Assembly: GCA_015056865.1 (NCBI GenBank) | Contig: SVFM01000004.1 | Span: 106,091-170,090 of the forward strand | Source of the DNA: Lachnospiraceae bacterium | GTDB lineage: Bacteria; Bacillota; Clostridia; Lachnospirales; Lachnospiraceae | Direction: 5' to 3' | Length of the DNA: 64,000 nt | Shown here: positions 1 to 64,000 of the stretch, piece by piece | Layout of the letters: each line of letters starts with the position of its first letter | Position numbering within the stretch: the first letter of the stretch is position 1 | Position numbers and translations under genes: made by a program | The notes under the pieces: generated by a model | The model's input: the letters and a program-made list of their open reading frames with translations, nothing else | The model's database searches: none | Told to the model about the DNA's origin: nothing

Positions 1-48
1 AACAGAGTTATCAAAATAATACTGAAAAATAAGGAGAGAGATAAAATT

Positions 49-291
49 ATGAATGAAAGAATTATGGAGACCTTGTTGGAGATTTTGACAGACCTGCATC
101 CGGATGTGGATTTTGAGACCTGTGATACACTGATCGATGACAAGATCCTGGACTCCTTTGATATCGTTTCTTTGATCGCAGAGATCAACAATGAGTGGGA
201 TGTGACCATTCCCGCGGACAAGATTGATCCTCAATATTTTAATTCAGCAGAGGCTCTCTGTGAATTGATCGAAGAACTTCTGGACGAATGA
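49..291 (+). CDS. acyl carrier protein (DltC/ACP-like)
   Basis: An 80-residue acidic protein of typical ACP length. The phosphopantetheine attachment motif DSFDIVSL lies near residue 36, with the serine as the predicted attachment site. An AAGGAGAG ribosome binding site sits just before the ATG. It is followed 25 bp later by an MBOAT acyltransferase and then an SGNH-type protein, the same gene types as dltC-dltB-dltD. Inferred role: it carries the activated acyl or D-alanyl group that the MBOAT protein moves across the membrane. The adenylating enzyme (DltA-like) is not in the window and may lie upstream. Whether the cargo is D-alanine for teichoic acid or acetyl for a polysaccharide cannot be told here. 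Confidence 0.85.
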   Translation: MNERIMETLLEILTDLHPDVDFETCDTLIDDKILDSFDIVSLIAEINNEWDVTIPADKIDPQYFNSAEALCELIEELLDE

Positions 292-316
292 TTGAATAAA
301 GAAAAGGTGAGGCAGA

Positions 317-1912
317 ATGCTTTTTACTTCTTATGAATTCCTGTTTTTTGTACTAGTGACGGCAGTGCTCTATTATTTGATGCCTAAGAGGTATCAGTGG
401 TGTTTTTTGCTGGTGGCAAACTATGTATTTTATGCCCTTGCAAGTCCTTCCTACCTGCCATTTATTTTGGTGACTACCATTTCTGTATATCTGCTTGGGA
501 TGAAGCTGCGGAGTCTGAAAAAGGCCCAGGAACAGTATTTAACCCTTCATAAGGCGGATATGAGCCGGGAGGAGAAAAAAGAATATAAAGCATCACAAAA
601 AAAGAAGCAGTGGAGATGGCTGCTTCTCGCTTTGCTGTTCAATTTAGGCATTCTGGCAGTGCTGAAATATACTAATTTTGCTATTTCTAATGTGAATGGT
701 CTGTTACATTCTTTTGGCAGCAGGAGCACCATTGGATTTGTGGATTTCGTGCTGCCCATGGGAATTTCCTTTTACACCTTCCAGTCTCTGGGGTATATCA
801 TTGATGTGTATCGGGGCAAATATGAGGCGGAGACCAATCCCTTTAAGTTTGCATTGTTTGTGTCCTTCTTCCCACAGTTGGTGCAAGGGCCTATCAGCAG
901 ATTTGATGATCTGTCCCAAAGTCTGTTTGAACACCATCGTTTTGACGTCCGAACGGTTTCCTATGGTTTGCAGAGGATTTTGTGGGGCTATTTTAAAAAG
1001 ATGGTCATTGCGGATCGGATGCTGGTGGCAGTCAATGAAATCATAAAAAACCCGGAGACCTATCAGGGCGCTTATGTATTTGCAGGCATGTTGTTTTATG
1101 CGCTGGAACTGTATGCGGATTTTACAGGTGGTATAGATATCACCATCGGTATTGCCCAGATGCTTGGCATCCGTGTGAAGGAGAACTTCCACAGACCTTA
1201 TTTTTCCAAGAATATTAAGGAATACTGGAACCGATGGCATATTACCATGGGTACCTGGTTTACGGACTATATATTTTATCCCATCTCCGTGTGTCAACCC
1301 ATGCTGAAGTTATCCAAGTGGTCCAGATCCCATCTGGGCGAGGCTTTGGGTAAGCGGGTGCCGGTATACTTGTCCTCTTTTGTGGTGTGGTTTACTACAG
1401 GTATCTGGCATGGTGCCAGCTGGAACTTTATTGTCTGGGGATTGGGTAACTTTGTAGTTATTATGATATCCCAGGAGTGTGAACCTCTTTACCGAAGATT
1501 TCACCGCAGATTTCCCCGGGCAAAAGAACAGTTTACCTTCCGGCTGTTTCAAGTGGTCCGCACCGTGCTCCTCATGAGCAGCCTGCGCATGTTTGACTGT
1601 TACAGAGATGTACCATTGACCTTCCGCATGTTTGGCACCATGTTCACTACGTGGAATTGGAACAAGCTGTTCGGGGGCGGCTTGATGGGACTTGGCTTGG
1701 AATGGAAGGATTACATCATACTCTTGGCCGGTCTTGTGATTTTGCTGACTGTCAGCCTGGTGCAGAGAAGGGGAAAGGTAAGAGACAAAATTGCATCCAA
1801 ACCTGTGTTGGTACGCCTGGCAGTATGGTACGGACTGTTTCTGATCGTGCTCCTCTTTGGAGCTTACGGCATCGGCTACGATGCCAGCCAGTTTATTTAT
1901 AATCAATTTTGA
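317..1912 (+). CDS. MBOAT family membrane O-acyltransferase (DltB/AlgI-like)
   Basis: A 531-residue polytopic membrane protein with hydrophobic segments throughout. It has the MBOAT core: a QLVQGPISR motif near residue 187, a WNRWHITMG motif near 305, and the conserved histidine in GIWHGASWNF near 365. Family members move acyl groups from a carrier to extracytoplasmic polymers. The gene follows the ACP gene in the same direction with AAAGGTGAGG as ribosome binding site, so the ACP is the likely donor partner. The SGNH/DltD-like protein downstream is the likely third component. The operon is interrupted after this gene by a GC-rich tandem repeat. The family is certain; the substrate is not. 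Confidence 0.9.
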   Translation: MLFTSYEFLFFVLVTAVLYYLMPKRYQWCFLLVANYVFYALASPSYLPFILVTTISVYLLGMKLRSLKKAQEQYLTLHKADMSREEKKEYKASQKKKQWRWLLLALLFNLGILAVLKYTNFAISNVNGLLHSFGSRSTIGFVDFVLPMGISFYTFQSLGYIIDVYRGKYEAETNPFKFALFVSFFPQLVQGPISRFDDLSQSLFEHHRFDVRTVSYGLQRILWGYFKKMVIADRMLVAVNEIIKNPETYQGAYVFAGMLFYALELYADFTGGIDITIGIAQMLGIRVKENFHRPYFSKNIKEYWNRWHITMGTWFTDYIFYPISVCQPMLKLSKWSRSHLGEALGKRVPVYLSSFVVWFTTGIWHGASWNFIVWGLGNFVVIMISQECEPLYRRFHRRFPRAKEQFTFRLFQVVRTVLLMSSLRMFDCYRDVPLTFRMFGTMFTTWNWNKLFGGGLMGLGLEWKDYIILLAGLVILLTVSLVQRRGKVRDKIASKPVLVRLAVWYGLFLIVLLFGAYGIGYDASQFIYNQF

Positions 1913-1947
1913 TATCTCCAAAGCCATGCGCCGGGAAAACCGGCGAC

Positions 1948-2193
1948 TGCGCGAGGGAGCTTGCTCACAGAGCGCAGACGCCGGGTTTCCCGGCATATGG
2001 CGCGGAGCGCCAAGCGAGAAGAAGCCGCGCAGCGGCGGAGTCGAGCTGCATGGCTTATGCCGTGCGCGAGGGAGCTTGCTCACAGAGCGCAGACGCCGGG
2101 TTTCCCGGCATATGGCGCGGAGCGCCAAGCGAGAAGAAGCCGCACGGCGGCGGAGTTGAGCTGCATGGCGTTTGCCGTGCGCGAGGGAGCTTG
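1948..2193. repeat. GC-rich 115-bp tandem repeat built of mini-hairpins
   Basis: The unit beginning TGCGCGAGGGAGCTTG starts at 1948, recurs at 2063, and begins a third partial copy at 2178, giving an exact 115-bp period with few mismatches. Each unit contains consecutive small inverted repeats with two- or three-base loops: GAGC-tt-GCTC, CCGGG-ttt-CCCGG, GGCGC-gga-GCGCC and GCCGC-gca-GCGGC. The GC content is well above that of the flanking genes. It lies between the MBOAT and SGNH genes of one operon. Open reading frames through it are low-complexity and not credible genes. It looks like a dispersed intergenic repeat element, but copies elsewhere in the genome cannot be seen from here. Confidence 0.85.
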
Positions 2194-2217
2194 TAGGATG
2201 TCAGAGGAATAGGGTAA

Positions 2218-3270
2218 ATGAGAAAAAAATTTTTTAACGTAAAAAGAATAGCGGTCATAGCTCTGGTCACAGCCTTTGTGCTTGTCACCCTCTGGTTGCT
2301 CCAGTGTCTTGTGGTGCCAAAGTATGTCAGTCAGGTGGTGGAGGGGAATCTGATCGCAGAATACTATAAAGAAGAAAAGGATCACGACGTATTGTTTATC
2401 GGAGACTGTGAGGTATATGAGAATTTTGTGCCGGCGGCTCTGTGGGAGGATTATGGTATCAACAGTTACATTCGTGGCAGTGCCCAGCAGCTGATCTGGC
2501 AGTCCTATTATTTGTTGGAGGATTCCCTGAGATATGAAAAATCTGACGTGGTGGTTTTCAATGTGTTGGCCATGCAGTATAATAAGCCTCAGAGAGAAGA
2601 ATACAACCGCATGTCCATCGAGGGCATGAAGTGGTCCTCTTCTAAAGTAGGTGCCATTTTGTCTTCCATGACTGAGGAAGAGAGATTTTTGGACTATGTG
2701 TTCCCTATTTTGCGGTACCACTCCAGGATTACAGAACTGACTTGGGAAGACGTACAATATATGTTTTCCAGACCGCAAGTGTCATATAACGGATATTACA
2801 TGCGTGTAGATACCAAGCCGGCGGAAAACGTGCCGGATGGCAAGAAACTGGGCAACTATCGGTTCGGAGACAATGCTTACAAGTATTTGGATAAGATCAC
2901 ACAGCTCTGTAAGGAAAATGATATTGAGCTGATTCTTGTAAAAGCCCCCAGTCTTTACCCCTATTGGTATGATGAGTGGGAGGTGCAGATGGAAGAATAT
3001 GCGGCAGAGCATGATTTGATGTACATTAACTTTTTGGAGCTCCAGGAGGAATGCGGACTGGACTTTTCTACCGACACTTATGATGCGGGGCTGCATTTAA
3101 ACTTGTGGGGGGCACTCAAGATTACGGATTACTTGGGAAAAGTCCTTCAGGAAGAGTGTGGATTGGCGGATCGCCGGGGTGAGGAACACTTATCAGAGGT
3201 GTGGAAAGAAAAACTTAAGGATTATTATGCAGAAATAGAGAGACAAAAAGCATTTTATGGAGTAGAATAG
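2218..3270 (+). CDS. membrane-anchored SGNH/DltD-like protein
   Basis: A 350-residue protein with one N-terminal membrane segment (about residues 8-30) and an extracytoplasmic domain. LFIGDCEVYENF near residue 60 has the position and shape of an SGNH block I (GDS-like), with Cys where Ser is usual. DAGLHLNLWG near 287 resembles the C-terminal D-x-x-H block. DltD and SGNH partners of MBOAT proteins have this layout and help transfer or edit the acyl group at the cell surface. Its place after ACP and MBOAT genes supports this role. The ribosome binding site is weak, perhaps because the repeat was inserted just upstream. Inferred function only. Confidence 0.65.
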   Translation: MRKKFFNVKRIAVIALVTAFVLVTLWLLQCLVVPKYVSQVVEGNLIAEYYKEEKDHDVLFIGDCEVYENFVPAALWEDYGINSYIRGSAQQLIWQSYYLLEDSLRYEKSDVVVFNVLAMQYNKPQREEYNRMSIEGMKWSSSKVGAILSSMTEEERFLDYVFPILRYHSRITELTWEDVQYMFSRPQVSYNGYYMRVDTKPAENVPDGKKLGNYRFGDNAYKYLDKITQLCKENDIELILVKAPSLYPYWYDEWEVQMEEYAAEHDLMYINFLELQEECGLDFSTDTYDAGLHLNLWGALKITDYLGKVLQEECGLADRRGEEHLSEVWKEKLKDYYAEIERQKAFYGVE

Positions 3271-3318
3271 GTAGTGTCCGTTGTTAAAGCGACGGGTCAT
3301 AGGAAAGGAGTAAAGACG

Positions 3319-3846
3319 ATGAAAAAAATTAGTATGATATTATTGACGGCATTGACGGCTGCAGTACTCACTGCATGCGGAGGAAATACGGATGTGGAAA
3401 GCAACGGTGGCGGGGCAGGCAGCAGTGCATCTGAGGAATCCAAAGGATATGTTTTTGAATATGAGGGTGTATCTATCAGTGTGGATGCACTTGCAGAGCC
3501 GATCATCAAAGAACTGGGAGAACCGGTCAGCTACTATGAGGCTGCCAGCTGTGCATTTGAGGGAATGGACAAGATGTATACCTACAACAGCGTAGAAATT
3601 GACACCTACCCGGATGAGAAGGGGAAGGACAGAATCTCCGGCATTATTTTTAAGGATGACATGGTGGAAACACCGGAGGGTGTCAGCCTGTTTGAAACTA
3701 AGGATGATATGATCAAAGCTTACGGAGAAGATTTTACGGATGAAAACGGTACTTTGGTCTATGAGAAGGATGGAATGAAGCTTTGCTTTATTTTAGATGG
3801 GGATGAAATTGTTTCCATCGAATATATGACTACAGTATTAGACTAA
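3319..3846 (+). CDS. small putative lipoprotein
   Basis: A 175-residue protein. The ATG at 3319 is preferred because it follows AAAGGAG and directly opens a signal peptide (MKKISMILLTALTAAVLTAC) ending in an LTAC lipobox. A short Gly/Ser/Glu-rich linker follows, then an acidic soluble domain rich in beta-type sequence. I do not recognise the domain. It probably sits on the outer face of the membrane. It follows the O-acylation genes by about 50 bp and may be co-transcribed with them, but no functional link can be shown. Confidence 0.75.
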   Translation: MKKISMILLTALTAAVLTACGGNTDVESNGGGAGSSASEESKGYVFEYEGVSISVDALAEPIIKELGEPVSYYEAASCAFEGMDKMYTYNSVEIDTYPDEKGKDRISGIIFKDDMVETPEGVSLFETKDDMIKAYGEDFTDENGTLVYEKDGMKLCFILDGDEIVSIEYMTTVLD

Positions 3847-3867
3847 AAAACAAAAGCGAGGTAAAAT

Positions 3868-5274
3868 ATGGGCGGATTTTTTGGAGTGGCATCAAAAGAA
3901 GATTGCGTATTTGATTTGTTTTTCGGAACGGACTATCATTCCCATCTGGGGACAAGGCGTGCAGGAATGGCAGTCTATGATAAGCAAAAAGGCTATGACA
4001 GGGCGATCCACAATATAGAGAATTCTCCTTTTCGTACCAAGTTTGACAAAGATGTAAATGTAATGCACGGTACTTTGGGCATTGGCTGTATATCGGATTA
4101 TGAGCCTCAACCCCTTATCGTGCGTTCACACCATGGCACTTATGCCATCACCACGGTGGGTAAAATCAACAATACAGATCAGTTGATCAAACAACTCTTT
4201 GACAAGGGACATGCGCATTTTCTGGAGATGAGCGGCGGTGATATCAATGCTACTGAGCTGGTGGCTTCCATTATTAACCAGAAGGATCATTTGGTGGAAG
4301 GACTTCAGTATGCCCAGGAGATCATAGAAGGCTCTATGACTATTCTGGTCATGACAGAAAAAGGAATCTATGCTGCCAGAGACAGGATGGGCAGAACCCC
4401 GGTAGCCATAGGAAAGAAAGAGGGTGCTTATTGTGTATCCTTTGAAAGCTTTGCCTATTTAAATTTGGGGTATTTACCGGAGCGGGAGCTGGGCCCCGGA
4501 GAAATCGTGATCGTGACGCCGGAAGGGGTGCATACACTGGCGGCGCCCGGAAAAGAAATGAAAATCTGCACCTTTTTGTGGGTATATTACGGATATCCTT
4601 CTTCGTCTTATGAAGGGATCAGTGTGGAGCAGATGCGATATAACTGCGGAGCTTTACTGGCAGAGCGGGATGATGTGAAGCCGGATATCGTGGCAGGTGT
4701 ACCGGATTCCGGTTTGGCCCATGCTATTGGCTATGCCAATCGTTCAGGCATTCCTTTTTCCAGACCCTTTATCAAATATACACCTACCTGGCCCAGATCT
4801 TTTACACCTACTATGCAGTCTCAGCGCAAGCTGATCGCAAAGATGAAACTGATTCCGGTGCATGATCTGATACAGGGCAGACGCTTGCTATTAATTGATG
4901 ATTCCATTGTGCGCGGTACACAGTTGCGGGAAACTACTGAATTTTTGTACCAGAGCGGAGCAAAGGAAGTGCATATCAGGCCGGCTTGCCCGCCTATTAT
5001 GTATAGCTGTAAATATTTGAATTTCTCTCGTTCTTCCTCAGAATTGGATTTGATCACCAGACGTATTTTGAAAGACATTGAGAGGGAAGGCAGGTATGTG
5101 GATCTGACAGCCTACTCTAACCCGGAAACGGCCGAGTACAAGGAGATGCTGGATCGTATCTGCAAGCAGCTGAATTTTACCTCTTTGCGCTATCACAGAT
5201 TGGATGACCTGATTGAATCGGTAGGAATTGACAGATGTAAGCTGTGTACGTATTGCTGGGACGGTAAAGAATAA
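3868..5274 (+). CDS. amidophosphoribosyltransferase paralogue without the N-terminal catalytic Cys
   Basis: A 468-residue protein with PurF architecture: N-terminal Ntn-type glutaminase domain (about 1-230) and C-terminal phosphoribosyltransferase domain (about 250-468). The PRPP-binding loop LLLIDDSIVRGTQ is intact near residue 345. In true PurF, residue 1 of the mature enzyme is Cys (CGVFG-type start). Here the start reads MGGFFGVASK, with Gly in that place, so glutamine hydrolysis by the standard mechanism is not expected. A Cys-containing tail (CKLCTYC) may bind metal. Annotation as plain purF would be misleading; it may use ammonia or have another role. The gene is followed 15 bp later by a small membrane protein gene. 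Confidence 0.8.
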   Translation: MGGFFGVASKEDCVFDLFFGTDYHSHLGTRRAGMAVYDKQKGYDRAIHNIENSPFRTKFDKDVNVMHGTLGIGCISDYEPQPLIVRSHHGTYAITTVGKINNTDQLIKQLFDKGHAHFLEMSGGDINATELVASIINQKDHLVEGLQYAQEIIEGSMTILVMTEKGIYAARDRMGRTPVAIGKKEGAYCVSFESFAYLNLGYLPERELGPGEIVIVTPEGVHTLAAPGKEMKICTFLWVYYGYPSSSYEGISVEQMRYNCGALLAERDDVKPDIVAGVPDSGLAHAIGYANRSGIPFSRPFIKYTPTWPRSFTPTMQSQRKLIAKMKLIPVHDLIQGRRLLLIDDSIVRGTQLRETTEFLYQSGAKEVHIRPACPPIMYSCKYLNFSRSSSELDLITRRILKDIEREGRYVDLTAYSNPETAEYKEMLDRICKQLNFTSLRYHRLDDLIESVGIDRCKLCTYCWDGKE

Positions 5275-5289
5275 AAGGCAGGTATTTAT

Positions 5290-5586
5290 ATGAAGAGTGA
5301 TGATAAGAAAAAATGGACGCCCAAGAGAATTGCAGCAATTGTTGCGCTGGTTTTGTTGGCGGCGCTATATCTTGTTACTTTTATTGTTTCGTTGTTGTCA
5401 CCCACAGGTGGAGGCAGTTTGTTTGGTGTATGCTTGATGGCTACTATAGTGGTGCCTGTTCTGGCCTGGATCTATATCTGGCTCTATGGTCAGATGACAG
5501 GAAAAAAGACCATAGCAGACCTAAACCTGATGCAGGGTGGCGAGACATATCAGGAGGATGTGTCCGAGCAGGATGAAAAAGAATAA
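5290..5586 (+). CDS. small two-helix membrane protein
   Basis: A 98-residue protein with two predicted membrane helices (about residues 13-36 and 43-65) and an acidic C-terminal tail. It starts 15 bp after the PurF paralogue and ends just before a terminator, so it is probably the last gene of that transcript. No family recognised. Confidence 0.7.
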   Translation: MKSDDKKKWTPKRIAAIVALVLLAALYLVTFIVSLLSPTGGGSLFGVCLMATIVVPVLAWIYIWLYGQMTGKKTIADLNLMQGGETYQEDVSEQDEKE

Positions 5587-5592
5587 ATAAAA

Positions 5593-5632
5593 AGCCCCCG
5601 GATCTGCCCTGGCAGTCCCGGAGGCCTTCTTA
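5593..5632 (+). terminator. rho-independent terminator
   Basis: An inverted repeat with CTGCC-ct-GGCAG at its centre, flanked by pairing GCC/GGC bases and followed by CTTCTT. It closes the PurF-paralogue transcript. A second hairpin-prone stretch (ATCAAGGGA ... TCCTTTGAT) lies at about 5667-5690 in the 190-bp gap before the next gene. Confidence 0.65.
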
Positions 5633-5779
5633 AGGGGAGGATAAGTATTTATTTATCTTTCGTAGCATCAAGGGAGGGGGTCCTTTGATGACTATTTATA
5701 GTATGAGCAGTTTCAAATAAGTTATACAAAATAATAAAAAATTTATGCCGTAAGAGGTAAAAAAGCCAAGGAGGTATAT

Positions 5780-6286
5780 ATGACACTTTTAGAACAATGG
5801 AGACAAACAGCTTATTCAGAGGAGGCAGACAGCGCCCAGCTACAACAGCTGTGGGAAAAGTATTTCGCACAGGAAAAAGAGATCTATGCGCAGATTTTAA
5901 AAGATCCTTCTCAGGTTGTGAAGGGAACAGTAAAGGAGTTGGCTGAAAAGTACGGCGTATCCGTAATGATGATGACCGGTTTTCTGGACGGTATCAATGA
6001 CAGCTTGAAGGAGGCCAATCCGATCGAAGAGATGGATGAGGACACAGAGGTAAATCTGGGATACGAACCGGAACTTCTTTACAAGAATATGGTAGCTGCC
6101 AAGGCAGACTGGCTGTACGAGTTGGAAGAGTGGAACGGTATTATTGATGCTGACAGGCGTAAGGAGTTGTATAAGGAGCAGAAGTCTTCTACCACGATCG
6201 TGAAGGGCGAAAAAGTATACCCGAATGATCCCTGTCCTTGCGGAAGTGGCAAGAAGTACAAGAAGTGCTGTGGAAAAAATGCATAA
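5780..6286 (+). CDS. SEC-C zinc-binding motif protein
   Basis: A 168-residue protein starting after AAGGAGG. The C-terminus carries a SEC-C motif ([16 protein letters not shown]), a small zinc-binding module also found at the end of SecA. The N-terminal 140 residues are helical and acidic and resemble the many Firmicutes proteins of this type with no assigned function. It stands alone between terminators. Confidence 0.8.
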
Positions 6287-6302
6287 TGATCTTACAGAAA
6301 TA

Positions 6303-6340
6303 AAGTGGAGATAGCCTATATATAGGCCTCTCCACTTTTG
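6303..6340. terminator. bidirectional terminator between SEC-C gene and nagB
   Basis: A near-perfect hairpin with arms AAGTGGAGA and TCTCCACTT and an inner AGCCTA/TAGGC stem. It is flanked by A-rich and T-rich ends, so it can serve the two convergent genes. Confidence 0.8.
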
Positions 6341-6347
6341 CATATCA

Positions 6348-7076
6348 TCAAGGGATCAAAGAAAGTGCGTCGTCATCGCCTACCAGTATCACATCATTGT
6401 GAAGCTGCAGGATGGAAGCCGGTACCTGAGGAGTAACAGGGCCGAAGAAAGCTTTTTTCACAATTTCTGCTTTGCCTTTTCCGTTCACCACAATCAGGAT
6501 TTTCTTGGCCTGCATGATGTTTCTGATTCCCATGGTGTAAGCCTGCTTAGGCACTTCATCCATGGAAGCAAAGAAACGTGCGTTGGCATCGATGGTGCTC
6601 TGGGTCAGGTCCACGCAGTGGGTATCCTTTTCAAAGCTGTCTGCAGGCTCGTTAAAGCCAATGTGTCCGTTGTGTCCAAGGCCCAGCAATTGCAGATCAA
6701 TGCCGCCAGATTGGGCTATGATGCGGTTGTAGTCATCACAGGCTTTGGCACTGTCAGGCTCCAGACCGTCAGGTACATAGGTGCACTCGGGACGGATGTT
6801 GACATGACGAAATAGATGCTCATTCATGAAATAGCGGTAGCTTTGATCGTTATCTCCGGAGAGTCCCTTATATTCGTCCAAATTGATGCTGGTAACATTG
6901 GAAAAGTCAAGATCACCGGCTTGATAGCTGCGTACCAGATGCTCGTATGTACCGATAGGGGTGGAACCGGTTGCAAGTCCGAGAACACAGTTGGGTTTCA
7001 TAATCACCTGTGCAGCAATGATATTAGCTGCAGCGCGGCTCATTTTTTCGTAGTTGGATGTTTTGATGATTTTCAT
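6348..7076 (-). CDS. nagB: glucosamine-6-phosphate deaminase
   Basis: A 242-residue enzyme, the usual length. It has the NagB blocks GLATGSTPIGTYEHLV near residue 34, LDEYKGLSGDNDQSYRYF near 66, and GLGHNGHIGFNEP near 132 with the catalytic His. It converts glucosamine 6-phosphate to fructose 6-phosphate plus ammonia in the cytoplasm, linking amino-sugar use to glycolysis. The minus-strand start follows GTGGAGG. It stands alone, without nagA next to it. A promoter-like pair lies upstream at 7109-7137. Confidence 0.95.
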   Translation of the reverse strand: MKIIKTSNYEKMSRAAANIIAAQVIMKPNCVLGLATGSTPIGTYEHLVRSYQAGDLDFSNVTSINLDEYKGLSGDNDQSYRYFMNEHLFRHVNIRPECTYVPDGLEPDSAKACDDYNRIIAQSGGIDLQLLGLGHNGHIGFNEPADSFEKDTHCVDLTQSTIDANARFFASMDEVPKQAYTMGIRNIMQAKKILIVVNGKGKAEIVKKAFFGPVTPQVPASILQLHNDVILVGDDDALSLIP

Positions 7077-7108
7077 ATCGTTCCTCCACGTAATTTAGTT
7101 GTAGATAT

Positions 7109-7137
7109 AGTTTAACAACATTAATTTACTTTTGCAA
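7109..7137 (-). promoter_or_regulatory. putative nagB promoter
   Basis: On the minus strand, TTGCAA (7132-7137) and TAAACT (7109-7114) are separated by 17 bp, about 33 bp upstream of the nagB start codon. Moderate match to the sigma-A consensus. Confidence 0.45.
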
Positions 7138-7221
7138 GAAATTTTCATTTTTTTCAATAAATGGAACATATTTATTCGTATCTTTAATAACAATAGACCA
7201 CAGAGAATGGAGGGTATGTAC

Positions 7222-8220
7222 ATGAAAAGAAAATTGAGTATTTTTACGGCTCTGGTATTATTGACGCTTTCAATGGTTGCCTGTGGTAGTGCAAGTTTTG
7301 ATGGCGTTGCAGACAAGAAGAATGAAATAGGTTCTGCCGTGTCGGATAGTCGTTATGACGGTTTCGATGCCATGGAGGAGTCTGCAGGAAGCATGGATAT
7401 CAATACATCACCGGATAAAAGCGGTGAGGGCAGCGAGATCCTGACCGGTGAAAAGTTGGTGTACACCTGTGATCTGAGACTTCAGACTTTGAATTATGAA
7501 GAAAGTGTCCGGGCGATCAAAGAAAACATTCAGGCCTATAAGGGTATTATTGAACGGGAGTCTGAGAGTGATAATGCATACAGATGGTATTATGAAGATT
7601 ATGTGAAAACTTCCGGCACCAGAAATCTATCCATGACCATTCGTATTCCTTCCGGAAAATATTCCGAATTTCTGGATGCTATGGAAGGTACCGGGAAGGT
7701 GGTTTCCAGAGAGTCCTTTGTGAAAAATATCAGCAGACAGTACTATGAGACGGATGCCTATATCAAGTCCCTGGAGATTCAGCAGGACCGCCTGCTGGAT
7801 ATGATGGAAAAGGCAGTCAGTATTGAAGATATGATCACCATCGAGGCACGCCTGAGTGAAGTGCAGTATGAGTTGAACATAGCCAAGACAAAGCTTTCCT
7901 CCATGGATGCAGATGTAGAATATTCTACCATTACCATGGTTGTGCAGGAAGTGCTGGAGTATACACCGGATGAAACGCCCCAGAAGACAAATACATTCTG
8001 GGACAGATTGCAGAATACTTTATCTGAGACCTGGGAATTTTTCTGGGAGCTTTTGGAGGGCCTTTTGTTTATGGCTATCAGACTGCTTCCTGTAGCCATT
8101 GTAGTCGGGGTTGCGGGGCTGTTGGTACTATTCATTATCCGTTGCTGTAAGAAGAGCAGAGCGCGTAAACGCGCAAAGGCTGCCATGCAGGCAAATCAAG
8201 AGCAGGTTCAAGAGAAATAA
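7222..8220 (+). CDS. DUF4349 domain lipoprotein
   Basis: A 332-residue protein. The ATG at 7222 follows GGAGGG by 7 bp and opens a lipoprotein signal ending in the lipobox MVAC. Residues about 75-265 match the DUF4349 pattern: two beta-rich halves around a coiled-coil stretch (LEIQQDRLLDMMEKAVSIED). A C-terminal membrane helix (about 300-322) ends in a basic cytoplasmic tail. It is likely anchored at both ends on the outer face of the membrane. The function of the family is unknown. Confidence 0.85.
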   Translation: MKRKLSIFTALVLLTLSMVACGSASFDGVADKKNEIGSAVSDSRYDGFDAMEESAGSMDINTSPDKSGEGSEILTGEKLVYTCDLRLQTLNYEESVRAIKENIQAYKGIIERESESDNAYRWYYEDYVKTSGTRNLSMTIRIPSGKYSEFLDAMEGTGKVVSRESFVKNISRQYYETDAYIKSLEIQQDRLLDMMEKAVSIEDMITIEARLSEVQYELNIAKTKLSSMDADVEYSTITMVVQEVLEYTPDETPQKTNTFWDRLQNTLSETWEFFWELLEGLLFMAIRLLPVAIVVGVAGLLVLFIIRCCKKSRARKRAKAAMQANQEQVQEK

Positions 8221-8237
8221 GATAAAGTCCAGATTTA

Positions 8238-8276
8238 CCCCCTTCCGGAGATTGATTTGTTTCCGGGAGGGGTTTT
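8238..8276 (+). terminator. rho-independent terminator
   Basis: Arms CCCCCTTCCGG and CCGGGAGGGG with a loop, followed by TTTT, 18 bp after the DUF4349 stop codon. Confidence 0.75.
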
Positions 8277-8395
8277 AGCATATAATTTCTCTGTCAAAAA
8301 AGACATATTTTGTACCAGAAAAGTCATGGTCTGGGGGGAGCAATTTTCTCTATAATAAAAGTGCCCAAGTCAAAGGCAGAAGGGAGAGAATGATC

Positions 8396-9820
8396 ATGGC
8401 TAATGAGATCAATGAAAAGGGAATAGACGCTCAGATGATGGAGCGAGAGTATCTTCTTAATCAGTTTAAGAAAGATGTGGCTAATTATCAGCCCCCCACT
8501 ACGCCGGAGCTTTTAGAGCAGATTGAATGGTTCCGGGATCAAAAATTTGGACTTATGGTGCATTGGGGATTATATAATGAGGTGGGGATCAAGGAGTCCT
8601 GGCCTCTGGTTGAGGATGCATTCAAAGAGGAACCCTGGACTAAATGGCAGTTTAAGCCCGGCACAACCAACCTTGAAGTAAAAGAAATGTACGCTCAGCT
8701 GCACAAAGGATTTCTTCCTTTGCGCTTTGATCCCCAGGATTGGGCTGATGCGGCGTATGCAGCCGGCTTTCGATATCTGATCTTTACAACGAAACATCAC
8801 GATGGATTCTGTATGTGGGATACCAAGACCACAGATTATAAGGTAACCGGAAGTGAGGTGCCCTGGCGAACCAATAAAAACGCAGATATCACCAAGGCGT
8901 TGTTTGATGCGTTCCGCGCCAAAGGCATGGGGATCTCGCTGTATTACAGTCGCGCAGATTTCGATTGTCCTTACTATTGGGAGGAAGGATATCGCTGGAA
9001 GGATGGTACAGCCCGGGTTCCTTCTTATGACCCGGAGGAGAAACCGGAGACCTGGCAGCGTTTCAAGGATTTTGTGTTTGCGCAATTAAAAGAACTGGTA
9101 AGTGATTACGGCAGGATTGACAGCCTTTGGTATGACGGAGGATGTGACGGTGTACAGCTGGGACTTCCTGAGATGACAGAAGAATTAAGAAAGATACAGC
9201 CTTGGATGCTGGGTGTGCTGCGGGGGGATGGTGTTTGTGAGGATATTATTACCCCTGAGACCTTGATACCGGAAGAATATGTGGCTGTGCCTTGGGAAGC
9301 TTGTACCGTTATGGGTAAGAAGCATCCAGAATATGGCCAGGATTATGTGTCCTTTGGCTACAGCTATGACCAGGACTATATGAGCGCATGGGAAATAGCC
9401 CATCTGCTTTTGGATGTGGTGGCAAAGGGCGGTAATCTGGCCCTGAATCTGGCACCTCAGCCGGATGGACGTCTTCCTTATAGGGCACTGCGGGAGCTGG
9501 AGGTTTTAGCAAAGTGGATGGAGATCTTTGCTCCGGCAATCCACGGAACAAGGTCTATTGCACCCTACCGTACCGGAAAGTATGCCTACACAAGATCCAA
9601 GGATAGTAAGATGGTTCATGTATTCTATCTGTATGATGAAGGGGAGGCGGCACCTGCAACCTATGAGATGGTATATTCCGGTCAGGCCCAGAGTGTTACC
9701 GATATGCGAACCGGCAGGGAGCTTAGGTTTGAACAGTCAGGAGACTGCCTGAAGGTGTATTTGCCGGAGGGGCTTGCAGGACGACCGGGGGATATTGCCG
9801 ACTGTTTTGTGATCCGATAA
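8396..9820 (+). CDS. alpha-L-fucosidase, glycoside hydrolase family 29
   Basis: About 474 residues. Either ATG 8390 or 8396 may be the start; 8396 is better spaced from AGGGAG. GH29 blocks are clear: FGLMVHWGLYN near 55, FTTKHHDGFCMWDT near 125, and SLWYDGGCDG near 245 with the predicted nucleophile Asp. GGNLALNLAPQPDGRLP follows near 345, then a C-terminal beta domain. There is no signal peptide, so it should act in the cytoplasm on imported fucosylated oligosaccharides, fitting a mucin- or milk-glycan-using gut bacterium. No transporter gene is adjacent. A TATAAT box occurs at about 8351, but I see no convincing -35. Confidence 0.9.
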   Translation: MANEINEKGIDAQMMEREYLLNQFKKDVANYQPPTTPELLEQIEWFRDQKFGLMVHWGLYNEVGIKESWPLVEDAFKEEPWTKWQFKPGTTNLEVKEMYAQLHKGFLPLRFDPQDWADAAYAAGFRYLIFTTKHHDGFCMWDTKTTDYKVTGSEVPWRTNKNADITKALFDAFRAKGMGISLYYSRADFDCPYYWEEGYRWKDGTARVPSYDPEEKPETWQRFKDFVFAQLKELVSDYGRIDSLWYDGGCDGVQLGLPEMTEELRKIQPWMLGVLRGDGVCEDIITPETLIPEEYVAVPWEACTVMGKKHPEYGQDYVSFGYSYDQDYMSAWEIAHLLLDVVAKGGNLALNLAPQPDGRLPYRALRELEVLAKWMEIFAPAIHGTRSIAPYRTGKYAYTRSKDSKMVHVFYLYDEGEAAPATYEMVYSGQAQSVTDMRTGRELRFEQSGDCLKVYLPEGLAGRPGDIADCFVIR

Positions 9821-9903
9821 AACATTTTTCCGAGCAGTGAAAAAATACTTTACTTTTCGCCCAATCAGCGTTAATATAAGATAAGATATTATAATTTAAT
9901 GCG

Positions 9904-10128
9904 TTGATGGGAAGAGTATGTTGTGAAACGTATCAGAGAGGACTGCCCGGGACACCGGTGGTGGAAGCAGTCTTGCAGGAAACAGCAGAAGACCACCCCG
10001 GAGTGGCTTTCATACAGCCCGGCTGACTGCCGTTATACAGTTTTGAGTGGCTTTAGCAAAGCAATTAGGGTGGAACCGCGTAACTTTACGTCCCTTGTGT
10101 CAGTGATGATACAAGGGACTTCTTTTTT
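9904..10128 (+). promoter_or_regulatory. T-box riboswitch upstream of thrS
   Basis: The conserved T-box sequence AGGGTGGAACCGCG is at 10067-10080. Terminator arms GTCCCTTGT and ACAAGGGAC followed by TCTTTTTT lie at about 10090-10128. Upstream stem I elements such as AGAGAGGACTGC and GGTGGTGGAAGCAG are visible. ACC triplets at 9992-9997 are candidate specifier codons, consistent with threonine. Uncharged tRNA-Thr would stabilise the antiterminator and permit thrS transcription. A TATAAT box at 9890-9895 gives a plausible transcript start near 9903. Confidence 0.92.
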
Positions 10129-10155
10129 CACGTAGCAAAAAGAGAGGAGAACAAT

Positions 10156-12117
10156 ATGAAGATCACGTTGAAAGATGGCTCTGTAAAAGAGTACGCAAAA
10201 GAAATGAGTGTTTATGAAATCGCACTGGACATCAGTGAGGGTTTAGCCAGAGCAGCCTGTGCAGGAGAAGTGGACGGCAAAGTGGTTGATTTAAGAACCA
10301 TGGTCAGTGGGGACTGTGCTTTGAATATTTTGACCGCAAACGATACAGAGGGGCTTCGGACTGTGCGCCACACAACTTCTCATGTGCTGGCAGAGGCAGT
10401 AAAGAGAGTATTCCCTGAGGCGAAACTTGCCATTGGGCCCAGTATTGATACCGGTTTTTATTATGATTTTGAGCATGAGCCTTTCTCCAGAGAAGATCTG
10501 GATAAGCTGGAAGCTGAGATGAAAAAGATTATCAAAGAAGGCAATAAACTGGAGAAATTTACGCTTCCCAGGCAGGAGGCCATCCAGTACATGGAAGAGA
10601 AGGGCGAACCCTATAAGGTAGAGCTGATCAGAGATCTGCCTGAGGATGCGGTGATCTCTTTCTATAGCCAGGGAGATTTCGTGGATCTGTGCGCCGGCCC
10701 TCACCTGATGAGCACCAAAGGGATCAAAGCGTTTAAATTGATCTCTTCTTCAGGAGCTTATTGGAGAGGCAAATCTGAGAATACCATGCTGCAGCGTATT
10801 TATGGTACTGCCTTCAACAAGAAAGAGGAGCTAGAGGAGTATCTGGCCTATCTGGCAGATATCAAAAATAGAGATCATAATAAGCTGGGCCGTGAGATGG
10901 AACTGTTTACCACGGTGGATGTGATTGGTCAGGGACTGCCCCTTTTGATGCCTAAGGGCGCTAAGATGATTCAGACCATGCAGCGCTGGATCGAAGACGA
11001 GGAGGAAAAGTGGGGATATGTGAGGACCAAGACCCCTCTTATGGCCAAGAGCGACCTGTACAAGATTTCTGGTCACTGGGATCATTATAAGGAAGGTATG
11101 TTTGTGCTGGGTGATGAGGAAGTGGAAAAAGAAGTATTTGCCCTGCGTCCTATGACCTGTCCGTTCCAGTATTATGTATACAAGGCAAGCCAGAAATCCT
11201 ACAGAGACTTGCCTCTCCGTTACGGCGAGACTTCTACATTGTTTAGAAACGAGGATTCCGGAGAAATGCACGGTTTGACCCGTGTAAGACAGTTTACAAT
11301 TTCTGAGGGTCACTTGATCGTAAGACCTGATCAGATGGTGGAGGAGTTTAAGGGTTGTCTGGCTCTGGCAAGGCACTGCCTGCAGACCCTGGGTGTGGAA
11401 GAGGATGTAACCTACCGCCTGTCCAAGTGGGATCCTAACAACAAAGAAAAATATATTGGTGATGAGAGCGTCTGGGAGGAGACCCAGGGCAGTATTCGCA
11501 AAGTGTTGCAGGAACTGGAGATTCCCTTCTTTGAGGAAGAGGGAGAAGCTGCTTTTTATGGTCCCAAGGTTGATATTCAGGCCAAGAATGTATACGGCAA
11601 GGAAGATACCATGATCACCATCCAGTGGGATGCAGTGCTGGCTGAGCAGTTTGACATGTATTACATTGACCAGAATGGTGAAAAGCAGCGTCCTTACATT
11701 ATTCACAGAACTTCCATGGGATGCTATGAGAGAACTTTGGCATGGCTCATTGAAAAATATGCAGGTAAGTTCCCTACCTGGCTGTGTCCTGAGCAGGTAC
11801 GTGTATTGCCTATCTCTGAGAAATATGCGGAATATGCTGCCAAGGTAGAAAAGGAACTGAAGGACAATGGTATACTGGCTACTACAGACGGACGTTCCGA
11901 GAAGATCGGTTACAAGATCCGTGAGACCAGACTGGCCAAGGTTCCCTATATGCTGGTCGTAGGCCAGAAAGAGGAAGAGGAAGGTCTTGTTTCGGTAAGA
12001 AGCCGGTTTGCAGGGGATGAAGGACAGAAAACTTTGGATGAATTTATTGCACAGATCACCAAAGAGATCCGCACCAAGGAAAGACGCCAGGAAGTACCGC
12101 AGGAAGAAGCAAAATAA
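10156..12117 (+). CDS. thrS: threonine--tRNA ligase
   Basis: A 653-residue class II synthetase: TGS domain (about 1-60), editing/SAD domain (about 90-220) with HTTSHVLAEAVKRVFP, catalytic core with the zinc cysteine in RPMTCPFQYYVYK and motif 2 in RVRQFTISEGH, motif 3 region SMGCYERTLAWLIEKY, and a C-terminal anticodon-binding domain from about 535. It charges tRNA-Thr in the cytoplasm. The start follows GAGAGGAG, directly after the T-box leader, which should set its expression. Some core positions (HRTSMGCYER where HRA-LGS-ER is common) mark a Clostridia-type subgroup. Confidence 0.97.
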   Translation: MKITLKDGSVKEYAKEMSVYEIALDISEGLARAACAGEVDGKVVDLRTMVSGDCALNILTANDTEGLRTVRHTTSHVLAEAVKRVFPEAKLAIGPSIDTGFYYDFEHEPFSREDLDKLEAEMKKIIKEGNKLEKFTLPRQEAIQYMEEKGEPYKVELIRDLPEDAVISFYSQGDFVDLCAGPHLMSTKGIKAFKLISSSGAYWRGKSENTMLQRIYGTAFNKKEELEEYLAYLADIKNRDHNKLGREMELFTTVDVIGQGLPLLMPKGAKMIQTMQRWIEDEEEKWGYVRTKTPLMAKSDLYKISGHWDHYKEGMFVLGDEEVEKEVFALRPMTCPFQYYVYKASQKSYRDLPLRYGETSTLFRNEDSGEMHGLTRVRQFTISEGHLIVRPDQMVEEFKGCLALARHCLQTLGVEEDVTYRLSKWDPNNKEKYIGDESVWEETQGSIRKVLQELEIPFFEEEGEAAFYGPKVDIQAKNVYGKEDTMITIQWDAVLAEQFDMYYIDQNGEKQRPYIIHRTSMGCYERTLAWLIEKYAGKFPTWLCPEQVRVLPISEKYAEYAAKVEKELKDNGILATTDGRSEKIGYKIRETRLAKVPYMLVVGQKEEEEGLVSVRSRFAGDEGQKTLDEFIAQITKEIRTKERRQEVPQEEAK

Positions 12118-12217
12118 ATTTTATTTGAATAATTTTTTCGTCCGCTCTCCATACTAATAGTATTCACGAAAGTAGCTTTGGTGGTGAATTCGTGTCTAAT
12201 AAGAAAGGAGAGTAAGG

Positions 12218-12538
12218 ATGGCTGATTTAAAGTGTACCGTGGAAAATTGTACCTACAATAAAGAACACCTGTGTTCCAAAGGGGATATCATGGTGGGTGG
12301 CAAGCATGCCTGTACGACAGACGATACCTGTTGCGAGAGCTTTGCAGAGAGAAGAGAAGGTATGGATGCTTATACAAGCTCCCTGGATCATCCCAGTCGT
12401 ACGATCAGTATTGACTGTGAGGCTGTAAAGTGCATGTACAACAGCAATTATAAGTGTGTAGCAGAGCATGTGGACATCAAGGGATGTGGTGCGGACGATT
12501 GCAGAGAAACTGCATGTGCTACTTTCCAGGAAAAATAA
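12218..12538 (+). CDS. protein with two DUF1540 Cys-rich domains
   Basis: A 106-residue protein starting after AAAGGAG. It has two copies of a DUF1540-like metal-binding pattern: CTVENCTYNKEHLC...CCESF in the first half and CEAVKCMYNSNYKC...CATF in the second. Such proteins are common in Clostridia and probably bind zinc; their job is unknown. It stands alone between thrS and infC. Confidence 0.85.
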   Translation: MADLKCTVENCTYNKEHLCSKGDIMVGGKHACTTDDTCCESFAERREGMDAYTSSLDHPSRTISIDCEAVKCMYNSNYKCVAEHVDIKGCGADDCRETACATFQEK

Positions 12539-12549
12539 ACAAATAACGC

Positions 12550-12578
12550 TTGACATCAGGTGAGGTGTATGGTATCCT
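12550..12578 (+). promoter_or_regulatory. promoter of the infC-rpmI-rplT operon
   Basis: TTGACA at 12550-12555, a 17-bp spacer, and TATCCT at 12573-12578. This is a strong sigma-A-type promoter placed at the head of the long infC leader. Confidence 0.8.
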
Positions 12579-12584
12579 GTTTAA

Positions 12585-12783
12585 GAATGTGAGTGATTCA
12601 CATGAAAACAAAGCAGAGTATCCACTCTCACCTTGCGGCCACAGAGCTGGCAAGTGTTAATAATTCGAGACTCCTGCCGGATGTCATGGCAGAGGTGTGC
12701 ACGCAGTATCGTTAAGCTTTTCTAAGTGTTGATGCTGCAGAGTGTGAATTATGAAGTGGATAGTTATGCTATCCACTTTTTCT
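12585..12783 (+). promoter_or_regulatory. infC (L20-type) leader with attenuator
   Basis: About 200 nt of untranslated leader precede infC. It ends in a perfect hairpin with arms AAGTGGATAG and CTATCCACTT (12754-12778) and a T-run, an intrinsic terminator placed just before the infC ribosome binding site. In Firmicutes the infC-rpmI-rplT leader is bound by ribosomal protein L20, which causes premature termination. The position and terminator fit that class; the L20-binding fold itself was not modelled here. Confidence 0.8.
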
Positions 12784-12799
12784 TATGGAGGGCAAAGCC

Positions 12800-13306
12800 A
12801 TTAGCGATTTAATGATTAACGAACAGATCAGAGACAAAGAGGTTCGTCTGATCGGGGAAGAGGGACAACAGCTGGGTATTATGTCTGCCAGAGAGGCTTT
12901 GAGTTTGGCAGAAGAAGCGGGGTTGGATTTAGTAAAGATTGCGCCTACTGCAAATCCCCCTGTGTGCAAGATTATTGACTACGGTAAGTACAAATATGAG
13001 CAGATGCGCAAGGAGAAAGAAGCTAAGAAAAAGCAGAAGGTGATCGAGATCAAAGAGATCCGTCTGTCCCCTAACATTGATACCAACGATCTGAACACAA
13101 AGATCAATTCAGCCAGAAAGTTCCTGACAAAGGGTGACAGAGTAAAGGTTACCTTGCGTTTCCGCGGAAGAGAGATGGCACATATGAACAACAGCAAACA
13201 CATTTTGGATGATTTTGCAGAGAGTCTTTCCGATGTGGCTGTAATGGAAAAAGCGCCCAAGGTAGAGGGCAGAAGCATGACCATGTTTTTAACTGAAAAG
13301 CGTTAG
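12800..13306 (+). CDS. infC: translation initiation factor IF-3, ATT start
   Basis: About 168 residues covering the whole IF-3 family: N-domain INEQIRDKEVRLIGEEGQQ, a linker, and C-domain blocks EIRLSPNID and KVTLRFRGREMAH. The most likely start is ATT at 12800-12802, 7 bp after GGAGGG (12787-12792). The upstream ATG (12785) overlaps the attenuator's end and lacks a ribosome binding site, and the next ATG (12812) is too far. Rare ATT starts on infC are known and allow IF-3 to limit its own synthesis. IF-3 binds the 30S subunit and checks initiator tRNA pairing. Confidence 0.93.
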   Translation: MSDLMINEQIRDKEVRLIGEEGQQLGIMSAREALSLAEEAGLDLVKIAPTANPPVCKIIDYGKYKYEQMRKEKEAKKKQKVIEIKEIRLSPNIDTNDLNTKINSARKFLTKGDRVKVTLRFRGREMAHMNNSKHILDDFAESLSDVAVMEKAPKVEGRSMTMFLTEKR

Positions 13307-13353
13307 GTTAGTACAGTTAAAATAGATTAAACATATTTCAGGAGGGAATCGTT

Positions 13354-13551
13354 ATGCCAAAAATGAAGACAAGCAGTTCAGCTGCTAAACGTTTTAAAGC
13401 GACAGGAACAGGAAAGCTGAAAAGAGCGAAAGCTTATAAGAGCCATATTTTAACCAAGAAATCTACCAAGAGAAAACGTAATCTGAGAAAAGCAACTATT
13501 ACGGATGCTACCAACGTTAAGAACATGAAGAAGATTTTGCCTTATCTGTAA
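13354..13551 (+). CDS. rpmI: 50S ribosomal protein L35
   Basis: A 65-residue basic protein matching L35 end to end ([20 protein letters not shown] at the start; KKILPYL at the end). It starts after CAGGAGG, between infC and rplT in the conserved order. Confidence 0.97.
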
Positions 13552-13585
13552 GGTGAATAGTATCGTAGATTAGGAGGAAAAGAAG

Positions 13586-13942
13586 ATGGCAAGAATTAAA
13601 GGCGGCTTAAACGCTAAGAAAAAACATAATAGAGTATTAAAGCTTGCAAAGGGTTACAGAGGAGCAAGATCTAAACAGTACAGAGTTGCAAAACAGTCTG
13701 TTATGAGAGCACTGGCTTCTTCTTATGCAGGCAGAAAAGAGAGAAAGCGTCAGTTCAGACAGCTGTGGATCGCTCGTATCAATGCAGCTGCAAGAATCAA
13801 CGGACTGTCTTACAGCAAGTTTATGTACGGTCTGAAGCTGGCTGAGGTTGAGATCAACAGAAAGATGCTGGCAGAGATGGCTGTTAACGATGCAGCAGGT
13901 TTTGCTACACTGGCAGAGCTGGCGAAGTCTAAATTGGCTTAA
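13586..13942 (+). CDS. rplT: 50S ribosomal protein L20, 3' end used as phage attachment site
   Basis: A 118-residue L20, full length and intact: [20 protein letters not shown] at the start, ending [11 protein letters not shown]20 is needed for early 50S assembly and controls its own operon through the leader. The last codons (AAATTGGCTTAA) lie in the 15-bp prophage core repeat. The 3' end and terminator now present therefore derive in part from the phage, but the protein sequence is preserved. Confidence 0.97.
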
Positions 13943-13944
13943 TA
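13930..13944. repeat. prophage attachment site attL (15-bp core)
   Basis: TAAATTGGCTTAATA at 13930-13944 is repeated exactly at 53837-53851. The left copy contains the last three codons and stop of rplT. Integrase, arm-type repeats and a complete phage genome lie between the two copies. Confidence 0.88.
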
Positions 13945-13955
13945 GAAATTTGACA

Positions 13956-13985
13956 CCCCGGAAACGTGATGTTTTCGGGGTTTTT
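13956..13985. terminator. phage-supplied terminator after rplT
   Basis: Arms CCCCGGAAAC and GTTTTCGGGG followed by TTTTT. It lies inside the prophage, just past attL, so it replaces the host operon terminator that is now displaced to the other prophage end. It also stands between convergent rplT and the integrase gene. Confidence 0.8.
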
Positions 13986-14026
13986 CTTTTGCGTGCTACC
14001 TCTAAAAATGGGGTAAAAATTTGCCG

Positions 14027-14067
14027 TAATATACGCGTAATATACAAGTAATATACGCGCAATATAC
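14027..14067. repeat. four arm-type integrase-binding repeats (attL side)
   Basis: Four copies of YAATATAC occur at 14027-14034, 14038-14045, 14049-14056 and 14060-14067, at an exact 11-bp spacing, so they lie on the same face of the helix. Two further copies with the same spacing are near attR (53772-53790). This arrangement is what arm-type sites of tyrosine integrases look like. Binding is inferred. Confidence 0.7.
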
Positions 14068-14071
14068 AGAT

Positions 14072-15139
14072 TCAAATCTTTATTTTATTGATTTCAGCTA
14101 ACAGCTGTGATGGTTCTACATGGGTATAAGTTCTTTTGGTAAGGTCTGAGATACTGTGCCCCATAATCAGTTTTACGTAAAATTCATTTAGCTTGTATTT
14201 GTCTGCCAGTGTGGCAAAGGTATGTCTGGTATCGTGCATGGTATGTCCCATCCCAAGTTTTTCCATGAGCGGATTCCAATAGTTTACAGCGAAGTTTGTG
14301 TAACTAAATGCATTCCCTTTTGTGTTCTGGAATAGATATTTGTTCCGCTTGCTATAGTATCTTTTGAAAAAAGGTAAAACATCATCATGAATTGGAATGG
14401 TTCGGTTTGTGCCTGCTTCAGTTTTCATGCCCGCAATAAAATATCCTTCTGCCAGATGGATATTCTTTGTTTCAATGCTAAGAAATTCTTGAGCGCGCAG
14501 GCCGGAATAGATTAGCATGAGGGTCTTGTCCACATCTTTAAAGTCCTTTTCTTCCCAAAGTTTCTTGATTTCAGCCTCAGAGAATGGAACATGCATCTGG
14601 GTTTCAGTATTCGTATATTCCCAGATGACATATTCTGCATAATTTTTCTCACAAAGCTGCAGTTGCTTGATAGCATATTCATACATCTGATAAAGTACAG
14701 TTTTGGCCATGCCTACTGTGGAATCGGATTTTAACTTTAGTTTGTCTGCAATTGGCTGATAATCAATAGGGCGGAGCAATGCAAATTTTCTAGAGTGCAC
14801 ATCTTCAAAGCGGCGGTAGGCAATCCCATAGTTGCGCACAGTGGATTCTGTTGGAGCCTTTTTCAAAGATATTTTGTGTGCCAGCCACTTGTCATATACT
14901 TCCTTGAAAGTAGGCATGTCTTGAAATGATTCGTGCTCTTTTACTTCGTGGCCGGAATTCATTTGGGCAAGGTATGCGTAGGCATCTTTTGATTTCTCAA
15001 AATATTCCAAATATCTATAGGTCTGGACATAGTTCCCCTCTTTATTTTTCTTTCGGCCGGTGGTAATCCGGACGGCATAAGGCTTGCGACGCCCTTTTCC
15101 TAGATTCACTACTGAGCCATATCCGTTTGGCATTCTCAT
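14072..15139 (-). CDS. int: tyrosine recombinase, prophage integrase
   Basis: A 355-residue phage integrase. It has an N-terminal arm-binding region with a Gly-Arg-Lys-rich start (VNLGKGRRKPYAVRI), a SAM-like core-binding domain (about 75-165), and a catalytic domain with Arg in YSGLRAQEFLS, the HDTRHTFATLAD box, GHSISDLTKRTY, and a final Tyr in RTYTH. It catalyses integration at the 3' end of rplT, whose core repeats flank the prophage. The gene is next to attL and points towards it, with arm-type repeats between. The start on the minus strand follows AAGGAGG. Confidence 0.93.
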   Translation of the reverse strand: MRMPNGYGSVVNLGKGRRKPYAVRITTGRKKNKEGNYVQTYRYLEYFEKSKDAYAYLAQMNSGHEVKEHESFQDMPTFKEVYDKWLAHKISLKKAPTESTVRNYGIAYRRFEDVHSRKFALLRPIDYQPIADKLKLKSDSTVGMAKTVLYQMYEYAIKQLQLCEKNYAEYVIWEYTNTETQMHVPFSEAEIKKLWEEKDFKDVDKTLMLIYSGLRAQEFLSIETKNIHLAEGYFIAGMKTEAGTNRTIPIHDDVLPFFKRYYSKRNKYLFQNTKGNAFSYTNFAVNYWNPLMEKLGMGHTMHDTRHTFATLADKYKLNEFYVKLIMGHSISDLTKRTYTHVEPSQLLAEINKIKI

Positions 15140-15167
15140 GTTTTCATCCTCCTTTAGGTAAAAATGG

Positions 15168-15183
15168 GCATAAAAATGCCCGG
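15168..15183. other. short perfect hairpin upstream of int
   Basis: GGGCAT-aaaa-ATGCCC lies in the 158-bp gap upstream of the integrase start. It may be a weak terminator or operator. Nothing else is evident between here and the hairpin at 15260. Confidence 0.4.
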
Positions 15184-15259
15184 TGACTTGATTTTTTGCC
15201 TCCGGGATGATACAATCTGTGTGAACGTACAGTAGTATCCTTCGGGGCTATTGTCTATC

Positions 15260-15299
15260 AAAACCGTTCCTGTTGGCGCAGGGGCGGTTTTTATTTTTT
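15260..15299. terminator. hairpin terminator between int and the membrane-protein gene
   Basis: Arms AAAACCGttCCTG and CAGGggCGGTTTT with a short loop. A T-rich run follows on the plus side (TTATTTTTT), and TTTT follows on the minus side. Confidence 0.6.
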
Positions 15300-16335
15300 A
15301 GTTTAGGTCAATATACTCGCCATATGTAGAATTATCAATTCTCATATAAACCACTTCATAACTATAAGTGTCAATATCCAATACGCGGAACTCTACCAGC
15401 CAATCAGAACGTATTAGTGCACCAAATCCATTTTGTGCATCTACATAACTTTGTACGGCTATCAAATCACCATTTCTGGACATTGCGATTTTATCACGGT
15501 TAAAAGTTAATGATGGAAATTCTGCTGTTTTTGGTGCTTTTAGGTTTGCTGTGATTATTTCCTTTGCGATAGAGTAATAAGCAGATTCGTTTTCCAATTG
15601 CCGGTCGTCTAAATCTTGTTTTGTTAGTAAAATAGTATTATCACGATAAAGAACATAGTCACCACAAATAATATTGTAGATAGCATCATTGTCAGCAGTA
15701 ATTCTTAGTAAATAGTCATCTGCAATAATTTCAAAAATTATTTGACCAATGGTACTTTTCTTGTAAAAAAATATCTGTGAAAACCCTAAATCTTCCGAAA
15801 GTAGCTGATAGATATTTATAGCTGTTTCTTCAGAAACATATTCTGTACAAGAAGAAAACTCTTGAGCAAATTGCTCTTCAACGGTAAGTTCCGTATCTTC
15901 AGGTTCTTGTGAAGGTGTTTCAGTTTCTAGTGGCTCAGATTCTACAGGTTCAGTTTCCGTTGTTTCATTTTCTGCTGTTTCGGATTCATTAAGGGCGGTT
16001 TCTTGATCGTTATTGGGAATTGACTCTTTAGTGGTACTTTGCGATTGAGTTGTATTCTCGGCAGGTTCTACACCAACAACACCGAAAAGGATAATCCAAC
16101 CCACAAAAATTAGTAGTCCAATACTGCTACTTATTAAACCTAGAATAGATACTGCAAAAGGTTTCTTTTTCATAACCACAGCAATAAAACCGAGTATGAA
16201 ACCTGGTATGGCGATAACAATTCCCAAAATAAAACATGAAGTAAACATTCCTATTACGCCTAAAATCAGCGAAATAATTGCGATAGCAGAAACGCCTTTC
16301 TTTTGGGGGTGTTGAGTTTGTAAATTATTATCCAT
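15298..16335 (-). CDS. prophage membrane protein with N-terminal DUF4190-like helices
   Basis: A 345-residue protein. Residues about 15-85 form two or three membrane helices in a DUF4190-like pattern (ISLILGVIGMF, GFILGFIAVV, ILGLISSSIGLLIFVGWI). A long Glu/Thr/Ser-rich linker (about 95-155) leads to a soluble outside domain of unknown type. It is transcribed with the repressor side of the lysogeny region, so it is probably expressed in the lysogen, where surface roles such as superinfection exclusion are common. That role is inference only. Confidence 0.7.
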   Translation of the reverse strand: MDNNLQTQHPQKKGVSAIAIISLILGVIGMFTSCFILGIVIAIPGFILGFIAVVMKKKPFAVSILGLISSSIGLLIFVGWIILFGVVGVEPAENTTQSQSTTKESIPNNDQETALNESETAENETTETEPVESEPLETETPSQEPEDTELTVEEQFAQEFSSCTEYVSEETAINIYQLLSEDLGFSQIFFYKKSTIGQIIFEIIADDYLLRITADNDAIYNIICGDYVLYRDNTILLTKQDLDDRQLENESAYYSIAKEIITANLKAPKTAEFPSLTFNRDKIAMSRNGDLIAVQSYVDAQNGFGALIRSDWLVEFRVLDIDTYSYEVVYMRIDNSTYGEYIDLN

Positions 16336-16349
16336 AGTATTCCCTGCCT

Positions 16350-16595
16350 TTAAAAGTCTAGTGTCATTTCCGTGTTGCGTGCATCTAGTTCAACCTGATC
16401 TGCGTTGAATTTATCAAAGTCGCTCTGCAGTATGTGTTTCATAGCATGGAAAAACTTTTCTTTCTGTTTCTCGCGAGATAGAGCAGCCTCAATAAATATC
16501 GTGTATGTCCCATCCTCGTTTTCTGTAACAGCCTCTTTTGCCTTTCCCGGTGGAAAGTTAATCAGTCTTACCTGGTAGTCAATCAATATCTCCAC
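16350..16595 (-). CDS. small lysogeny-region protein, possible ImmA/IrrE remnant
   Basis: An 81-residue protein with a GTG start after AAAGGA, overlapping the end of the repressor gene. The segment FFHAMKHILQSDF resembles the helix that carries the HExxH motif in ImmA/IrrE peptidases, but the catalytic Glu is missing. ImmA-like genes often sit next to phage repressors. The resemblance is weak; it may be an unrelated small protein. Confidence 0.6.
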   Translation of the reverse strand: MEILIDYQVRLINFPPGKAKEAVTENEDGTYTIFIEAALSREKQKEKFFHAMKHILQSDFDKFNADQVELDARNTEMTLDF

Positions 16596-16959
16596 GTTCC
16601 TTTCTTTTTAAAGCCAATAGCATATGATGCACAGTCTCCAGATCTTCGGGCTGTGCGTCTCTGGCAGCATCAAAAAGCAGTCTCAATTCCTTATTATGGA
16701 ATATCTTATCAGCCATCTGTGCTGTCTCTTCATTTATATAATATTTGCTGTCCGATAATACGGACTTGTCCTCACCGGTCATAAGGTAATCTACAGAAAC
16801 ACCGAAGTAGTCTGCAATTTTCTGTAGTTTGTCATTTTTAGGATTACTCCTTCCACTTTTCCAGTCAGAAAAGGTCGATTTGGTAATACCTGTTGCTCTA
16901 ACCACATCCGAATCCTTTACTCCCTTGGAATCCCTTAACTTGCAATAAATTTCGTACAT
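16579..16959 (-). CDS. CI-type XRE repressor
   Basis: A 126-residue protein. The start at 16959 is chosen because it follows AAGGAG, and the longer frame would run into the operator region. The N-terminal XRE helix-turn-helix has the recognition region GITKSTFSDWKSGRSNPK. The C-terminal half is helical and has no LexA-like cleavage site that I can see. It is divergent from another regulator at 17157 with an almost identical DNA-binding domain. Inferred role: maintains lysogeny by binding the operators between them. Confidence 0.85.
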   Translation of the reverse strand: MYEIYCKLRDSKGVKDSDVVRATGITKSTFSDWKSGRSNPKNDKLQKIADYFGVSVDYLMTGEDKSVLSDSKYYINEETAQMADKIFHNKELRLLFDAARDAQPEDLETVHHMLLALKRKERGDID

Positions 16960-17006
16960 AAAATACTCCTTACAAAAAAAAGTTTTAAAATCCGTACAAA
17001 AAAACA

Positions 17007-17147
17007 TTGACAAGTTTTGATTTCCGTGATAACATAAAACCAAGGAGTTCGGAAATCAAAACAGTCATTAGATTGTTGTTATATGATATCTAGCAAATAC
17101 ATTATAACTGATTTCCGAACTAATTGCAAGAGAAAAGTTCGGAAAGG
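17007..17147. promoter_or_regulatory. lysogeny switch: promoter and four operator half-sites
   Basis: The element GTTCGGAAATCA, or its complement, occurs four times: 17015-17026 and 17047-17061 (facing each other as a 12-bp inverted repeat TTTTGATTTCCG / CGGAAATCAAAA), 17109-17120, and 17137-17147. A plus-strand promoter TTGACA (17007-17012)-17 bp-TAACAT (17030-17035) overlaps the first site. Location between two divergent XRE regulators makes these the likely repressor operators. Confidence 0.7.
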
Positions 17148-17156
17148 AGAAGAAAA

Positions 17157-17426
17157 GTGTACGAAAAGTATGTTAAGCTCCGCGACGAGAGAGGCGTAAG
17201 CGATTACAAGGTGTTTAAAGAGACCGGGATAACAAAATCAACATTTTCTGATTGGAAGTCTGGAAGAAGTAAACCCAAGATAGACAAGCTGGTTATACTT
17301 GCTGATTATTTCGGCGTGCCAGTAACAGTTTTTATTGAGCGAGGTGGATATGAAGTTGAACAAAGTAAAAGTAGTCTCCAATCAGCAGACGGAGGAATCA
17401 AAGGTTGTGGGAATATCAATTCCTAG
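17157..17426 (+). CDS. Cro-like XRE regulator
   Basis: An 89-residue protein with a GTG start 7 bp after AAAGGAG. Its helix-turn-helix (GITKSTFSDWKSGRSKPK) is nearly identical to that of the divergent repressor, so both probably read the same operators. It lacks the longer C-terminal domain. Inferred role: early lytic regulator competing with the repressor. The next gene overlaps its 3' end. Confidence 0.8.
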   Translation: MYEKYVKLRDERGVSDYKVFKETGITKSTFSDWKSGRSKPKIDKLVILADYFGVPVTVFIERGGYEVEQSKSSLQSADGGIKGCGNINS

Positions 17427-17565
17427 TAGTTGCACAAATATCTATATATTTCAAAATGAAGATGAATTTATAGCACAAATAAATAGCGGAAAGATGCTTC
17501 CGCTATATGGCAATAAAGATTCTCAAAAGGCGTATATGAAATTGTTTGTAGCCTATGTTCCTTAG
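17350..17565 (+). CDS. small prophage protein of unknown function
   Basis: About 71 residues. ATG at 17350 is preferred, with GAGG just upstream, overlapping the Cro-like gene in another frame. No recognisable domain. It is placed in the early operon. Confidence 0.55.
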   Translation: MKLNKVKVVSNQQTEESKVVGISIPSSCTNIYIFQNEDEFIAQINSGKMLPLYGNKDSQKAYMKLFVAYVP

Positions 17566-17744
17566 AGGTGTGATAGGTTGGGATATTCAGGTAAGCCGTC
17601 GCCGATCCATTCAAAAACTATTTCTTGAGGATGGTTAAGTGTACCGATTACATCAATTTCTTTCCAACCACAAATGGCATAGCGATGACATATGGTATCG
17701 AATGTTTCGGCGGTTACAGTTTGATGAACAATGTATTTTTTCAT
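17562..17744 (-). CDS. small prophage protein, minus strand
   Basis: A 60-residue protein starting after TAGGAGT with good spacing. It is the only minus-strand gene among early plus-strand genes apart from the DUF3892 gene at 18268. Its 3' end meets the end of the preceding gene. No family recognised. Confidence 0.55.
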   Translation of the reverse strand: MKKYIVHQTVTAETFDTICHRYAICGWKEIDVIGTLNHPQEIVFEWIGDGLPEYPNLSHL

Positions 17745-17911
17745 AAAAATACTCCTATTGCTTGTTATTTCAGCATGGCGGTGCTGATGGATTCATTATA
17801 AAGGAGAAGCAAAGAAAATACAATGTGGGTAAAGAGATTTGGAGTAGAAGTAACATATTTCTTAGGGTAACAGCTGATGGGTTGCTGGAATAGGAAGGAG
17901 GGAAAACGGAA

Positions 17912-18133
17912 TTGAACATCGCAGAATTCAATCAACCTGTTTCTGGAAATATTATTCGGGTTATTGATGAAAAAGGGCTGAAACAGAAACATGTAGCTGA
18001 GAAAGCAGGATACACCAAGCAACAGTTCAACTCGATGTTGAATGGCAGAAAGCTTATAAAACCTGTTGATATTGTGAACATTGCGGCAACATTGAATGTG
18101 GATGCTAATGAATTGCTTAAGAAGGAGGGGTAG
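17912..18133 (+). CDS. small XRE-type DNA-binding protein
   Basis: A 73-residue protein with a TTG start 9 bp after AAGGAGGG. The helix-turn-helix covers the whole protein (LKQKHVAEKAGYTKQQFNSM). It is a likely third regulator of the early region, different from the 16579/17157 pair. Confidence 0.7.
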   Translation: MNIAEFNQPVSGNIIRVIDEKGLKQKHVAEKAGYTKQQFNSMLNGRKLIKPVDIVNIAATLNVDANELLKKEG

Positions 18134-18136
18134 CAA

Positions 18137-18271
18137 GTGAAGATAGGAAATAATGAATATTTCGAAATTCTTGTGACCGATTCAAAAGGTAATCTTTTGG
18201 CCAGTATCACAGATGAAAACATTATTGAAGAAAAAGATTGCAGAATAGTGTGTGTGCCGATTGAGAGCTAA
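18137..18271 (+). CDS. 44-residue prophage protein
   Basis: A GTG start after AAGGAGGGG, 3 bp behind the HTH gene. The product is short and acidic (starts MKIGNNEYFEILV, ends CVPIES). It shares a few bases with the convergent DUF3892 gene. Good ribosome binding site and coupling support it; no function is known. Confidence 0.55.
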   Translation: MKIGNNEYFEILVTDSKGNLLASITDENIIEEKDCRIVCVPIES

Positions 18272-18477
18272 CCGAGGTTGTTTTTGCTTGATCTATCAGG
18301 ATTAGAAACTGGTGTGGCAATACCATTGATATTTCTAACATGATAGTTTTCGTAGTTACCGTTATTTATTTGCCGAACAAACTGGTTACGTGTCATGTCG
18401 GCACCGGTGTAATTATCACGGAAGTGGATGTTTCTTCCTGAATCGGATTCTTTTGTAACACTAATTCTTTTTGGCAT
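18268..18477 (-). CDS. DUF3892 family small protein
   Basis: A 69-residue protein beginning MPKRISVTKESDSGRNIHF after GGAAGG. The pattern GRN-FRDNYTG...MTR-QFV-QI-NG-Y-NYHVRNING matches DUF3892 throughout. The frame extends further upstream, but ATG 18477 has the ribosome binding site. Function unknown. The family is widespread in Firmicutes phages and genomes. Confidence 0.75.
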   Translation of the reverse strand: MPKRISVTKESDSGRNIHFRDNYTGADMTRNQFVRQINNGNYENYHVRNINGIATPVSNPDRSSKNNLG

Positions 18478-18693
18478 AAATTTGCACCTTCCTTTCTGTA
18501 GATGCACACACACTCGAATCTGCAAGAACATATGTTCAAGGAGATTATATGCAAAGAGTATTTAAAAGTCAATATTAAAATCACAATATATAGATGTTTT
18601 ATATAATTTTACTACCAAATATTGTAATGAGAATGTCACAGAATTATTGGAATAGGAGAAAAAGAATCAATTTAACATGTATCCATGTCCTGC

Positions 18694-18760
18694 ATGTGGC
18701 GTACAGCCACGTTGGTAACCTCCTCTTTAATGTATTGAGGGCGCACAGGCACCCGAATTT
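18694..18760. other. structured intergenic stretch upstream of early operon
   Basis: In the 330-bp gap 18478-18805, two hairpins are visible: GTGGC-gtaca-GCCAC near 18698 and CGCACAGG...CCTGTGCG near 18733-18759. A 13-codon frame (18677-18718) encodes CPAC but is too short to support as a gene. Apart from AT-rich sequence I see nothing else. Confidence 0.4.
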
Positions 18761-18805
18761 CCTGTGCGTCACATGGAGGGCATGGAGGAGAAGAAAGGAG
18801 GAAAA

Positions 18806-19021
18806 ATGGAAGTAGTAAAACCAGAAGTTGCAGCTAGAGAACTGGGAAGAACCACTGAAACCATCAGGGTTATGATGGCGAACGGAGAATTCCAGCCGCC
18901 TATCGGGGAAGTTAAAACCAAAGACAAGGCCGGAAAACCTTTAAAACGGAAAACGTATTGGATATACCGCGAGTGGTTGAATCGCTATAAGAAAGGAGGG
19001 AATGGAAGTGATGTTACATAA
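18806..19021 (+). CDS. small HTH DNA-binding protein (excisionase/MerR-like fold)
   Basis: A 71-residue protein; ATG 18806 follows AAAGGAGG. KPEVAARELGRTTETIRVMM has the form of the winged-helix start of excisionases and MerR-type proteins, with a basic wing (KPLKRKTYWIYREWLNRYKK). In phage early regions such proteins act as excisionase or regulator. The exact role is open. Confidence 0.7.
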   Translation: MEVVKPEVAARELGRTTETIRVMMANGEFQPPIGEVKTKDKAGKPLKRKTYWIYREWLNRYKKGGNGSDVT

Positions 19022-19235
19022 AATCTTATCCGGGACAAGCTTTGTATGTGCTCTTGTTGGTCTGGCCGGATTAACCGGGACCGTGGAACAGGCAGTGACA
19101 GATCCACAGGGCATAGTTCTTTCACTCGGGATCCTGGCGGTATCAGCAATCACGGGACTGTTGGCTGCAAACGAAAACAAATCATTGAGAAGGAGGAAAA
19201 GGAAATGTACTTATGGCTGGAAGAATGTGGACTGA
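19011..19235 (+). CDS. small membrane protein
   Basis: About 74 residues with two hydrophobic stretches (SGTSFVCALVGLAGLTG and IVLSLGILAVSAITGLLA) and a basic C-terminus. It overlaps the preceding HTH gene and follows AAAGGAGGG; GTG 19008 is an alternative start. No family recognised. Confidence 0.6.
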   Translation: MLHKILSGTSFVCALVGLAGLTGTVEQAVTDPQGIVLSLGILAVSAITGLLAANENKSLRRRKRKCTYGWKNVD

Positions 19236-19312
19236 TCAACGGAGCCGAAGAATCAAAAGAAGAACAGAAAAAAGAACCTGCCACCGACCAAAGTGAAACC
19301 AGGTTCTTATAA
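19205..19312 (+). CDS. 35-residue acidic prophage protein
   Basis: ATG at 19205 follows AAGGAGG and overlaps the membrane protein gene in another frame. The product begins MYLWLEECGLINGAEESK. Small size limits confidence. Confidence 0.45.
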   Translation: MYLWLEECGLINGAEESKEEQKKEPATDQSETRFL

Positions 19313-19400
19313 CAGCACATTGCCACGTGCTTCATGTTCATTGTACAGGATAAGAAAAGGAAATGTCAATGAGAAAATTGTAATAACAGGAGAGTGAAAA

Positions 19401-19574
19401 ATGATGATGGTTCATTGCAGGGACACGACCTGCAGACACAACAACGGCGAAGTGTGCATGCTACCGGCTATCAAAATAGATGTAGAACCGACAAATGAAT
19501 TCCGAGAAGGAAAGCGTGTTGTTTACTCGGTTTGCCAGAATTACAAGGAGAAAGAAGATGCCGGAGAGGATTGA
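19401..19574 (+). CDS. 57-residue Cys-containing prophage protein
   Basis: Starts MMMVHCRDTTCRHNNGEVC after CAGGAGAG. The CxxxxC-x7-C spacing with a later Cys resembles the DUF1540-type metal-binding pattern and suggests zinc binding. It overlaps the next Cys-rich gene. Confidence 0.55.
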   Translation: MMMVHCRDTTCRHNNGEVCMLPAIKIDVEPTNEFREGKRVVYSVCQNYKEKEDAGED

Positions 19575-19752
19575 GAATCGCATGGTAGTGGACGCTGAAT
19601 GGATCCCACGATATAAGCCGGTGTGCAGGTGTGAAGAGTGCGAAAGAGACATTTATCCCGGTGAAGAGTATTTTGATTTTGATGGCGATATCATGTGTGA
19701 GGATTGTGAAAGGGATTATGTAAGAAAAAATTATAGGAGGTGTGCTGAATGA
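19558..19752 (+). CDS. zinc-ribbon-like small prophage protein
   Basis: A 64-residue protein; ATG 19558 follows AAGGAG. CRCEECERDIYPGEEYF and DGDIMCEDCERDYV supply two CxxC knuckles, as in LIM/treble-clef zinc folds. It overlaps the annealing-protein gene by 4 bp (ATGA). Function unknown. Confidence 0.65.
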   Translation: MPERIENRMVVDAEWIPRYKPVCRCEECERDIYPGEEYFDFDGDIMCEDCERDYVRKNYRRCAE

Positions 19753-20321
19753 ATTATAAAGAGTTGGAACAGGTTAATACGGAAATTTCATTTATTGACA
19801 TAAAAGGGAAAAAATATGCTGATGTAGCAAACAGGGTTAGGGCATTTAGAAAACTATTTCCGAATGGAAAAATTGTTTCAAGTATTATTTCGCTTGAAAA
19901 TGGAATCTGCGTTATGAGAGCAGAGTGTATTGATCAAGATGGAAATGTTTTATCCACAGGACATGCATACGAGAAAGAAGATAGTTCTTTCATAAATAAA
20001 ACTTCATACATAGAGAACTGTGAAACGTCAGCGGTCGGAAGGGCGTTGGGATTTGTAGGAATAGGTGTTGAAAACGATATTGCATCTGCGCAGGAGGTAT
20101 TAAATGCAGAACAGCAGCAAGTAGCAGAAAAACCTATTACAAATGTAATGGTAAAAGCTCTCGAAGAAAAGTGCAAAAAAGACAATGTAGACCCCGGTGT
20201 AATTCTTGATCTTTGCAAGGTAGGAACGTTTGAAGAGATTAAATGCAAAGTTTATTCCAATCTGGTAAACAATTGGGAGAAAGTGCTGGAAAAAAATGCA
20301 CAAGTTAGTTCGCTTAAGTAA
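19749..20321 (+). CDS. ERF-like single-strand annealing protein
   Basis: A 190-residue protein. The signature ENCETSAVGRALGFVGIGVE near residue 95 is typical of the Rad52-like/ERF superfamily of phage recombinases, which coat and anneal single-stranded DNA. Its neighbours (HNH nuclease, resolvase-like nuclease, replication initiator) form a standard recombination-replication block. A short C-terminal helical tail follows. The start overlaps the upstream gene, and the 3' end overlaps the HNH gene. Confidence 0.75.
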   Translation: MNYKELEQVNTEISFIDIKGKKYADVANRVRAFRKLFPNGKIVSSIISLENGICVMRAECIDQDGNVLSTGHAYEKEDSSFINKTSYIENCETSAVGRALGFVGIGVENDIASAQEVLNAEQQQVAEKPITNVMVKALEEKCKKDNVDPGVILDLCKVGTFEEIKCKVYSNLVNNWEKVLEKNAQVSSLK

Positions 20322-20946
20322 ATACAAAGAAACTGAAGAAGGCACAGAACTGCTGGTTATGATTCCCGGATGCAGAATCGGTGAAATTCTTGTTAGTAAG
20401 AATATCTGCCAAGCAGAAATGAGGTTTGACGATGGCCGCCACATATCAGCAGAGCAGCGTAAAAAGGCATATGCCACGATCCGGGATATAGCGGATTATA
20501 CAGGATATCTTCCGGAGGAACAGAAAGAATGGCTTAAATACCTTCATATCAGCCGCACCGGCGCTGAATACATAAGCCTTTCCAATTGCACTATGGATCA
20601 GGCGCGGGAGTTCATCAATACCATTCTGGAATATGCCCTAGAGAATGGGATCCCTTTATCTGACTTTGCCATAGACAGGACGGATGATATAGACCGGTAT
20701 TTGTACTATTGCCTGATGAATAAGAGATGTGCTGTGTGTGGCCGGGATGGCGAGATACACCATGAAGATGCGATAGGGATGGGAAATGATCGCCGGAAGG
20801 TTGATGATCGATACCACAAGAAAATCTGCCTTTGCCGCTTGCATCATACTATAGCGCATGAGAAGGGTGTGGAAGATTTCCGTGATGCGTACAAAGTATA
20901 CGGAATTGTAGTAAAGGAGCTGGAGGATGAAAAACAGCAGAGCTAA
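20296..20946 (+). CDS. putative HNH nuclease (phage HNHc_6-type)
   Basis: A 216-residue protein. The C-terminal zinc/HNH core is CAVCGRDGEIHHEDAIGMG (near residue 150) with CLCRLHHTIAHEKG (near 180), supplying metal ligands and catalytic His residues. The N-terminal part contains helical substrate- or protein-binding sequence. Such proteins accompany phage recombination genes and are often annotated putative HNHc nuclease. The following gene overlaps it by 20 bp. Confidence 0.8.
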   Translation: MHKLVRLSKYKETEEGTELLVMIPGCRIGEILVSKNICQAEMRFDDGRHISAEQRKKAYATIRDIADYTGYLPEEQKEWLKYLHISRTGAEYISLSNCTMDQAREFINTILEYALENGIPLSDFAIDRTDDIDRYLYYCLMNKRCAVCGRDGEIHHEDAIGMGNDRRKVDDRYHKKICLCRLHHTIAHEKGVEDFRDAYKVYGIVVKELEDEKQQS

Positions 20947-21241
20947 GGGAGCAGCCGGCGAAAGAGAGCTTGCCAGAAAGTTAAAGGAATACGGTTATGA
21001 GTGTCGAAGGGGACAACAGTACAGTGGGGCAAATGGTGATGCGGATGTGGTTGGGCTGCCCGGTATTCATATTGAGTGCAAGCGGGTTGAAAGATTGAAT
21101 TTGTATGATGCCATGTCGCAGGCGCTTCGTGACGCCAAAGAAGGCGAGACGCCCGCAGTCTTTCATAGAAAGAACAATTGCGAATGGCTTGTTACTCTCC
21201 GCATGGATGACTTTATGAAAATCTACGGAGATAGACAATAG
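20927..21241 (+). CDS. PD-(D/E)xK endonuclease, Holliday-junction-resolvase-like
   Basis: A 104-residue protein: GAAGERELARKLKEYGYEC, then DADVVGLPGIHIECKRVE, the D...ExK catalytic pattern (Asp about 39, Glu-Cys-Lys about 49-51). Size and motifs match phage and archaeal-type resolvases. It probably cleaves branched recombination intermediates together with the annealing protein upstream. Confidence 0.8.
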   Translation: MKNSRAKGAAGERELARKLKEYGYECRRGQQYSGANGDADVVGLPGIHIECKRVERLNLYDAMSQALRDAKEGETPAVFHRKNNCEWLVTLRMDDFMKIYGDRQ

Positions 21242-21251
21242 GTTGAGCCCT

Positions 21252-21344
21252 ATGGCAACACCTGATCATATTCGTGACCTCACGAAAATGGTCAAAAGAA
21301 ACTGTAGATCATATTTGGACATGGGGGAATATATCACGGAATAA
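21252..21344 (+). CDS. 30-residue prophage ORF
   Basis: Starts MATPDHIRDLTKMVKRNC with AGG upstream and ends just before the next gene. Plausible by position only. Confidence 0.35.
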   Translation: MATPDHIRDLTKMVKRNCRSYLDMGEYITE

Positions 21345-21395
21345 GCCATGTCAGAAAAAAAGGCTCCGGGGAACCGGGGCCGGAAAGGAGGAAAC

Positions 21396-22055
21396 ATGAT
21401 AGACCTTGAAAACGGATATGTCATTGTACAAACAAGCGCAAACAACTTTAGCTTAAAGCAGAAGTACATGGGTATGCGTAAAGGTGTTGAGACGGAATGC
21501 CTAAGACTTATAAGCCATCATGGAAGTGTAGAAGATGCCATAAAAAGCGTTTCGGGGCTTTTGCAGGGGTGTTTTGGGAATGAACAAAGAGAAACACTGG
21601 ATGGGTATTTAAACCGCATAGAAAGCGCAAATACAAGGTTGGCGGAAAGCGTCAGCAACAGCCTAATGCAAAGGTTTTATGTATACGTTCCGAAAGGAAA
21701 CGGTCAGAGCGTAGATCCGCATCCGATCGTAAACCTGATACCGGTTGGAAGGAATAATGCAATATCCCGGAAGGAATTGTTAGATGCATGTGTAACAGCC
21801 GGGCTTGTTAACAGCAATAAGAGCGACCGGGCCATGCGGGATCTAATTAAAAAAGCCAGAATGGATTTCGTTATTTTGAACCTTTCAAACGGAAAAGGAT
21901 ACTACAGGCTTGACAGCGGCATAAAAGCGTCACTGGAAGAGATACAGGATCTGCAGAGGTACATACGGCAAGAAGAATCACGTGCTAAGGCTACATTTAA
22001 AAATATCTCTATGGCGAAAAAACTATATGAGGATTATATGGCAGAGAGGATATAA
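21396..22055 (+). CDS. prophage early protein, possible DNA-binding
   Basis: A 219-residue protein; ATG 21396 follows AAAGGAGG and is preferred over 21348. The middle part NAISRKELLDACVTAGLVNSN and the following helices look like a winged-helix region that also occurs in phage replication-associated proteins, followed by a charged C-terminal helix. No firm family. It precedes the DUF4373 initiator gene by 5 bp. Confidence 0.7.
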   Translation: MIDLENGYVIVQTSANNFSLKQKYMGMRKGVETECLRLISHHGSVEDAIKSVSGLLQGCFGNEQRETLDGYLNRIESANTRLAESVSNSLMQRFYVYVPKGNGQSVDPHPIVNLIPVGRNNAISRKELLDACVTAGLVNSNKSDRAMRDLIKKARMDFVILNLSNGKGYYRLDSGIKASLEEIQDLQRYIRQEESRAKATFKNISMAKKLYEDYMAERI

Positions 22056-22060
22056 AAACA

Positions 22061-22906
22061 ATGGCAAAGGAAGGTCTTGATTACTTTCCCTTGAATTGCC
22101 AGGTAGATGAAAAGATAGAACTGATAGAAGCTGATTTTGGACTAAAAGGGTTTGCAATAGTCGTCAAGCTTTTCCAGAGGATATACGGAGAGCATGGTTA
22201 TTATTGTGAATGGAACGATGATATAGCTTTACTGTTTGCGAGACAGAATGGTCTTTTGAATGGCGGAGTGAACAATTTAATACAAGAGGTTGTGAGTGCT
22301 TCTATCAGACGGGGAGTTTTTGATAATGATTTGTATGAGAGATACGGGATCCTGACATCGAAAGGGATTCAAAAAAGGTATCTTGATGCCGTGTCCAGGC
22401 GGTCTCAAATAAATCTCAACAAAAACTACCTTCTATTAAATGATGGCAATTTTAAAGGAAATGTAAACATTTTTGAAGAAAATGTATGCAGAAAAGAAAA
22501 AAATGTATGCAATTCCAAACAAAGTAAAGTAGAGGAAAGTAAAGGAAAGAAAATAAATAATATGTGCAAAGCTGACGCTTTGGCACTGTTCGAATCTCTC
22601 TGGAAACTATATCCCAACAAAAAGGGCAAAGGACAGATTTCGGAAAAGACAAAGCTGAGGATTGCTGAAATTGGTTTTGAAGAAATGTCCAGAGCAATTG
22701 AACGGTATAAAAAGGAACTGGACAAGGATAAGGATTGGAGAAAGCCACAAAACGGCAGTACGTTTTTTAACTCTGGATATGTTGATTATCTGGATGCAAA
22801 CTATGAAGAATCCAAAAGCAGCCCAACAAAAAAGAACCAGTTTAACAGTTTTGGACAACATGATTATGACTTTGACAGCCTTGAAAAAGAACTGTTGGGT
22901 AATTAA
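22061..22906 (+). CDS. DUF4373 (Lin1244/Lin1753-type) replication initiator
   Basis: A 281-residue protein. The first 110 residues match the DUF4373 N-terminal domain of phage replisome organisers (GLDYFPLNCQVDEKIELIEADFGLKGF). A variable linker with AT-rich DNA and a repeated AAAATGTATGCA (about 22480-22513) lies at residues about 135-165, where phage origins often sit inside initiator genes. The C-terminal part (LWKLYPNKKGKGQIS) is typical of the same family. It should open the phage origin and recruit helicase. Confidence 0.85.
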   Translation: MAKEGLDYFPLNCQVDEKIELIEADFGLKGFAIVVKLFQRIYGEHGYYCEWNDDIALLFARQNGLLNGGVNNLIQEVVSASIRRGVFDNDLYERYGILTSKGIQKRYLDAVSRRSQINLNKNYLLLNDGNFKGNVNIFEENVCRKEKNVCNSKQSKVEESKGKKINNMCKADALALFESLWKLYPNKKGKGQISEKTKLRIAEIGFEEMSRAIERYKKELDKDKDWRKPQNGSTFFNSGYVDYLDANYEESKSSPTKKNQFNSFGQHDYDFDSLEKELLGN

Positions 22907-22923
22907 GAGAGGAGTGATAGAAA

Positions 22924-23226
22924 TTGAAGGGTTTTCTTATGTACCGGCTTAAGAGAGGGGATGAAGAGTATGTTGGTACAGCACATATGTTGTCGGAGAT
23001 TGTGGGTTTGTCCGCATCAACGATAGGAGCAATAGCAAGAGGAGAGCGAACGGGGAAGGGTATAAGCGTAAAGATAATTCCTGATCCCACACAGTTCAAC
23101 TCGATGATGTTGTCAGCGAAAAAGCAGAAGGAATGGGACGATGAAGTTGCTAAATTTCGAAAAGTGAAATGGGTTCCAAAGGGCGGCACAGGAAAGAAAC
23201 TGTATCTGCCGATAAAATCTAAATAA
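22924..23226 (+). CDS. small prophage protein with HTH-like segment
   Basis: About 100 residues, TTG start 9 bp after AGGAG (ATG 22939 is the alternative). GTAHMLSEIVGLSASTIGAIA resembles a helix-turn-helix with a basic tail. It lies directly upstream of the DGR cassette. Function unknown. Confidence 0.6.
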   Translation: MKGFLMYRLKRGDEEYVGTAHMLSEIVGLSASTIGAIARGERTGKGISVKIIPDPTQFNSMMLSAKKQKEWDDEVAKFRKVKWVPKGGTGKKLYLPIKSK

Positions 23227-23243
23227 AAAATGGAGGAAAAGAT

Positions 23244-23843
23244 ATGAGCAAAGAATTGGAACTGGCAAGAGAACTTTTAAAAAGGTTACAGGAAAAGGAG
23301 GACGAAGAAAAGAAGATTCAGTTAAGTGAATTAAAAGCCGGAGATGTATTTAAAATCGGTGAACATGATTTTATAGTTTTGAAGCAGCTTTGCGGATTGA
23401 CAGGTGTTATCTCAAAGAATTTGATGTTAAAGAGCGTGAAGTTTGATGATAACACGCGGGACTATAACAGATCGAACCTCAAAAAAGTAATTGAAAAAGA
23501 GATTCAGCCGATCATTGAAAAAGCTGTTGGTGCAGATAACATAGTGGAACATGTAGCGGATCTCACATCTGTGGATATGCAGAATGAATTTGGGACCTGC
23601 AGGTGTAAGGTGCGGCCACTTACTTTTGACGAGGCAAGAGAGTGCAATGATTTGCTTGTCAATAAAGAAATCGGAGACTGGTGGTGGACATGCACACCTT
23701 GGAGCACCGAGGAAAGAGGACGGAAATATCCAATCGCCGTTGTTTCCCCGTCGGGCATCGTCGACATCAACTACGACAACGGCGACGGTGTGCGCCCGTT
23801 TTGTATCTTAAAATCTAATATCTTTGTATCGAAGGGAGAATGA
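23244..23843 (+). CDS. DGR target protein 1 (variable DUF6273-like)
   Basis: A 199-residue protein starting after TGGAGG. Residues 1-27 form a charged coiled coil. The remainder is a compact domain related to the next gene (AGDVFKIGEHDFIVL; DWWWTCTP; GVRPFCIL), resembling DUF6273/C-type-lectin-like variable proteins. Residues about 165-185 are encoded by variable repeat VR1, which copies the template repeat at 24775 except at template adenines. No signal peptide or membrane helix. The binding face of the domain should be rewritten by the retroelement. The ligand is unknown. Confidence 0.88.
   Translation: MSKELELARELLKRLQEKEDEEKKIQLSELKAGDVFKIGEHDFIVLKQLCGLTGVISKNLMLKSVKFDDNTRDYNRSNLKKVIEKEIQPIIEKAVGADNIVEHVADLTSVDMQNEFGTCRCKVRPLTFDEARECNDLLVNKEIGDWWWTCTPWSTEERGRKYPIAVVSPSGIVDINYDNGDGVRPFCILKSNIFVSKGE
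23737..23797 (+). repeat. DGR variable repeat VR1
   Basis: 61 bp aligned with the template repeat. Flanks CCGTTGTTTCCCCGTCGGGC and GGTGTGCGCCC are identical. Between them, 7 of 17 aligned template adenines are replaced and no other base is changed; one AAT codon is absent. Downstream GTTTTGTATC differs from the template's ATTCTGGATC, as initiation-of-mutagenic-homing sequences do between VR and TR. Confidence 0.93.
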
Positions 23844-23845
23844 TC

Positions 23846-24376
23846 ATGGAAAAGATTAAAGTAAATAAACAGTTATCAGCAGGAGATACTTTTACAATTC
23901 TGGGCTTGGAATGGAAAGTGCTCGAAGTAACAGAAAAAGGATACAAGTGTCTTGCAGAACGCTTGGAGAAAGGCATGACATTTGGAAAAAGTAATGACTG
24001 GAAAGAAAGCAGCATCCGCAAATATTTGAATGAAGATTTTTATGCGAAACTGGTAGCCGTTGTTGGAGAAGGGAACATTATCCCGTTTGAAAGAAACCTG
24101 TTGTCACTGGATGGACAGACAGAATATGGCTCCTGCGTGGACAAGGTGTCACTTCTGAATGTGGATGAATACCGAAAGTACAGAAAGCATATCCCCAATG
24201 CTGGTTACTGGTGGTGGACTCTTACGCCGGACAGCACAAAGTGTAATGGAGATGACTGGTGTGTACGCGTTGTTTCCCCGTCGGGCGATTTCGACAACTT
24301 CATCTGCGGCGACTACGGCGGTGTGCGCCCGTTTTGTATCTTTTCTTCTGCAATCTTTGAATCCGAGGAAGGGTAG
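23846..24376 (+). CDS. DGR target protein 2 (variable DUF6273-like)
   Basis: A 176-residue paralogue of the preceding gene without the coiled coil. ATG 23846 is 7 bp from AGGGAG; ATG 23840 overlaps the previous stop codon. Shared landmarks are AGDTFTILGLEWKVL, YWWWTLTPDSTK and GVRPFCIF. Residues about 141-162 are encoded by VR2. Its start overlaps target 1 and its end abuts the avd-like gene, so target 1, target 2 and avd are probably one transcript. No export signal. Having two targets of one template suggests two diversified binders made together. Confidence 0.88.
   Translation: MEKIKVNKQLSAGDTFTILGLEWKVLEVTEKGYKCLAERLEKGMTFGKSNDWKESSIRKYLNEDFYAKLVAVVGEGNIIPFERNLLSLDGQTEYGSCVDKVSLLNVDEYRKYRKHIPNAGYWWWTLTPDSTKCNGDDWCVRVVSPSGDFDNFICGDYGGVRPFCIFSSAIFESEEG
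24268..24330 (+). repeat. DGR variable repeat VR2
   Basis: 63 bp, the same length as the template from CGTTG to GCGCCC. Of 36 core bases, 12 differ from the template and all 12 are at template adenines (19 available). The 17 non-adenine positions are unchanged. The changes are A to G or A to T, turning eleven of twelve codons into new residues (DFDNFICGDYG against NINNNNYDNNN). Confidence 0.95.
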
Positions 24377-24748
24377 ATGGCAGAAACAGAATTAAATGTA
24401 ATCATCAAAGCGAAGGAATTAGCAGAGTATACCTTGCGGGTAACGTCCAATTGCAACAGGTATCCGAAGAAATATAGGTTTTCTTTGGTGGACAAGATGC
24501 AGAATAAGTCCCTAGAGATATATGAATATCTGCATGAGGCCAACAGGACGGACCTAAGGGCATTTGGCCGGGAACGGTCCGAACTGCAGACCAAAGCTAT
24601 AACTCATTGTGATGAACTGCTTTTTTACATAGAGCTCTCCATGAAACTGAACATTATAGATGTGAAAAGCATGGAATATTGGTCAAAGATGGTTACCGAT
24701 ATCAAGCATATGGCAATAGCTTGGAGAAGTAAGGACAAGGAAAGGTAA
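24377..24748 (+). CDS. avd: Avd-like DGR accessory protein (four-helix bundle)
   Basis: A 123-residue basic, all-helical protein starting at the end of target 2. Length, charge and the pattern of helices (IIKAKELAEYTLRVTSNCNR; KYRFSLVDKMQNKSLEIYEY; HCDELLFYIELSMKLNIID; YWSKMVTDIKHMAIAWRSK) match the Avd/bAvd four-helix-bundle family. Avd pentamers bind the template RNA and reverse transcriptase and are needed for mutagenic cDNA synthesis. The order target-avd-TR-RT is the classical DGR order. Confidence 0.88.
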   Translation: MAETELNVIIKAKELAEYTLRVTSNCNRYPKKYRFSLVDKMQNKSLEIYEYLHEANRTDLRAFGRERSELQTKAITHCDELLFYIELSMKLNIIDVKSMEYWSKMVTDIKHMAIAWRSKDKER

Positions 24749-24940
24749 AAAATATAGGTTACCTGCCGTGAAAACCGTTGTTTCCCCGTCGGGCAATATC
24801 AACAACAACAACTACGACAACAACAACGGTGTGCGCCCATTCTGGATCACAGACAGACGGAGTAGGCCGGGAGCCGAAACCAGTGTAGATACAAAAAGGC
24901 AGGTATCCTTCCGCTTAGCGGTAAATACAAAGGTTTTTCT
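24749..24940 (+). ncRNA. DGR template RNA region
   Basis: The 192 bp between avd and the reverse transcriptase hold the template repeat and its downstream spacer. In known DGRs this interval is transcribed as a structured RNA that primes cDNA synthesis. A small hairpin CCGC-tta-GCGG lies near 24912. The frame through the template (starting about 24768) has no ribosome binding site and is not called as a gene. Confidence 0.75.
24775..24838 (+). repeat. DGR template repeat TR
   Basis: 64 bp, flanks identical to VR1 and VR2, with a core of 12 codons that is rich in AAC (seven AAC, plus AAT, ATC, TAC, GAC). It holds 19 adenines in 36 bases. AAC is the codon that adenine mutagenesis can turn into the widest set of residues without making stops. 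It lies between avd and RT, on the same strand as the targets. Confidence 0.95.
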
Positions 24941-25969
24941 ATGGATAATAAAAGTATTATATGCAGTTTTGAAAACCTGTATAAAGCCTATAGAAAGGCT
25001 AAAGCAGGAAAAGGATTTAATGGAAGCTGTGCACGCTTTCAAGCCATGAGTTTAGAGGGCGTGCACAGATTAAAGGAACAGTTGGAGAATCAGACCTATC
25101 GGATGGCACAGTACAATGAGTTTACTATCTATGAGCCCAAGGAGCGCCGGATCCAATCATGTTCTTTTAAGGACAAGGTTGTCCAGCACTGTCTGTGTGA
25201 TGAGATACTGCATCCACGCCTAAAAGATGAGTTTATCAAAACAAACTATGCAGGTCAGATCGGGAAAGGGACGCTGTTTGGCATGGACTGTTTGAAAAAA
25301 CAAATGCTTGACTTTTACCGGGAGCATGGTGTGGATGGATGGATCCTCAAATGTGACATCACCAAGTTTTTCTACAGGATCGATCATGAGATTTTAAAGG
25401 ATGTTGTAGATTACCACTTTGGTGATCCGTACATATCCTGGCTGAATCATTTGTTTATTGACAGTACAGAAGGACCGGGACTGCCTCTTGGAAATCAGGT
25501 AGCACAGGTGTATGCGCTGTTAATGCTAAACGGCATGGATCATATGATAACGGGAGAACTAGGAATAAAGTGCTACGGAAGATATATGGATGATTTTTAC
25601 TTAATTCATCATGATAAGGATTATTTAAAGTGGTGTCTGGAGCACATCCGGGAAATGGCAGATGGTCTGCATTTAGAATTAAACGGAAAGACACAGATCA
25701 CACCTTTTAAATGCGGAATAAGCTTTCTGGGATTCCATCATTATATCACTGATGACGGAAAATACATCCGAAAGCTTAAAGGGGAAAACAAGCGCAGGAT
25801 GAAGAAAAAGATTGCAAGATGGGCGCGTGCAGTTCGATCAGGAAAAATGACCGAAAAGAAATTTTATGAGCGGTACAATGCATGGAAGAATCATGCGCTA
25901 CACGGTAATTGTATTAAGCTATGTCATTCTATGGATCTGTACGCGAAGAAACTTTTGAAAACGGAATAA
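24941..25969 (+). CDS. DGR reverse transcriptase
   Basis: A 342-residue reverse transcriptase without an added nuclease or maturase domain. Fingers/palm motifs: KERRIQSCSFKDKVVQ (about 67-82), ILKCDITKFFYRIDH with the first Asp (about 135-149), GLPLGNQVAQ (180-189) in place of the QGxxxSP of other bacterial RTs, which is the DGR-type motif 4, and YMDDFYLI (215-222) with the catalytic Asp pair. The C-terminal basic helices form a thumb. It should make adenine-mutated cDNA from the template RNA for transfer to VR1 and VR2. All key residues are intact, so activity is likely. Confidence 0.95.
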   Translation: MDNKSIICSFENLYKAYRKAKAGKGFNGSCARFQAMSLEGVHRLKEQLENQTYRMAQYNEFTIYEPKERRIQSCSFKDKVVQHCLCDEILHPRLKDEFIKTNYAGQIGKGTLFGMDCLKKQMLDFYREHGVDGWILKCDITKFFYRIDHEILKDVVDYHFGDPYISWLNHLFIDSTEGPGLPLGNQVAQVYALLMLNGMDHMITGELGIKCYGRYMDDFYLIHHDKDYLKWCLEHIREMADGLHLELNGKTQITPFKCGISFLGFHHYITDDGKYIRKLKGENKRRMKKKIARWARAVRSGKMTEKKFYERYNAWKNHALHGNCIKLCHSMDLYAKKLLKTE

Positions 25970-25977
25970 AACAGGAA

Positions 25978-26024
25978 AGGAGCATGGAGATTTGCTGGCC
26001 AGCACGAAAGACGTCTTTGCTCCT
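25978..26024. promoter_or_regulatory. nested palindromes before the methylase gene
   Basis: Two perfect 12-bp palindromes, TGCTGGCCAGCA (25993-26004) and AAAGACGTCTTT (26007-26018), lie between the arms AGGAGC (25978-25983) and GCTCCT (26019-26024). The outer arm includes a ribosome-binding-like AAAGGAG. The structure could be an operator or an RNA fold that controls translation of the methylase. A 29-codon frame from ATG 25984 overlaps it. Confidence 0.6.
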
Positions 26025-26026
26025 GG

Positions 26027-26893
26027 ATGGAAATGGAAAAAAGAAAGAAAAGAATAAAATGCGAAATATATAGAGACTCAATGCAAAACTACAAAAAGTA
26101 CGCAATACCACCAGCGCAGCTGATTATTGCGGATGTTCCATATAACGTAGGCAAGAACTTCTATGGTAGCAATCCTATGTGGTATAACGGCGGGGATAAC
26201 AGCAACGGAGAGAGCAAGCTTGCAGGAAAGGCGGCATTTAACTCAGATTTTAATTTTAATCTCTATGAGTATTTTCATTTTTGCTCCAAAATGCTGAAGA
26301 AGGAAGATAAGAAAACCGCTCCGAAAGGAAGAAGTTCTGACAGCCCTTGCATGATAGTCTTTTGTAGTTTTGAACAACTACCTACACTGATCGATGCAGG
26401 AAAGAAACATGGTTTTGTAAATTACATACAGCTTGTATTTGTCAAGAATTACAGCCCGCAGGTTCTTAAAGCCAATATGAGAGTGGTCGGTGCAACAGAA
26501 TATGCGCTTGTGATGTACCGGGAGAGATTACCTAAGTTTAGAAATGGTGTTCAAGTGGATGGTGATGGGAAGAATATACGAGGAACCGGGAAGATGATAT
26601 TTAACTGGTTTGAATGGAACAAGGACGGAAAAGAGATCCCTAAAATTCATCCCGCGCAAAAGCCGGTTAAAGTTATTAAAAAATTGATAGAGATATTTAC
26701 TGATCCGGGAGATGTGGTTATAGATCCTTGTTGTGGTAGCGGATCTTCCTTAAGGGCGGCTATGGAACTTGGCAGAAGTGCCTATGGGTTTGAAATAGAC
26801 AGGACGTTTTATAAAAGAGCAAAGGAAGAAATGCTGAACTTTGAAAAAGATGAGCAGATGTCTATTACTGATTACCCGGAGGTACTGCCATGA
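26027..26893 (+). CDS. phage DNA (adenine- or cytosine-N4) methyltransferase
   Basis: A 288-residue methylase of the beta arrangement: the catalytic tetrad appears first as DVPY (IIADVPYNVG, residues about 33-42), and the AdoMet-binding motif last as DPCCGSGSSLRAAMELG (near 235), followed by GFEID. A central target-recognition part of about 130 residues lies between. No restriction endonuclease is next to it, so it is probably an orphan phage methylase protecting phage DNA or altering host methylation. No ribosome binding site is visible before ATG 26027, so translation may be coupled or regulated. Confidence 0.85.
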   Translation: MEMEKRKKRIKCEIYRDSMQNYKKYAIPPAQLIIADVPYNVGKNFYGSNPMWYNGGDNSNGESKLAGKAAFNSDFNFNLYEYFHFCSKMLKKEDKKTAPKGRSSDSPCMIVFCSFEQLPTLIDAGKKHGFVNYIQLVFVKNYSPQVLKANMRVVGATEYALVMYRERLPKFRNGVQVDGDGKNIRGTGKMIFNWFEWNKDGKEIPKIHPAQKPVKVIKKLIEIFTDPGDVVIDPCCGSGSSLRAAMELGRSAYGFEIDRTFYKRAKEEMLNFEKDEQMSITDYPEVLP

Positions 26894-27174
26894 GTAAATT
26901 AGATAATTATGAATGCGAAGGGCAAATGGAATTAACCGATTACCTGAGTTCTCAAATAGTTAAAAGAGATGTAATGGATTTGACAAGTTGGATAAATTCA
27001 CAAGGGAAAGCACAATATGGCCAAATTGGAGATGTGGTTAATGATATTTGTGAACGTATGCAAGCTAATTTATCAAAAGAGCAGAAAGACCGCATCACAA
27101 ATGCAGTGTCTATATACGTTTTAGAAATGTCAATGGGTTATATGGATTATCTCAGAAGACAATCGAAAATTTAG
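26890..27174 (+). CDS. prophage hypothetical protein
   Basis: A 94-residue, largely helical protein that overlaps the methylase stop codon by 4 bp, suggesting coupled translation. No recognised domain. Confidence 0.65.
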   Translation: MSKLDNYECEGQMELTDYLSSQIVKRDVMDLTSWINSQGKAQYGQIGDVVNDICERMQANLSKEQKDRITNAVSIYVLEMSMGYMDYLRRQSKI

Positions 27175-27218
27175 AAGAGCAGAGCGGACAGCTTAAGTTT
27201 GCGTAAGAAGGTGATGCC

Positions 27219-27512
27219 ATGAAACGATCACGATATAGTCCAAATTGGAAAGGGGCTGAAGCAATGAGAGCAAAACGACCTCAAACAATAATAGCAGAGC
27301 AAACGAGAGAAATGTTATTTGACTACATTAAGTTTTTCATACAATACAACGGCTATGCACCAACGTTGAAAGAAGTAAGCGAGGCGTCCGGGCTACATAC
27401 AGCGACTGTGTACAATCATGTACAAAAGCTTATTGAAAGCGGTAGGCTTGAAACGGACTGGAGTAAATCTGCAAGACGAAATTTACATTTACCGGGGAGG
27501 AAAGAAGAATGA
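27219..27512 (+). CDS. LexA-type winged-helix DNA-binding protein
   Basis: A 97-residue protein: basic N-terminus, then a LexA N-domain-like winged helix (FIQYNGYAPTLKEVSEASGL; VYNHVQKLIESGRLE). It lacks the LexA/S24 peptidase domain, so it cannot self-cleave. It is a likely phage regulator of nearby genes. It overlaps the next gene by 4 bp. Confidence 0.75.
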   Translation: MKRSRYSPNWKGAEAMRAKRPQTIIAEQTREMLFDYIKFFIQYNGYAPTLKEVSEASGLHTATVYNHVQKLIESGRLETDWSKSARRNLHLPGRKEE

Positions 27513-27805
27513 GAGTTTATATCAGCGGTCCAATTACAGGGACAGAAGATTATCAAGAAAGATTTGCGAAGGCGCAGGAGCATCTGGAGAGTCAGGGATA
27601 CACAGTTATAAACCCAGCACTGGTGGACATGATTATGCCGGCGGATGCCACATACGATGAATATATGTGTGTTGACTATTGTTTGTTGGACATGTGCGAT
27701 ACAATATACATGCTCGAAGGTTGGGAGAAATCGCCGGGGGCAAACAGGGAACTGGGATTTGCTCTGGCAAAGCATCATACAATAATGCGCGAGAACGTGA
27801 AATAG
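27509..27805 (+). CDS. DUF4406 (nucleoside deoxyribosyltransferase-like) protein
   Basis: A 98-residue protein starting MRVYISGPITGTEDYQERF, the hallmark of DUF4406, a Rossmann-like fold related to nucleoside 2-deoxyribosyltransferases. GWEKSPGANRELGFALA near residue 75 contains the conserved Glu region. Its role may be in nucleotide modification or salvage during phage growth. Confidence 0.85.
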   Translation: MRVYISGPITGTEDYQERFAKAQEHLESQGYTVINPALVDMIMPADATYDEYMCVDYCLLDMCDTIYMLEGWEKSPGANRELGFALAKHHTIMRENVK

Positions 27806-27824
27806 CCCCAAACAGCCATAAATT

Positions 27825-27858
27825 CCGCATACCCTAATAAGTCTGCAAGGGTGTGCGG
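27825..27858 (+). other. hairpin in the gap before 27900
   Basis: Arms CCGCATACCC and GGGTGTGCGG pair almost fully. No T-run follows, so it is more likely a processing or regulatory hairpin than a terminator. Confidence 0.4.
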
Positions 27859-27899
27859 AGAGGGGCAGGAAAAGGCTAGGAAAGGAAAATGGAACTATT

Positions 27900-28178
27900 A
27901 TGCAGGGAGATTTAATAAGCAGAGATGCATTACTTAATGATTTAATTTTTTGCAAAGAATTGACGGGCAGAAAAGCTGTTGAGGCGGTAGCAAAAGTAAT
28001 CAAAGAACAGCCTGCCGCATACGACACGGAGAAAGTTTTGGAGAAGTTAAATGATCAGTACACATCTTGTCTCTGTAAAAACGGAGAGATTTGTAGTTAC
28101 CCGGAATCAATAGGATGCTGTTATGACAGAGCGATCAAAAAAGCGGTTGATATAGTACGCAACGGAGGAAAGGAGTAG
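27900..28178 (+). CDS. prophage hypothetical protein (ISRDALL-type)
   Basis: A 92-residue protein. The start MQGDLISRDALLNDL resembles the start of the protein at 29359 (MSDLISRNALINAL), a motif common in small Clostridia phage proteins. A Cys cluster (CLCKNGEIC, GCCYD) follows. Function unknown. Confidence 0.65.
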   Translation: MQGDLISRDALLNDLIFCKELTGRKAVEAVAKVIKEQPAAYDTEKVLEKLNDQYTSCLCKNGEICSYPESIGCCYDRAIKKAVDIVRNGGKE

Positions 28179-28181
28179 GAG

Positions 28182-28490
28182 ATGTTAATAAGAACCCAGA
28201 ACAAAGAGGGCCTTTATAATTTAAACGCATTGAATGGATTGCTATATAACGAAAGCCATGAGTACAACCGTGGAAAAGATGTTGGAATAAAACATGAAAT
28301 ATGCATTGATACCGGAGTGTTAGATGCTATTGCGGAATATTCAACCAAAGAAAAGGCCATAAAGGTGTTGGATATGATACAAGAAAAATATTGTGAACCA
28401 GTGACATGTGATGTATTTTCTGACAATGAAAAATATATTTACAGCCGTTCCGTATTCCAAATGCCACAGGATAGCGAGGTGGGAACATGA
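28182..28490 (+). CDS. prophage hypothetical protein
   Basis: A 102-residue protein starting after AAAGGAGTAGGAG. It has mixed alpha/beta sequence and ends by overlapping the next gene by 4 bp. No family recognised with confidence. Confidence 0.65.
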   Translation: MLIRTQNKEGLYNLNALNGLLYNESHEYNRGKDVGIKHEICIDTGVLDAIAEYSTKEKAIKVLDMIQEKYCEPVTCDVFSDNEKYIYSRSVFQMPQDSEVGT

Positions 28491-28936
28491 ACGAGATAGA
28501 AGCGGCTGCTATTGTTTGGGTAATAGCCATGTGGCGAGCGGAAGAAGGGGATGAAGAAAGTTGCGAGGCACTGGATATGGCAAAAGAAGCCCTTGAAGAA
28601 ATCCAGCAGTACCGGGCAATAGGCACAGTGGAAGAAATCCAGCAGAAGTTGAAAGAGCTTAAAAGGTGGCACACAAGTGAAGTAAATCCCAAAATCAAGA
28701 ATGTGTTTGCCAATACTTCCACATTGATTTGTCAGAACTGCGACCATAAGGATGAATACATAGAAGAACTTGAGGCCGAAGTGGCAGAGTGCCGGGCGGC
28801 AGTGGAGAAACAGACACCATATAAGCCGGAAAGTTACAGTTTCTTTGATGGAAAATGCAAGTGTGGTGCAATTTTTTTGGACAGGTTAATGAGATATTGT
28901 GCAAATTGCGGACAGAGATTGAATTGGGAGGAATGA
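28487..28936 (+). CDS. prophage protein with C-terminal zinc ribbon
   Basis: A 149-residue protein. The N-terminal two thirds are helical and acidic. The C-terminus is a zinc ribbon (CKCGAIF...YCANCGQRLN). Phage proteins of this composite type are common in Lachnospiraceae and have no known role. Confidence 0.65.
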   Translation: MNEIEAAAIVWVIAMWRAEEGDEESCEALDMAKEALEEIQQYRAIGTVEEIQQKLKELKRWHTSEVNPKIKNVFANTSTLICQNCDHKDEYIEELEAEVAECRAAVEKQTPYKPESYSFFDGKCKCGAIFLDRLMRYCANCGQRLNWEE

Positions 28937-28937
28937 C

Positions 28938-29366
28938 ATGGAGCGTTTAACAGAGAAAATAACAAACAAGGAAACAGGAGAGATACTGGCATACAGGCTG
29001 AAATCTGCATCGGCGGTAGACCATATCAAAGCATGCCGAAAACTTGGCGAATTAGAGGATGCAGAGGAGCAGGGGCGGCTGTTTGTGTTGCCGTGCAAGG
29101 TGGGGGATGATGTTTATTTCATTCCAAGCAAAGTAAATTACAAACTGAATATTTTAAACGAGCATGAGGAAAACAACAGAATTTACCATCAAAAAATAGT
29201 GCGTATTACATTTACACGAAATGAATGGTATGTGGAATGTGATAAGGATCTTGATTACGGCACAGGCAGAGTGCATATCCAACAGCATTTTGGAGAAACG
29301 TGGTTTCTGACTGAGGAAGAAGCCGAAGCGGCACTTGAGAGGATGAAGGGAGAGCGGAATGAGTGA
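28938..29366 (+). CDS. prophage hypothetical protein
   Basis: A 142-residue protein starting MERLTEKITNKETGEILAYR. The middle (LPCKVGDDVYFIPSK) matches a frequent phage pattern for a small beta domain, and the end (FLTEEEAEAAL) is helical. Function unknown. It overlaps the next gene by 8 bp. Confidence 0.65.
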   Translation: MERLTEKITNKETGEILAYRLKSASAVDHIKACRKLGELEDAEEQGRLFVLPCKVGDDVYFIPSKVNYKLNILNEHEENNRIYHQKIVRITFTRNEWYVECDKDLDYGTGRVHIQQHFGETWFLTEEEAEAALERMKGERNE

Positions 29367-29685
29367 TCTGATAAGTAGAAATGCGTTGATAAATGCACTG
29401 GAATTCCATTGTGAGGATACGTGTAAACCGAATACAATCGGTGGTATAGTCACAGGGACAGTCAGAGACTGCATAAAAATTGTAAGTGCACAGCCCACTA
29501 TAGAAGCTGTTCCTGTGGTACATGGGGAGTGGAAACAATGTTTTGAAGATTGGAGAATGCAGATAGTAGGCGATGAATGTTCTGCTTGTGGATTTCAGCA
29601 TTATGGGTCAAGCATAAATCATTATAACTTCTGCCCAAACTGCGGAGCAAAGATGAAAGGAGAAGAACATGAACGAAGCAAATGA
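29359..29685 (+). CDS. prophage protein with C-terminal zinc ribbon
   Basis: A 108-residue protein. It begins like the 27900 protein (DLISRNALINAL) and has a Cys pair CSACGF with CPNCGAK near the end, typical of a zinc ribbon. The segment PTIEAVPVVHGEW is a frequent signature in Clostridia phage proteins. Function unknown. Confidence 0.7.
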   Translation: MSDLISRNALINALEFHCEDTCKPNTIGGIVTGTVRDCIKIVSAQPTIEAVPVVHGEWKQCFEDWRMQIVGDECSACGFQHYGSSINHYNFCPNCGAKMKGEEHERSK

Positions 29686-29950
29686 TATCATGATTACAAT
29701 AAGTCTTTATTTTGAGGTACGCGATTCCGAAGCATATGGTGGCAAGGGGAGTATTGGATATGTCAGTACAAATGTTGATTTTAAAGCATCAGCATTAGCA
29801 AAGGTAGATTTTACAAAATTTACAGAAGCACAGAAACAGGGCGTTGCAAAAATGCTCAAAGTAGACGAGGAAAAAGTTCTTATAATTTCAAGAGGTTATT
29901 ATGAAAATGAAACTGAGGATGAAGATGAGGAAGAAATATGGAGTTTGTGA
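29669..29950 (+). CDS. prophage hypothetical protein with acidic tail
   Basis: A 93-residue protein that overlaps the preceding gene by 17 bp and follows AAAGGAG. It ends in a strongly acidic stretch (NETEDEDEEEIW). No family recognised. Confidence 0.6.
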   Translation: MNEANDIMITISLYFEVRDSEAYGGKGSIGYVSTNVDFKASALAKVDFTKFTEAQKQGVAKMLKVDEEKVLIISRGYYENETEDEDEEEIWSL

Positions 29951-29961
29951 AAGGAGCAGAT

Positions 29962-30132
29962 ATGAAAAGACACCAATTTAAGTATATAAAAGGGTGGTTT
30001 GTATTTCCTTTGGCAATAAGTATATCTAGGAGAATGGAATTGCTTTATGCTCCCATAGCCATATCAGTACATTTTATGTGGTGGCACTATCAGTATACTT
30101 TCCCCGAAAGGAGCAGATATGCAAGGAATTGA
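29962..30132 (+). CDS. small hydrophobic prophage protein
   Basis: 56 residues. ATG 29962 follows AAAGGAGCAGAT, the same ribosome binding sequence used by the next gene. One hydrophobic segment (GWFVFPLAISI) and aromatic-rich sequence suggest membrane association. Confidence 0.5.
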   Translation: MKRHQFKYIKGWFVFPLAISISRRMELLYAPIAISVHFMWWHYQYTFPERSRYARN

Positions 30133-30253
30133 TAAAGCCATAAAAATATTAAAAGAGGAGTATGAAAAGGCACAGAAACTTGAATTCGTTAACTTCCGGA
30201 ACCATACATACCGAAGGGAGAGTAATAAGGATCTTTTGTACATTGAAAATTGA
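30119..30253 (+). CDS. 44-residue helical prophage protein
   Basis: Starts MQGIDKAIKILKEEYEKAQK after AAAGGAGCAGAT and overlaps the previous gene. Short charged helix with basic tail. It is too short for certainty but has a strong ribosome binding site. Confidence 0.5.
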   Translation: MQGIDKAIKILKEEYEKAQKLEFVNFRNHTYRRESNKDLLYIEN

Positions 30254-30267
30254 ATATTGACGGTTGG
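30253..30267. repeat. left arm of 15-bp inverted repeat flanking a moron-like gene
   Basis: AATATTGACGGTTGG here is the exact inverse of CCAACCGTCAATATT at 30675-30689. Between the arms lies one gene with its own promoter. The right arm overlaps a terminator hairpin. Confidence 0.7.
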
Positions 30268-30310
30268 GCATGATTGTCGATTCTTCCCGACATTTGTCGA
30301 TGGATGTGGT

Positions 30311-30339
30311 TTGTTAGTATACAATATGAGTGGTATAAT
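30311..30339 (+). promoter_or_regulatory. promoter of the 30370 gene
   Basis: TTGTTA (30311-30316), 17 bp, TATAAT (30334-30339). A near-consensus host-type promoter inside the prophage, 30 bp before the start codon. Confidence 0.8.
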
Positions 30340-30369
30340 ATCTGTATTACTATAGAAAGGGGATTTGTA

Positions 30370-30660
30370 ATGAAAATAATTTTATCACAACCTGTAAAAA
30401 TTGCAGGAGAGCCGGATATTCACAGGGTGTCGAAAGAGTACACAAGTGACATTGTACCGGTGGTTGGAATTGAAGTTGAAGATCCACTGTGGAAAGATCC
30501 GGGAGGATACAAAATAACTGGTTACTCTATTAGCTATTACGAAGATGCTTACTATGTTGGAATAGAGCAATACGATGAAGAGATTCGTTTTTCACAAAAA
30601 GAAGAGTTTGCAAATATGGCAAAACTTCATGGGTGGAAAGCAAGCTGGGACTTTAGATAA
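30370..30660 (+). CDS. autonomously transcribed prophage gene (moron-like)
   Basis: A 96-residue protein; ATG 30370 follows AAAGGGG. Beta-rich, ending GWKASWDFR; no family recognised. It has its own promoter and terminator and is framed by a 15-bp inverted repeat, which is how phage moron genes expressed in the lysogen are set up. Roles of morons include host fitness and phage exclusion; none can be assigned here. Confidence 0.7.
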   Translation: MKIILSQPVKIAGEPDIHRVSKEYTSDIVPVVGIEVEDPLWKDPGGYKITGYSISYYEDAYYVGIEQYDEEIRFSQKEEFANMAKLHGWKASWDFR

Positions 30661-30673
30661 TGGATAAATACTT

Positions 30674-30702
30674 ACCAACCGTCAATATTCGGCGGTTGGT
30701 AT
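30674..30702 (+). terminator. terminator of the moron-like gene
   Basis: ACCAACC ... GGTTGGT hairpin followed by ATTTTGT. Its left arm is also the right copy of the flanking inverted repeat (30675-30689). Confidence 0.6.
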
Positions 30703-30783
30703 TTTGTACTCAATATCTTTTTCTTGAAACATGAAAGAAGAATGTGATATATTTTATTTAATCATAAGAGCGGAGGTGTTCAC

Positions 30784-31005
30784 ATGGATATTAGCCAGAT
30801 TATACACAAAGTAAATATTATTTTATTAAACTGTAATGACAAAGCATTGCAAGAAGAGTATATAACGAGGCGGTTGTTGAATGAGGAAATAAAAGTTCTT
30901 GAAAGCGCAATGGAGCAGTATGGTAAAGATTACGGAAGTGATTTTGCCGAGTGGGAAAAAGAGCTCAGGAAAAATGAGAGAGATGAACTTTTTGAGATCA
31001 AGTAA
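30784..31005 (+). CDS. small helical prophage protein
   Basis: A 73-residue charged helical protein with a GGAGGTG ribosome binding site. A promoter-like TTGAAA-18 bp-TATATT lies just upstream. It lies between the accessory genes and the late operon; a late regulator would fit the place, but no DNA-binding motif is evident. Confidence 0.6.
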   Translation: MDISQIIHKVNIILLNCNDKALQEEYITRRLLNEEIKVLESAMEQYGKDYGSDFAEWEKELRKNERDELFEIK

Positions 31006-31035
31006 TAGACATATTATCATGCATGGTGTTATAAT
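31006..31035 (+). promoter_or_regulatory. putative late-operon promoter
   Basis: TAGACA (31006-31011), 18 bp, TATAAT (31030-31035), directly upstream of a terminator and the terminase genes. Confidence 0.55.
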
Positions 31036-31068
31036 GTTGCCAATAGGATATACAATTCAGCGCCATTT

Positions 31069-31107
31069 GAGCCGATGAGCAGAGAAATCTGCCGCCGGCT
31101 CTTTTTA
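31069..31107 (+). terminator. terminator between late promoter and terminase genes
   Basis: Outer arms GAGCCG/CGGCTC and an inner GCAGA-gaaa-TCTGC hairpin with a GAAA loop, followed by TTTTT. It lies after the putative late promoter and before the terminase operon, so late transcription would need antitermination. Confidence 0.75.
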
Positions 31108-31131
31108 TTTTGCCAGAAGGGAAGTGAGATA

Positions 31132-31389
31132 GTGAATATAAACAATACCATGAAGAAGTTACAGAAGGCAATATTACAGACGGGCCTTGCTATAATAATT
31201 AGTCGTAGTCAGTTTTATTCTGCAGAGCAGAACAGATTCATACCTATTATCTCACTATCCACAAAAGTATATCATTACTATCCGAGATTAGGGGTATGGA
31301 AGGACCAGACGTTTGAGATTATAAGGACATCGTCCCAGGTGGAGGCGTTGCTCTGTATGGTGGATATACATAAGGCGGTGAGTGCATGA
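31132..31389 (+). CDS. small protein upstream of terminase
   Basis: About 85 residues with a GTG start after GGAAGTGAG; the longer frame would begin inside the terminator hairpin. It overlaps the terminase small subunit gene by 4 bp. Sequence such as YYPRLGVWKDQTFEIIRTSS is beta-rich. Unknown function. Confidence 0.6.
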   Translation: MNINNTMKKLQKAILQTGLAIIISRSQFYSAEQNRFIPIISLSTKVYHYYPRLGVWKDQTFEIIRTSSQVEALLCMVDIHKAVSA

Positions 31390-31802
31390 ACGACAAGCAG
31401 AGAGCGTTTGCTGATTATTACATAGAGACAGGGAATGCGACTCAATCTTATATCAAAGCTGGCTATAGTGAGAAAGGTGCAAATAGAAGTGCAAATAAAT
31501 TGCTGTCAAATGCTGACATTGCGGCATATATAGCCGAAAGAGTGCGCCCTACAGAGCAGAAACGTATTGCCACTGGTGATGAGGTAATGGAGTTCTTTAC
31601 AGCTGTTATGAAAGGAGAGATTAAAGATGCCTTTGATCTTCCGCCTTCATTACAAGACAGACTTAATGCGGCAAAGGAGTTGGCAAAAAGAACTGTTGAT
31701 ATCGGCAACAAGGAAGAATATGAAAAAGATAACTTCATGGATGCCTTAAAAGAGCAATTGCCGGAAGTTATGGAGAAAGCGGGGGAGATTGTTGAAACGT
31801 AA
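31386..31802 (+). CDS. terS: terminase small subunit
   Basis: A 138-residue Terminase_2-type protein: the N-terminal helix-turn-helix RAFADYYIETGNATQSYIKA and KLLSNADIAAYIAERV are characteristic. It recognises phage DNA at pac/cos and recruits the large subunit. The next gene overlaps it. Confidence 0.92.
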   Translation: MNDKQRAFADYYIETGNATQSYIKAGYSEKGANRSANKLLSNADIAAYIAERVRPTEQKRIATGDEVMEFFTAVMKGEIKDAFDLPPSLQDRLNAAKELAKRTVDIGNKEEYEKDNFMDALKEQLPEVMEKAGEIVET

Positions 31803-33117
31803 AGCATTGTTTAAATTCAGTCCCTTTTCGCTAAAACAAAAGCTTGTCCTGACATGGTGGGTGGAGGGTTCGCCTTATGCAGATAAAGATGGCATCATAT
31901 GTGACGGGTCGATCAGATCCGGCAAAACCACAGTCATGTCCTTATCCTTTGTCATGTGGGCAATGGAGATGTTTAACGGAGAAAACTTTGCGCTTTGTGG
32001 AAAAACCATTCAATCCCTGCGCCGTAATGTGATTAAGCAACTGAAATTGATGTTGAAATCAAGAGGGTATGAGGTGATTGAACACCGCTCTGAAAATTCC
32101 ATGACAATCCGATTGGGAGAAGTTGAAAATGAGTTCTATCTGTTCGGCGGTAAAGATGAAGGATCCCAAGACCTTATACAGGGCATTACTCTTGCCGGAG
32201 TGTTTTTTGATGAGGTAGCACTGATGCCGGAATCTTTTGTCAATCAGGCAACAGGTCGTTGTTCTGTGGATGGTTCAAAGTTCTGGTTTAACTGTAACCC
32301 GGAAGGGCCTGATCATTTCATAAAAAAAGAATGGATTGACAAGCTGACAGAGAAGAATCTGATCCGTATTCATTTTACAATGCGAGACAATCCATCGCTG
32401 GCACTACATATCATTGAACGATACGAGAGGATGTACAAGGGCGTATTCTATGATCGCTTCATTCGAGGACTGTGGGTCCTGGCATCAGGCATTATCTTTC
32501 GATACTTTGCAGAGAATGACGAGCCATATTTGTTTGAGGATTCATATATCTTTGATGATAAAGGAAAACTTAAAGTATCATTCAGCAAGATCACAATGGG
32601 GATCGACTTTGGCGGCAATGGTTCCAAGACAACATTTTATTTGATGGGATATCTGAACCGGTACAGATATTTTCGGGGATTGGAGGAGGATGGACTACCG
32701 GTAACAGAGGATATTGATGCAAAGGCAATATGTGATAAGTTTATCGAGTTCTACCGTATGGCAATCGAGAGGTATGGCCGTGTGGATTGGATATTCCCGG
32801 ATAGTGCCAGCACGACTATGATAAACAGCCTGAGAGCTGCAGCAAGGGAAGCGGGATTGCCCTACAGAAATATTAAAGGTTGTCGAAAGAATGAGATCGC
32901 AGACCGTCCAAAGATAATTGATCTGCTGTTCAATTCAGGCAGATTAAAGATAAATAAGCGGTGCACTCAGACGAGAAAAGCAATTGCCTCTCTCCGTTGG
33001 GATGAGGACCATCCGGATATTCCGGAAGATAAGAATATTGGTAACTGTAATGACTGGTGGGATGCATTCTGCTACTGCCTGTTGGATTTCATAGAATTTA
33101 TAGGCCTTGACAGATAG
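31789..33117 (+). CDS. terL: terminase large subunit
   Basis: A 442-residue PBSX-type terminase. The ATPase has Walker A DGSIRSGKTTV near residue 43 and Walker B GVFFDEVAL near 137. The C-terminal nuclease domain has Asp residues in ITMGIDFGG, DWIFPDSAS and NDWWDAF. It pumps DNA into the prohead and cuts it. The TTG-type start overlaps the small subunit gene. Confidence 0.95.
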   Translation: MLKRKALFKFSPFSLKQKLVLTWWVEGSPYADKDGIICDGSIRSGKTTVMSLSFVMWAMEMFNGENFALCGKTIQSLRRNVIKQLKLMLKSRGYEVIEHRSENSMTIRLGEVENEFYLFGGKDEGSQDLIQGITLAGVFFDEVALMPESFVNQATGRCSVDGSKFWFNCNPEGPDHFIKKEWIDKLTEKNLIRIHFTMRDNPSLALHIIERYERMYKGVFYDRFIRGLWVLASGIIFRYFAENDEPYLFEDSYIFDDKGKLKVSFSKITMGIDFGGNGSKTTFYLMGYLNRYRYFRGLEEDGLPVTEDIDAKAICDKFIEFYRMAIERYGRVDWIFPDSASTTMINSLRAAAREAGLPYRNIKGCRKNEIADRPKIIDLLFNSGRLKINKRCTQTRKAIASLRWDEDHPDIPEDKNIGNCNDWWDAFCYCLLDFIEFIGLDR

Positions 33118-33126
33118 GGGGATACA

Positions 33127-34548
33127 ATGAAAGAGTGTGTAAAAGCGTATTTAGAAAAGAAGGGATATACAGTAAATGGAAATGCATTGAGCATCATTAA
33201 GCTGTGTGATGATTGGTATGCAAATCGTCTTATCGATGATTTCCACAAAAGAAAGAATTTGAACGGTGTGGAATATGAACTCAGCCGAATGAACTTTGCA
33301 AAAAGATGTTGCGCTGATGATGCAAATCTATGTGAGGTGGTATCTGTAGCACCAGAGAAAGAGAGTAGTTCTCAGGAATTCATTAACCAGCTACTTGAAA
33401 GAAATCGGTTTGATGTCCAGTACCGCAAACAGCTTGAAAAGACTTCTGCAGATGGAACAACCGGAGCCTACATTTACCTGCAGGATGCTACATACATACA
33501 GAATGGAGCCGGTGAAACATCTGTTAAGGGAGGGAAAGTCTGCATTAACTATGTGGATGCAGATTGCATCATTCCCTTGACAGTAGAGAAAGAATTGGTA
33601 ACAGAATGCGCCTTTGCTGCTACTAATATTGCTAAGGGCAAGGAAAAGACCACTCTGGTGATCTTTACAAAGAGCAAGGCCGGTGACACAGTTCTGTATA
33701 GCGCAGAGACAGTTGTGTTTAATGAGCATGGAAAAGAAATCAGTGAAGAATCATCCACAATTCAGTTGGGTGATGTCAAGCCATTCGCAATCTTATCCAA
33801 TGCAGAAGTGAACAACTTGGATGATATGGAAGGTTATGGCCTTCCAAAGATATACAACTCTATTCCAATGTTCAAGGCCGTGGATCTGTGCTACAACCTT
33901 CTTTATGGTGATTTGGGGAAGGGGGATAAACTGGTATTCCTTAATGAATTACTGGCTTGCATTCAACACGACAAGGACGGCAAACCATACCTGACACCAC
34001 AGCAGAAAGAAATATTCATTTTACTTGGACAAGATGGAGGAAAGCTACCGGATGAAAAGACTCTTGTGCAGGAATATACCCCAGAGATCCGCATTGAGCA
34101 GATAACCAAGGCATTTGAATTGGTATTGTCTTTGCTGTCCATGTCCTTTGGTTACGGCACCAAGAAATACACCTTCGAGAATGGCAGAATAACTACAGCA
34201 ACAGAGTACATTGGTACAAAGCAGGATTCTATGCAGGAGCTTAACAAGCAGAGAAAACAGGCTTCTGATTATATTACGGATATTGTTCATGCTGCTATGT
34301 GGTTCAGCAACCAGTTCTCCGGTACCAGTTACGATGTGGCAGAGCCGTTGTTAATTGAGTTTGACGATTCTTATATCACAGATAAAGAGACTGAATTGGA
34401 ACGTAAGCGGAATGATGCACAGTCTTTTGATATTCCGCAGTTGACTGTATGGTATTTGATGGAGGCGTATAATATTTCCGAGGAACAAGCCTGGGCAATG
34501 GTTCAGCAGAAGAAAGAGCCGGATCCAGATGACGACACAACCGATTAA
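33127..34548 (+). CDS. portal protein (SPP1 gp6-like)
   Basis: A 473-residue protein in the position and with the length of SPP1-type portals. Recognisable parts are NDDWYANRL-like N-terminal sequence, a stem/wing region, the central KGDKLVF segment, and an acidic C-terminus (EPDPDDDT). It forms the ring at the capsid vertex for DNA entry and tail attachment. It lies between terminase and the MuF-type gene, the canonical order. Confidence 0.9.
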   Translation: MKECVKAYLEKKGYTVNGNALSIIKLCDDWYANRLIDDFHKRKNLNGVEYELSRMNFAKRCCADDANLCEVVSVAPEKESSSQEFINQLLERNRFDVQYRKQLEKTSADGTTGAYIYLQDATYIQNGAGETSVKGGKVCINYVDADCIIPLTVEKELVTECAFAATNIAKGKEKTTLVIFTKSKAGDTVLYSAETVVFNEHGKEISEESSTIQLGDVKPFAILSNAEVNNLDDMEGYGLPKIYNSIPMFKAVDLCYNLLYGDLGKGDKLVFLNELLACIQHDKDGKPYLTPQQKEIFILLGQDGGKLPDEKTLVQEYTPEIRIEQITKAFELVLSLLSMSFGYGTKKYTFENGRITTATEYIGTKQDSMQELNKQRKQASDYITDIVHAAMWFSNQFSGTSYDVAEPLLIEFDDSYITDKETELERKRNDAQSFDIPQLTVWYLMEAYNISEEQAWAMVQQKKEPDPDDDTTD

Positions 34549-34557
34549 GGAGAATCT

Positions 34558-36327
34558 ATGTCATTAACTGATCAGCAATTAGAAATTGTATCGGAAGCTA
34601 TTGAGCCTCTTTTTCAGTATTTGGAGAAAGAGGTTATAGTTGATGTTGCAAGGAGAATAAAAAAGACACTTACATATTCCCGGACAGCTGAATTGCAGGC
34701 CATGTCTATGCGTGAACTGGGATACAGCCCCGCGAAGATACGCAGTGAGGCAATGAAGATTTTAAATGCAGATCCGGAATTTCGCAAGGCCGTGGCCAAG
34801 AACACCTTGGAATATAAGAGAGAGGTACGCGACATCATCAATAGCATTACAACAGAAGCATACAAGGCAAATGATGAGATCGTGTCTAATGCCGGTACTA
34901 TGTCATGGATAAATGATCTCTCTGTTTGGAAGGATGCGGGAAAGGAACTGACAGACAATTCGTTCTTGCATCAGCTTTTGGAGGCATTTGCGGCACAAAC
35001 ATCAGGGGAACTGAAAAACATGACACGGACCACCGGGTTCAAGACCATGAGCGGATATGAGGCGGTTGAGAGTTTATACAAGAAAGAACTGGACAAAGCA
35101 GTGATCAAGGTTTGTTCCGGTACATTTTCTAGGGATAAGGTCCTGCGTGATATGGTACACGAGTTGGCAAATAGCGGACTGCGGTCTATTGATTTTTCGT
35201 CTGGGTATTCTATGCAGCTGGATACAGCGGCGAGAGTTGCACTTCGGACAGGATGCCACCAGTTGGCAGGAAAAGTGATGGATAAGAATATAGAGCAGTC
35301 AGGCGAGAATCTTGTATATGTCTCTAAACACTGGGGAGCGCGTAATACCGGAACGGGCCATGCAAATCATGAACAGTGGCAAGGCAAAGTGTATTTTATT
35401 AAAGAGGGGCGCGATTATAGTGCAGAGGCGCAAAGAATCGGACAGGACCAAATAAGTAGCCTATATTACGCTACCGGTTATAGCGTGGATGGATCCTGTG
35501 CAAATGATCCTTTGGGGTTAAATGGTTATAACTGCAGGCACAGCCATCATCCCTGGTTTGTGGGAGTCTCTGAATTCCCTAAGGAGTCCCCGGAACCGGC
35601 CCCTGTAACCGTAGACGGAAAAACATATGATTACTATGCCATGACACAGAAAATGCGGTCTATGGAGCGCTCTGTCAGAGCCTTAAAGAGAGAAAAAGAA
35701 GCCCTTAATGCACTTGGCATGGATGTGAGAGAAATAGATGCCCAAATAAGCCGTAAAAAGCGTGAGTATCATGAGTTTTGTAGGACATGTGGTATCAGTC
35801 CGAAGAATAATCGGTTGCGGTATGAGTGCGGTACGGCTAATTTAAAGAAAACTAAGGCTTGGAAAAATTACGAAGAGTACAAAAAGAGTATTGTAGAAAC
35901 AAAGAAAGGTGATATAATAAATGAATCAAAAGAAGAAAAGGTTGTAGATGTGCATACAGTTGGAAAAATCGATAAAGAGATATACAAGTGTATAACAAAA
36001 GATATTGTAACGGACGAGGTTGTTATAACTGATAATCAATTGCAACATATCCTTGATAGACACCCAGAAGCATACGATAAGGTAATTGGATATTTCAATG
36101 ATGCTCTTGCCGCGCCTGATTATATTATTAAAGACAAGCGGAAGAATACAGGATTGATTATTAAAAATATTACCGATGGACAGAATCTATTACAGATGGT
36201 TTTGAGAATATGTACATCAGAAGATGAAGAAGGATATAAAAATTCTATTATCTCTTGTTGGGAAATCAGTGAGAAGCGGTTGCAAAATTATTTGAGAAAC
36301 AAGGAAATTCTTTACAAAAGCGAATAA
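34558..36327 (+). CDS. MuF-type minor capsid protein fused to a C-terminal nuclease-toxin-like domain
   Basis: A 589-residue protein. Residues about 1-345 match phage minor capsid protein 2/MuF morphogenesis (ALRTGCHQLAGKVMD; HWGARNTGTGHANHEQWQ; GYNCRHSHHPWFVG), a coiled-coil link follows, and from about 465 a separate domain begins. That tail (TDNQLQHILDRHPEAYDKV; NTGLIIKNITDGQNLLQMV) looks like the barnase/EndoU/colicin/RelE-type (PBECR-like) nuclease modules found on MuF proteins, which are packaged and injected. Inferred: an effector delivered with DNA. No adjacent immunity gene is obvious. Confidence 0.85.
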   Translation: MSLTDQQLEIVSEAIEPLFQYLEKEVIVDVARRIKKTLTYSRTAELQAMSMRELGYSPAKIRSEAMKILNADPEFRKAVAKNTLEYKREVRDIINSITTEAYKANDEIVSNAGTMSWINDLSVWKDAGKELTDNSFLHQLLEAFAAQTSGELKNMTRTTGFKTMSGYEAVESLYKKELDKAVIKVCSGTFSRDKVLRDMVHELANSGLRSIDFSSGYSMQLDTAARVALRTGCHQLAGKVMDKNIEQSGENLVYVSKHWGARNTGTGHANHEQWQGKVYFIKEGRDYSAEAQRIGQDQISSLYYATGYSVDGSCANDPLGLNGYNCRHSHHPWFVGVSEFPKESPEPAPVTVDGKTYDYYAMTQKMRSMERSVRALKREKEALNALGMDVREIDAQISRKKREYHEFCRTCGISPKNNRLRYECGTANLKKTKAWKNYEEYKKSIVETKKGDIINESKEEKVVDVHTVGKIDKEIYKCITKDIVTDEVVITDNQLQHILDRHPEAYDKVIGYFNDALAAPDYIIKDKRKNTGLIIKNITDGQNLLQMVLRICTSEDEEGYKNSIISCWEISEKRLQNYLRNKEILYKSE

Positions 36328-36339
36328 ATATAGTATTAT
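36311..36339 (+). promoter_or_regulatory. promoter of the structured RNA
   Basis: TTTACA (36311-36316), 17 bp, TATTAT (36334-36339). It begins inside the last codons of the MuF gene and points to the folded RNA downstream. Confidence 0.65.
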
Positions 36340-36345
36340 AATTAT

Positions 36346-36455
36346 AGAATAAGAGGGAGATTATCTGAGGTGGTAAAATTCGTTGCAACCACACACCCAT
36401 TGGGTCAAAAGAGATGCAGGAGAGGCGACGCCTGCCGGATAATCTCTTTATTGTT
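36346..36455 (+). ncRNA. candidate structured small RNA
   Basis: A 9-bp outer stem GAGATTATC (36357-36365)/GATAATCTC (36438-36446) encloses three hairpins: GTGGT...ACCAC (36370-36392), ACCC-att-GGGT, and GCAGG...CCTGC (36416-36435). This gives a compact four-way junction, followed by TTTATTGTT. It has its own promoter. It is not a tRNA (no T-loop or tRNA spacing) and I do not recognise an Rfam family. Confidence 0.65.
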
Positions 36456-36477
36456 CTAAAAATGCAAAGTGTATTGT

Positions 36478-36509
36478 AAGAAGTCACTATATATTGTGGC
36501 TTCTTTTTT
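36478..36509 (+). terminator. terminator between RNA gene and KTR gene
   Basis: AAGAAGTCAC-tatatatt-GTGGCTTCTT followed by TTTTT. Confidence 0.75.
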
Positions 36510-36510
36510 C

Positions 36511-36539
36511 TTGCATTATAATGTTATATCTGTTATAAT
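36511..36539 (+). promoter_or_regulatory. promoter of the KTR gene
   Basis: TTGCAT (36511-36516), 17 bp, TATAAT (36534-36539), placed right after a terminator and 42 bp before the start codon. Confidence 0.75.
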
Positions 36540-36581
36540 ATAAATGTAACAAATGTATTGTACTTAAAAAGGTGATGCAAA

Positions 36582-36749
36582 ATGAATAGAACGCATTGGA
36601 TTGCCTGCCCAAAATGTGGAGGAAAAATGCTAAAGGTGCGAGATGATACCAAGCTTGCGAATTTCCCGGGGTACTGCAAAAAATGTAAAAGTGAATCAAT
36701 TATAACATTAGAGCCTAAAGGTCTAAGAGCCTGTGAGCCGAGTTGTTAA
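36582..36749 (+). CDS. cysteine-rich KTR family protein
   Basis: A 55-residue protein starting MNRTHWIACPKCGGKML after AAAAGGTGATG. CPKCG and CKKCK form a zinc knuckle, and the pattern matches the Cys-rich KTR family that also occurs on conjugative elements. It has its own promoter and terminator within the structural region. The terminator's left arm overlaps its last codons. Function unknown; likely expressed in the lysogen. Confidence 0.8.
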   Translation: MNRTHWIACPKCGGKMLKVRDDTKLANFPGYCKKCKSESIITLEPKGLRACEPSC

Positions 36750-36779
36750 ATCAGTGATGGTTTGACACCGGCTCTTTTT
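36735..36779 (+). terminator. terminator after the KTR gene
   Basis: GAGCCG (36735-36740) pairs with CGGCTC (36769-36774), followed by TTTTTA. The arms are the same as in the terminator before the terminase genes. Confidence 0.7.
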
Positions 36780-36785
36780 ATTTGG

Positions 36786-36858
36786 CGCGGAGTAGAGCAG
36801 TTGGGAGCTCGCCTGGTTCATGTCCAGGAGGTCGCAGGTTCGAGTCCTGCCTCCGCGA
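36786..36858 (+). tRNA. phage tRNA-Met (CAT)
   Basis: A 73-nt cloverleaf: acceptor CGCGGAG/CTCCGCG (7 bp, perfect), D arm GAGC...GCTC, anticodon arm CCTGG-TTCATGT-CCAGG with anticodon CAT, variable loop AGGTC, T arm GCAGG-TTCGAGT-CCTGC, discriminator A. There is no encoded CCA. The anticodon stem lacks the three consecutive G:C pairs of initiator tRNA, so it is elongator Met or an Ile-type CAT that would be lysidine-modified. It lies between structural genes. Confidence 0.93.
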
Positions 36859-36910
36859 TTTCCAGAGGGTGATAGACCTCGTTAAAAAAATCGTTAAAAG
36901 GAGAAAAAAG

Positions 36911-37480
36911 ATGAAACGTGAAGATTTAGAGAAACTGGGACTGGCCAAGGAGCAGATTGACAGTGTGTGTGATTTGAACAATGCTGACATGCAGCCTTTA
37001 AAAACCGACCTGCAGAAAGCGCAGGATGATCTGAAAGTGGCACAGGAAAAGGTGACTGCTACAGAAGAGACATTAAAAAAGTTTGACGGGGTGGATTTGG
37101 AAGGGCTGAAAAAACAGGTTACCGACCTTCAAGCGGACTTGAAAAAGAAAGATGACGCTCACGCTGCGGAACTGGCAGACAGAGACTTTAATGATTTGCT
37201 GAAAGAGTCCATTGCAAATGCCAAAGGAAAAAACGCGAAGGCAATTACTGCACTGCTGGATGTGGATACCCTTAAGGCATCCAAGAACCAAAAGGATGAT
37301 ATTGCTGCAGCATTAAAAGGCTTGGCAGAGGCAGAGGACAGCAAAATGTTATTTGGAGAGCCTGAAACTGTAATCGGTGGAGGCAATCCGATCGGAACCG
37401 TAACCAAGGCGGGTAATCAGGACAGTGACGCTGCTATGCGCGCAGTTATGGGATTGCCGCCCATCACAGAACAGAAATAG
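36911..37480 (+). CDS. phage scaffolding protein (GP20-like)
   Basis: A 189-residue acidic coiled-coil protein; ATG 36911 follows AAAAGGAG. The longer frame would run through the tRNA and is rejected. The helical region LKTDLQKAQDDLKVAQEK and the C-terminal GLPPITEQK are typical of phage minor structural GP20/scaffold proteins. It guides capsid assembly and leaves before packaging. It lies just before the capsid gene. Confidence 0.88.
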   Translation: MKREDLEKLGLAKEQIDSVCDLNNADMQPLKTDLQKAQDDLKVAQEKVTATEETLKKFDGVDLEGLKKQVTDLQADLKKKDDAHAAELADRDFNDLLKESIANAKGKNAKAITALLDVDTLKASKNQKDDIAAALKGLAEAEDSKMLFGEPETVIGGGNPIGTVTKAGNQDSDAAMRAVMGLPPITEQK

Positions 37481-37492
37481 GAGGAAAATTAA

Positions 37493-38362
37493 ATGCTTAA
37501 CACAATTGCTTTATCAAAAAATTACATTAGCAACCTGGATGAGGTGTACAGAATGGCCTCTGTATCCGCAGATTTGACATCTAATCCGACCATGTCCAGA
37601 GCAGGTGCAAACGCAAATGAAATTATCTACCCCCAGATTAGTGTAAGCGGTCTGGGAGAATATGACAGAAATACCGGGTACACCACCGGCGCAGTAGACC
37701 TTAAGTGGAAAACCTCTACATTCAACTATGACAGAGGTACCAAGATTCAGGTTGATGTAATGGACAACGAGGAGTCCAGAAACCTTGCATTTGGTATGGC
37801 CGGCGCCACTCTCATGCGTGAAAAAGTTGCTCCCGAGGCAGACGCATTTACTTTCGCAACTCTGGCAGCAATGGAGAATATTTCCAAGGCAACAGGCGAG
37901 ATTGCAGATGCAACGCAGTTCTTGGATGCACTGCTTACCGCATGGTCCAAGATGGACGAGGATGAAGTGCCTCAGGAAAACCGCCTGCTGTATGCAACGG
38001 CAACTCTGCTCAATAGCGTGATGGCGCTGGATACCACAAAGTCACGTGAGATCCTGAGCAAATTCTCCATTAAGAAGGCCGTTCCGCAGGCGAGATTCTA
38101 CACTGCAATCGATCTATTAGATGGCAAGACCGAGGGAGAAGAGGCTGGTCATTATCAGAAGGCTGGCAACGCTTCTGATATCAGCTTTATGATTGTGCAT
38201 AAACCTGCAATCATTAAGTTTGATAAGCATGTTGCAAGCAATATCATACTGGCAGCAGCTAATCCCGATGCGGATGCTGATATTGTTAAGTATCGCAAAT
38301 ACGGTATTGTGGACGCATACCAGAATAAGCGTGCTGGTATCTACGTGCATAGCAAAGCCTAG
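37493..38362 (+). CDS. major capsid protein
   Basis: A 289-residue protein after AGGAGG. Position after the scaffold gene, length and features (KWKTSTFNYDRGTKIQVDVM; ARFYTAIDLLDG; YRKYGIVDAYQNKRAGIYVH) match HK97-fold phage capsid proteins of Clostridia siphophages. It forms the icosahedral shell. Confidence 0.9.
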   Translation: MLNTIALSKNYISNLDEVYRMASVSADLTSNPTMSRAGANANEIIYPQISVSGLGEYDRNTGYTTGAVDLKWKTSTFNYDRGTKIQVDVMDNEESRNLAFGMAGATLMREKVAPEADAFTFATLAAMENISKATGEIADATQFLDALLTAWSKMDEDEVPQENRLLYATATLLNSVMALDTTKSREILSKFSIKKAVPQARFYTAIDLLDGKTEGEEAGHYQKAGNASDISFMIVHKPAIIKFDKHVASNIILAAANPDADADIVKYRKYGIVDAYQNKRAGIYVHSKA

Positions 38363-38372
38363 GAGGTAGCTT

Positions 38373-38519
38373 ATGAAGAGAGTAGGAGTAGGAGCAGTTA
38401 AGCTTGATAAAAAGAGTGCAACTGAGGCGAAACTGAAAAGTGAGATTAAGGACCTGAAAGCTGAGAACGAACTGCTTAAGACCGAGAACGAACAGCTTAA
38501 AGCGAAACTGCAAAAGTAG
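38373..38519 (+). CDS. 48-residue coiled-coil protein
   Basis: ATG 38373 follows GGAGGTAG. The product ends in heptad repeats (EIKDLKAENELLKTENEQLK), a leucine-zipper-like coiled coil. It lies between capsid and connector genes, where small head proteins often occur. Confidence 0.6.
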   Translation: MKRVGVGAVKLDKKSATEAKLKSEIKDLKAENELLKTENEQLKAKLQK

Positions 38520-38537
38520 GAAGGGAGGGAGCGGTAA

Positions 38538-38897
38538 ATGTCACAGATAGTATCTTGGGAGTATTACAGCTCCCTTTTCTCTAACATACCTCATGAAGAG
38601 TTTGAAAAAGCCGAGTCTCTGGCAGAAAAAGAAGTTTGTGCCGTGATCGGGCCAATTCGCTGGGCGGCAATCACTGAGAACACGTTCGGGTATGCACAGT
38701 TACAGGACTGCATCTGTAAAGTTATGAACAAAATGGCAGAGGATAGCAAATCTGGCAAAGGCAAGGGACTATCTTCCGTCAGCAATGATGGGTACTCTGA
38801 GAGTTATGTGATACAGACAGAGGAGCAAATGCGGAGTGAACTGCAGAGATCTATTCGGGCATGGCTTTCTGGCACTGGATTGGTAGGTGCATACTGA
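38538..38897 (+). CDS. head-tail connector protein
   Basis: A 119-residue helical protein after GGGAGGGAG. Position and the pattern EFEKAESLAEKEVC with later helices fit the gp6/gp15-type adaptor family. It shares one base with the next gene's start (TGATG). Confidence 0.75.
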   Translation: MSQIVSWEYYSSLFSNIPHEEFEKAESLAEKEVCAVIGPIRWAAITENTFGYAQLQDCICKVMNKMAEDSKSGKGKGLSSVSNDGYSESYVIQTEEQMRSELQRSIRAWLSGTGLVGAY

Positions 38898-39262
38898 TGG
38901 CAGTGTTTACGGATACAGTGACGATTTACAACAAAGTATCAGATACAGAATGGAAAAGGACAGTTGTTGAAGGCGTTCAGTGGTCTGATAAGAAGGAGCG
39001 CAAGAATGCAGATGGCGTGCTCAGTATCGTGTCATATGCATCTATAACCTTTCCTGAAGGTACTTACGAGGGCTTGATACTTAATGCAACCAATGAAGAG
39101 GATTGCATTGTATTTGGCAATGTGGGGGATGTTGTGGACGGATCAAAAGGAAAAAGGATTTCTGACTTGGTAAAAAAATATCCTCAGTCTGGCTTGATTA
39201 AGTCGGTTAATGGAAACGCGAATCGACAATTTCTGAAAAACATCAAGGTGGTGGTTAGTTGA
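38897..39262 (+). CDS. head completion protein (DUF6751-like)
   Basis: A 121-residue beta-rich protein beginning MAVFTDTVTIYNKVSDTEWK, typical of small proteins in the stopper position of these phages. Start overlaps the stop codon of the connector gene. Confidence 0.75.
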   Translation: MAVFTDTVTIYNKVSDTEWKRTVVEGVQWSDKKERKNADGVLSIVSYASITFPEGTYEGLILNATNEEDCIVFGNVGDVVDGSKGKRISDLVKKYPQSGLIKSVNGNANRQFLKNIKVVVS

Positions 39263-39630
39263 TGAAATTTGATTGTCAACTTGAAATCAATAAAAAATCT
39301 TGCATGCACCGCCTTGGAATTGACGAACAAGGTCGCGTACAAAGGGCAATAGATTCGACATTCTTAATGGGCGTAGGACCTTATGTTCCGTTAGACGAGG
39401 GGGATCTATTGGCTAGTGGAATTGCAAACACTGACATAGGTTCGGGCGAAATTGTGTGGGATGTGGATAATAAGGCACGGCGATTGTACTACGGAGAAAG
39501 GGACTGGAATTGGTCTAATGGTGGTGTACAACAAGGCGGGTTACGTGGACCTTATTGGGCACACCGGTATATTCAAGAAGGTGGAAGAGAACAGGTTGAA
39601 AGGGCGGCAAGAAGGGCGGTAGGTAAATGA
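39262..39630 (+). CDS. minor capsid / tail completion protein (Minor_capsid_2-like)
   Basis: About 122 residues. The ending GPYWAHRYIQEGGREQVERAA is typical of phage minor capsid/neck proteins of this type. It overlaps both neighbours by a few bases. Confidence 0.75.
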   Translation: MKFDCQLEINKKSCMHRLGIDEQGRVQRAIDSTFLMGVGPYVPLDEGDLLASGIANTDIGSGEIVWDVDNKARRLYYGERDWNWSNGGVQQGGLRGPYWAHRYIQEGGREQVERAARRAVGK

Positions 39631-40046
39631 CGGTATCAGAGGCAATTATACATTGGTTGAAAGGATTTAAGCTGGACATGTATGAAGGCTTAGAGAAGAT
39701 AGATACTGACCAGCAGAGTAGTAGGGTCGATTCTTTTTCACTAGTCCGGGCACCGGTGCAAAATGTTGAAGAATATCTGTCCGGGAATAAGGCATACACT
39801 GACCACTATACTTTCCAAGCAAGACTTCCCAATCAATCGAATGAAGATCGCATAGACAACAATACTTTCGGCGAAGCGCTTGAAAGATGGGTATGGGAAA
39901 AGGATGTTGCAGGCGAGTTTCCGGCCATACCAGACGCTGAAGTTATAAGCGTCAGCATTACAACCCCATTTTATGTGGGTAAAACAGAGGACAACAATTT
40001 TTTATACCAGATGACAATAGCAATTAAATATGAAAAGGAGAGATAA
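39627..40046 (+). CDS. minor capsid / tail terminator protein (Minor_capsid_3-like)
   Basis: A 139-residue alpha/beta protein (EYLSGNKAYTDHYTFQARLP; VISVSITTPFYVGKTEDNNF), the usual profile for the tail terminator slot right before the tail tube gene. Confidence 0.75.
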   Translation: MTVSEAIIHWLKGFKLDMYEGLEKIDTDQQSSRVDSFSLVRAPVQNVEEYLSGNKAYTDHYTFQARLPNQSNEDRIDNNTFGEALERWVWEKDVAGEFPAIPDAEVISVSITTPFYVGKTEDNNFLYQMTIAIKYEKER

Positions 40047-40048
40047 GG

Positions 40049-40531
40049 ATGAAAAGAAGTGCATTTATCACAATGATTGATACTACTCCGGCAGGGGAAA
40101 GTCGCACTTATGAACTGATTGGTGATGGTGTGACAGATTTGTCTATTTCATATAACCCCCAGACCAAAACGGAGCAGTTCATCAATCAGGATTCAGCAGA
40201 TACTACCGTTACCGGTTATCAGCCCAATGCACCTGTTACACAGCAGGCAAAGAAGGGGAATCCTGTGTTTGAATTTGTAAACGCTTTGAGAAAAAGCCGT
40301 GCAATCGGAGAGGATGCAGAAACCACAATTGTTACTGTGGATGCGTTTGAGGACGGAGTGGATGGCGCTTATCCAGCAGAACAGCAGAAAGTTTCTGTGC
40401 AGATCGATTCGTTCGGAGGACCTGCATCAGATCCTTTAAGCATTGGGTATACATTGAATTACAAGGGAGATGCAATTCCCGGAACGTTCAATCCCAAGAC
40501 CAAAGAATTTGTGGCAGCAGCTACTGAATAA
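40049..40531 (+). CDS. major tail tube protein
   Basis: A 160-residue beta-rich protein with MKRSAFITMIDTTP at the start and GYTLNYKGDAIPGTFNPKTK at the end, like phage tail tube proteins. Its place, before two chaperone-like genes and the tape measure, confirms the call. Confidence 0.88.
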   Translation: MKRSAFITMIDTTPAGESRTYELIGDGVTDLSISYNPQTKTEQFINQDSADTTVTGYQPNAPVTQQAKKGNPVFEFVNALRKSRAIGEDAETTIVTVDAFEDGVDGAYPAEQQKVSVQIDSFGGPASDPLSIGYTLNYKGDAIPGTFNPKTKEFVAAATE

Positions 40532-40582
40532 TCCAATATCTAGGGCAGCTTGTCACGGCTGCCCTTAATGAAAGGAAAAATG

Positions 40583-40990
40583 ATGGAAAAGATAAATTTA
40601 GTAAGTGCCAGTGGAATTAAAATTGAGGTAAATGACAAGGGCGACTATATAACCATTAACCTTGCTGACAGAACATTTCCGAAACGATTTGCTAATGCTT
40701 TCGATAATATAAAGAAAAGGTATGCAGAGATAAATCAAGCCAAATTGCCAGAAACAGATGCGTTGGCCTTACTTGACGTTGAAATTGAAACGGGAAGATT
40801 TATCGCAGAAGAGATTGACAGACTTATTGGTGCAGGGACCTGCCAAAAGGTATTCGGGGATATTGTGCCGGATATGTATGCTATTACAGAGTTTTTTGAA
40901 CAACTTGTGCCTATCATTCAGAAATGCGGAAGGGAAAGAAATGCCCAGATCAGAAGCAAATATAGTGCGGGAAGAAGGGGAAACCGATGA
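40583..40990 (+). CDS. tail assembly chaperone, first gene (DUF6673-like)
   Basis: 135 residues; ATG 40583 or 40580 after AAAGGA. The location between tail tube and tape measure, with the next gene overlapping by 4 bp, fits the gpG-type chaperone. Basic C-terminus. No slippery heptamer for a gpG/gpGT fusion is apparent at its 3' end. Confidence 0.7.
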   Translation: MEKINLVSASGIKIEVNDKGDYITINLADRTFPKRFANAFDNIKKRYAEINQAKLPETDALALLDVEIETGRFIAEEIDRLIGAGTCQKVFGDIVPDMYAITEFFEQLVPIIQKCGRERNAQIRSKYSAGRRGNR

Positions 40991-41553
40991 ACGCAATACT
41001 TGATGGTTACCCAGATGAATTTGAAGGTTACCTGATTCGCACCGATTTCAGAATAGGTATACAGATTGCCTTATGCCTAGAAGATCAGGAGATAGAGGAG
41101 ACAGAGCGGGTGGCTATTGCTCTTGACTTGCTTTTTGGAAGAGGAATTCCTGATTATGAAACAGCATTTCGTTGCCTCGCATGGTATATGAATGGTGGTC
41201 AGGAACAGCGAGATAAAAAGAACGTGAGCGAGGATGAAGAAGAGGAAACTGATCAGGCTTTTGATTTTGAGATAGATTCTGGGCGTATTATGACTGCTTT
41301 CCTAAGATCGTACAATATCGATTTGACCAAGGAAAAAATGCATTGGTTTCACTTTTTGGCTTTGATCGGTGATGTTGGAGAATGTGCATTTACAAATGTT
41401 ATAAATATTAGAACAAAGAAATTGACAAGCAGCATGTCCTCTGATCAGAGGGCGACATATGCGGAACTTAAGAAGAAGTATTCCCTGGTGGAGTACACGG
41501 AGGATGAAAGAGCGAAGATTGATGAATTCTTTGCGCAATTGACAGGGGAATGA
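40987..41553 (+). CDS. phage Gp15 protein, tail assembly chaperone
   Basis: A 188-residue protein matching the phage Gp15 family (FEGYLIRTDFRIGIQIAL; HWFHFLALIGDV). It overlaps the upstream gene (ATGA) and precedes the tape measure. It probably coats the tape measure before tail tube assembly. Confidence 0.82.
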   Translation: MNAILDGYPDEFEGYLIRTDFRIGIQIALCLEDQEIEETERVAIALDLLFGRGIPDYETAFRCLAWYMNGGQEQRDKKNVSEDEEEETDQAFDFEIDSGRIMTAFLRSYNIDLTKEKMHWFHFLALIGDVGECAFTNVINIRTKKLTSSMSSDQRATYAELKKKYSLVEYTEDERAKIDEFFAQLTGE

Positions 41554-41612
41554 ATTTCGTAGAGCCTGAGCCATGATAGCCTGAGCCGTCCTGTGTTAGT
41601 GAGGTGAGAGGC

Positions 41613-44264
41613 ATGGCAGGGGCTTATGATGGTGCAGTCCGAATAAATACAAAATTAAATACGCAAGGGTTTGATACCGGTGTACGGAATATGTTTTCCA
41701 GTTTGGGGAAATTGGCCACAGCTTTTGGTGTTGCATTTTCGGTTAGCTCTTTAATTAAAGTGGGTAATCAGGCTATAGATCTTGCATCAAGTATCCAAGA
41801 AGTAGACAATGTTGTGAGCAAGTCGTTTGGAAACATGCGTGGAGAAATGGATGCGCTTGCAGACACAGCTATTGAAAAACTAGGCATGTCCAAGTTGACA
41901 GCTTATCAGACCGGTTCCACGTTTATGTCTATGGGAAAGAGCATGGTTGATTCTATGGAAGATGCCAAGGACATGGCGCTGGAACTGACAAGGATTACCG
42001 GTAATATGGCCTCTTTCTTCAATGTAGAGCAGAGTACTGCAAGCACTGCATTGAAATCTATCTATACCGGTGAGACCGAGACGCTAAAACAATTTGGCGT
42101 AGTGATGACAGAGACTAATTTGCAACAATTTGCATATGAGCAGGGTATCCGCAAGACTTTGGCGGCTATGACACAGTCTGAAAAGGTAATGTTAAGGTAT
42201 AAGTATGTGACAGAGCAGCTTGCCTTTATCGGGGACGATTTTGTGGATACGCAGGATTCCTGGGCCAATCAGACAAGGATCCTTTCAGAACAATGGAAAG
42301 AACTGTTATCTATTTTGGGAAGTGGTCTTGTTACCATTCTTACGCCGGTTGTTAATTGGTTAAATGATTTAGTGTCTGGCTTGATCAACGTGGCAAAAGG
42401 CATCAGTGCCGTGTTTTCTGCGTTTGGGAATGAGGAAAAAAACCTTGATAATTCAGCGAAGAGTGCCGCGAGTGCAACTGACAAAATGAATGAGTACAGT
42501 GAGGCGCTGAATGATGCATCAAAAAATGCAAGTAAACTTGCAGCGTTTGATGACATTAATTTGCTCAGTGAACCAGATACCGGCGCTGATAGTGAAACTT
42601 CGGGAAACGTAACATTAGGGGACGATGTGGCCGAACAGCAAGAAGTGCTTGCGGACATTGAAGAAAAAGCCCAGAAGATTAAAGATCTGCTGATTGAAGG
42701 CTTTAAGAAGGGGCTTATCAGCAAAAAAACTAAACAAGATATTGAAAGCAATTTGGAGAGCATTAAACGCTCTGCAGCAGAAATATTTGAAAGCCCAGAA
42801 GTACAGCAGGCGGCAGATGATTTTAAAGAGGAGTTTGTGTTTACTACTGGAGTTGTCGCTGGTTCTGCAGCATCTGTAAAACAGTCTGTGAGTGAAGGTG
42901 TCACAGAAGGAGTTAAAGAAGCTCTTGAAGATCCTAATCTTCAGGAATTTTCTATCAATAAAATTACGTCCATTTTTGGGAACCTTACAGATCTCCAAGA
43001 AAATATACAGGGCATTTCAGAGGCTTTTGCTCGAATTGCAACGGCTTTTGAATCAGAAGGTTTTAAAAATATCTCTGAGTTCTTTACCAAAATGAATGTA
43101 TTCTCGTCTATGGATTCTTTGGAAAAGATTATAGGATTCTTTTCTGATTTAGTAGACGTGTTTTCTACACCATTTACAGAAAATAGTGAAGAGTGGACGG
43201 AACTTCTAAACAATATATTTGAACTAATCTCCAATATAATTGGTCCGGCCGAGGAATTATTAGATATTTTCATTAAGAGTGATTCTTCATATGAAGATTC
43301 CTGGTTGCACAAAATGATGAAAGGCTGGTCAGATGATACTGCTGTATATAACAAAGCAATTCTTGATGATATCAATTATCTGTTGGATAGTTTGATCAAT
43401 CTCACAGAAGGCTTCAGTTTGTCTGATATAGGAGAATGGTTTATTACTGGGGACGATGTGCAAAACTGGTGGGATACAAATATTGCCCCGTGGTTTACGG
43501 CTGAAAAATGGAGTGAGCTTTTATATGGAGCAGGCCAAGGTTTCGGCATCTGGTGGAGCGGTATTGTGGACTGGTGGGAAAAAGAACTACCTGCGTGGTG
43601 GGAAAAAGACGTTTCGCCTTGGTTTACAAAGGAGAAGTGGCTTGCGGAATTGGATAACATTAAAAGCGCTGCAAGCGAAGCGTGGGATAATTCTTTCGGA
43701 AAAATGGGTGATAATATTTCATCGTGGTTTGAAGAAGATATACAGCCGTGGTTTACTGCTGAAAAATGGACGGAGCTTGGTAAGGGTATGAAAGATGGGC
43801 TGTATAATGGATTTAAGGCAGCGGTGACTTCTCTTATTGACTTGTTGAATGGTCTTATTGAGGCGGCTGAAAGTGGTATCAATGTATTTTTTGGTGGAAT
43901 TAATGAAGCCATCGGCGGATATAATTCTGCGGTTCCTAAGGGTATGAAAATTAGTACGTTGTCCAGCGTTGATTTTGGGCGCATTCCCTATCCCGCATTG
44001 GCAAAAGGTGCGGTGTTCAGAGGCGGAAATCCTTACCTTGCCATTGTGAATGATCAGCCGGCCGGGCAGACCAATATTGAAGCGCCTATGGATACTATAC
44101 GCCAGGGTCTCCGAGAAGAGTTAGAAGGCGTAGGAGGAAACGGCGTGGGCAATCTGACTGTGGTGCTGGAATTGGATGGCAAACAACTGGCAAAAACACA
44201 GTTGCCATATCTGGAAAAAGAACGCGCCCGTGTGGGAACGAATCTGAGAGTAAGGACGGTGTAA
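41613..44264 (+). CDS. tail tape measure protein
   Basis: 883 residues; ATG 41613 after GAGGTGAG. The N-terminal part resembles phage tape measure domains (FSVSSLIKVGNQAIDLASSI; MSKLTAYQTGSTFMSMGKSM), the middle is a long helical coiled region, and a Trp-rich repeat occurs three times (PWFTAEKWSELL, PWFTKEKWLAEL, PWFTAEKWTELG) around residues 630-725. The length suggests a tail of roughly 130 nm by the usual rule, an estimate only. It sets tail length and enters the host at infection. Confidence 0.93.
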   Translation: MAGAYDGAVRINTKLNTQGFDTGVRNMFSSLGKLATAFGVAFSVSSLIKVGNQAIDLASSIQEVDNVVSKSFGNMRGEMDALADTAIEKLGMSKLTAYQTGSTFMSMGKSMVDSMEDAKDMALELTRITGNMASFFNVEQSTASTALKSIYTGETETLKQFGVVMTETNLQQFAYEQGIRKTLAAMTQSEKVMLRYKYVTEQLAFIGDDFVDTQDSWANQTRILSEQWKELLSILGSGLVTILTPVVNWLNDLVSGLINVAKGISAVFSAFGNEEKNLDNSAKSAASATDKMNEYSEALNDASKNASKLAAFDDINLLSEPDTGADSETSGNVTLGDDVAEQQEVLADIEEKAQKIKDLLIEGFKKGLISKKTKQDIESNLESIKRSAAEIFESPEVQQAADDFKEEFVFTTGVVAGSAASVKQSVSEGVTEGVKEALEDPNLQEFSINKITSIFGNLTDLQENIQGISEAFARIATAFESEGFKNISEFFTKMNVFSSMDSLEKIIGFFSDLVDVFSTPFTENSEEWTELLNNIFELISNIIGPAEELLDIFIKSDSSYEDSWLHKMMKGWSDDTAVYNKAILDDINYLLDSLINLTEGFSLSDIGEWFITGDDVQNWWDTNIAPWFTAEKWSELLYGAGQGFGIWWSGIVDWWEKELPAWWEKDVSPWFTKEKWLAELDNIKSAASEAWDNSFGKMGDNISSWFEEDIQPWFTAEKWTELGKGMKDGLYNGFKAAVTSLIDLLNGLIEAAESGINVFFGGINEAIGGYNSAVPKGMKISTLSSVDFGRIPYPALAKGAVFRGGNPYLAIVNDQPAGQTNIEAPMDTIRQGLREELEGVGGNGVGNLTVVLELDGKQLAKTQLPYLEKERARVGTNLRVRTV

Positions 44265-44265
44265 A

Positions 44266-44661
44266 ATGGCTCAATATAATCAGGGTATCAGCATTGACGG
44301 ACAGTTTTTTGATGTTCCGCTTTTGTCAGTAAAGCGGAAAGCAGATTTTCTGGATAAATACGCTGAACGAACAGAAGATGGAGATATGAAGCGTGAACTG
44401 ATCGGAGTTTATTTTAACTATCAAATGGCATTTGGCACCATCAATGATGATGATACATATGCAGCGCTGTGGGATAAGTTAACGGAACCGGTTGAGTTTC
44501 ATGATTTTGTGATCCCTACTACAAATGGACAATACACATTCAGAGGATACATATCCAGCGTTTCTGATGAAATTTATAGGATAACAGGAAAAACTGCAAA
44601 ATATAAGGGGTTGCGGTGCAAATATATAAGTAAAAAGCCTGCAAGAATACCGGAGAAGTAA
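44266..44661 (+). CDS. distal tail protein candidate
   Basis: A 131-residue beta-rich protein starting 1 bp after the tape measure stop codon. The place between tape measure and the large tail-tip protein fits a distal tail or hub component. No family named with confidence. Confidence 0.65.
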   Translation: MAQYNQGISIDGQFFDVPLLSVKRKADFLDKYAERTEDGDMKRELIGVYFNYQMAFGTINDDDTYAALWDKLTEPVEFHDFVIPTTNGQYTFRGYISSVSDEIYRITGKTAKYKGLRCKYISKKPARIPEK

Positions 44662-44676
44662 GGTGGGGAGGTAATT

Positions 44677-46392
44677 ATGCCGTACACGAATTGTAAAGTG
44701 CATATGGAAATTATTGATACCTCAGCCATCGAGGATGGTGTAATTTCCTCTGAAAGCAATGCAGAAATCGGGGAACTGCAGCTGCTTAAGGAAAAAGCTG
44801 TTGTCCCTACATATGGAATTCCCGATCTGAATGCTTTCCTTCTCGATGGATCCCAGAGCATCATGGAAGATGCAACAGAGATTCCTTTTATATCTGACAT
44901 GGTATCAGAAAATGATTGTACCTTCTTGGAGAACCCGGTAATAGCAGTGGCTTTTACCGCGGCGCACACTTCAGCGGGAATAACGCTCCATTTTGTCAAA
45001 GACTATCCTGCTGAATTAATTATTGCATGGTATGACCTGGATGGTTTTTTGATTACAAGCGCAACATTTTATCCGGATGCCCTTGAATACTTTTGCAAAT
45101 GCCAGGTATCTGATTATGGCAAAGTGATAATCGAATTCGTAAAGACCAGATTGCCGGGCCAGCGCGTACACTGCAGATATGTGATGTACGGCAAAGAGAT
45201 GGACTGGGCATCTGACACAATTAAGGAGGCGTCAATAGATGAAGAAATAGACATTACGAGCTCCACAATTCCCATTAACTCTGCAAGCATATCAATTGTA
45301 GACAGGGACAATGAGTTTGAGTTATCAAACCAGAGAGGACTCTGGAGATCAATCCAGAAAAAACAGAGGTTGACAATTACAGAAGTGGTTTCTGGTAAAG
45401 CGGTGACCTGTGGTGTGTTGTATATTGATTCATGGAGAAGCACAGGTAATATAGTGAGATTCTCATTGATCGATAGAATGGGACTTATCGACAAGACGCT
45501 CTATTATGCAGGGCAAATTTTCACGGATGTGATAGCCGGAGACATTATTGATTCTATAATGTTATCCGCCGGCGTTGAAGATTACACAGTAAGTGACGAG
45601 GTGCGCAATGTTTTACTTACAGGATATTTGCCTATATGTACACACCGGGAGGCGCTGCAACAGGTAGTGTTTGCGTGCGGAGCAGTGGTGAGTTGCTGCA
45701 GAAGTGGTAGTATCTACATTTACATGCCTGACAGATATGCTGACAGCACTATTGGAACAGATCGCAAGTTCATGGGCACAACCATTGAGATAGATGACTA
45801 CGTGTCCGGAGTGTCTATTGGATATAAGCGCTATCGTCTGAAAGATGAAGTTGTAGAGATATTCGAGGATGTTTTGCCAGCAGGCAATAGCTTGATAGAG
45901 TTCACAGATCCATACACTGATATTGAAATATCTGCCGGAAGTATTTTGGAGGCAAGCACAAATTACGTGAAGGTACGCATGGAGGAGCCCGGTAAGGTGG
46001 TTGTGTCTGGCAAGAAGTATGAAACAATTGAGGTTACTCACACGGTATCTGTAGAACACATAGAGGCAGGGGAAGAGGCTAATATCATTTCATATGAAGG
46101 ATGCACTTTGTTCAATGCAGTGCGCGTAAAAGAAGTGGCTGAGCGTATATTGAGTTACTATCAGCTGCGTCAAATTGTATCACTGAGATACCTGCTTGAT
46201 GAGGAAAAGGCAGGAGATTGGGTCAATATCGTAGATGTTAGAGGGAATATAGCAACATCAGGTATTATGCGCCAATCTATTGATTTAACGGGCGGGTATA
46301 TAGCATCTGCCATCTGTAGGGGGTACAGCAAGGTAACCACAGAAAGTGCGTATACCGGTGAAATTTATGCAGGAGAAAGGGGGCTACTATAA
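44677..46392 (+). CDS. tail tip / baseplate protein
   Basis: A 571-residue protein following the distal tail gene. The middle contains a domain of the gpD/gp44-type fold expected of tail hub proteins (ISIVDRDNEFELSNQRGLW; LDEEKAGDWVNIVDVRGNI). It probably forms the tail tip to which fibres attach. The next gene starts on its last base. Confidence 0.78.
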   Translation: MPYTNCKVHMEIIDTSAIEDGVISSESNAEIGELQLLKEKAVVPTYGIPDLNAFLLDGSQSIMEDATEIPFISDMVSENDCTFLENPVIAVAFTAAHTSAGITLHFVKDYPAELIIAWYDLDGFLITSATFYPDALEYFCKCQVSDYGKVIIEFVKTRLPGQRVHCRYVMYGKEMDWASDTIKEASIDEEIDITSSTIPINSASISIVDRDNEFELSNQRGLWRSIQKKQRLTITEVVSGKAVTCGVLYIDSWRSTGNIVRFSLIDRMGLIDKTLYYAGQIFTDVIAGDIIDSIMLSAGVEDYTVSDEVRNVLLTGYLPICTHREALQQVVFACGAVVSCCRSGSIYIYMPDRYADSTIGTDRKFMGTTIEIDDYVSGVSIGYKRYRLKDEVVEIFEDVLPAGNSLIEFTDPYTDIEISAGSILEASTNYVKVRMEEPGKVVVSGKKYETIEVTHTVSVEHIEAGEEANIISYEGCTLFNAVRVKEVAERILSYYQLRQIVSLRYLLDEEKAGDWVNIVDVRGNIATSGIMRQSIDLTGGYIASAICRGYSKVTTESAYTGEIYAGERGLL

Positions 46393-46958
46393 TGGATTTG
46401 CGACCAATAAATCCTTATTATAAACAAAAAATGACGACCTTTTCGGTTCGTAGCCTGCGCGGACCTGCAGATGCCGGAGGATACTCTTATCCTTACGATT
46501 GGATACTACCGGTAATTGACCGTAGCCAGGCGGATGTGGACTATGCAAAGGTACTATTGGCATTACAGTGGGATGCAATGACGGTTGAGCAACAGCAAGA
46601 TTATAATCGAGGATTGAAAGGATGTATTAACAGGTCGGATTTTGAGCGGATTGAAAACAATATCCAAATTCTACTGGACGTATTGGAGATACCATCCACA
46701 AGCTACGTGGATAATGTTCCGGAATTTGTCACGGCATCGTACTTTGAGACCATGAAGGAAAATATAGCCGCGATAAGGTCCGGATATGTAGTACATGCAG
46801 ATACTCCGCCTGTACCAGAACTACCATATAATACTTGGCAGAAATACAACGATGTTGAGAAGATACTCGCTGATGTGTATGAGGTCTTATGTGCACAGTT
46901 TCATTATTATACCGGAAATGAGGTTTATGCCGGTGATGATACTGGATTGCTATTATAG
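46392..46958 (+). CDS. tail-associated protein
   Basis: A 188-residue protein that overlaps the tail tip gene by one base. Helical with a Pro-rich turn (TPPVPELPYNTWQ). Located among fibre genes; no domain recognised. Confidence 0.7.
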   Translation: MDLRPINPYYKQKMTTFSVRSLRGPADAGGYSYPYDWILPVIDRSQADVDYAKVLLALQWDAMTVEQQQDYNRGLKGCINRSDFERIENNIQILLDVLEIPSTSYVDNVPEFVTASYFETMKENIAAIRSGYVVHADTPPVPELPYNTWQKYNDVEKILADVYEVLCAQFHYYTGNEVYAGDDTGLLL

Positions 46959-46969
46959 GAGGAAAGAAA

Positions 46970-47236
46970 ATGGCGTTTAATAAAAAGACTTGGACAAATC
47001 GAACAACAGAATATCCCACTCGCAGAAAGTTAATTAAGGCAGATGGGACAACAGAGACCGTTACAGTGGAACGATCTGAGGGCGAAGTATCTGTTGAAGG
47101 GGATGCGTTTTCTGCAGAAAACATGAACGACCTGGAGGATAGAATTGGTGAAGGATTCTCGCAGGTCCTATATGTTGTTTCCTTTGACAGTTCCACCGGG
47201 ACACTGGTAACAAAAACAACGGATTATACAGGATAA
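46970..47236 (+). CDS. small fibre-associated protein
   Basis: An 88-residue protein, starts MAFNKKTWTNRTTEYPTRRK after AGGAGG. The pattern NRTTEYPTRR...GDAFSAENMNDLEDRI is common at N-termini of receptor-binding proteins in Clostridia phages, and here it stands alone. It probably serves as an adaptor on the tail tip. Confidence 0.7.
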   Translation: MAFNKKTWTNRTTEYPTRRKLIKADGTTETVTVERSEGEVSVEGDAFSAENMNDLEDRIGEGFSQVLYVVSFDSSTGTLVTKTTDYTG

Positions 47237-47248
47237 GGTGGGATTGAT

Positions 47249-48052
47249 ATGGCAACATCTACGAACCAAATTGTAATGAAGCATATGCAATTCAATGGCC
47301 AGAAGGTCAAAAGATGGATCCACAATGGTGTTCTGACGTATATTGCCGGCAGTACCGTTACATACATTTGCAATGGATCAGCGTATACCGAAGAAGTGGA
47401 CAGTGGAGCAGACTGTTTGAGTCCTAAAACATTTACGCCGGCAATGGCTGGTGCTACTTTTAAAGGTTGGAGCAATTCGCCAGACAGCACACAGATCCTG
47501 ACCTCGCTCACTATGGGAGACGAACCAATCACGCTGTACGCCGTCTTTAAAATTGCTGATTCTATTAAATATCTTAGCTTTGATATTCAAGAATACAGTA
47601 AGGTTATAAGTACGACCGGCACTTATCATTCTATTTATACCGGCGTAGACAAATCACTGTATAGCGGTGCAAAACTTGCTTTGAGTTACATGGATGCAGA
47701 GACGCATTACGCATATAGCCGTTTGTACCTTCGATTCACGGATAGATCTGTGAGTGCACAAATAGCTAATGTTTACAACGATGGGGAGACATCATCAATT
47801 GTAAGTAGTAATCTAAATCCTGCAATAACATTTGCAAATGCAACTGGAACGGCAAACTTGTCACTCTTAGCCATCTCTGCAGGAACAGGAGCCGGATATG
47901 AAGGCTCAACCCAAGCAGATTATGTATTGCAAGGCGGCACGCTGACATTGATCGGAAGGACAATCGTATCAAGCGCGGTGGAAGAGGAGCCGGCAAATAC
48001 CACGAGCGTATTGGGTGAGGCTACTTTAGGCGATATGATTCTTGGCAGTTAA
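47249..48052 (+). CDS. tail fibre-region protein with InlB B-repeat-like domain
   Basis: A 267-residue protein. Residues about 25-110 resemble a Listeria-Bacteroides (InlB B-type) repeat (PAMAGATFKGWSNSPDS; PITLYAVFK). The rest is beta-rich. A surface-binding role in host recognition is likely by composition and place. Confidence 0.72.
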   Translation: MATSTNQIVMKHMQFNGQKVKRWIHNGVLTYIAGSTVTYICNGSAYTEEVDSGADCLSPKTFTPAMAGATFKGWSNSPDSTQILTSLTMGDEPITLYAVFKIADSIKYLSFDIQEYSKVISTTGTYHSIYTGVDKSLYSGAKLALSYMDAETHYAYSRLYLRFTDRSVSAQIANVYNDGETSSIVSSNLNPAITFANATGTANLSLLAISAGTGAGYEGSTQADYVLQGGTLTLIGRTIVSSAVEEEPANTTSVLGEATLGDMILGS

Positions 48053-48070
48053 AAAAGGAGAAAATGGAAA

Positions 48071-49909
48071 ATGAGTTATACATCACAAACGTTTACTAAT
48101 GGTCAGAAACTGTCAGCTGATCCGCTTAATAAAATGAATGCGGCATTGGTTGATCATGAAAATAATAAGGCTGGAAAATCGGAGATTCCCACCAAGACAA
48201 GCCAGCTGACAAATGACAGTAACTTTATCACAAACGCCGTAAACGATCTGGTCAACTACTATAAGAAATCAGAAACCTATACGCAGGAAGAGATCAACCA
48301 GAAGTTAAGCGCCATCCCGAAGTTTTCCATCCAAGTGGTGGACAGCCTGCCAACAGCGGATATCAGCACAACCACCGTATATTTGGTAAAGAGTGGCGAG
48401 GAATCACAGAACCTTTACACGGAGTATATCTATGTAAACGGTAGCTGGGAGTATCTGGGCAAGCAGACGGTTGATCTGACCGGGTATGCGTTAAAGGCGG
48501 ATATCCCGGTGGTTTACGATTGGGCAAAGCAACCTGCAAAGCCTACATATACCGCGGACGAGGTGGGAGCCGTAGGCAAGGAAACTTTTAACACCGCAAC
48601 ACTCGGCATCCACACAGACGGCTTGCTGTACATCTTTATAAATGGCGAACCGACAGGAAACGGGATCGAACTTCCGAAGATCTACGGTTATGTTGATTCT
48701 GAAAATAATGTTGTGATCATGGGTAATCTTGCGGATGGAACTTATAGATTTAAGTACGAAATGGAAGATGGCAGTACGGTTGATATTGGGGACTTGGTAC
48801 TTGATAGCAATGTTCAATATTCTGTCACGAACAATCTGACCAATTGTACTATCGATAATGTTACACCGATAGTAAATAAGGGACAAAGTTATTCTGCTAC
48901 GGTATCAGCAGACAGTGGATATACCCTTTCTTCCGTTGTTGTAACTATGGGCGGTATGGATATTTCCTCTACGGCAGTGAGTGGCGGTGCTATCAGCATT
49001 GCAAGTGTAACCGGGGATATTGTTATTACGGCGGTGGCAGATATCGAGGAGGGATTGGTGGCTTTATTTACTAACCTTGCAGAGCCTAACACAACAAATA
49101 CAACGGATTGGAGTATCTGGTGTAATGATGCTCGATTTGGTAATAGTGATGGTGGTTACAGACAAAATGACGGTACAATCGTATCAAACTATATACCATA
49201 TGACACATCAACTGGTACTCACATATTGAGGGTCAAGGGAATGACAGATGTCAAAGTTGCTATGTACAAGAGCGATAAATCATTTGCGACTTATAGTAGC
49301 AGTGCAAATACTAACGGTACATTTACAAAGGTGGACGGAGATTATACGGAGTGGAACAGTCCATATGGTACTGTAGCATATGTGCGCGTTGAGGGCGTAT
49401 TGTCTGGAACGGTAAATGATGTAATTATTACGGTTGATGAAGAAATCAAGTATGGAACACCAGAAGATCCTACGAACTTCTGCATTCCCCTTGGCGATGG
49501 TTGGATTTCTGGCGGTAGATGTTCAAGTGCTGGTGCAGACAGAGAAGATTCTGAACAATATGCTGTTACTAACTATATTGCTGTACAGAATGGAGACATT
49601 GTTTACGTAAAAAATCTTGATATTGCGACTACAATTGGCTCGGGTCTTTATAAATCGGATGAAAATAAAACCGCAATAGGTGGCTTCACTATGCCTTCTT
49701 CTGGTGCTTTAAGTGGTTATGTTAAAGATGTTGATTTGTCTGGCGAATGGGAGCAATTCACTATTGATAATGCGAACGCCGGTTATGTGCGTATATGCGG
49801 TATACCGTCGAATGTAATAAACTCTAGCGGATCTAAATTCGAGGATAAATATGATATTAACAATCTAGGTATTATTGTAAACATCAAGCGCAATGGCGTA
49901 TGGTTATAA
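48071..49909 (+). CDS. receptor-binding / tail fibre protein
   Basis: A 612-residue protein after AAAGGAG. The N-terminal part has fibre-type sequence (SQTFTNGQKLSADPLNKMN; KADIPVVYDWAKQPAKP). A domain at about 255-330 has a bacterial repeat look (VNKGQSYSATVSADSGYTL), and the C-terminal 270 residues hold two related carbohydrate-binding-like beta domains. It is the best candidate for the host-range protein, yet it lacks any DGR variable repeat. Confidence 0.8.
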   Translation: MSYTSQTFTNGQKLSADPLNKMNAALVDHENNKAGKSEIPTKTSQLTNDSNFITNAVNDLVNYYKKSETYTQEEINQKLSAIPKFSIQVVDSLPTADISTTTVYLVKSGEESQNLYTEYIYVNGSWEYLGKQTVDLTGYALKADIPVVYDWAKQPAKPTYTADEVGAVGKETFNTATLGIHTDGLLYIFINGEPTGNGIELPKIYGYVDSENNVVIMGNLADGTYRFKYEMEDGSTVDIGDLVLDSNVQYSVTNNLTNCTIDNVTPIVNKGQSYSATVSADSGYTLSSVVVTMGGMDISSTAVSGGAISIASVTGDIVITAVADIEEGLVALFTNLAEPNTTNTTDWSIWCNDARFGNSDGGYRQNDGTIVSNYIPYDTSTGTHILRVKGMTDVKVAMYKSDKSFATYSSSANTNGTFTKVDGDYTEWNSPYGTVAYVRVEGVLSGTVNDVIITVDEEIKYGTPEDPTNFCIPLGDGWISGGRCSSAGADREDSEQYAVTNYIAVQNGDIVYVKNLDIATTIGSGLYKSDENKTAIGGFTMPSSGALSGYVKDVDLSGEWEQFTIDNANAGYVRICGIPSNVINSSGSKFEDKYDINNLGIIVNIKRNGVWL

Positions 49910-49921
49910 GGCGGTGGTTTT

Positions 49922-51634
49922 ATGGCATATAAATACACACATTTTATACCACAAAATACTGCTCCAAAAGGTGCAAAGTCTATAGTGGTGTATAACGGTA
50001 ATAATGAAAAAGTGACGGAAATCTCACTTGGCAAAATGTCTCCACCGAAAACAGAACCCCTATACTCATTCGGGATAATAAGTGATTTGCACATTACTTA
50101 TAATCTGTACGTTGCATGGCAACCGATCCCGAAATTCGATAACGCTTTAACACTCTTTGAAAATAAGGGATGTGCTTTTTGCGTAGCTTGTGGTGATTTG
50201 ACAAATACAGGGTTTTATCTAAGAACAGACGAAGGTACAGCAGGAACTGAGTATTTGGATGAGCAACAATTTACCAAATACAAAGAAATATGCGACAAGC
50301 ATACCATTCCTGTTTATGAACTATGCGGAAACCATGAGAGTTATTATGGTATGTCAATAGCAGATAACTTGGATTTGTTGGAAACTTATACAGGTAAAGG
50401 GGTATTATCCTACACAGTAACACAGGGTAATGACGTGTTTATATTATGTGGGCAAAATCATGGAAGTTCTGTTATGAGTGACGAGGATTTTACGTGGTTG
50501 GGAGAAACACTCGAAGCAAATAAAAACAAAAGGTGCTTCGTATTTGTTCACTCACATATCGATGACAATGTTGAAGGCGGTGTTGAGGACAGCGGAAATC
50601 CCTGTTATGCGAGAGAAAATTCGATATTCGGATACTGGGGAGCAACAAAGAGAACCAATTTCATAAACCTTATGAAACAATACCCAAACACGATTCTTTT
50701 TCATGGTCACACGCACATGAAATTTGAAGCACAGAAGTTTGATAAAGATGCAAACTATAGCGAGGAAAATGGATTCAGATCTGTCCACGTTCCATCATCG
50801 GGCGCACCGAGAGAACTTGTATCCGCAGATGGTACGTGGGTTGCCGCAGATGACGAAAGCCAAGGTTATATTGTTGATGTTTATGAAAATTATATCGTAT
50901 TAAACGGTGTGGACATTATAAATCAAAAACCTGTTCCACTGGGTGTATATAAGATTGACACGACCTTACAGACCATTGATCCAGTCTCCATCTCCAACAT
51001 CACATACTCAGGAGTCACGGACGTTGGAGCAACGATTGACACCTCAGCATTTAGCTACACTGTAACTTACAGTGACGGAAGTACCGCAGTGAAAACAGAC
51101 GCCGTAACAGTTTCACCGTCCACAATAACAGTGGCGGGGAATAACACAGTCACGGTTACCTATACTGAAAACGGCATCACGGTGACAGGTACGGTAACGA
51201 TTGTGGGTGTTGAACAATCCGGGGAAGTGACGGAAACACTTAGTCCGTACTACGCTGATGGGTATAGGTTGCCTGCAAACGACCCTTATGGTATGGAAGA
51301 GTCAGCAGGCGCAACCGCGACAATGGATATCGATATAACCCATGCCAAGAAACCCATAACATTCAACCTTACCGGCATCCAGTGGTGGGATATTTTGGAA
51401 AACCCCAATTGCTTGATAGGCCTATATGGATATGATGAGAATTGGGCTCCGTATATAATCGAAGTCCTGCCGCTATGCGCGAATACATCACGAACAGGTT
51501 TAACCGTATCTGGCAACTACTTCAATGTTACAATTACGCTCGACGATAGTTATATGGATAACGTCACAATGGTGCGCTTCAGCGGTATTGGCGTAGGAGA
51601 AAATGCCGTTATCACAATGACCTATACGAAATGA
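49922..51634 (+). CDS. virion-region metallophosphoesterase with Ig-like C-terminus
   Basis: A 570-residue protein. A calcineurin-type phosphoesterase domain (about 55-290) has all metal motifs: SDLHITY, CGDLTNTG, CGNHES, HSHID and FHGHTHMK. From about 360, a bacterial Ig-like (Big3-type) domain (YSDGSTAVKTDAVTVSPSTI) is followed by a beta-rich C-terminal domain. There is no signal peptide. Lying between the fibre and lysis genes, it may sit on the tail tip and hydrolyse phosphodiesters in surface polymers such as teichoic acid. The substrate is inferred. Confidence 0.85.
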   Translation: MAYKYTHFIPQNTAPKGAKSIVVYNGNNEKVTEISLGKMSPPKTEPLYSFGIISDLHITYNLYVAWQPIPKFDNALTLFENKGCAFCVACGDLTNTGFYLRTDEGTAGTEYLDEQQFTKYKEICDKHTIPVYELCGNHESYYGMSIADNLDLLETYTGKGVLSYTVTQGNDVFILCGQNHGSSVMSDEDFTWLGETLEANKNKRCFVFVHSHIDDNVEGGVEDSGNPCYARENSIFGYWGATKRTNFINLMKQYPNTILFHGHTHMKFEAQKFDKDANYSEENGFRSVHVPSSGAPRELVSADGTWVAADDESQGYIVDVYENYIVLNGVDIINQKPVPLGVYKIDTTLQTIDPVSISNITYSGVTDVGATIDTSAFSYTVTYSDGSTAVKTDAVTVSPSTITVAGNNTVTVTYTENGITVTGTVTIVGVEQSGEVTETLSPYYADGYRLPANDPYGMEESAGATATMDIDITHAKKPITFNLTGIQWWDILENPNCLIGLYGYDENWAPYIIEVLPLCANTSRTGLTVSGNYFNVTITLDDSYMDNVTMVRFSGIGVGENAVITMTYTK

Positions 51635-51657
51635 AACTAAATAATAAACAGCGCCAT

Positions 51658-51691
51658 GAGCCGGATCACCTTTGTGGGTGTCCGGCTTTAA
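51658..51691 (+). terminator. hairpin before the lysis genes
   Basis: AGCCGG ... CCGGCT followed by TTAAT. Preceded by CAGCGCCAT, which also precedes the terminator before the terminase operon. The T-run is weak, so read-through into the lysis genes is likely. Confidence 0.5.
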
Positions 51692-51714
51692 TAATGAATA
51701 TGGAGGACAAGTTT

Positions 51715-52056
51715 ATGAACAATTTAACCCCGGAGACAATCTGGACTACCATTCTTGCTATTGCATCCGCTGTGGTGTTGCTGTCAAATGCAGCAGAAAA
51801 GGTAGTTAAAGCAGTAAAGACAGCAAGAGGCCCCAACATCCGACAAGACGAAAGATTGGAGGCACTGGAGAAGTGGCAGAAGGTCGTGGACGGAAAGTTG
51901 AATCGGGACAATGAGCGTCTTGGTAGCATTGAGGAAGGAAACCGTGCCAGCCAGAGGGCCCTGCTTGCTTTGCTGGATCACGGCATAGACGGAAACAACA
52001 TTGAACAAATGCAGCATGCAAAGGAAACGCTGCAGAATCACTTAATAAACCGATAA
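51715..52056 (+). CDS. XhlA-like holin-associated membrane protein
   Basis: About 113 residues; ATG 51715 follows GGAGG. One N-terminal membrane helix (TIWTTILAIASAVVLLSN) and a charged helical tail give the opposite order to XhlA but a similar size and place. Probably part of the lysis set. Confidence 0.6.
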   Translation: MNNLTPETIWTTILAIASAVVLLSNAAEKVVKAVKTARGPNIRQDERLEALEKWQKVVDGKLNRDNERLGSIEEGNRASQRALLALLDHGIDGNNIEQMQHAKETLQNHLINR

Positions 52057-52073
52057 AAAAGGAGGATAACACT

Positions 52074-52355
52074 ATGGATTTATCATTTTTACTGGAGTAC
52101 GTAAACCCCATTATTCTGGGTATCTGTTTGATGATCGGGTATTCACTTAAGACTGCCTTTGACAGGTTCCCCAACAAGTACATACCTTTGGCGGCGTTGT
52201 GCGTTGGTACGGTCATTTCCATTCTGATCAACCTGCCCGATGGAATCACGCCATCTGTGATCCTTGGTGGTATGATCAGCGGACTTGCGTCTACAGGATT
52301 ATATGAGTTGCTGAGAAATATGCTGACTTTTAAGAAGAAATCTTCGGAGGAGTAA
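52074..52355 (+). CDS. holin
   Basis: A 93-residue protein with three hydrophobic segments (LLEYVNPIILGICLMIGYSL; YIPLAALCVGTVISILINL; VILGGMISGLASTGLYELL) and a short charged C-terminus (FKKKSSEE), the profile of Firmicutes phage holins. It lies directly before the endolysin gene and should open the membrane to time lysis. Confidence 0.85.
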   Translation: MDLSFLLEYVNPIILGICLMIGYSLKTAFDRFPNKYIPLAALCVGTVISILINLPDGITPSVILGGMISGLASTGLYELLRNMLTFKKKSSEE

Positions 52356-52359
52356 ATCA

Positions 52360-53682
52360 ATGGAAAGAGTACGGGGTATTGACGTATCAAAATGGCAGGG
52401 TGCTATTGACTGGCAGAAGGTAGCCGGGGATGATGTGCATTTTGTAATTATCCGTGTGGGCAACAGAGGATTGTCCAAAGGAGTTATCTCTAAGGATTCC
52501 TATTTTGAGAAGAATATTCAGGGAGCCTTGGCCGCAGGGTTAAAGGTGGGCGTGTACTTCTTTTCCTCGTCCATCAATACACAGGAGGCTATCGAGGAGG
52601 CTAATTTTGTGATCGACGCCATCAAAGATTACCAGATTACCATGCCTGTGGTATTTGACTTTGAAGGCTTTGGAGAGGCGAAGAACAGGAACTTCGGTAT
52701 GACCACAGCCCAGATCACGGATAACTGTATTGCCTTCCAGAACATCATCAAAGCTCACGGATACACCTGCATGCTTTATGGTAGCCAGTATTACATGCCA
52801 AAGAAGTATGATCTGTCAAGGCTTGATGATCTGTTGTGGGTAGCTAAATATGCCAGTAAGACGGAGCCCGTAAGTGATGAAAAGTATTTCCCTACCATCA
52901 GCGGATATGAGGATAGGACGGCCATCTGGCAGTATGCATCCTGCGGCAGGGTAAACGGAATCAATGGTAATGTTGACATGAACTATATGTACATTGATGT
53001 ATCAACAGACCAAAAGGAAGAGGAAGAGCCTATGAAAATCTATAAAAAGGGACAAGTTGTACAGCTTGCCAAGAACTTTAAATCCACAGAATTTGACTGC
53101 AATGGTAAGGGCTGTTGTACAGAAACACCCATCCATTCTGATCTTGTCAAAGTATTGCAGAATGTCCGGGATCATTTCGGCGTATCTGTAAACCTTAACT
53201 GTGGTTACAGATGCCCGGTGCACAATGCCAATGTAAAGGGCGCAAGCGCAAACTCCTGGCACATGAAAGGGTACGCTGCGGATATCGTTGTCAAAGGCGT
53301 ACATCCCATGAGAGTGGCACGGTACATAGAGACCATTCCCGGATTTGCCGGAAGAATCGGCTGTTATACATGGGATGACAAGGGCAATGGTTTTGTACAC
53401 GTAGATGTCCGTGGAACAAACAGCCGGGCGGTATATACCGAGAACAACACGAATTATGACACCGTGTCTAAGTTCACCACTACGATCAAGCGAGGTGCGA
53501 AGGGCCGCCTTGTAAAAGTGATCCAGCGTAAGCTTAGAACGGAAAAGATGTACTGGGGCTTGATTGACGGAAAGTGCGGCAGTGGCACAGAAAAAGCTAT
53601 CATTAAGTGGAACGCCAAGTATGGCCGTGAGAATGATGCAAGCTGGGGTCCCAAGTGCTGGAATGAGGCTTTCCCGGTTTAA
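52360..53682 (+). CDS. three-domain endolysin (GH25, M15-type, PG-binding)
   Basis: A 440-residue protein. Residues about 3-210 are a GH25 muramidase (GIDVSKWQGAIDWQKV; VVFDFEGFGE). About 225-360 are an M15-type peptidase domain (NCGYRCPVHNANV; SWHMKGYAADI; FVHVDVRG with its metal-binding His). About 370-440 are a peptidoglycan-binding domain (IKRGAKGRLVKVIQRKL). An internal ATG (53032) preceded by AGGAAGAGG could yield a separate peptidase-plus-binding product. It degrades the wall at lysis. Confidence 0.92.
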   Translation: MERVRGIDVSKWQGAIDWQKVAGDDVHFVIIRVGNRGLSKGVISKDSYFEKNIQGALAAGLKVGVYFFSSSINTQEAIEEANFVIDAIKDYQITMPVVFDFEGFGEAKNRNFGMTTAQITDNCIAFQNIIKAHGYTCMLYGSQYYMPKKYDLSRLDDLLWVAKYASKTEPVSDEKYFPTISGYEDRTAIWQYASCGRVNGINGNVDMNYMYIDVSTDQKEEEEPMKIYKKGQVVQLAKNFKSTEFDCNGKGCCTETPIHSDLVKVLQNVRDHFGVSVNLNCGYRCPVHNANVKGASANSWHMKGYAADIVVKGVHPMRVARYIETIPGFAGRIGCYTWDDKGNGFVHVDVRGTNSRAVYTENNTNYDTVSKFTTTIKRGAKGRLVKVIQRKLRTEKMYWGLIDGKCGSGTEKAIIKWNAKYGRENDASWGPKCWNEAFPV

Positions 53683-53771
53683 AATAATATAAATATGGGT
53701 CGACTAAGCTCAATAAATTTTGTTAAAATTAGCATAATTACAATGCGATAATTCGTAAAAAAGGCCAAATG

Positions 53772-53790
53772 CAATATACTTGCAATATAC
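53772..53790. repeat. arm-type integrase-binding repeats (attR side)
   Basis: CAATATAC at 53772-53779 and 53783-53790, 11 bp apart, the same unit and spacing as the four copies next to attL. Confidence 0.65.
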
Positions 53791-53797
53791 AAAAAGT

Positions 53798-53827
53798 CCC
53801 CCAAATACGCATTTTTGGGGATTTTTT
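53798..53827 (+). terminator. terminator at right prophage end
   Basis: CCCCCAAA-tacgca-TTTTTGGGG followed by ATTTTTT, closing the late operon just before attR. Confidence 0.8.
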
Positions 53828-53836
53828 GGCTAAGAG

Positions 53837-53851
53837 TAAATTGGCTTAATA
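53837..53851. repeat. prophage attachment site attR (15-bp core)
   Basis: Exact copy of the attL core. The nine bases before it (GGCTAAGAG) with the core read LAKSKLA-stop in frame, the same ending as rplT but with different codons before AAA. So the phage carries its own copy of the L20 tail. Confidence 0.88.
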
Positions 53852-53857
53852 AAAAGG

Positions 53858-53900
53858 AAACAGATGGGCTGTTGCGGTACATTCCGCAGCGGCCTGTTTT
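53858..53900 (+). terminator. displaced host rplT-operon terminator
   Basis: GGCTGTTGCGG-tacatt-CCGCAGCGGCC stem, with outer ACAG/CTGT pairs, followed by TTTT. It lies on the host side of attR, exactly where the terminator of uninterrupted rplT would have been. Confidence 0.75.
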
Positions 53901-53913
53901 AATATAAGTTTTA

Positions 53914-53943
53914 TTGTTATTTTATGGAAAAGTGTGGTAAGAT
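53914..53943 (+). promoter_or_regulatory. putative pepD promoter
   Basis: TTGTTA (53914-53919), 18 bp, TAAGAT (53938-53943), 42 bp before the start codon. Confidence 0.45.
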
Positions 53944-53984
53944 AATAAAAAGATTTGTTTGGTGTGTAAGGAGAAAACGACAGC

Positions 53985-55451
53985 ATGGGTGTTTTATCAG
54001 GATTAGAGCCACACAAGGTTTTTGGATTTTTTGAGGAGATATGCGGGATTCCCCACGGGTCCGGCAATGTAAAAGAGATCAGTGATTATCTGGTTCAATT
54101 TGCGAAAGACAGGCAGCTTACCTGGGTGCAGGATGAGCTGAACAATGTGATTATTGTGAAGGAAGCAACAAAGGGGTATGATCAAGAACCTGCAATCATT
54201 TTGCAGGGACACATGGACATGGTTGCGGTAAAGAAACCGAAACTTGACATGGACATGAAGGTAGAGGGTCTGAGGCTGGCAGTAAAGGGGGACCTGATTT
54301 ATGCACAGGATACCAGCCTTGGAGGTGACGATGGTATTGCGGTAGCTTATGCGTTGGCCTTACTGGACAGTACAAATCTGGCCCATCCTCGTCTGGAGGT
54401 GGTGATCACAGTGGATGAGGAGACCGGCATGGAAGGTGCCAGAGGTATCGATCTATCCATGCTAAAGGGGCGACGGATGGTGAATCTGGATTCGGAGGAG
54501 GAAGGTATTTTCCTGACCAGTTGCGCCGGCGGAGCCGCGGTTCATGCATATGTGCCTTATGGGAGCAGGGAGAAAGAAGGACTGCTGTACCGTATCAGTG
54601 TGGAAGGGTTTTTGGGAGGTCATTCCGGTGCGGAAATTCACAAAGAAAGAGGAAATTCCAATTGCCTGATGGGCAGGGTTTTATATAAACTGACCAAGGA
54701 AGTCCCGGTGTGCCTGGAAAGTCTGCAGGGGGGATTGGCGGACAATGCCATACCAAGACAGACAACAGCCACAGTGATCATTTCCCAAGATGATCAGAAG
54801 AAATTTGAAGAAATCATAGCATCTGTTGCAAAGGAGATCCGGACAGAACTGGCAGTGAAGGATCCTGACGTGGCAATTGCAGTTTGGCCTGAGGAAGGAT
54901 CCGTATGCAATCATATCTGCGTCGATGAAGAGTCAACCGCAGCATTGGCCGCTTACTTGGTGGCCCTGCCCAATGGTGTCCAGGCTATGAGCGCAGATGT
55001 ACCCGGACTGGTGGAGACCTCTTTGAATCTGGGGATTATGAAGCTGGATAGGCAGGAGCAGGAACTTGTCTGTGATTTTTCTGTGCGTAGCTGTATCGCA
55101 TCCGCCAAGCAGAGCCTAGTGGAAAAAGTATGTGCAGTGACGGAGCTTGCGGGAGGTTGTTACAGTGTAACCGGAGATTATCCGGGTTGGGCTTATCGTG
55201 CAGATTCGCCTTTCCGGGAAAAAATGATTCGTGTCTATCAGCGTATGTATGGTAAAATGCCGGAAATACAAGCCATACATGCAGGTCTGGAATGCGGTAT
55301 TTTGGCAGATAAGCTGGATGATTTGGACTGCATTTCCATTGGCCCTGATATGAAAGACATCCATACCACAGAAGAAACACTGAGTATTTCCTCCACTGTG
55401 CGGGTGTGGGAGTACCTGGTAGAGTTACTTGCAGAAAAAGATTTTGTATGA
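53985..55451 (+). CDS. pepD: aminoacyl-histidine dipeptidase (M20C)
   Basis: A 488-residue cytosolic dipeptidase. Zinc-binding and catalytic blocks of M20C are present: LQGHMDMVAVKKP near 78, DTSLGGDDGIAVAYALALL near 116, and VDEETGMEGARG near 147, with the lid domain from about 210 (FLGGHSGAEIHKERGN). It hydrolyses Xaa-His and other dipeptides, supplying amino acids. The start follows AAGGAG, 134 bp after attR. Confidence 0.93.
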   Translation: MGVLSGLEPHKVFGFFEEICGIPHGSGNVKEISDYLVQFAKDRQLTWVQDELNNVIIVKEATKGYDQEPAIILQGHMDMVAVKKPKLDMDMKVEGLRLAVKGDLIYAQDTSLGGDDGIAVAYALALLDSTNLAHPRLEVVITVDEETGMEGARGIDLSMLKGRRMVNLDSEEEGIFLTSCAGGAAVHAYVPYGSREKEGLLYRISVEGFLGGHSGAEIHKERGNSNCLMGRVLYKLTKEVPVCLESLQGGLADNAIPRQTTATVIISQDDQKKFEEIIASVAKEIRTELAVKDPDVAIAVWPEEGSVCNHICVDEESTAALAAYLVALPNGVQAMSADVPGLVETSLNLGIMKLDRQEQELVCDFSVRSCIASAKQSLVEKVCAVTELAGGCYSVTGDYPGWAYRADSPFREKMIRVYQRMYGKMPEIQAIHAGLECGILADKLDDLDCISIGPDMKDIHTTEETLSISSTVRVWEYLVELLAEKDFV

Positions 55452-55483
55452 TATGAAAAGCATATATATGTAGAGAGGAAATT

Positions 55484-56683
55484 ATGGGATTTGATAAGGT
55501 AAAAATGCGGCAGATCAGAGGAATCATACTTTTTGTGGCAGTGCTTTTGGCAATCATGCTGTACAGTGGCAGTGTGCTTTCGGGACTGGTACTTTTGTTT
55601 GGTATTCTTCAACCGTTCCTGGTTGGAGCAGCTATTGCATTCGTTTTAAATCTTCCCCTGCGGGGCATAGAAGAAAAGCTGCTGAAAAGATGGAAGGGAA
55701 AAGTGGCAGCACGGATTAAGAGGCCGATTTGTATTTTGCTTTCTATTCTGGCTTTACTGCTCGTAGTGGGGCTGGTTATATGGATTGTTGTTCCGCAGAT
55801 TACCGAGACGGTAACGGAATTGGCCGTGCAGATCCCTGTTTTTTTCAGTGATCTGCTAAAGGAATTGGAAAAGCTTTCAAAGTCATATCCTCAAATCTGG
55901 GAGTATGTTCAGGAACTGGAACATATGGAGATTGATTGGGAAGCCGTTCTGGAGTCTGTCATTTCATTTTTGAAAAGCGGTATGGGAAGTATGCTGACTT
56001 CCACGGTTTCTATTGCCAGCAGTTTAATCGGAGGAATTTTTAATGCATTTATCTCGTTTATATTTGCTATCTATATTTTAGCACAAAAAGAAAAATTGGC
56101 GGATCAGGGCAAAAGGATACTGCGTGCTTATTGCTCTGAAAAGTGGTATGAAAAAGTACTAAAGGTATTGCAATTGTTGAATAGAAACTTTAGCAATTTT
56201 ATATCCGGGCAGTGTCTGGAGGCTTTGATTCTGGGAACGATGTTTGTCATAGTAATGTCGATCTTTGGATTTCCCTATGCAGTGCTGGTGGGCGTATTGG
56301 TAGCCTGCACCGCTTTGATCCCCATTGTGGGTGCTTTTGTTGGTTGTATTGTGGGCGCATTTTTGATTTTGATCAATAATCCGCTGCAGGCACTTTGGTT
56401 TATCATCATGTTCTTGATCATACAGCAGATTGAGGGGAATTTGATTTATCCCAGAGTGGTGGGTAGTTCTGTTGGATTGCCATCTATCTGGGTGTTGTTG
56501 GCGGTTAGTGTGGGCGGCAGCCTTCTGGGTGTTTTGGGTATGTTGGTTTTCATTCCCATAGTATCAACTTTTTATGCACTACTGCGAGAAAATGTAAATT
56601 TGCGAAACAGCCAGAGAATAAAAGAAGACGTAAAGAATGTTCCTGAGGATCAAGAAGAGTCAGGGGATTCAGAGGATTTGTAA
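55484..56683 (+). CDS. AI-2E family transporter
   Basis: A 399-residue protein with about seven to eight membrane helices in the AI-2E exporter pattern: two N-terminal helices, a long central soluble/amphipathic part, and a conserved C-terminal core (TALIPIVGAFVGCIVGAFLI; IEGNLIYPRVVGSSVGLP). Members export signals or act as Na+/H+ antiporters; the substrate cannot be assigned. It starts 32 bp after pepD, so it may be co-transcribed. Confidence 0.9.
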   Translation: MGFDKVKMRQIRGIILFVAVLLAIMLYSGSVLSGLVLLFGILQPFLVGAAIAFVLNLPLRGIEEKLLKRWKGKVAARIKRPICILLSILALLLVVGLVIWIVVPQITETVTELAVQIPVFFSDLLKELEKLSKSYPQIWEYVQELEHMEIDWEAVLESVISFLKSGMGSMLTSTVSIASSLIGGIFNAFISFIFAIYILAQKEKLADQGKRILRAYCSEKWYEKVLKVLQLLNRNFSNFISGQCLEALILGTMFVIVMSIFGFPYAVLVGVLVACTALIPIVGAFVGCIVGAFLILINNPLQALWFIIMFLIIQQIEGNLIYPRVVGSSVGLPSIWVLLAVSVGGSLLGVLGMLVFIPIVSTFYALLRENVNLRNSQRIKEDVKNVPEDQEESGDSEDL

Positions 56684-56708
56684 TTATTTCCTGCTATCCA
56701 CCGGTGAT

Positions 56709-57023
56709 ATGCGTCTGCTGTCTGCGCATACTAATCTCATGGAAAAGGAGTTTGCAGCAGAGGTAATCTGTAAGTTTCACAAAAGCGGGAAGATCATACC
56801 CATCAGGTTTCGGATTGGGGATAAAAATGCAAGGGAGTTTCGGATCCTTTCCTATATGGAGCGTTATAGGCATTTGGAGTATAGGCAGGGATATCTGTCG
56901 GACTATGAGATGATCAGTCAAATTGACTACACTTGTCGTATTATGGATGGTGGGCAGGAGAGAGTGGCTTTGCTTCGATACCATATGGGGAAAATGCATT
57001 GGACAGTAAAGTTTATAGTATAA
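56709..57023 (+). CDS. small uncharacterised host protein
   Basis: About 104 residues if ATG 56709 is used. A longer version from 56637 would overlap the transporter gene, and no start has a strong ribosome binding site. Basic, mixed alpha/beta (CKFHKSGKIIPIRFRI; YLSDYEMISQIDYTCRI). No family recognised. Confidence 0.55.
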   Translation: MRLLSAHTNLMEKEFAAEVICKFHKSGKIIPIRFRIGDKNAREFRILSYMERYRHLEYRQGYLSDYEMISQIDYTCRIMDGGQERVALLRYHMGKMHWTVKFIV

Positions 57024-57030
57024 AAGGTAG

Positions 57031-57055
57031 GGAGAGCGGCTTAATTGCCGCTTTC
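57031..57055. terminator. bidirectional terminator
   Basis: GGAGAGCGGC-ttaatt-GCCGCTTTCTCC between two convergent genes; it overlaps the stop codon of the minus-strand gene. Confidence 0.65.
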
Positions 57056-57193
57056 TCCACCTGGTCCGTCTTTTCTGGGAACTTCATCGGGGATGATATC
57101 CTGGGGCAGATCTTCTTCCGGAATATTGCCATCGTCATACAGATCGGCAGGGCGCTGACCATCCGGAAAAGTGTTTATCTGATTTTTCTTCAT
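57041..57193 (-). CDS. 50-residue acidic host protein
   Basis: A minus-strand gene with an excellent AAAGGAGG ribosome binding site 6 bp before ATG. The product begins MKKNQINTFPDGQRPADLYD and ends in acidic, Pro-rich sequence, probably disordered. Function unknown. Confidence 0.65.
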   Translation of the reverse strand: MKKNQINTFPDGQRPADLYDDGNIPEEDLPQDIIPDEVPRKDGPGGESGN

Positions 57194-57247
57194 AACCAAA
57201 CCTCCTTTCAGAGATAGGATGTGAAGATGAAAAATATTTATACGAAG

Positions 57248-57286
57248 AACGCGTCAATTCCACTTTTGTGTAGAATTGACGCGTTT
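57248..57286. terminator. strong hairpin terminator of the interrupted tRNA locus
   Basis: AACGCGTCAATTC (57248-57260) and GAATTGACGCGTT are perfect 13-bp arms. On the minus strand it lies just downstream of the tRNA 3' end, so it is the likely terminator of that tRNA transcript. Confidence 0.75.
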
Positions 57287-57304
57287 CCAGCATCTATGCT
57301 ATAA

Positions 57305-57333
57305 TCGGAGTGGCGGGATTCGAACTCGCGACC
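57305..57333 (-). pseudogene. 3' fragment of a tRNA gene (att site of second element)
   Basis: Read on the minus strand, GAGTTCGAATCCCGCCACTCCGA contains the T-loop TTCGAAT and the 3' acceptor strand of a tRNA. No matching 5' half (CGGAGTG plus D arm) exists upstream on that strand. One T-stem pair is mismatched. Such fragments remain where an element integrates into a tRNA 3' end. Identity of the tRNA cannot be told. Confidence 0.75.
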
Positions 57334-57340
57334 TAAAGGG

Positions 57341-57408
57341 CAAAAACCCAGTAAAATCAAGGCTTTCAGGGTTTTTGACTTGATTACTTTTGATTACTTA
57401 GTAATCAA
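57341..57408. repeat. inverted and direct repeats next to the tRNA fragment
   Basis: CAAAAACCC (57341-57349) and GGGTTTTTG (57369-57377) form an inverted repeat. TTGATTACTT occurs back-to-back at 57380-57399, followed by AGTAATCAA. The layout, adjoining a tRNA end, is that of integrase-binding sites at an element border. Confidence 0.6.
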
Positions 57409-57928
57409 ATTACTAACATAGAAAGGAGAATACTGTACAAGCGCTGCTGAAAACAAATCGGTGTAAATCGATTTGTTTTTTTGGCTAAATGTTGCAAAGT
57501 ATTATTCTATGCTAATATGAATCCTTCTATATAGAACGTGAATAATGGAAGATTTGGTATAATGTATTTGAGTTGGCATTACTATATATAGATTATAATA
57601 CTTTTACAAAAATAGGCTATTTTATGCTTATTTGATTCAAATTATGAAAGACATGGCAGATTACGATATAGGAAGAAGAAAATTAAGAGAAGAAGATATG
57701 ATTTTTGCGTATTGAGTTTGCCATGGAGGACAGTGATAAAAGCTGATAAATCTATATATAGTTTTGCAACTGGGATTTAGCAACAAAAACGAGCAGAAGA
57801 ATGTCTCTGTGGTGGTAGAAAAGAATATTATCCTATAGTTGCAATTTTTTTTGATAGGGTTATTGAAGGAATATAGGAAGTTTTGCTGACTTTCTATAAT
57901 AAGTGTATAGAAAAGATGAAAGAAAATT

Positions 57929-57996
57929 GCAGGAAGCGATTGAGTTTTGGTATATGTGTCCTACATATACATTCTCAATCAATTCCTGCTTTTTTG
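57929..57996 (+). terminator. long composite hairpin in the gene-free border region
   Basis: Nested arms GCAGGAA/TTCCTGC, GATTGAG/CTCAATC and TATATGT/ACATATA form one long interrupted stem followed by TTTTTTG. It lies in the gene-free 57409-58310 stretch, which otherwise is AT-rich with only very short frames (for example 23 codons near 57644) that I do not accept. It may be a terminator of a lost gene or a small RNA. Confidence 0.65.
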
Positions 57997-58310
57997 TACA
58001 GCCCTCAAGCGCAGTATAATAAAATACATATCCTGACCCGAATAACCTTCATGCAGTAGGAATGGCTGGCAACTGTCTCTTATATGTATGTCTCCAGAAA
58101 ATCAAAAAGTTACAAACATAATCAAAAAAGTTTAAAATGAAAAAAGATGGTAATTGAATCTCAGGATTTATTGGATGAATGCTGCCAAAAGAAAAAAAGT
58201 TATATTCTATGTCCAAGAGAAACGCAAAGAAATCCAAACTTTTGCCCCTTTTTTCTATCATATTATTATCAGTAATAGTAACTAATCCCGGAAGCAAGGA
58301 GGTAAAGTCA

Positions 58311-58925
58311 ATGAAAGTTATGGTGAATTTCAAGAAGAATCATAGGGCGGATTTTGAATTTGATGCTAAGCAGAGAGAATTAATGATGCGATACAGGGGC
58401 TATGACGAAAGTTTTGATGCTGTGGTGGATTACGGCAACCTACTGCGGTGTTTGCAATTGGAGAGTGATTACGGGCGGTTCTGCTTTGGTGTTGCCTTTG
58501 ATTTTTTGAGGACGCTAACACCTCAGACATTTTGTAAGCTTTACAACTGCCCGCAGAGCAGGAGCAAGGATTGTTCGATCATAAACCACAAAATCAAGCA
58601 GTGGTATTTGGCAGACAATAGTATATTTATGGCAGACAAGGATTCCACAGCTTTGTTTATTGCTAAAATAATTCTCGCATTAATCAATCCAGAGTATGAT
58701 TATCGATACGATGTGATAGATAGATTATTTAACAGTAAGCGATTTGGTGCTTTATACGAAAAATACGCAAGACATCATCGAAAAATCTTCGCAGAGATCT
58801 GCGAGGATGCTAAGCGGTGTACATGGTCAGCAGAGTATGCAGTAGACCGATATGTTGAGATGGCAGTGAGAAGGCTGCAGGAAGAACTGAGTGAGGAGGA
58901 AATGAAGACACTGTTTCTGGAGTGA
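58311..58925 (+). CDS. uncharacterised element protein
   Basis: A 204-residue protein; ATG 58311 follows AAGGAGG, so the longer upstream frame is not used. Mostly helical, with many Arg/Tyr residues and the segment FCKLYNCPQSRSKDC. No family recognised. It begins the gene set of the second element. Confidence 0.65.
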   Translation: MKVMVNFKKNHRADFEFDAKQRELMMRYRGYDESFDAVVDYGNLLRCLQLESDYGRFCFGVAFDFLRTLTPQTFCKLYNCPQSRSKDCSIINHKIKQWYLADNSIFMADKDSTALFIAKIILALINPEYDYRYDVIDRLFNSKRFGALYEKYARHHRKIFAEICEDAKRCTWSAEYAVDRYVEMAVRRLQEELSEEEMKTLFLE

Positions 58926-59013
58926 TGCAGAGGATGAATAAAGGTGCAAAAATGCCAAAACTGCAGAAGGACTTTTCTGGCATATTGTTATTGTATCTAA
59001 TACAAACAGAAAA

Positions 59014-59226
59014 ATGGAGGAAACAAAAGTAATGTTGATTGTTGATGTAATTATCAGAGATGGAGATGGAAAGGCGTTAAAAACCATAGCGGAAAAAGTA
59101 CCTATAGGTGAAGGACTTCAGACAATGGTAGAGGATGCGAAGGAAAGAAGCCAGAGAGCATATAGCGCCGGTATCAATATGGGACTGTATGCAGCTCAAG
59201 CCAGAGGGTGCCCAAAGAAACGATAA
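59014..59226 (+). CDS. small element protein, first of a paralogous set
   Basis: A 70-residue protein after TGGAGG. The start MLIVDVIIRDGDGKALKTIA resembles the starts of the proteins at 59405 and 59728: a beta hairpin with a charged turn followed by a helix. Function unknown. Confidence 0.55.
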   Translation: MEETKVMLIVDVIIRDGDGKALKTIAEKVPIGEGLQTMVEDAKERSQRAYSAGINMGLYAAQARGCPKKR

Positions 59227-59366
59227 AAGGACAGCTATTACAGGATCTATTGCTGGTAAAGAGCACCCTGGACATATGGAATGTAATGGGAAAGCCGATA
59301 GGAACACTGTATGCATTGTCGGAAGTGATGGAGCGAGCTATAAGGCTGGTAAACGAGTTGGATTAA
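59208..59366 (+). CDS. 52-residue helical element protein
   Basis: A GTG-start frame overlapping the previous gene. The product (IKGQLLQDLLLVKSTLDIWN...) is a regular amphipathic helix pair, which favours a real protein. The AGAGG upstream is too close to be a good ribosome binding site, so coupling would be needed. Confidence 0.4.
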   Translation: MPKETIKGQLLQDLLLVKSTLDIWNVMGKPIGTLYALSEVMERAIRLVNELD

Positions 59367-59404
59367 GCAGTATGTAAACACAGGAGAAAACGGAGGAATA
59401 AATA

Positions 59405-59728
59405 ATGGACGTAATCGTTGACATGGTTTTGAAAAATGCCGAAACAGGAGAAATTATTTCAGAATCCAGCAGGAAAATTGTGGCAGGAAAAGAATTGCAG
59501 GAGCTGATAGAGGAGGACAAAAAATATGGTGTATACGATCGTGGTGTGATGAAACTGGAATTGTATAATGAACAAAGAGATCATGTTCAGGAGCAAATTA
59601 CAAAGGATTTACAGGCTATAAAAAAGAATCTTGACGCGTTGTTGATAGCCGGCAACCCACAGTGTGTTCTGCGGGGGATACGAGAAACTATAGAAAGAGA
59701 CTTGCAGTTGCTGGGAGACGGAGAATAA
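59405..59728 (+). CDS. small element protein, second of the set
   Basis: A 107-residue protein beginning MDVIVDMVLKNAETGEIISE, the same N-terminal pattern as the 59014 protein, then a helical C-terminal half. It ends on the first base of the next gene. Function unknown. Confidence 0.6.
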   Translation: MDVIVDMVLKNAETGEIISESSRKIVAGKELQELIEEDKKYGVYDRGVMKLELYNEQRDHVQEQITKDLQAIKKNLDALLIAGNPQCVLRGIRETIERDLQLLGDGE

Positions 59729-60003
59729 TGCAGATACAGATGAAACTCCAAAAACGAGACGAAACAGGTAAGCTGATAACTGTTGATGCGGCAGTAGTTC
59801 AATCTGTACTGGTTGCAATTAATGCTATAGCGGATGAGTTCAAAGCTACCGGGGCCGAGCGGCAAGAAGGATTGACGTATGAGGAACTGGTTGAAAAGGT
59901 CGTAGAACGGTCTGGTGCTCCAGCGGATATTGTTAGGGCATTGATTTTGGACCTACCTTATTTGCTCCGAAGCATTGAAAAAATTGAAGCTATTCTGAAA
60001 TGA
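59728..60003 (+). CDS. small element protein, third of the set
   Basis: A 91-residue protein; ATG 59728 overlaps the preceding stop codon. It begins MQIQMKLQKRDETGKLITVD, again similar to its two neighbours, followed by helices. Function unknown. Confidence 0.6.
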   Translation: MQIQMKLQKRDETGKLITVDAAVVQSVLVAINAIADEFKATGAERQEGLTYEELVEKVVERSGAPADIVRALILDLPYLLRSIEKIEAILK

Positions 60004-60060
60004 AGTAAGGCTGGCTTTTGATTGGAAAGGAGAAAATTATAGAATCAAATGTAAGTAAGA

Positions 60061-60091
60061 AAGCTTTGGGACACTACCCAAGGCTTTTTTT
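60061..60091 (+). terminator. rho-independent terminator
   Basis: AAGCTTTGGG-acacta-CCCAAGGCTT followed by TTTTT; closes the 59014-60003 gene set. Confidence 0.8.
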
Positions 60092-60160
60092 ATGCAAAAA
60101 TTCCCATAAATTTTACAATCCTGCATATTGGTAGAAAATAATGAAGGAGGTCATGTAGGC

Positions 60161-60415
60161 ATGACAATTACAATTGATGGAACAAAGAAAATGGAAGTAA
60201 AAAAGGTAGAGATGGGGTGTTGTTCGTGTAAGCGTGCGCCAGAAGGAATACTGGTTTATCTGGCAGTCACAGATGGGAAAGGCGATAAAACGCAACGGTA
60301 TCTGTACGATATGGAAGAACTGTTCGTGATGGACGCGATTCAGAATGCGCAAATGAGGATTGATATAATGGCGCGTGAGGGAAAAGTCTATGTAGGGGAC
60401 TTATGGGAAGAATAG
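60161..60415 (+). CDS. small element protein
   Basis: 84 residues; ATG 60161 follows AAGGAGG. Contains CCSCKRAP and a beta-rich middle, ending in a helix (AIQNAQMRIDIMAREGK). No family recognised. Confidence 0.55.
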   Translation: MTITIDGTKKMEVKKVEMGCCSCKRAPEGILVYLAVTDGKGDKTQRYLYDMEELFVMDAIQNAQMRIDIMAREGKVYVGDLWEE

Positions 60416-60474
60416 TTATTATATCATTGAAAAAAGCACAGTGCGTGATGAGGCGCTGTGCTTGAGTACATAGA

Positions 60475-60804
60475 TTATGTTTTAGATTTGTCTGTGAGTA
60501 GGCAAAAATCGATGAGTGCATTGACTATATCTTTTTCGTGATCAGATAGTTGAGAAATGCGATTCGCTGTTACAGCATTGGATGCATAGTCGTTGCCGGT
60601 GAGTAAGTAATCAGTGCTGGTTTGCAGAATTTCACTTAGTTTAATGATGTTAGTTATTTTAGGGCATTTTACACCGCGTTCCAGATTACTGATCATCTGG
60701 ATGGAGACGTTCATCTTTTCAGCCAGGGTCTCTTGGGTCATATGTAACTGTTTGCGGCGAGTGCTGATACGTAAGCCGAGAGCAATTAATTCATTGGTTT
60801 CCAT
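60475..60804 (-). CDS. XRE-family repressor
   Basis: A 109-residue regulator: helix-turn-helix at 12-65 (QLHMTQETLAEKMNVSIQMI; NLERGVKCPKITNIIKLSEI) with a short helical C-terminus (ISQLSDHEKDIVNALIDFC). The minus-strand start follows AAAGGAG. It is divergent from a consensus promoter at 60894, which it probably controls. Confidence 0.85.
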   Translation of the reverse strand: METNELIALGLRISTRRKQLHMTQETLAEKMNVSIQMISNLERGVKCPKITNIIKLSEILQTSTDYLLTGNDYASNAVTANRISQLSDHEKDIVNALIDFCLLTDKSKT

Positions 60805-60893
60805 GGTAGTTACTCCTTTAACCTTTTGTTTATTATATTGCTCTTAGGGACTATATTTAAGCACCTGTAGGATGATTGATATTAGCCTTTGGA

Positions 60894-60922
60894 TTGACAA
60901 GGTTAAACTGCAGATATATAAT
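60894..60922 (+). promoter_or_regulatory. consensus promoter divergent from the repressor
   Basis: TTGACA (60894-60899), 17 bp, TATAAT (60917-60922), a perfect match at both boxes. AAGGTTAAA occurs here at 60899 and, on the other strand, at the repressor's own start, so both may be operators. After the promoter, GGAGG precedes a 6-codon frame (60938-60958) and then no gene until 61128. The rest of the 60805-61127 gap shows nothing else. Confidence 0.75.
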
Positions 60923-61127
60923 ATTGGAGGAAATGTGATGATGGTAAAAAGGGCTTAAAGGGAATATAAGCAAGCTTTGATATACCTTATCGACGTTCAT
61001 TTTTCATGCATTCTTCGCAATTCCGTCTCTGTCATAATAGTATTAGAAGTCAACAAAACCAATGACTTAAATATAAATACACATCAATTATAAAAATAGA
61101 TGTGCCACATCATAGGAGGTTAGTTAT

Positions 61128-61286
61128 ATGAAGAAAAGAATGTTAATTAAATGTATGGCCGTAGTAATGGCAATGACCATGGCTGTTGGTTGTTTAACCG
61201 GATGCGATAAGGACGTAGAGGTTAATCAGTCTGTTGAAGCAAGCCAGGAAGTTAAATTTTCTGAAATACAAATGGCAATTTTCTGA
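61128..61286 (+). CDS. short lipoprotein, probably truncated
   Basis: 52 residues after AGGAGG. A signal peptide (MAVVMAMTMAVGCLTGC) with an LTGC lipobox is followed by only about 26 residues before the stop codon. Most lipoproteins of this form go on for hundreds of residues, so this may be the 5' remnant of a larger gene. Confidence 0.5.
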   Translation: MKKRMLIKCMAVVMAMTMAVGCLTGCDKDVEVNQSVEASQEVKFSEIQMAIF

Positions 61287-61419
61287 TATATTAAATGTAT
61301 ATTAGAAAAACGGGAGAAGTGTGAGGAATAATTCTAATATCAATATTACAAATATGGATTAAATGTTGCAATAATATAACACTTATATGATATAATGTTA
61401 TAAAAACAAAACAGAAATA

Positions 61420-61448
61420 TTGACGTTTTAAAATTTGAGTGGTAAAAT
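61420..61448 (+). promoter_or_regulatory. promoter of the XRE-ImmA-PIN module
   Basis: TTGACG (61420-61425), 17 bp, TAAAAT (61443-61448), 26 bp before the XRE gene start. A TATAAT without a good -35 also lies at 61391. Confidence 0.65.
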
Positions 61449-61474
61449 AAAAATGTAGATACGGAGGAATAATT

Positions 61475-61807
61475 ATGAATGAATTATTGGGAAGTCGTAT
61501 TAAGTCATTAAGAACTGCCAATGGTATGACACAAGAACAAATGGCTGATCAAATTGGAATCAGTAGACAGAAATACGCCAGAATTGAAGGTGGATCTAAC
61601 AACATTACTCTTGAAATTCTTTCTAAAATTGCAAAAGTTTTGGGTGTGCAAGTAGGGGATATTACAAGGGTATTGGATGATGCACCAGTAATGGAATACA
61701 GAGCAGGGATTGAAAAAGTATCTTCAGAAAAAATAATCGATATGCTTGATCTGTTTTATGCCAATAAGCATTTACATGCAAAATTACAGCGAAATAATGT
61801 TGTTTAA
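61475..61807 (+). CDS. XRE-family regulator of a three-gene module
   Basis: A 110-residue protein with an N-terminal helix-turn-helix (RTANGMTQEQMADQIGISRQ; KYARIEGGSNNITLEILSKI) and a helical C-terminus. It is followed 8 bp later by an ImmA/IrrE peptidase gene, its probable partner. In such pairs the peptidase cleaves or is checked by the XRE protein. Confidence 0.85.
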   Translation: MNELLGSRIKSLRTANGMTQEQMADQIGISRQKYARIEGGSNNITLEILSKIAKVLGVQVGDITRVLDDAPVMEYRAGIEKVSSEKIIDMLDLFYANKHLHAKLQRNNVV

Positions 61808-61815
61808 AGGAGAGC

Positions 61816-62640
61816 ATGATGCAAGAAAGCAGAAAGAAAGAAATCCGGAAACAGGCCTATGCATTCCGGGAAAAATGTAAAGTTGGTCGTTATGGTATTA
61901 TCGATTTATTCATGGATTGTGGGCGACTCGGATATAAATTATTGAGATATCCTTTAGGAGATAATGCCGATCTTGGTTTTGTGATAAAGAAAGACAGTGA
62001 TACAGTTATATTTACGAATACATGTAACCGATTGGCTAGGGAAATTTTTACACTTGCCCATGAGATTGGTCATATAGTATTACACATGGAAAATTCGGAG
62101 CCATTTGTTGATGACACAATTACAATTTCTGGACGAAGTACTGATGAGAAGGAATTGGAAGCTAATTATTTTGCTTCTTGTTTGTTGATGCCGGAAGATG
62201 AAGTGGATAAATTTCTTGATTTGGAAATTGTAGATTTTAAGGAAAATGCTTTGTCTGCAATGGATATTGCAAGGATAATGTCTGAATTTAATGTAAGCTT
62301 TGAAATGGCTTTGAATCGATTAGAAAACCTTAATAAAATTAACTATTTGGAAAGAATAAGGTTAGATAATCAGCGCAATCAAATTCGTGTCGGTAATTTG
62401 CTGAGAAGTGTTGGCGGTAATAGCCGCTTAAATGAAGCCGGCAAAGAAATTGAAATTCCATATGAATATATTGAGTATGTGATTTATAATTATAATCATA
62501 AAGCCATTCCGTTGGAAACGCTGGAAAGAGTTCTGAGCTATTATCATCTTACAGTAGAAGATATCAGTGATAAATTGGTTGAAAAAAGTGAAGATGAAGA
62601 TGGTGATTTAGATGTTTTAATAGGAGGACTGGAAGATTGA
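61816..62640 (+). CDS. ImmA/IrrE family metallopeptidase
   Basis: A 274-residue protein. The zinc-peptidase helix FTLAHEIGHIVLH (near residue 78) has HExxH, and the downstream Glu is in ELEANYFASCLLMP. The C-terminal 130 residues include another helical domain. ImmA-type peptidases cut XRE repressors after a signal. It overlaps the PIN-like gene (ATTGAAG), so the three genes are translationally linked. Confidence 0.88.
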   Translation: MMQESRKKEIRKQAYAFREKCKVGRYGIIDLFMDCGRLGYKLLRYPLGDNADLGFVIKKDSDTVIFTNTCNRLAREIFTLAHEIGHIVLHMENSEPFVDDTITISGRSTDEKELEANYFASCLLMPEDEVDKFLDLEIVDFKENALSAMDIARIMSEFNVSFEMALNRLENLNKINYLERIRLDNQRNQIRVGNLLRSVGGNSRLNEAGKEIEIPYEYIEYVIYNYNHKAIPLETLERVLSYYHLTVEDISDKLVEKSEDEDGDLDVLIGGLED

Positions 62641-63293
62641 AGGCCTCTTTAGACACAAACATAATAATTCATCTTTATCGGGCAAATTTACAAAATGTAC
62701 TATTCGAAATCTTTACAGAGGGCGTATTTATTTATGAACAAATTAGAGATATTGAATTGGGAAATCACGGGGAATCCATCATTCCAGAGGTAGATGCAGA
62801 TATAACTGCAGGTAAAATAGAACTTTATACGGACGACAAATTAAAAGAACAGAGTGTTTACAAGATGTTTCAAATTAATGTGAAAGAAAATCGTTTATTA
62901 TATGGGACAGGCGATTTGGGGGAAGTTTATGCTATGTCGTTGGCGCAAACCATAGGAGCATACTCTTTAGTAACGGATGATATCAAGCAGGGAGGCCCGT
63001 ACATGTCCCTTTTGCAGCTCGAATATGATATTAAACCATTCAATTTTGCTGACATACTGATATTGCGATATCTGTTAGGAATAACAAACGCAAGCCAGAC
63101 GATAAAAGATTTTAATACTGTAAACAATGTATCAAATTTGAATTGGTCTTTCAAAAGTCAACTTATAAAATTTGTTAAGCGTTTTTTGAAAGATCCATAT
63201 TGCGAGTCTGAAAAACAGTGGTTTTTAGATTGGACCTCTAAAAATAATATCGATGTGACAACAAGGCTTAAAGCGTTGAAGGATCATTTGTGA
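62637..63293 (+). CDS. PIN-like domain protein, possible toxin
   Basis: A 218-residue protein with a TTG start. LDTNIIIHLYRAN at the N-terminus carries the first PIN Asp. Further acidic residues lie in DLGEVYAMSLAQT (near 98) and VTDDIKQGG (near 115), completing the usual metal site of PIN RNases. A C-terminal helical part follows. Being third behind an XRE and an ImmA gene, it may be the effector they restrain. Inferred. Confidence 0.75.
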   Translation: MKASLDTNIIIHLYRANLQNVLFEIFTEGVFIYEQIRDIELGNHGESIIPEVDADITAGKIELYTDDKLKEQSVYKMFQINVKENRLLYGTGDLGEVYAMSLAQTIGAYSLVTDDIKQGGPYMSLLQLEYDIKPFNFADILILRYLLGITNASQTIKDFNTVNNVSNLNWSFKSQLIKFVKRFLKDPYCESEKQWFLDWTSKNNIDVTTRLKALKDHL

Positions 63294-63307
63294 CAAAAAG
63301 ATGGAAT

Positions 63308-63331
63308 AGGCATCCGCAAGGGTGCCTTTTT
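63308..63331 (+). terminator. rho-independent terminator
   Basis: AGGCAtCC-gcaa-GGgTGCCT followed by TTTT, 15 bp after the PIN gene. The remaining gap to 63625 contains a perfect hairpin GTCGCCA-gaa-TGGCGAC (63400-63416) and a promoter-like TTGAAA-17 bp-TATGCT (63514-63542). Confidence 0.75.
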
Positions 63332-63399
63332 ACATAATGTTTCGTTATTGAATATTATAGGATATTGATATTAATCAAATGCAGATAATGGACTGAAAT

Positions 63400-63416
63400 G
63401 TCGCCAGAATGGCGAC
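63400..63416. other. short perfect inverted repeat, operator-like
   Basis: GTCGCCA-gaa-TGGCGAC upstream of the 63626 regulator gene. No T-run, so an operator is more likely than a terminator. Confidence 0.45.
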
Positions 63417-63625
63417 CTATAAATAAATATACATGATATCATTATTTCATAGTGGATAAATTGAATGGGATTCTCGCGTTGCAATTCATCGTGCAAAAAA
63501 ATGTGCTTTTGGTTTGAAAAAATAGACCATATATGATATGCTAAATACTAGTTGTTGCATTGGAAATATGCTTACAGCTAAGATTTGTTTTGAAAAACAT
63601 GTAAAGAAAGAGAATGAGGTGTGTC

Positions 63626-63844
63626 ATGGCAATTTCTTATAATAATATGTGGAAAATATTAATTGATAAAAATATGAATAAGGGAGATTTGTGTAATAAG
63701 GCTCAGATTAGTAAAGGAACTATGGCGAAAATGACAAATAATGAACCTGTGACTTTGACGGTTATTGAAAAAATATGTGATGTCCTACAATGTGATATCG
63801 GGGATGTTGTTCAAATAGCAGACATTAACAAGGACGGGAGATAA
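63626..63844 (+). CDS. small XRE regulator (YozG-like)
   Basis: A 72-residue protein that is all helix-turn-helix (KGDLCNKAQISKGTMAKM; LTVIEKICDVLQCDIGDVV), the type often placed before restriction or defence genes. It starts after GAGGTG and ends 5 bp before a large helicase gene, which it probably regulates. Confidence 0.8.
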   Translation: MAISYNNMWKILIDKNMNKGDLCNKAQISKGTMAKMTNNEPVTLTVIEKICDVLQCDIGDVVQIADINKDGR

Positions 63845-63849
63845 TTGAT

Positions 63850-64000
63850 ATGAGTGAAGCACTTTTAGATAAAAAATTTGAATATTGGCAAAACCAGCTT
63901 CTGGACTTGGGAAAAAGAAATCGAATGATTAATTACCGGGAAACCAAAAGAGCAACGTTAAAGTTGGTAGAACCTGGATTTGAAGAATTGTTCAGACGAG
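63850..64000 (+). CDS. DUF4011-type helicase, N-terminal fragment (cut by window end)
   Basis: The first 50 residues only. FEYWQNQLLDLGKRNRMINY matches the start of DUF4011 proteins (pattern W-x-x-x-LLDLS-RN-L-N), which continue into a superfamily 1 helicase and often a Vsr/DUF559-like nuclease. Such large proteins occur in defence islands. The remainder lies outside the window, so neither the full length nor the C-terminal domain can be confirmed. Confidence 0.7.
   Translation, partial: MSEALLDKKFEYWQNQLLDLGKRNRMINYRETKRATLKLVEPGFEELFRR

Follow-up and report, generated by a model that had tools for sequence, protein, structure and literature searches.

We find that a prophage in a Lachnospiraceae genome carries a complete diversity-generating retroelement (DGR) whose two targets are small DUF6273 proteins encoded in tandem within the replication module. 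Our preferred reading, to which we give a probability of about 0.8, is that this intact prophage DGR would rewrite the C-terminal loop of both proteins, which likely act in the infected cell. The element occupies positions 23244-25969 of the window (the whole 64,000-nucleotide stretch analysed), and its open reading frames (ORFs) are all intact on the + strand, in the order target 1, target 2, avd-like gene, template repeat (TR) and reverse transcriptase (RT), as an earlier note made from the letters alone had read them. The cassette, with its variable repeats VR1 and VR2, is as follows.

23244..23843, +, target 1, 199 aa, DUF6273 / PHROG 9958, predicted C-type-lectin fold
23739..23797, +, VR1; core 23757-23786, 30 nt, shorter than the TR core by one codon
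23840..24376, +, target 2, 178 aa, DUF6273 / PHROG 9958, predicted C-type-lectin fold
24269..24330, +, VR2; core 24287-24319, 33 nt
24377..24748, +, Avd-like accessory protein, 123 aa; phrog_3206 'Avd protein of DGR', 6.5e-22
24777..24838, +, TR; core 24795-24827, 33 nt, 19 adenines
24941..25969, +, DGR RT, 342 aa; phrog_1423, 3.6e-103; GLPLGNQVAQ and YMDD

Adenine-restricted repeats and the reverse transcriptase

The repeat family was recovered independently of the earlier note, and its base counts were reproduced. VR2 departs from the TR core at 12 of 19 adenines and at none of the 14 other bases (an ungapped check over 63 nt likewise gives 12 adenine and 0 non-adenine changes); VR1 departs at 7 of 17 adenines and nowhere else, provided that a 3-nt in-frame gap, left unstated before, is admitted. 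Template adenines account for all core substitutions between VR and TR (12/12 and 7/7), where a DGR calls for all or at least 75%. A 10-kb scan around the cassette passed only the TR-VR2 offset (13 adenine and 0 non-adenine changes in 60 nt), VR1 being missed because of its gap. Searched as DNA against its own genome, the TR returned itself, VR1 and VR2; the next best hits are two at E 2.48, so that neither a fourth repeat copy nor further VRs came to light. A search of this genome for DUF6273 genes gave three matches in two genes and no further one.

The flanks, described earlier as exact, are indeed identical in TR and both VRs over 18 nt 5' and 11 nt 3', but diverge beyond: directly after GGTGTGCGCCC the TR continues from CCC into ATTCTGGATC, and both VRs from CCC into GTTTTGTATC, as expected of an IMH/IMH* boundary (terms described in passages of PMC10743442 and PMC12875486). 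The segment 3' of the VR looks constrained as DNA and may act as the IMH. In target 1, 8 of 15 invariant-residue codons in this segment are identical in six phages versus 5 of 60 elsewhere, and the signal is weaker in target 2 (4/10 versus 10/50). Around the putative IMH the only stems are of 5 bp, over GGTGTGCGCCC, at 23784-23800 and 24317-24333; for BPP-1, a passage of PMC12875486 gives the stem-loop (inverted repeat) just 3' of the IMH as not strictly required.

The motifs reported for the RT (LPLGNQVAQ as DGR-type motif 4, and YMDD) are both read in its sequence. Motif 4, GLPLGNQVAQ, has A before the last Q, where eight named comparators have S; among relatives G or N also occurs there, and a motif 4 regular expression missed 10 of 39 RT rows (nine with PLGNQ and G/N before the last Q, plus L085 with SLGNQ). 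YxDD is kept in all 39 rows, as YNDD in L071 and L085. The nearest PDB sequence to the RT is chain 8ub7 (E 7.1e-33; 328 aa, the same length as BPP-1 brt), whose group we take to be the BPP-1 RT-Avd complex. NCBIfam ranks group_II_RT_mat first for it (1.5e-27), and among PADLOC families it matches RT and DRT, which would suit an RT from a group II intron, retron or defence system lying beside coincidental repeats. We hold this to be next to impossible: the group II RT/maturase model TIGR04416 has a cut-off of 300 bits, of which 96.7 are reached, the PADLOC matches are generic, and 8ub7 outranks the two PDB sequences named 'Retron-type reverse transcriptase' (1.6e-6 and 2.2e-5), and the A-only pattern of TR/VR pairs in this and other lineages speaks against coincidence. 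The Avd-like protein also matches NF033474 (1.1e-11) and PF22296, both below their curated cut-offs, and has no convincing PDB match by sequence (best E 0.42). Each VR falls in the 3' part of its gene, whose product is modelled as a C-lectin fold. With A-restricted substitutions, an Avd family match, an RT nearest to 8ub7 and targets of predicted C-lectin fold, the DGR identification stands, and we regard a DGR mechanism in this prophage as close to certain.

Divergence between relatives

Near-identical pairs of relatives differ in a VR core in 3 of 16 cases, and of the 41 substitutions that separate the members of these three pairs, 40 fall in VR cores. Across 13,014 bp L004 and L005 differ by 12 substitutions, every one of them in VR2 and at a TR adenine (12/12); L073 and L082 differ by 13 in 6,053 bp, all in VR2, with 0 non-adenine differences from the TR in either allele; and L042 and L053 have 15 of 16 substitutions in 1,838 bp, plus a 3-nt indel, inside VR1. 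Between-strain changes off template adenines, named earlier as what would contradict a DGR, did not appear in the VRs of L004/L005 or L073/L082. This VR-specific divergence supports DGR activity in relatives of the clade. The element had been called probably active, which has support at the level of the clade; for this prophage itself a single identical relative turned up, L006, whose sequence begins within the RT and contains no VR.

Thirteen of the 16 pairs show no VR core difference, including L081 and L088, which differ at 28 other places. Non-adenine mismatches occur in the VR1 cores of 4 of 10 phages (L004 and L005, with one VR1 in common, L043 and L085) and in the VR2 cores of 0 of 10. 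Such observations, with the 3-nt gap of VR1, could indicate a decaying or dormant DGR, in which VR1 lost a codon and drifted and diversification is only old. We consider this very improbable, given that all ORFs and the catalytic motif are intact, that VR1 of L042/L053 has been rewritten with a length change in otherwise near-identical DNA, and that the L043 mismatch vanishes with another gap placing; in-frame indels at AAC repeats are, moreover, described for DGRs (work cited in a passage of PMC12875486).

Where an adenine is mutated in both VR1 and VR2, the two carry an equal base in 33 of 59 cases within phages, while comparison across phages gives 165 of 400 (P by permutation 0.035 and 0.012; nine phages, with L005 dropped for the VR1 it has in common with L004 and L081 for a core in another register, and with the extra codon of L042 put in one of five ways, the other placings raising the match). 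Such likeness might come from gene conversion, or from a single cDNA being written into both targets, but it is too weak to claim; passages of PMC10743442 report VR-VR coincidences as only occasional in that paper's own set.

A covarying RNA stem around the template

The TR appears to be bracketed by a 12-bp RNA stem, beside which lies a small covarying hairpin.

24756..24767, +, putative RNA clamp, upstream strand AGGTTACCTGCC, 12 bp; between avd stop and TR
24898..24909, +, putative RNA clamp, downstream strand GGCAGGTATCCT, between TR and RT; partner of 24756-24767, this copy having one U-U mismatch
24911..24921, +, 4-bp hairpin CCGC-TTA-GCGG, covarying; just before the RT gene

The 12-bp stem covaries strongly, scoring 0.750 over the 13 rows on which the claim rests, against 0.273 +/- 0.032 for shuffles and at most 0.186 for slid versions. 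Folded as a single sequence, the TR region of the window gives z -1.62, with 11 of 200 shuffles as good. In a duplex test 17 of 30 phages reach 0.05, the 13 misses being L008, L009, L010, L064, L065, L069, L080, L081, L089, L096, L098, L105 and L106; the window's own value is 0.027, or 0.073 with slightly different ends. For pairable segments in nd4 (0.053), nd12 (0.073), Lelie (0.607) and BPP-1 (0.273) we claim no stem. The covarying stem offers a sequence-level handle on DGR RNA architecture beyond BPP-1. Neither the stem, nor the early-module location, nor the length difference of VR1 figured in the earlier note.

We propose that the avd-TR-RT transcript folds so that the 12-bp stem brackets the TR; RT and Avd would bind this folded transcript and make a cDNA of the TR in which adenines are met by random bases; synthesis would stop at the stem (steps modelled partly on BPP-1). 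By retrohoming, the cDNA would replace one VR or the other, its placement directed by the shared flanks and by the segment 3' of the VR that looks constrained as DNA. On a beta-hairpin of the predicted C-type-lectin fold, ten to eleven codons would thereby be randomised, and whole-codon length changes may sometimes accompany randomisation.

Early-module location and the role of the targets

The DGR sits inside a siphoprophage in which PHROGs matches identify integrase, repressor, terminase, portal, capsid, tape measure and endolysin. Its ends are a 15-nt direct repeat (shared 15-mers expected by chance in the stretch searched for end repeats: 0.012).

13930..53851, no strand, siphoprophage, ~40 kb, ending in the 15-nt direct repeat
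13930-13944 and 53837-53851, 15-nt direct repeat TAAATTGGCTTAATA, likely att sites
16579-17043, -, repressor, opposite strand to the cassette
22061..22906, +, replication initiator (Lin1244 N-terminal / phrog_20437), early module, two ORFs ahead of target 1
26027..26893, +, DNA N6/N4 methyltransferase (PF01555, 5.3e-26), directly downstream of the cassette
30673..30701, +, terminator-like stem, 11 bp and T tail, consensus match only; between cassette and terminase genes
31006..31035, +, promoter-like site, 11/12, TG before -10, consensus match only; just upstream of terS

Read from gene content, the cassette is in the early module and not with tail/baseplate genes before the lysis genes; terS (31386) starts 5.4 kb downstream of the RT, behind the terminator-like and promoter-like sites, with tape measure at 41604 and endolysin at 52360. 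The promoter-like site is possibly the start of the structural operon. Sites of both kinds barely outnumber those in shuffles (terminator-like, 12 found versus 9.7 expected; promoter-like, 44 versus 35.3).

The RT falls in a supported clade (31 rows, 98/98) of a tree that held DGR-bearing phages only, without retrons or group II introns. Phage DGRs are mostly explained as receptor-switching devices, most viral targets in clades 1, 4 and 6 carrying tail-protein annotations (passages of PMC8144416); a clade that keeps its cassette, targets included, in the replication module sits less easily with that view. In published comparators the cassette follows tail genes, ahead of the lysis genes, in 8 of 8. 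Word searches of the literature, excluding subscription papers, supplements and non-PMC preprints, found no statement of DGR targets in an early module, and the word 'early' occurs 0 times in PMC10743442 and in PMC11792537.

Predicted models show each target as a single lectin domain, to which target 1 adds one N-terminal helix; a sequence search with target 2 found no solved structure (best E 0.088). That the targets act in the infected cell and not on the virion is a tentative conclusion, to which we give somewhat less than even odds. The same standing goes to a reading in which the DGR works as described but its targets belong to the virion, as receptor-binding or decoration proteins, and have their genes in the replication module by chance. 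DUF6273 DGR targets adjoin tail genes in nd4, nd12 and Lelie (PMC10743442, PMC11792537), a passage of PMC13432834 lists an RT and a DUF6273 protein after the tail genes of a lytic Faecalibacterium phage, there are weak PHROG matches to Hoc-like head decoration (2e-4 and 1.6e-3), and DGR display usually relies on the C-type-lectin fold (a passage of PMC8144416). Against a virion role, replication, recombination or repressor genes flank the cassette in 16 of 20 lineages examined, no tail-attachment domain was seen in the predicted models of either target, and nd4, nd12 and Lelie each have, apart from the tail-module target, a small DUF6273 target of the early region. Pointing the other way among individual relatives, L073 has head/packaging genes as its annotated neighbours, on the downstream side, and in L053 a tail-fibre gene precedes the third target by ~5 kb.

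It is also conceivable, if unlikely, that the targets serve the lysogen as hypervariable prophage-borne binders for superinfection exclusion of other phages. The phage is temperate, no transmembrane segment is predicted in the targets (no 19-residue hydropathy window above 1.6 in 84 target ORFs), and the third VR-bearing target of L053 adjoins an anti-repressor gene, which hints at phage-phage conflict. Against this, replication genes, structural genes and cassette all share the + strand while the repressor is on the other, an arrangement that gives no hint of the cassette being expressed in the lysogen; and PADLOC finds no defence family in target 1 or 2.

Returning to action in the infected cell, a bolder and more doubtful generalisation is of a temperate-phage clade, some members in Lachnospiraceae, whose DGR lies outside the tail operon and would hypermutate paired, small, early-expressed cytoplasmic lectin-fold binders of variable intracellular partners (such as host defence or rival-phage proteins), in effect phage-made antibodies and not receptor binders. 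The DGR itself is of known type; the interest lies in a possible intracellular role for its targets.

Closest among known systems are the DGRs of the gut phages nd4 and nd12 (tentaclins, PMC10743442), which likewise have one TR, two DUF6273/C-lectin targets and an Avd-like ORF, with RTs 40-48% identical to ours. Their second VR lies in a small single-domain DUF6273 protein of the early region, resembling the small targets here and supposed by the authors of PMC10743442 to bind receptors; avd, TR, RT and a large Ig-domain target, in contrast, are in the tail module, 12-14 kb from the small target, whereas the window has the whole cassette in the early module, both targets small and in tandem, and no further VR in the genome. 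The DGR of Faecalibacterium phage Lelie / FP_Toutatis (PMC11792537) also has DUF6273 targets and an RT 41% identical, with two VRs in Lelie, where the small target sits among early genes (methyltransferase, replication initiator); its RT cassette differs in following tail/baseplate genes, before the lysis genes. Such small early-region targets would recast the puzzle of why there are two, with one binder outside and a second inside. Bordetella phage BPP-1 (mtd-avd-TR-brt) shares the target-avd-TR-RT order and an A-restricted VR, its RT being 30% identical, but the stretch searched contains just one target, and this is a tail protein encoded within the structural cassette. Farther afield, a DUF6273 N-terminal domain forms part of a secreted enzyme, the IgA peptidase of Thomasclavelia ramosa (PDB 9qa6; a passage of PMC12402451).

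The two-target cassette and its repeats

The host genome (2.53 Mb) carries a siphoprophage whose integrase and repressor genes are on the minus strand. Its plus-strand series begins with genes of no assigned function, followed by those for a RusA-like resolvase and a replication initiator. Next comes the diversity-generating retroelement (DGR) cassette, after which a DNA methyltransferase gene and small genes lead on to terS/terL and then to the portal, capsid, tape measure and endolysin genes. The earlier note had described a complete DGR with one template and two targets, and this description is borne out: target 1, target 2, avd, the template repeat (TR) and the reverse transcriptase (RT) follow in that order, and core substitutions in the variable repeats (VR1 in target 1, VR2 in target 2) are confined to template adenines. 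The cassette is thus a complete and probably functional DGR with two targets, and in that respect belongs to an already known kind.

Features, in window positions
~13930 to 53851: siphoprophage, bounded by a 15-nt direct repeat
22924–23226: 100-aa ORF immediately 5' of target 1, with no family match in Pfam, PHROGs, NCBIfam or PADLOC
23244–25969, plus strand: DGR cassette
36786–36858: tRNA-Met (CAT) gene, within the prophage head-gene module

The TR core, AATATCAACAACAACAACTACGACAACAACAAC, contains 19 adenines, and most of its codons are Asn, so that 10–11 codons are changeable. The 12 of 19 adenine changes claimed for VR2 stand, with no other core base altered; for VR1 the claimed count (7 of 17) holds, and VR1 additionally lacks three bases at codon 1. 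The 19 VRs of ten tabulated phages cover 362 TR adenines, of which 196 have been altered, giving G (103), T (80) or C (13); of the 89 changes outside the first codon position, only 1 is to C; passages of PMC10743442 likewise show the second adenine of AAC codons seldom becoming C. Non-adenine mismatches are present in the VR1 cores of four of the ten phages (L004/L005, viral contigs sharing one VR1, plus L043 and L085) and in none of the ten VR2 cores. VR1 looks, from these sequences, as if it were rewritten less frequently than VR2. Core indels relative to the TR occur in four lineages among those aligned, every one whole-codon, and represent a known type of event, since slippage by threes at AAC repeats is described in earlier work that PMC12875486 cites in passing.

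Core indels relative to the TR (nt)
Window: VR1 −3
L041/L042: VR1 +3
L043/L044: VR1 −6
L065: VR1 +3, VR2 −3

Relatives and recent divergence

Searching IMG/VR with RT queries, target queries and DNA patterns yielded 47 contigs with a partial or whole cassette (L numbers), and two contigs of Lachnospiraceae MAGs came from the genome collection; because most contigs were retrieved via a pattern on the conserved target 1 end, the sample is biased towards this target 1 type. Within the window's genus (138 genomes) the closest other RT by E-value has 33% identity (47% over one 146-residue piece); four genomes (G002, G003, G012 and G132) have 5–8 matches each to RTs about 33% identical. Target 1 relatives occur in 4 of 397 genomes sampled from the family, counting the window's own, the weakest having internal stops (E 4.6e-4). 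The order target 1–target 2–avd–RT recurs in most loci that span the whole stretch, with single-target loci in L091 and L008–L010. In closer relatives each target resembles its namesake more than its neighbour (for example L002, 69% vs 35%), evidence of an old pair. For the second target of L065, L080, L089, L094 and L095, the best match is target 1. L008–L010 are 140–160-kb viral contigs whose cassette encodes one target of 255–262 aa, an RT about 60% identical and similar RNA stem ends. Two RTs of the clade (L071:4007–5026 and L085:4831–5850) have YNDD in place of YMDD.

We compared 16 near-identical pairs whose overlap spans at least one VR, excluding repeated contigs, L082–L072 (same difference as L073–L082) and L071–L085 (only 96% alike). 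VR cores are identical in 13 pairs, including L081–L088, with 28 differences elsewhere, and L073–L072, with a single-base difference at the 3' edge of the VR2 flank. The remaining three differ in a VR core. Comparison of VRs between relatives, proposed earlier as a check, upheld the adenine rule: all 12 substitutions between L004 and L005 (13,014 bp) lie in VR2, each at a TR adenine, and all 13 between L073 and L082 (6,053 bp) lie in VR2, neither allele having a non-adenine mismatch to the TR. For L042–L053 (1,838 bp), VR1 holds 15 of 16 substitutions and the one 3-nt indel. L053 and L041/L049 are opposite ends of a single 55,719-bp contig, whose ends share about 190 nt of overlap with differing VR1, which points to a sample with two VR1 alleles, one of 33 nt and the other of 36 nt. 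L053 also carries a third VR-bearing DUF6273 target (3333–3830, minus strand, 36-nt core; contig IMGVR_UViG_3300029305_000529), which in phage orientation precedes target 1 by 3.4 kb and adjoins an anti-repressor Ant gene.

An RNA stem around the template

An alignment of the avd–RT gap from 13 phages gives a 12-bp stem joining the pre-TR stretch to the post-TR spacer, and an additional 4-bp hairpin. With this structure held fixed, 93.8% of cells pair and 12 of 16 pairs show two-sided changes; the covariation score is 0.750 (shuffles 0.273 ± 0.032; slides of 1–3 columns ≤0.186), somewhat favoured by testing on the structure's own source alignment. A count of further pair types was not above shuffles (179/500), and tests on single sequences support the stem less strongly, with 0.05 reached by 17 of 30 rows. 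The stem ends AGG(T/C)T...AACCTT are also seen in L008–L010, L064, L067, L091 and L096. In BPP-1, according to sections of PMC12875486, a folded spacer recruits RT–Avd and a motif at the avd end halts the RT; by analogy, the window-clade stem could do both jobs.

Cassette and targets in an early-gene neighbourhood

Neighbours were checked in 20 lineages by PHROG scans of hand-picked proteins from crude ORF lists and by tblastn with window proteins. The fetched flank contains a gene for replication or recombination, a nuclease gene or a repressor gene in 16 (the window, L040, L043, L049, L065, L069, L071, L076, L080, L087 and L094, with L004, L067, L091, L092 and L093 counted from tblastn alone). 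Of the remaining four, L073 has unknown genes upstream, with terS, terL, portal and capsid on the downstream side; L081 shows a DNA methyltransferase, and L008 a methyltransferase together with a tRNA-His guanylyltransferase; the flank of L010 gave no gene of known function by these searches. terL lies 3' of the RT on the same strand in the window (about 5.8 kb), L005 (6.2), L040 (9.9) and L073 (2.8), is distant or on the opposite strand in L008–L010, L070 and L080, and was not found in 19 of 30 records searched. Against an early location stands a tail-fibre gene on the L053 contig, about 5 kb before its third target and past an opposite-strand ORF.

In contrast to these 16 of 20 lineages, all eight published comparators (BPP-1, chosen by accession, and Lelie, Toutatis, nd4, nd12, Brigit, Lagaffe and Roseburia phage Shimadzu, hand-picked from 40 listed of 124 matching records) have the RT after tail or baseplate genes and before lysis genes. 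An RT tree places the window clade (31 of 39 rows, support 98/98) apart from all eight, among which there are long branches; because rows were collected by likeness to the window RT or target, it is uninformative on how frequent late cassettes are elsewhere. As far as literature word searches show, a DGR clade with cassette and targets in the early module is new; the word 'early' is absent from PMC10743442 and PMC11792537 by such a search. This location makes an intracellular role for the hypermutated lectins a live, testable possibility, to whose boldest form we give about one chance in three.

Second VRs were sought in stretches of five comparators. Brigit and BPP-1 have one apiece in the stretch searched, whereas nd4, nd12 and Lelie have a second within a small DUF6273 gene 12–16 kb from the TR, which adjoins a DNA polymerase exonuclease subunit in nd4 and lies close to a methyltransferase in nd12 and a replication initiator in Lelie. 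The small nd4/nd12 protein, as the authors of PMC10743442 surmise, acts like the BPP-1 target Mtd. A small early target thus seems to be a recurring theme, both targets of the window clade being of this type.
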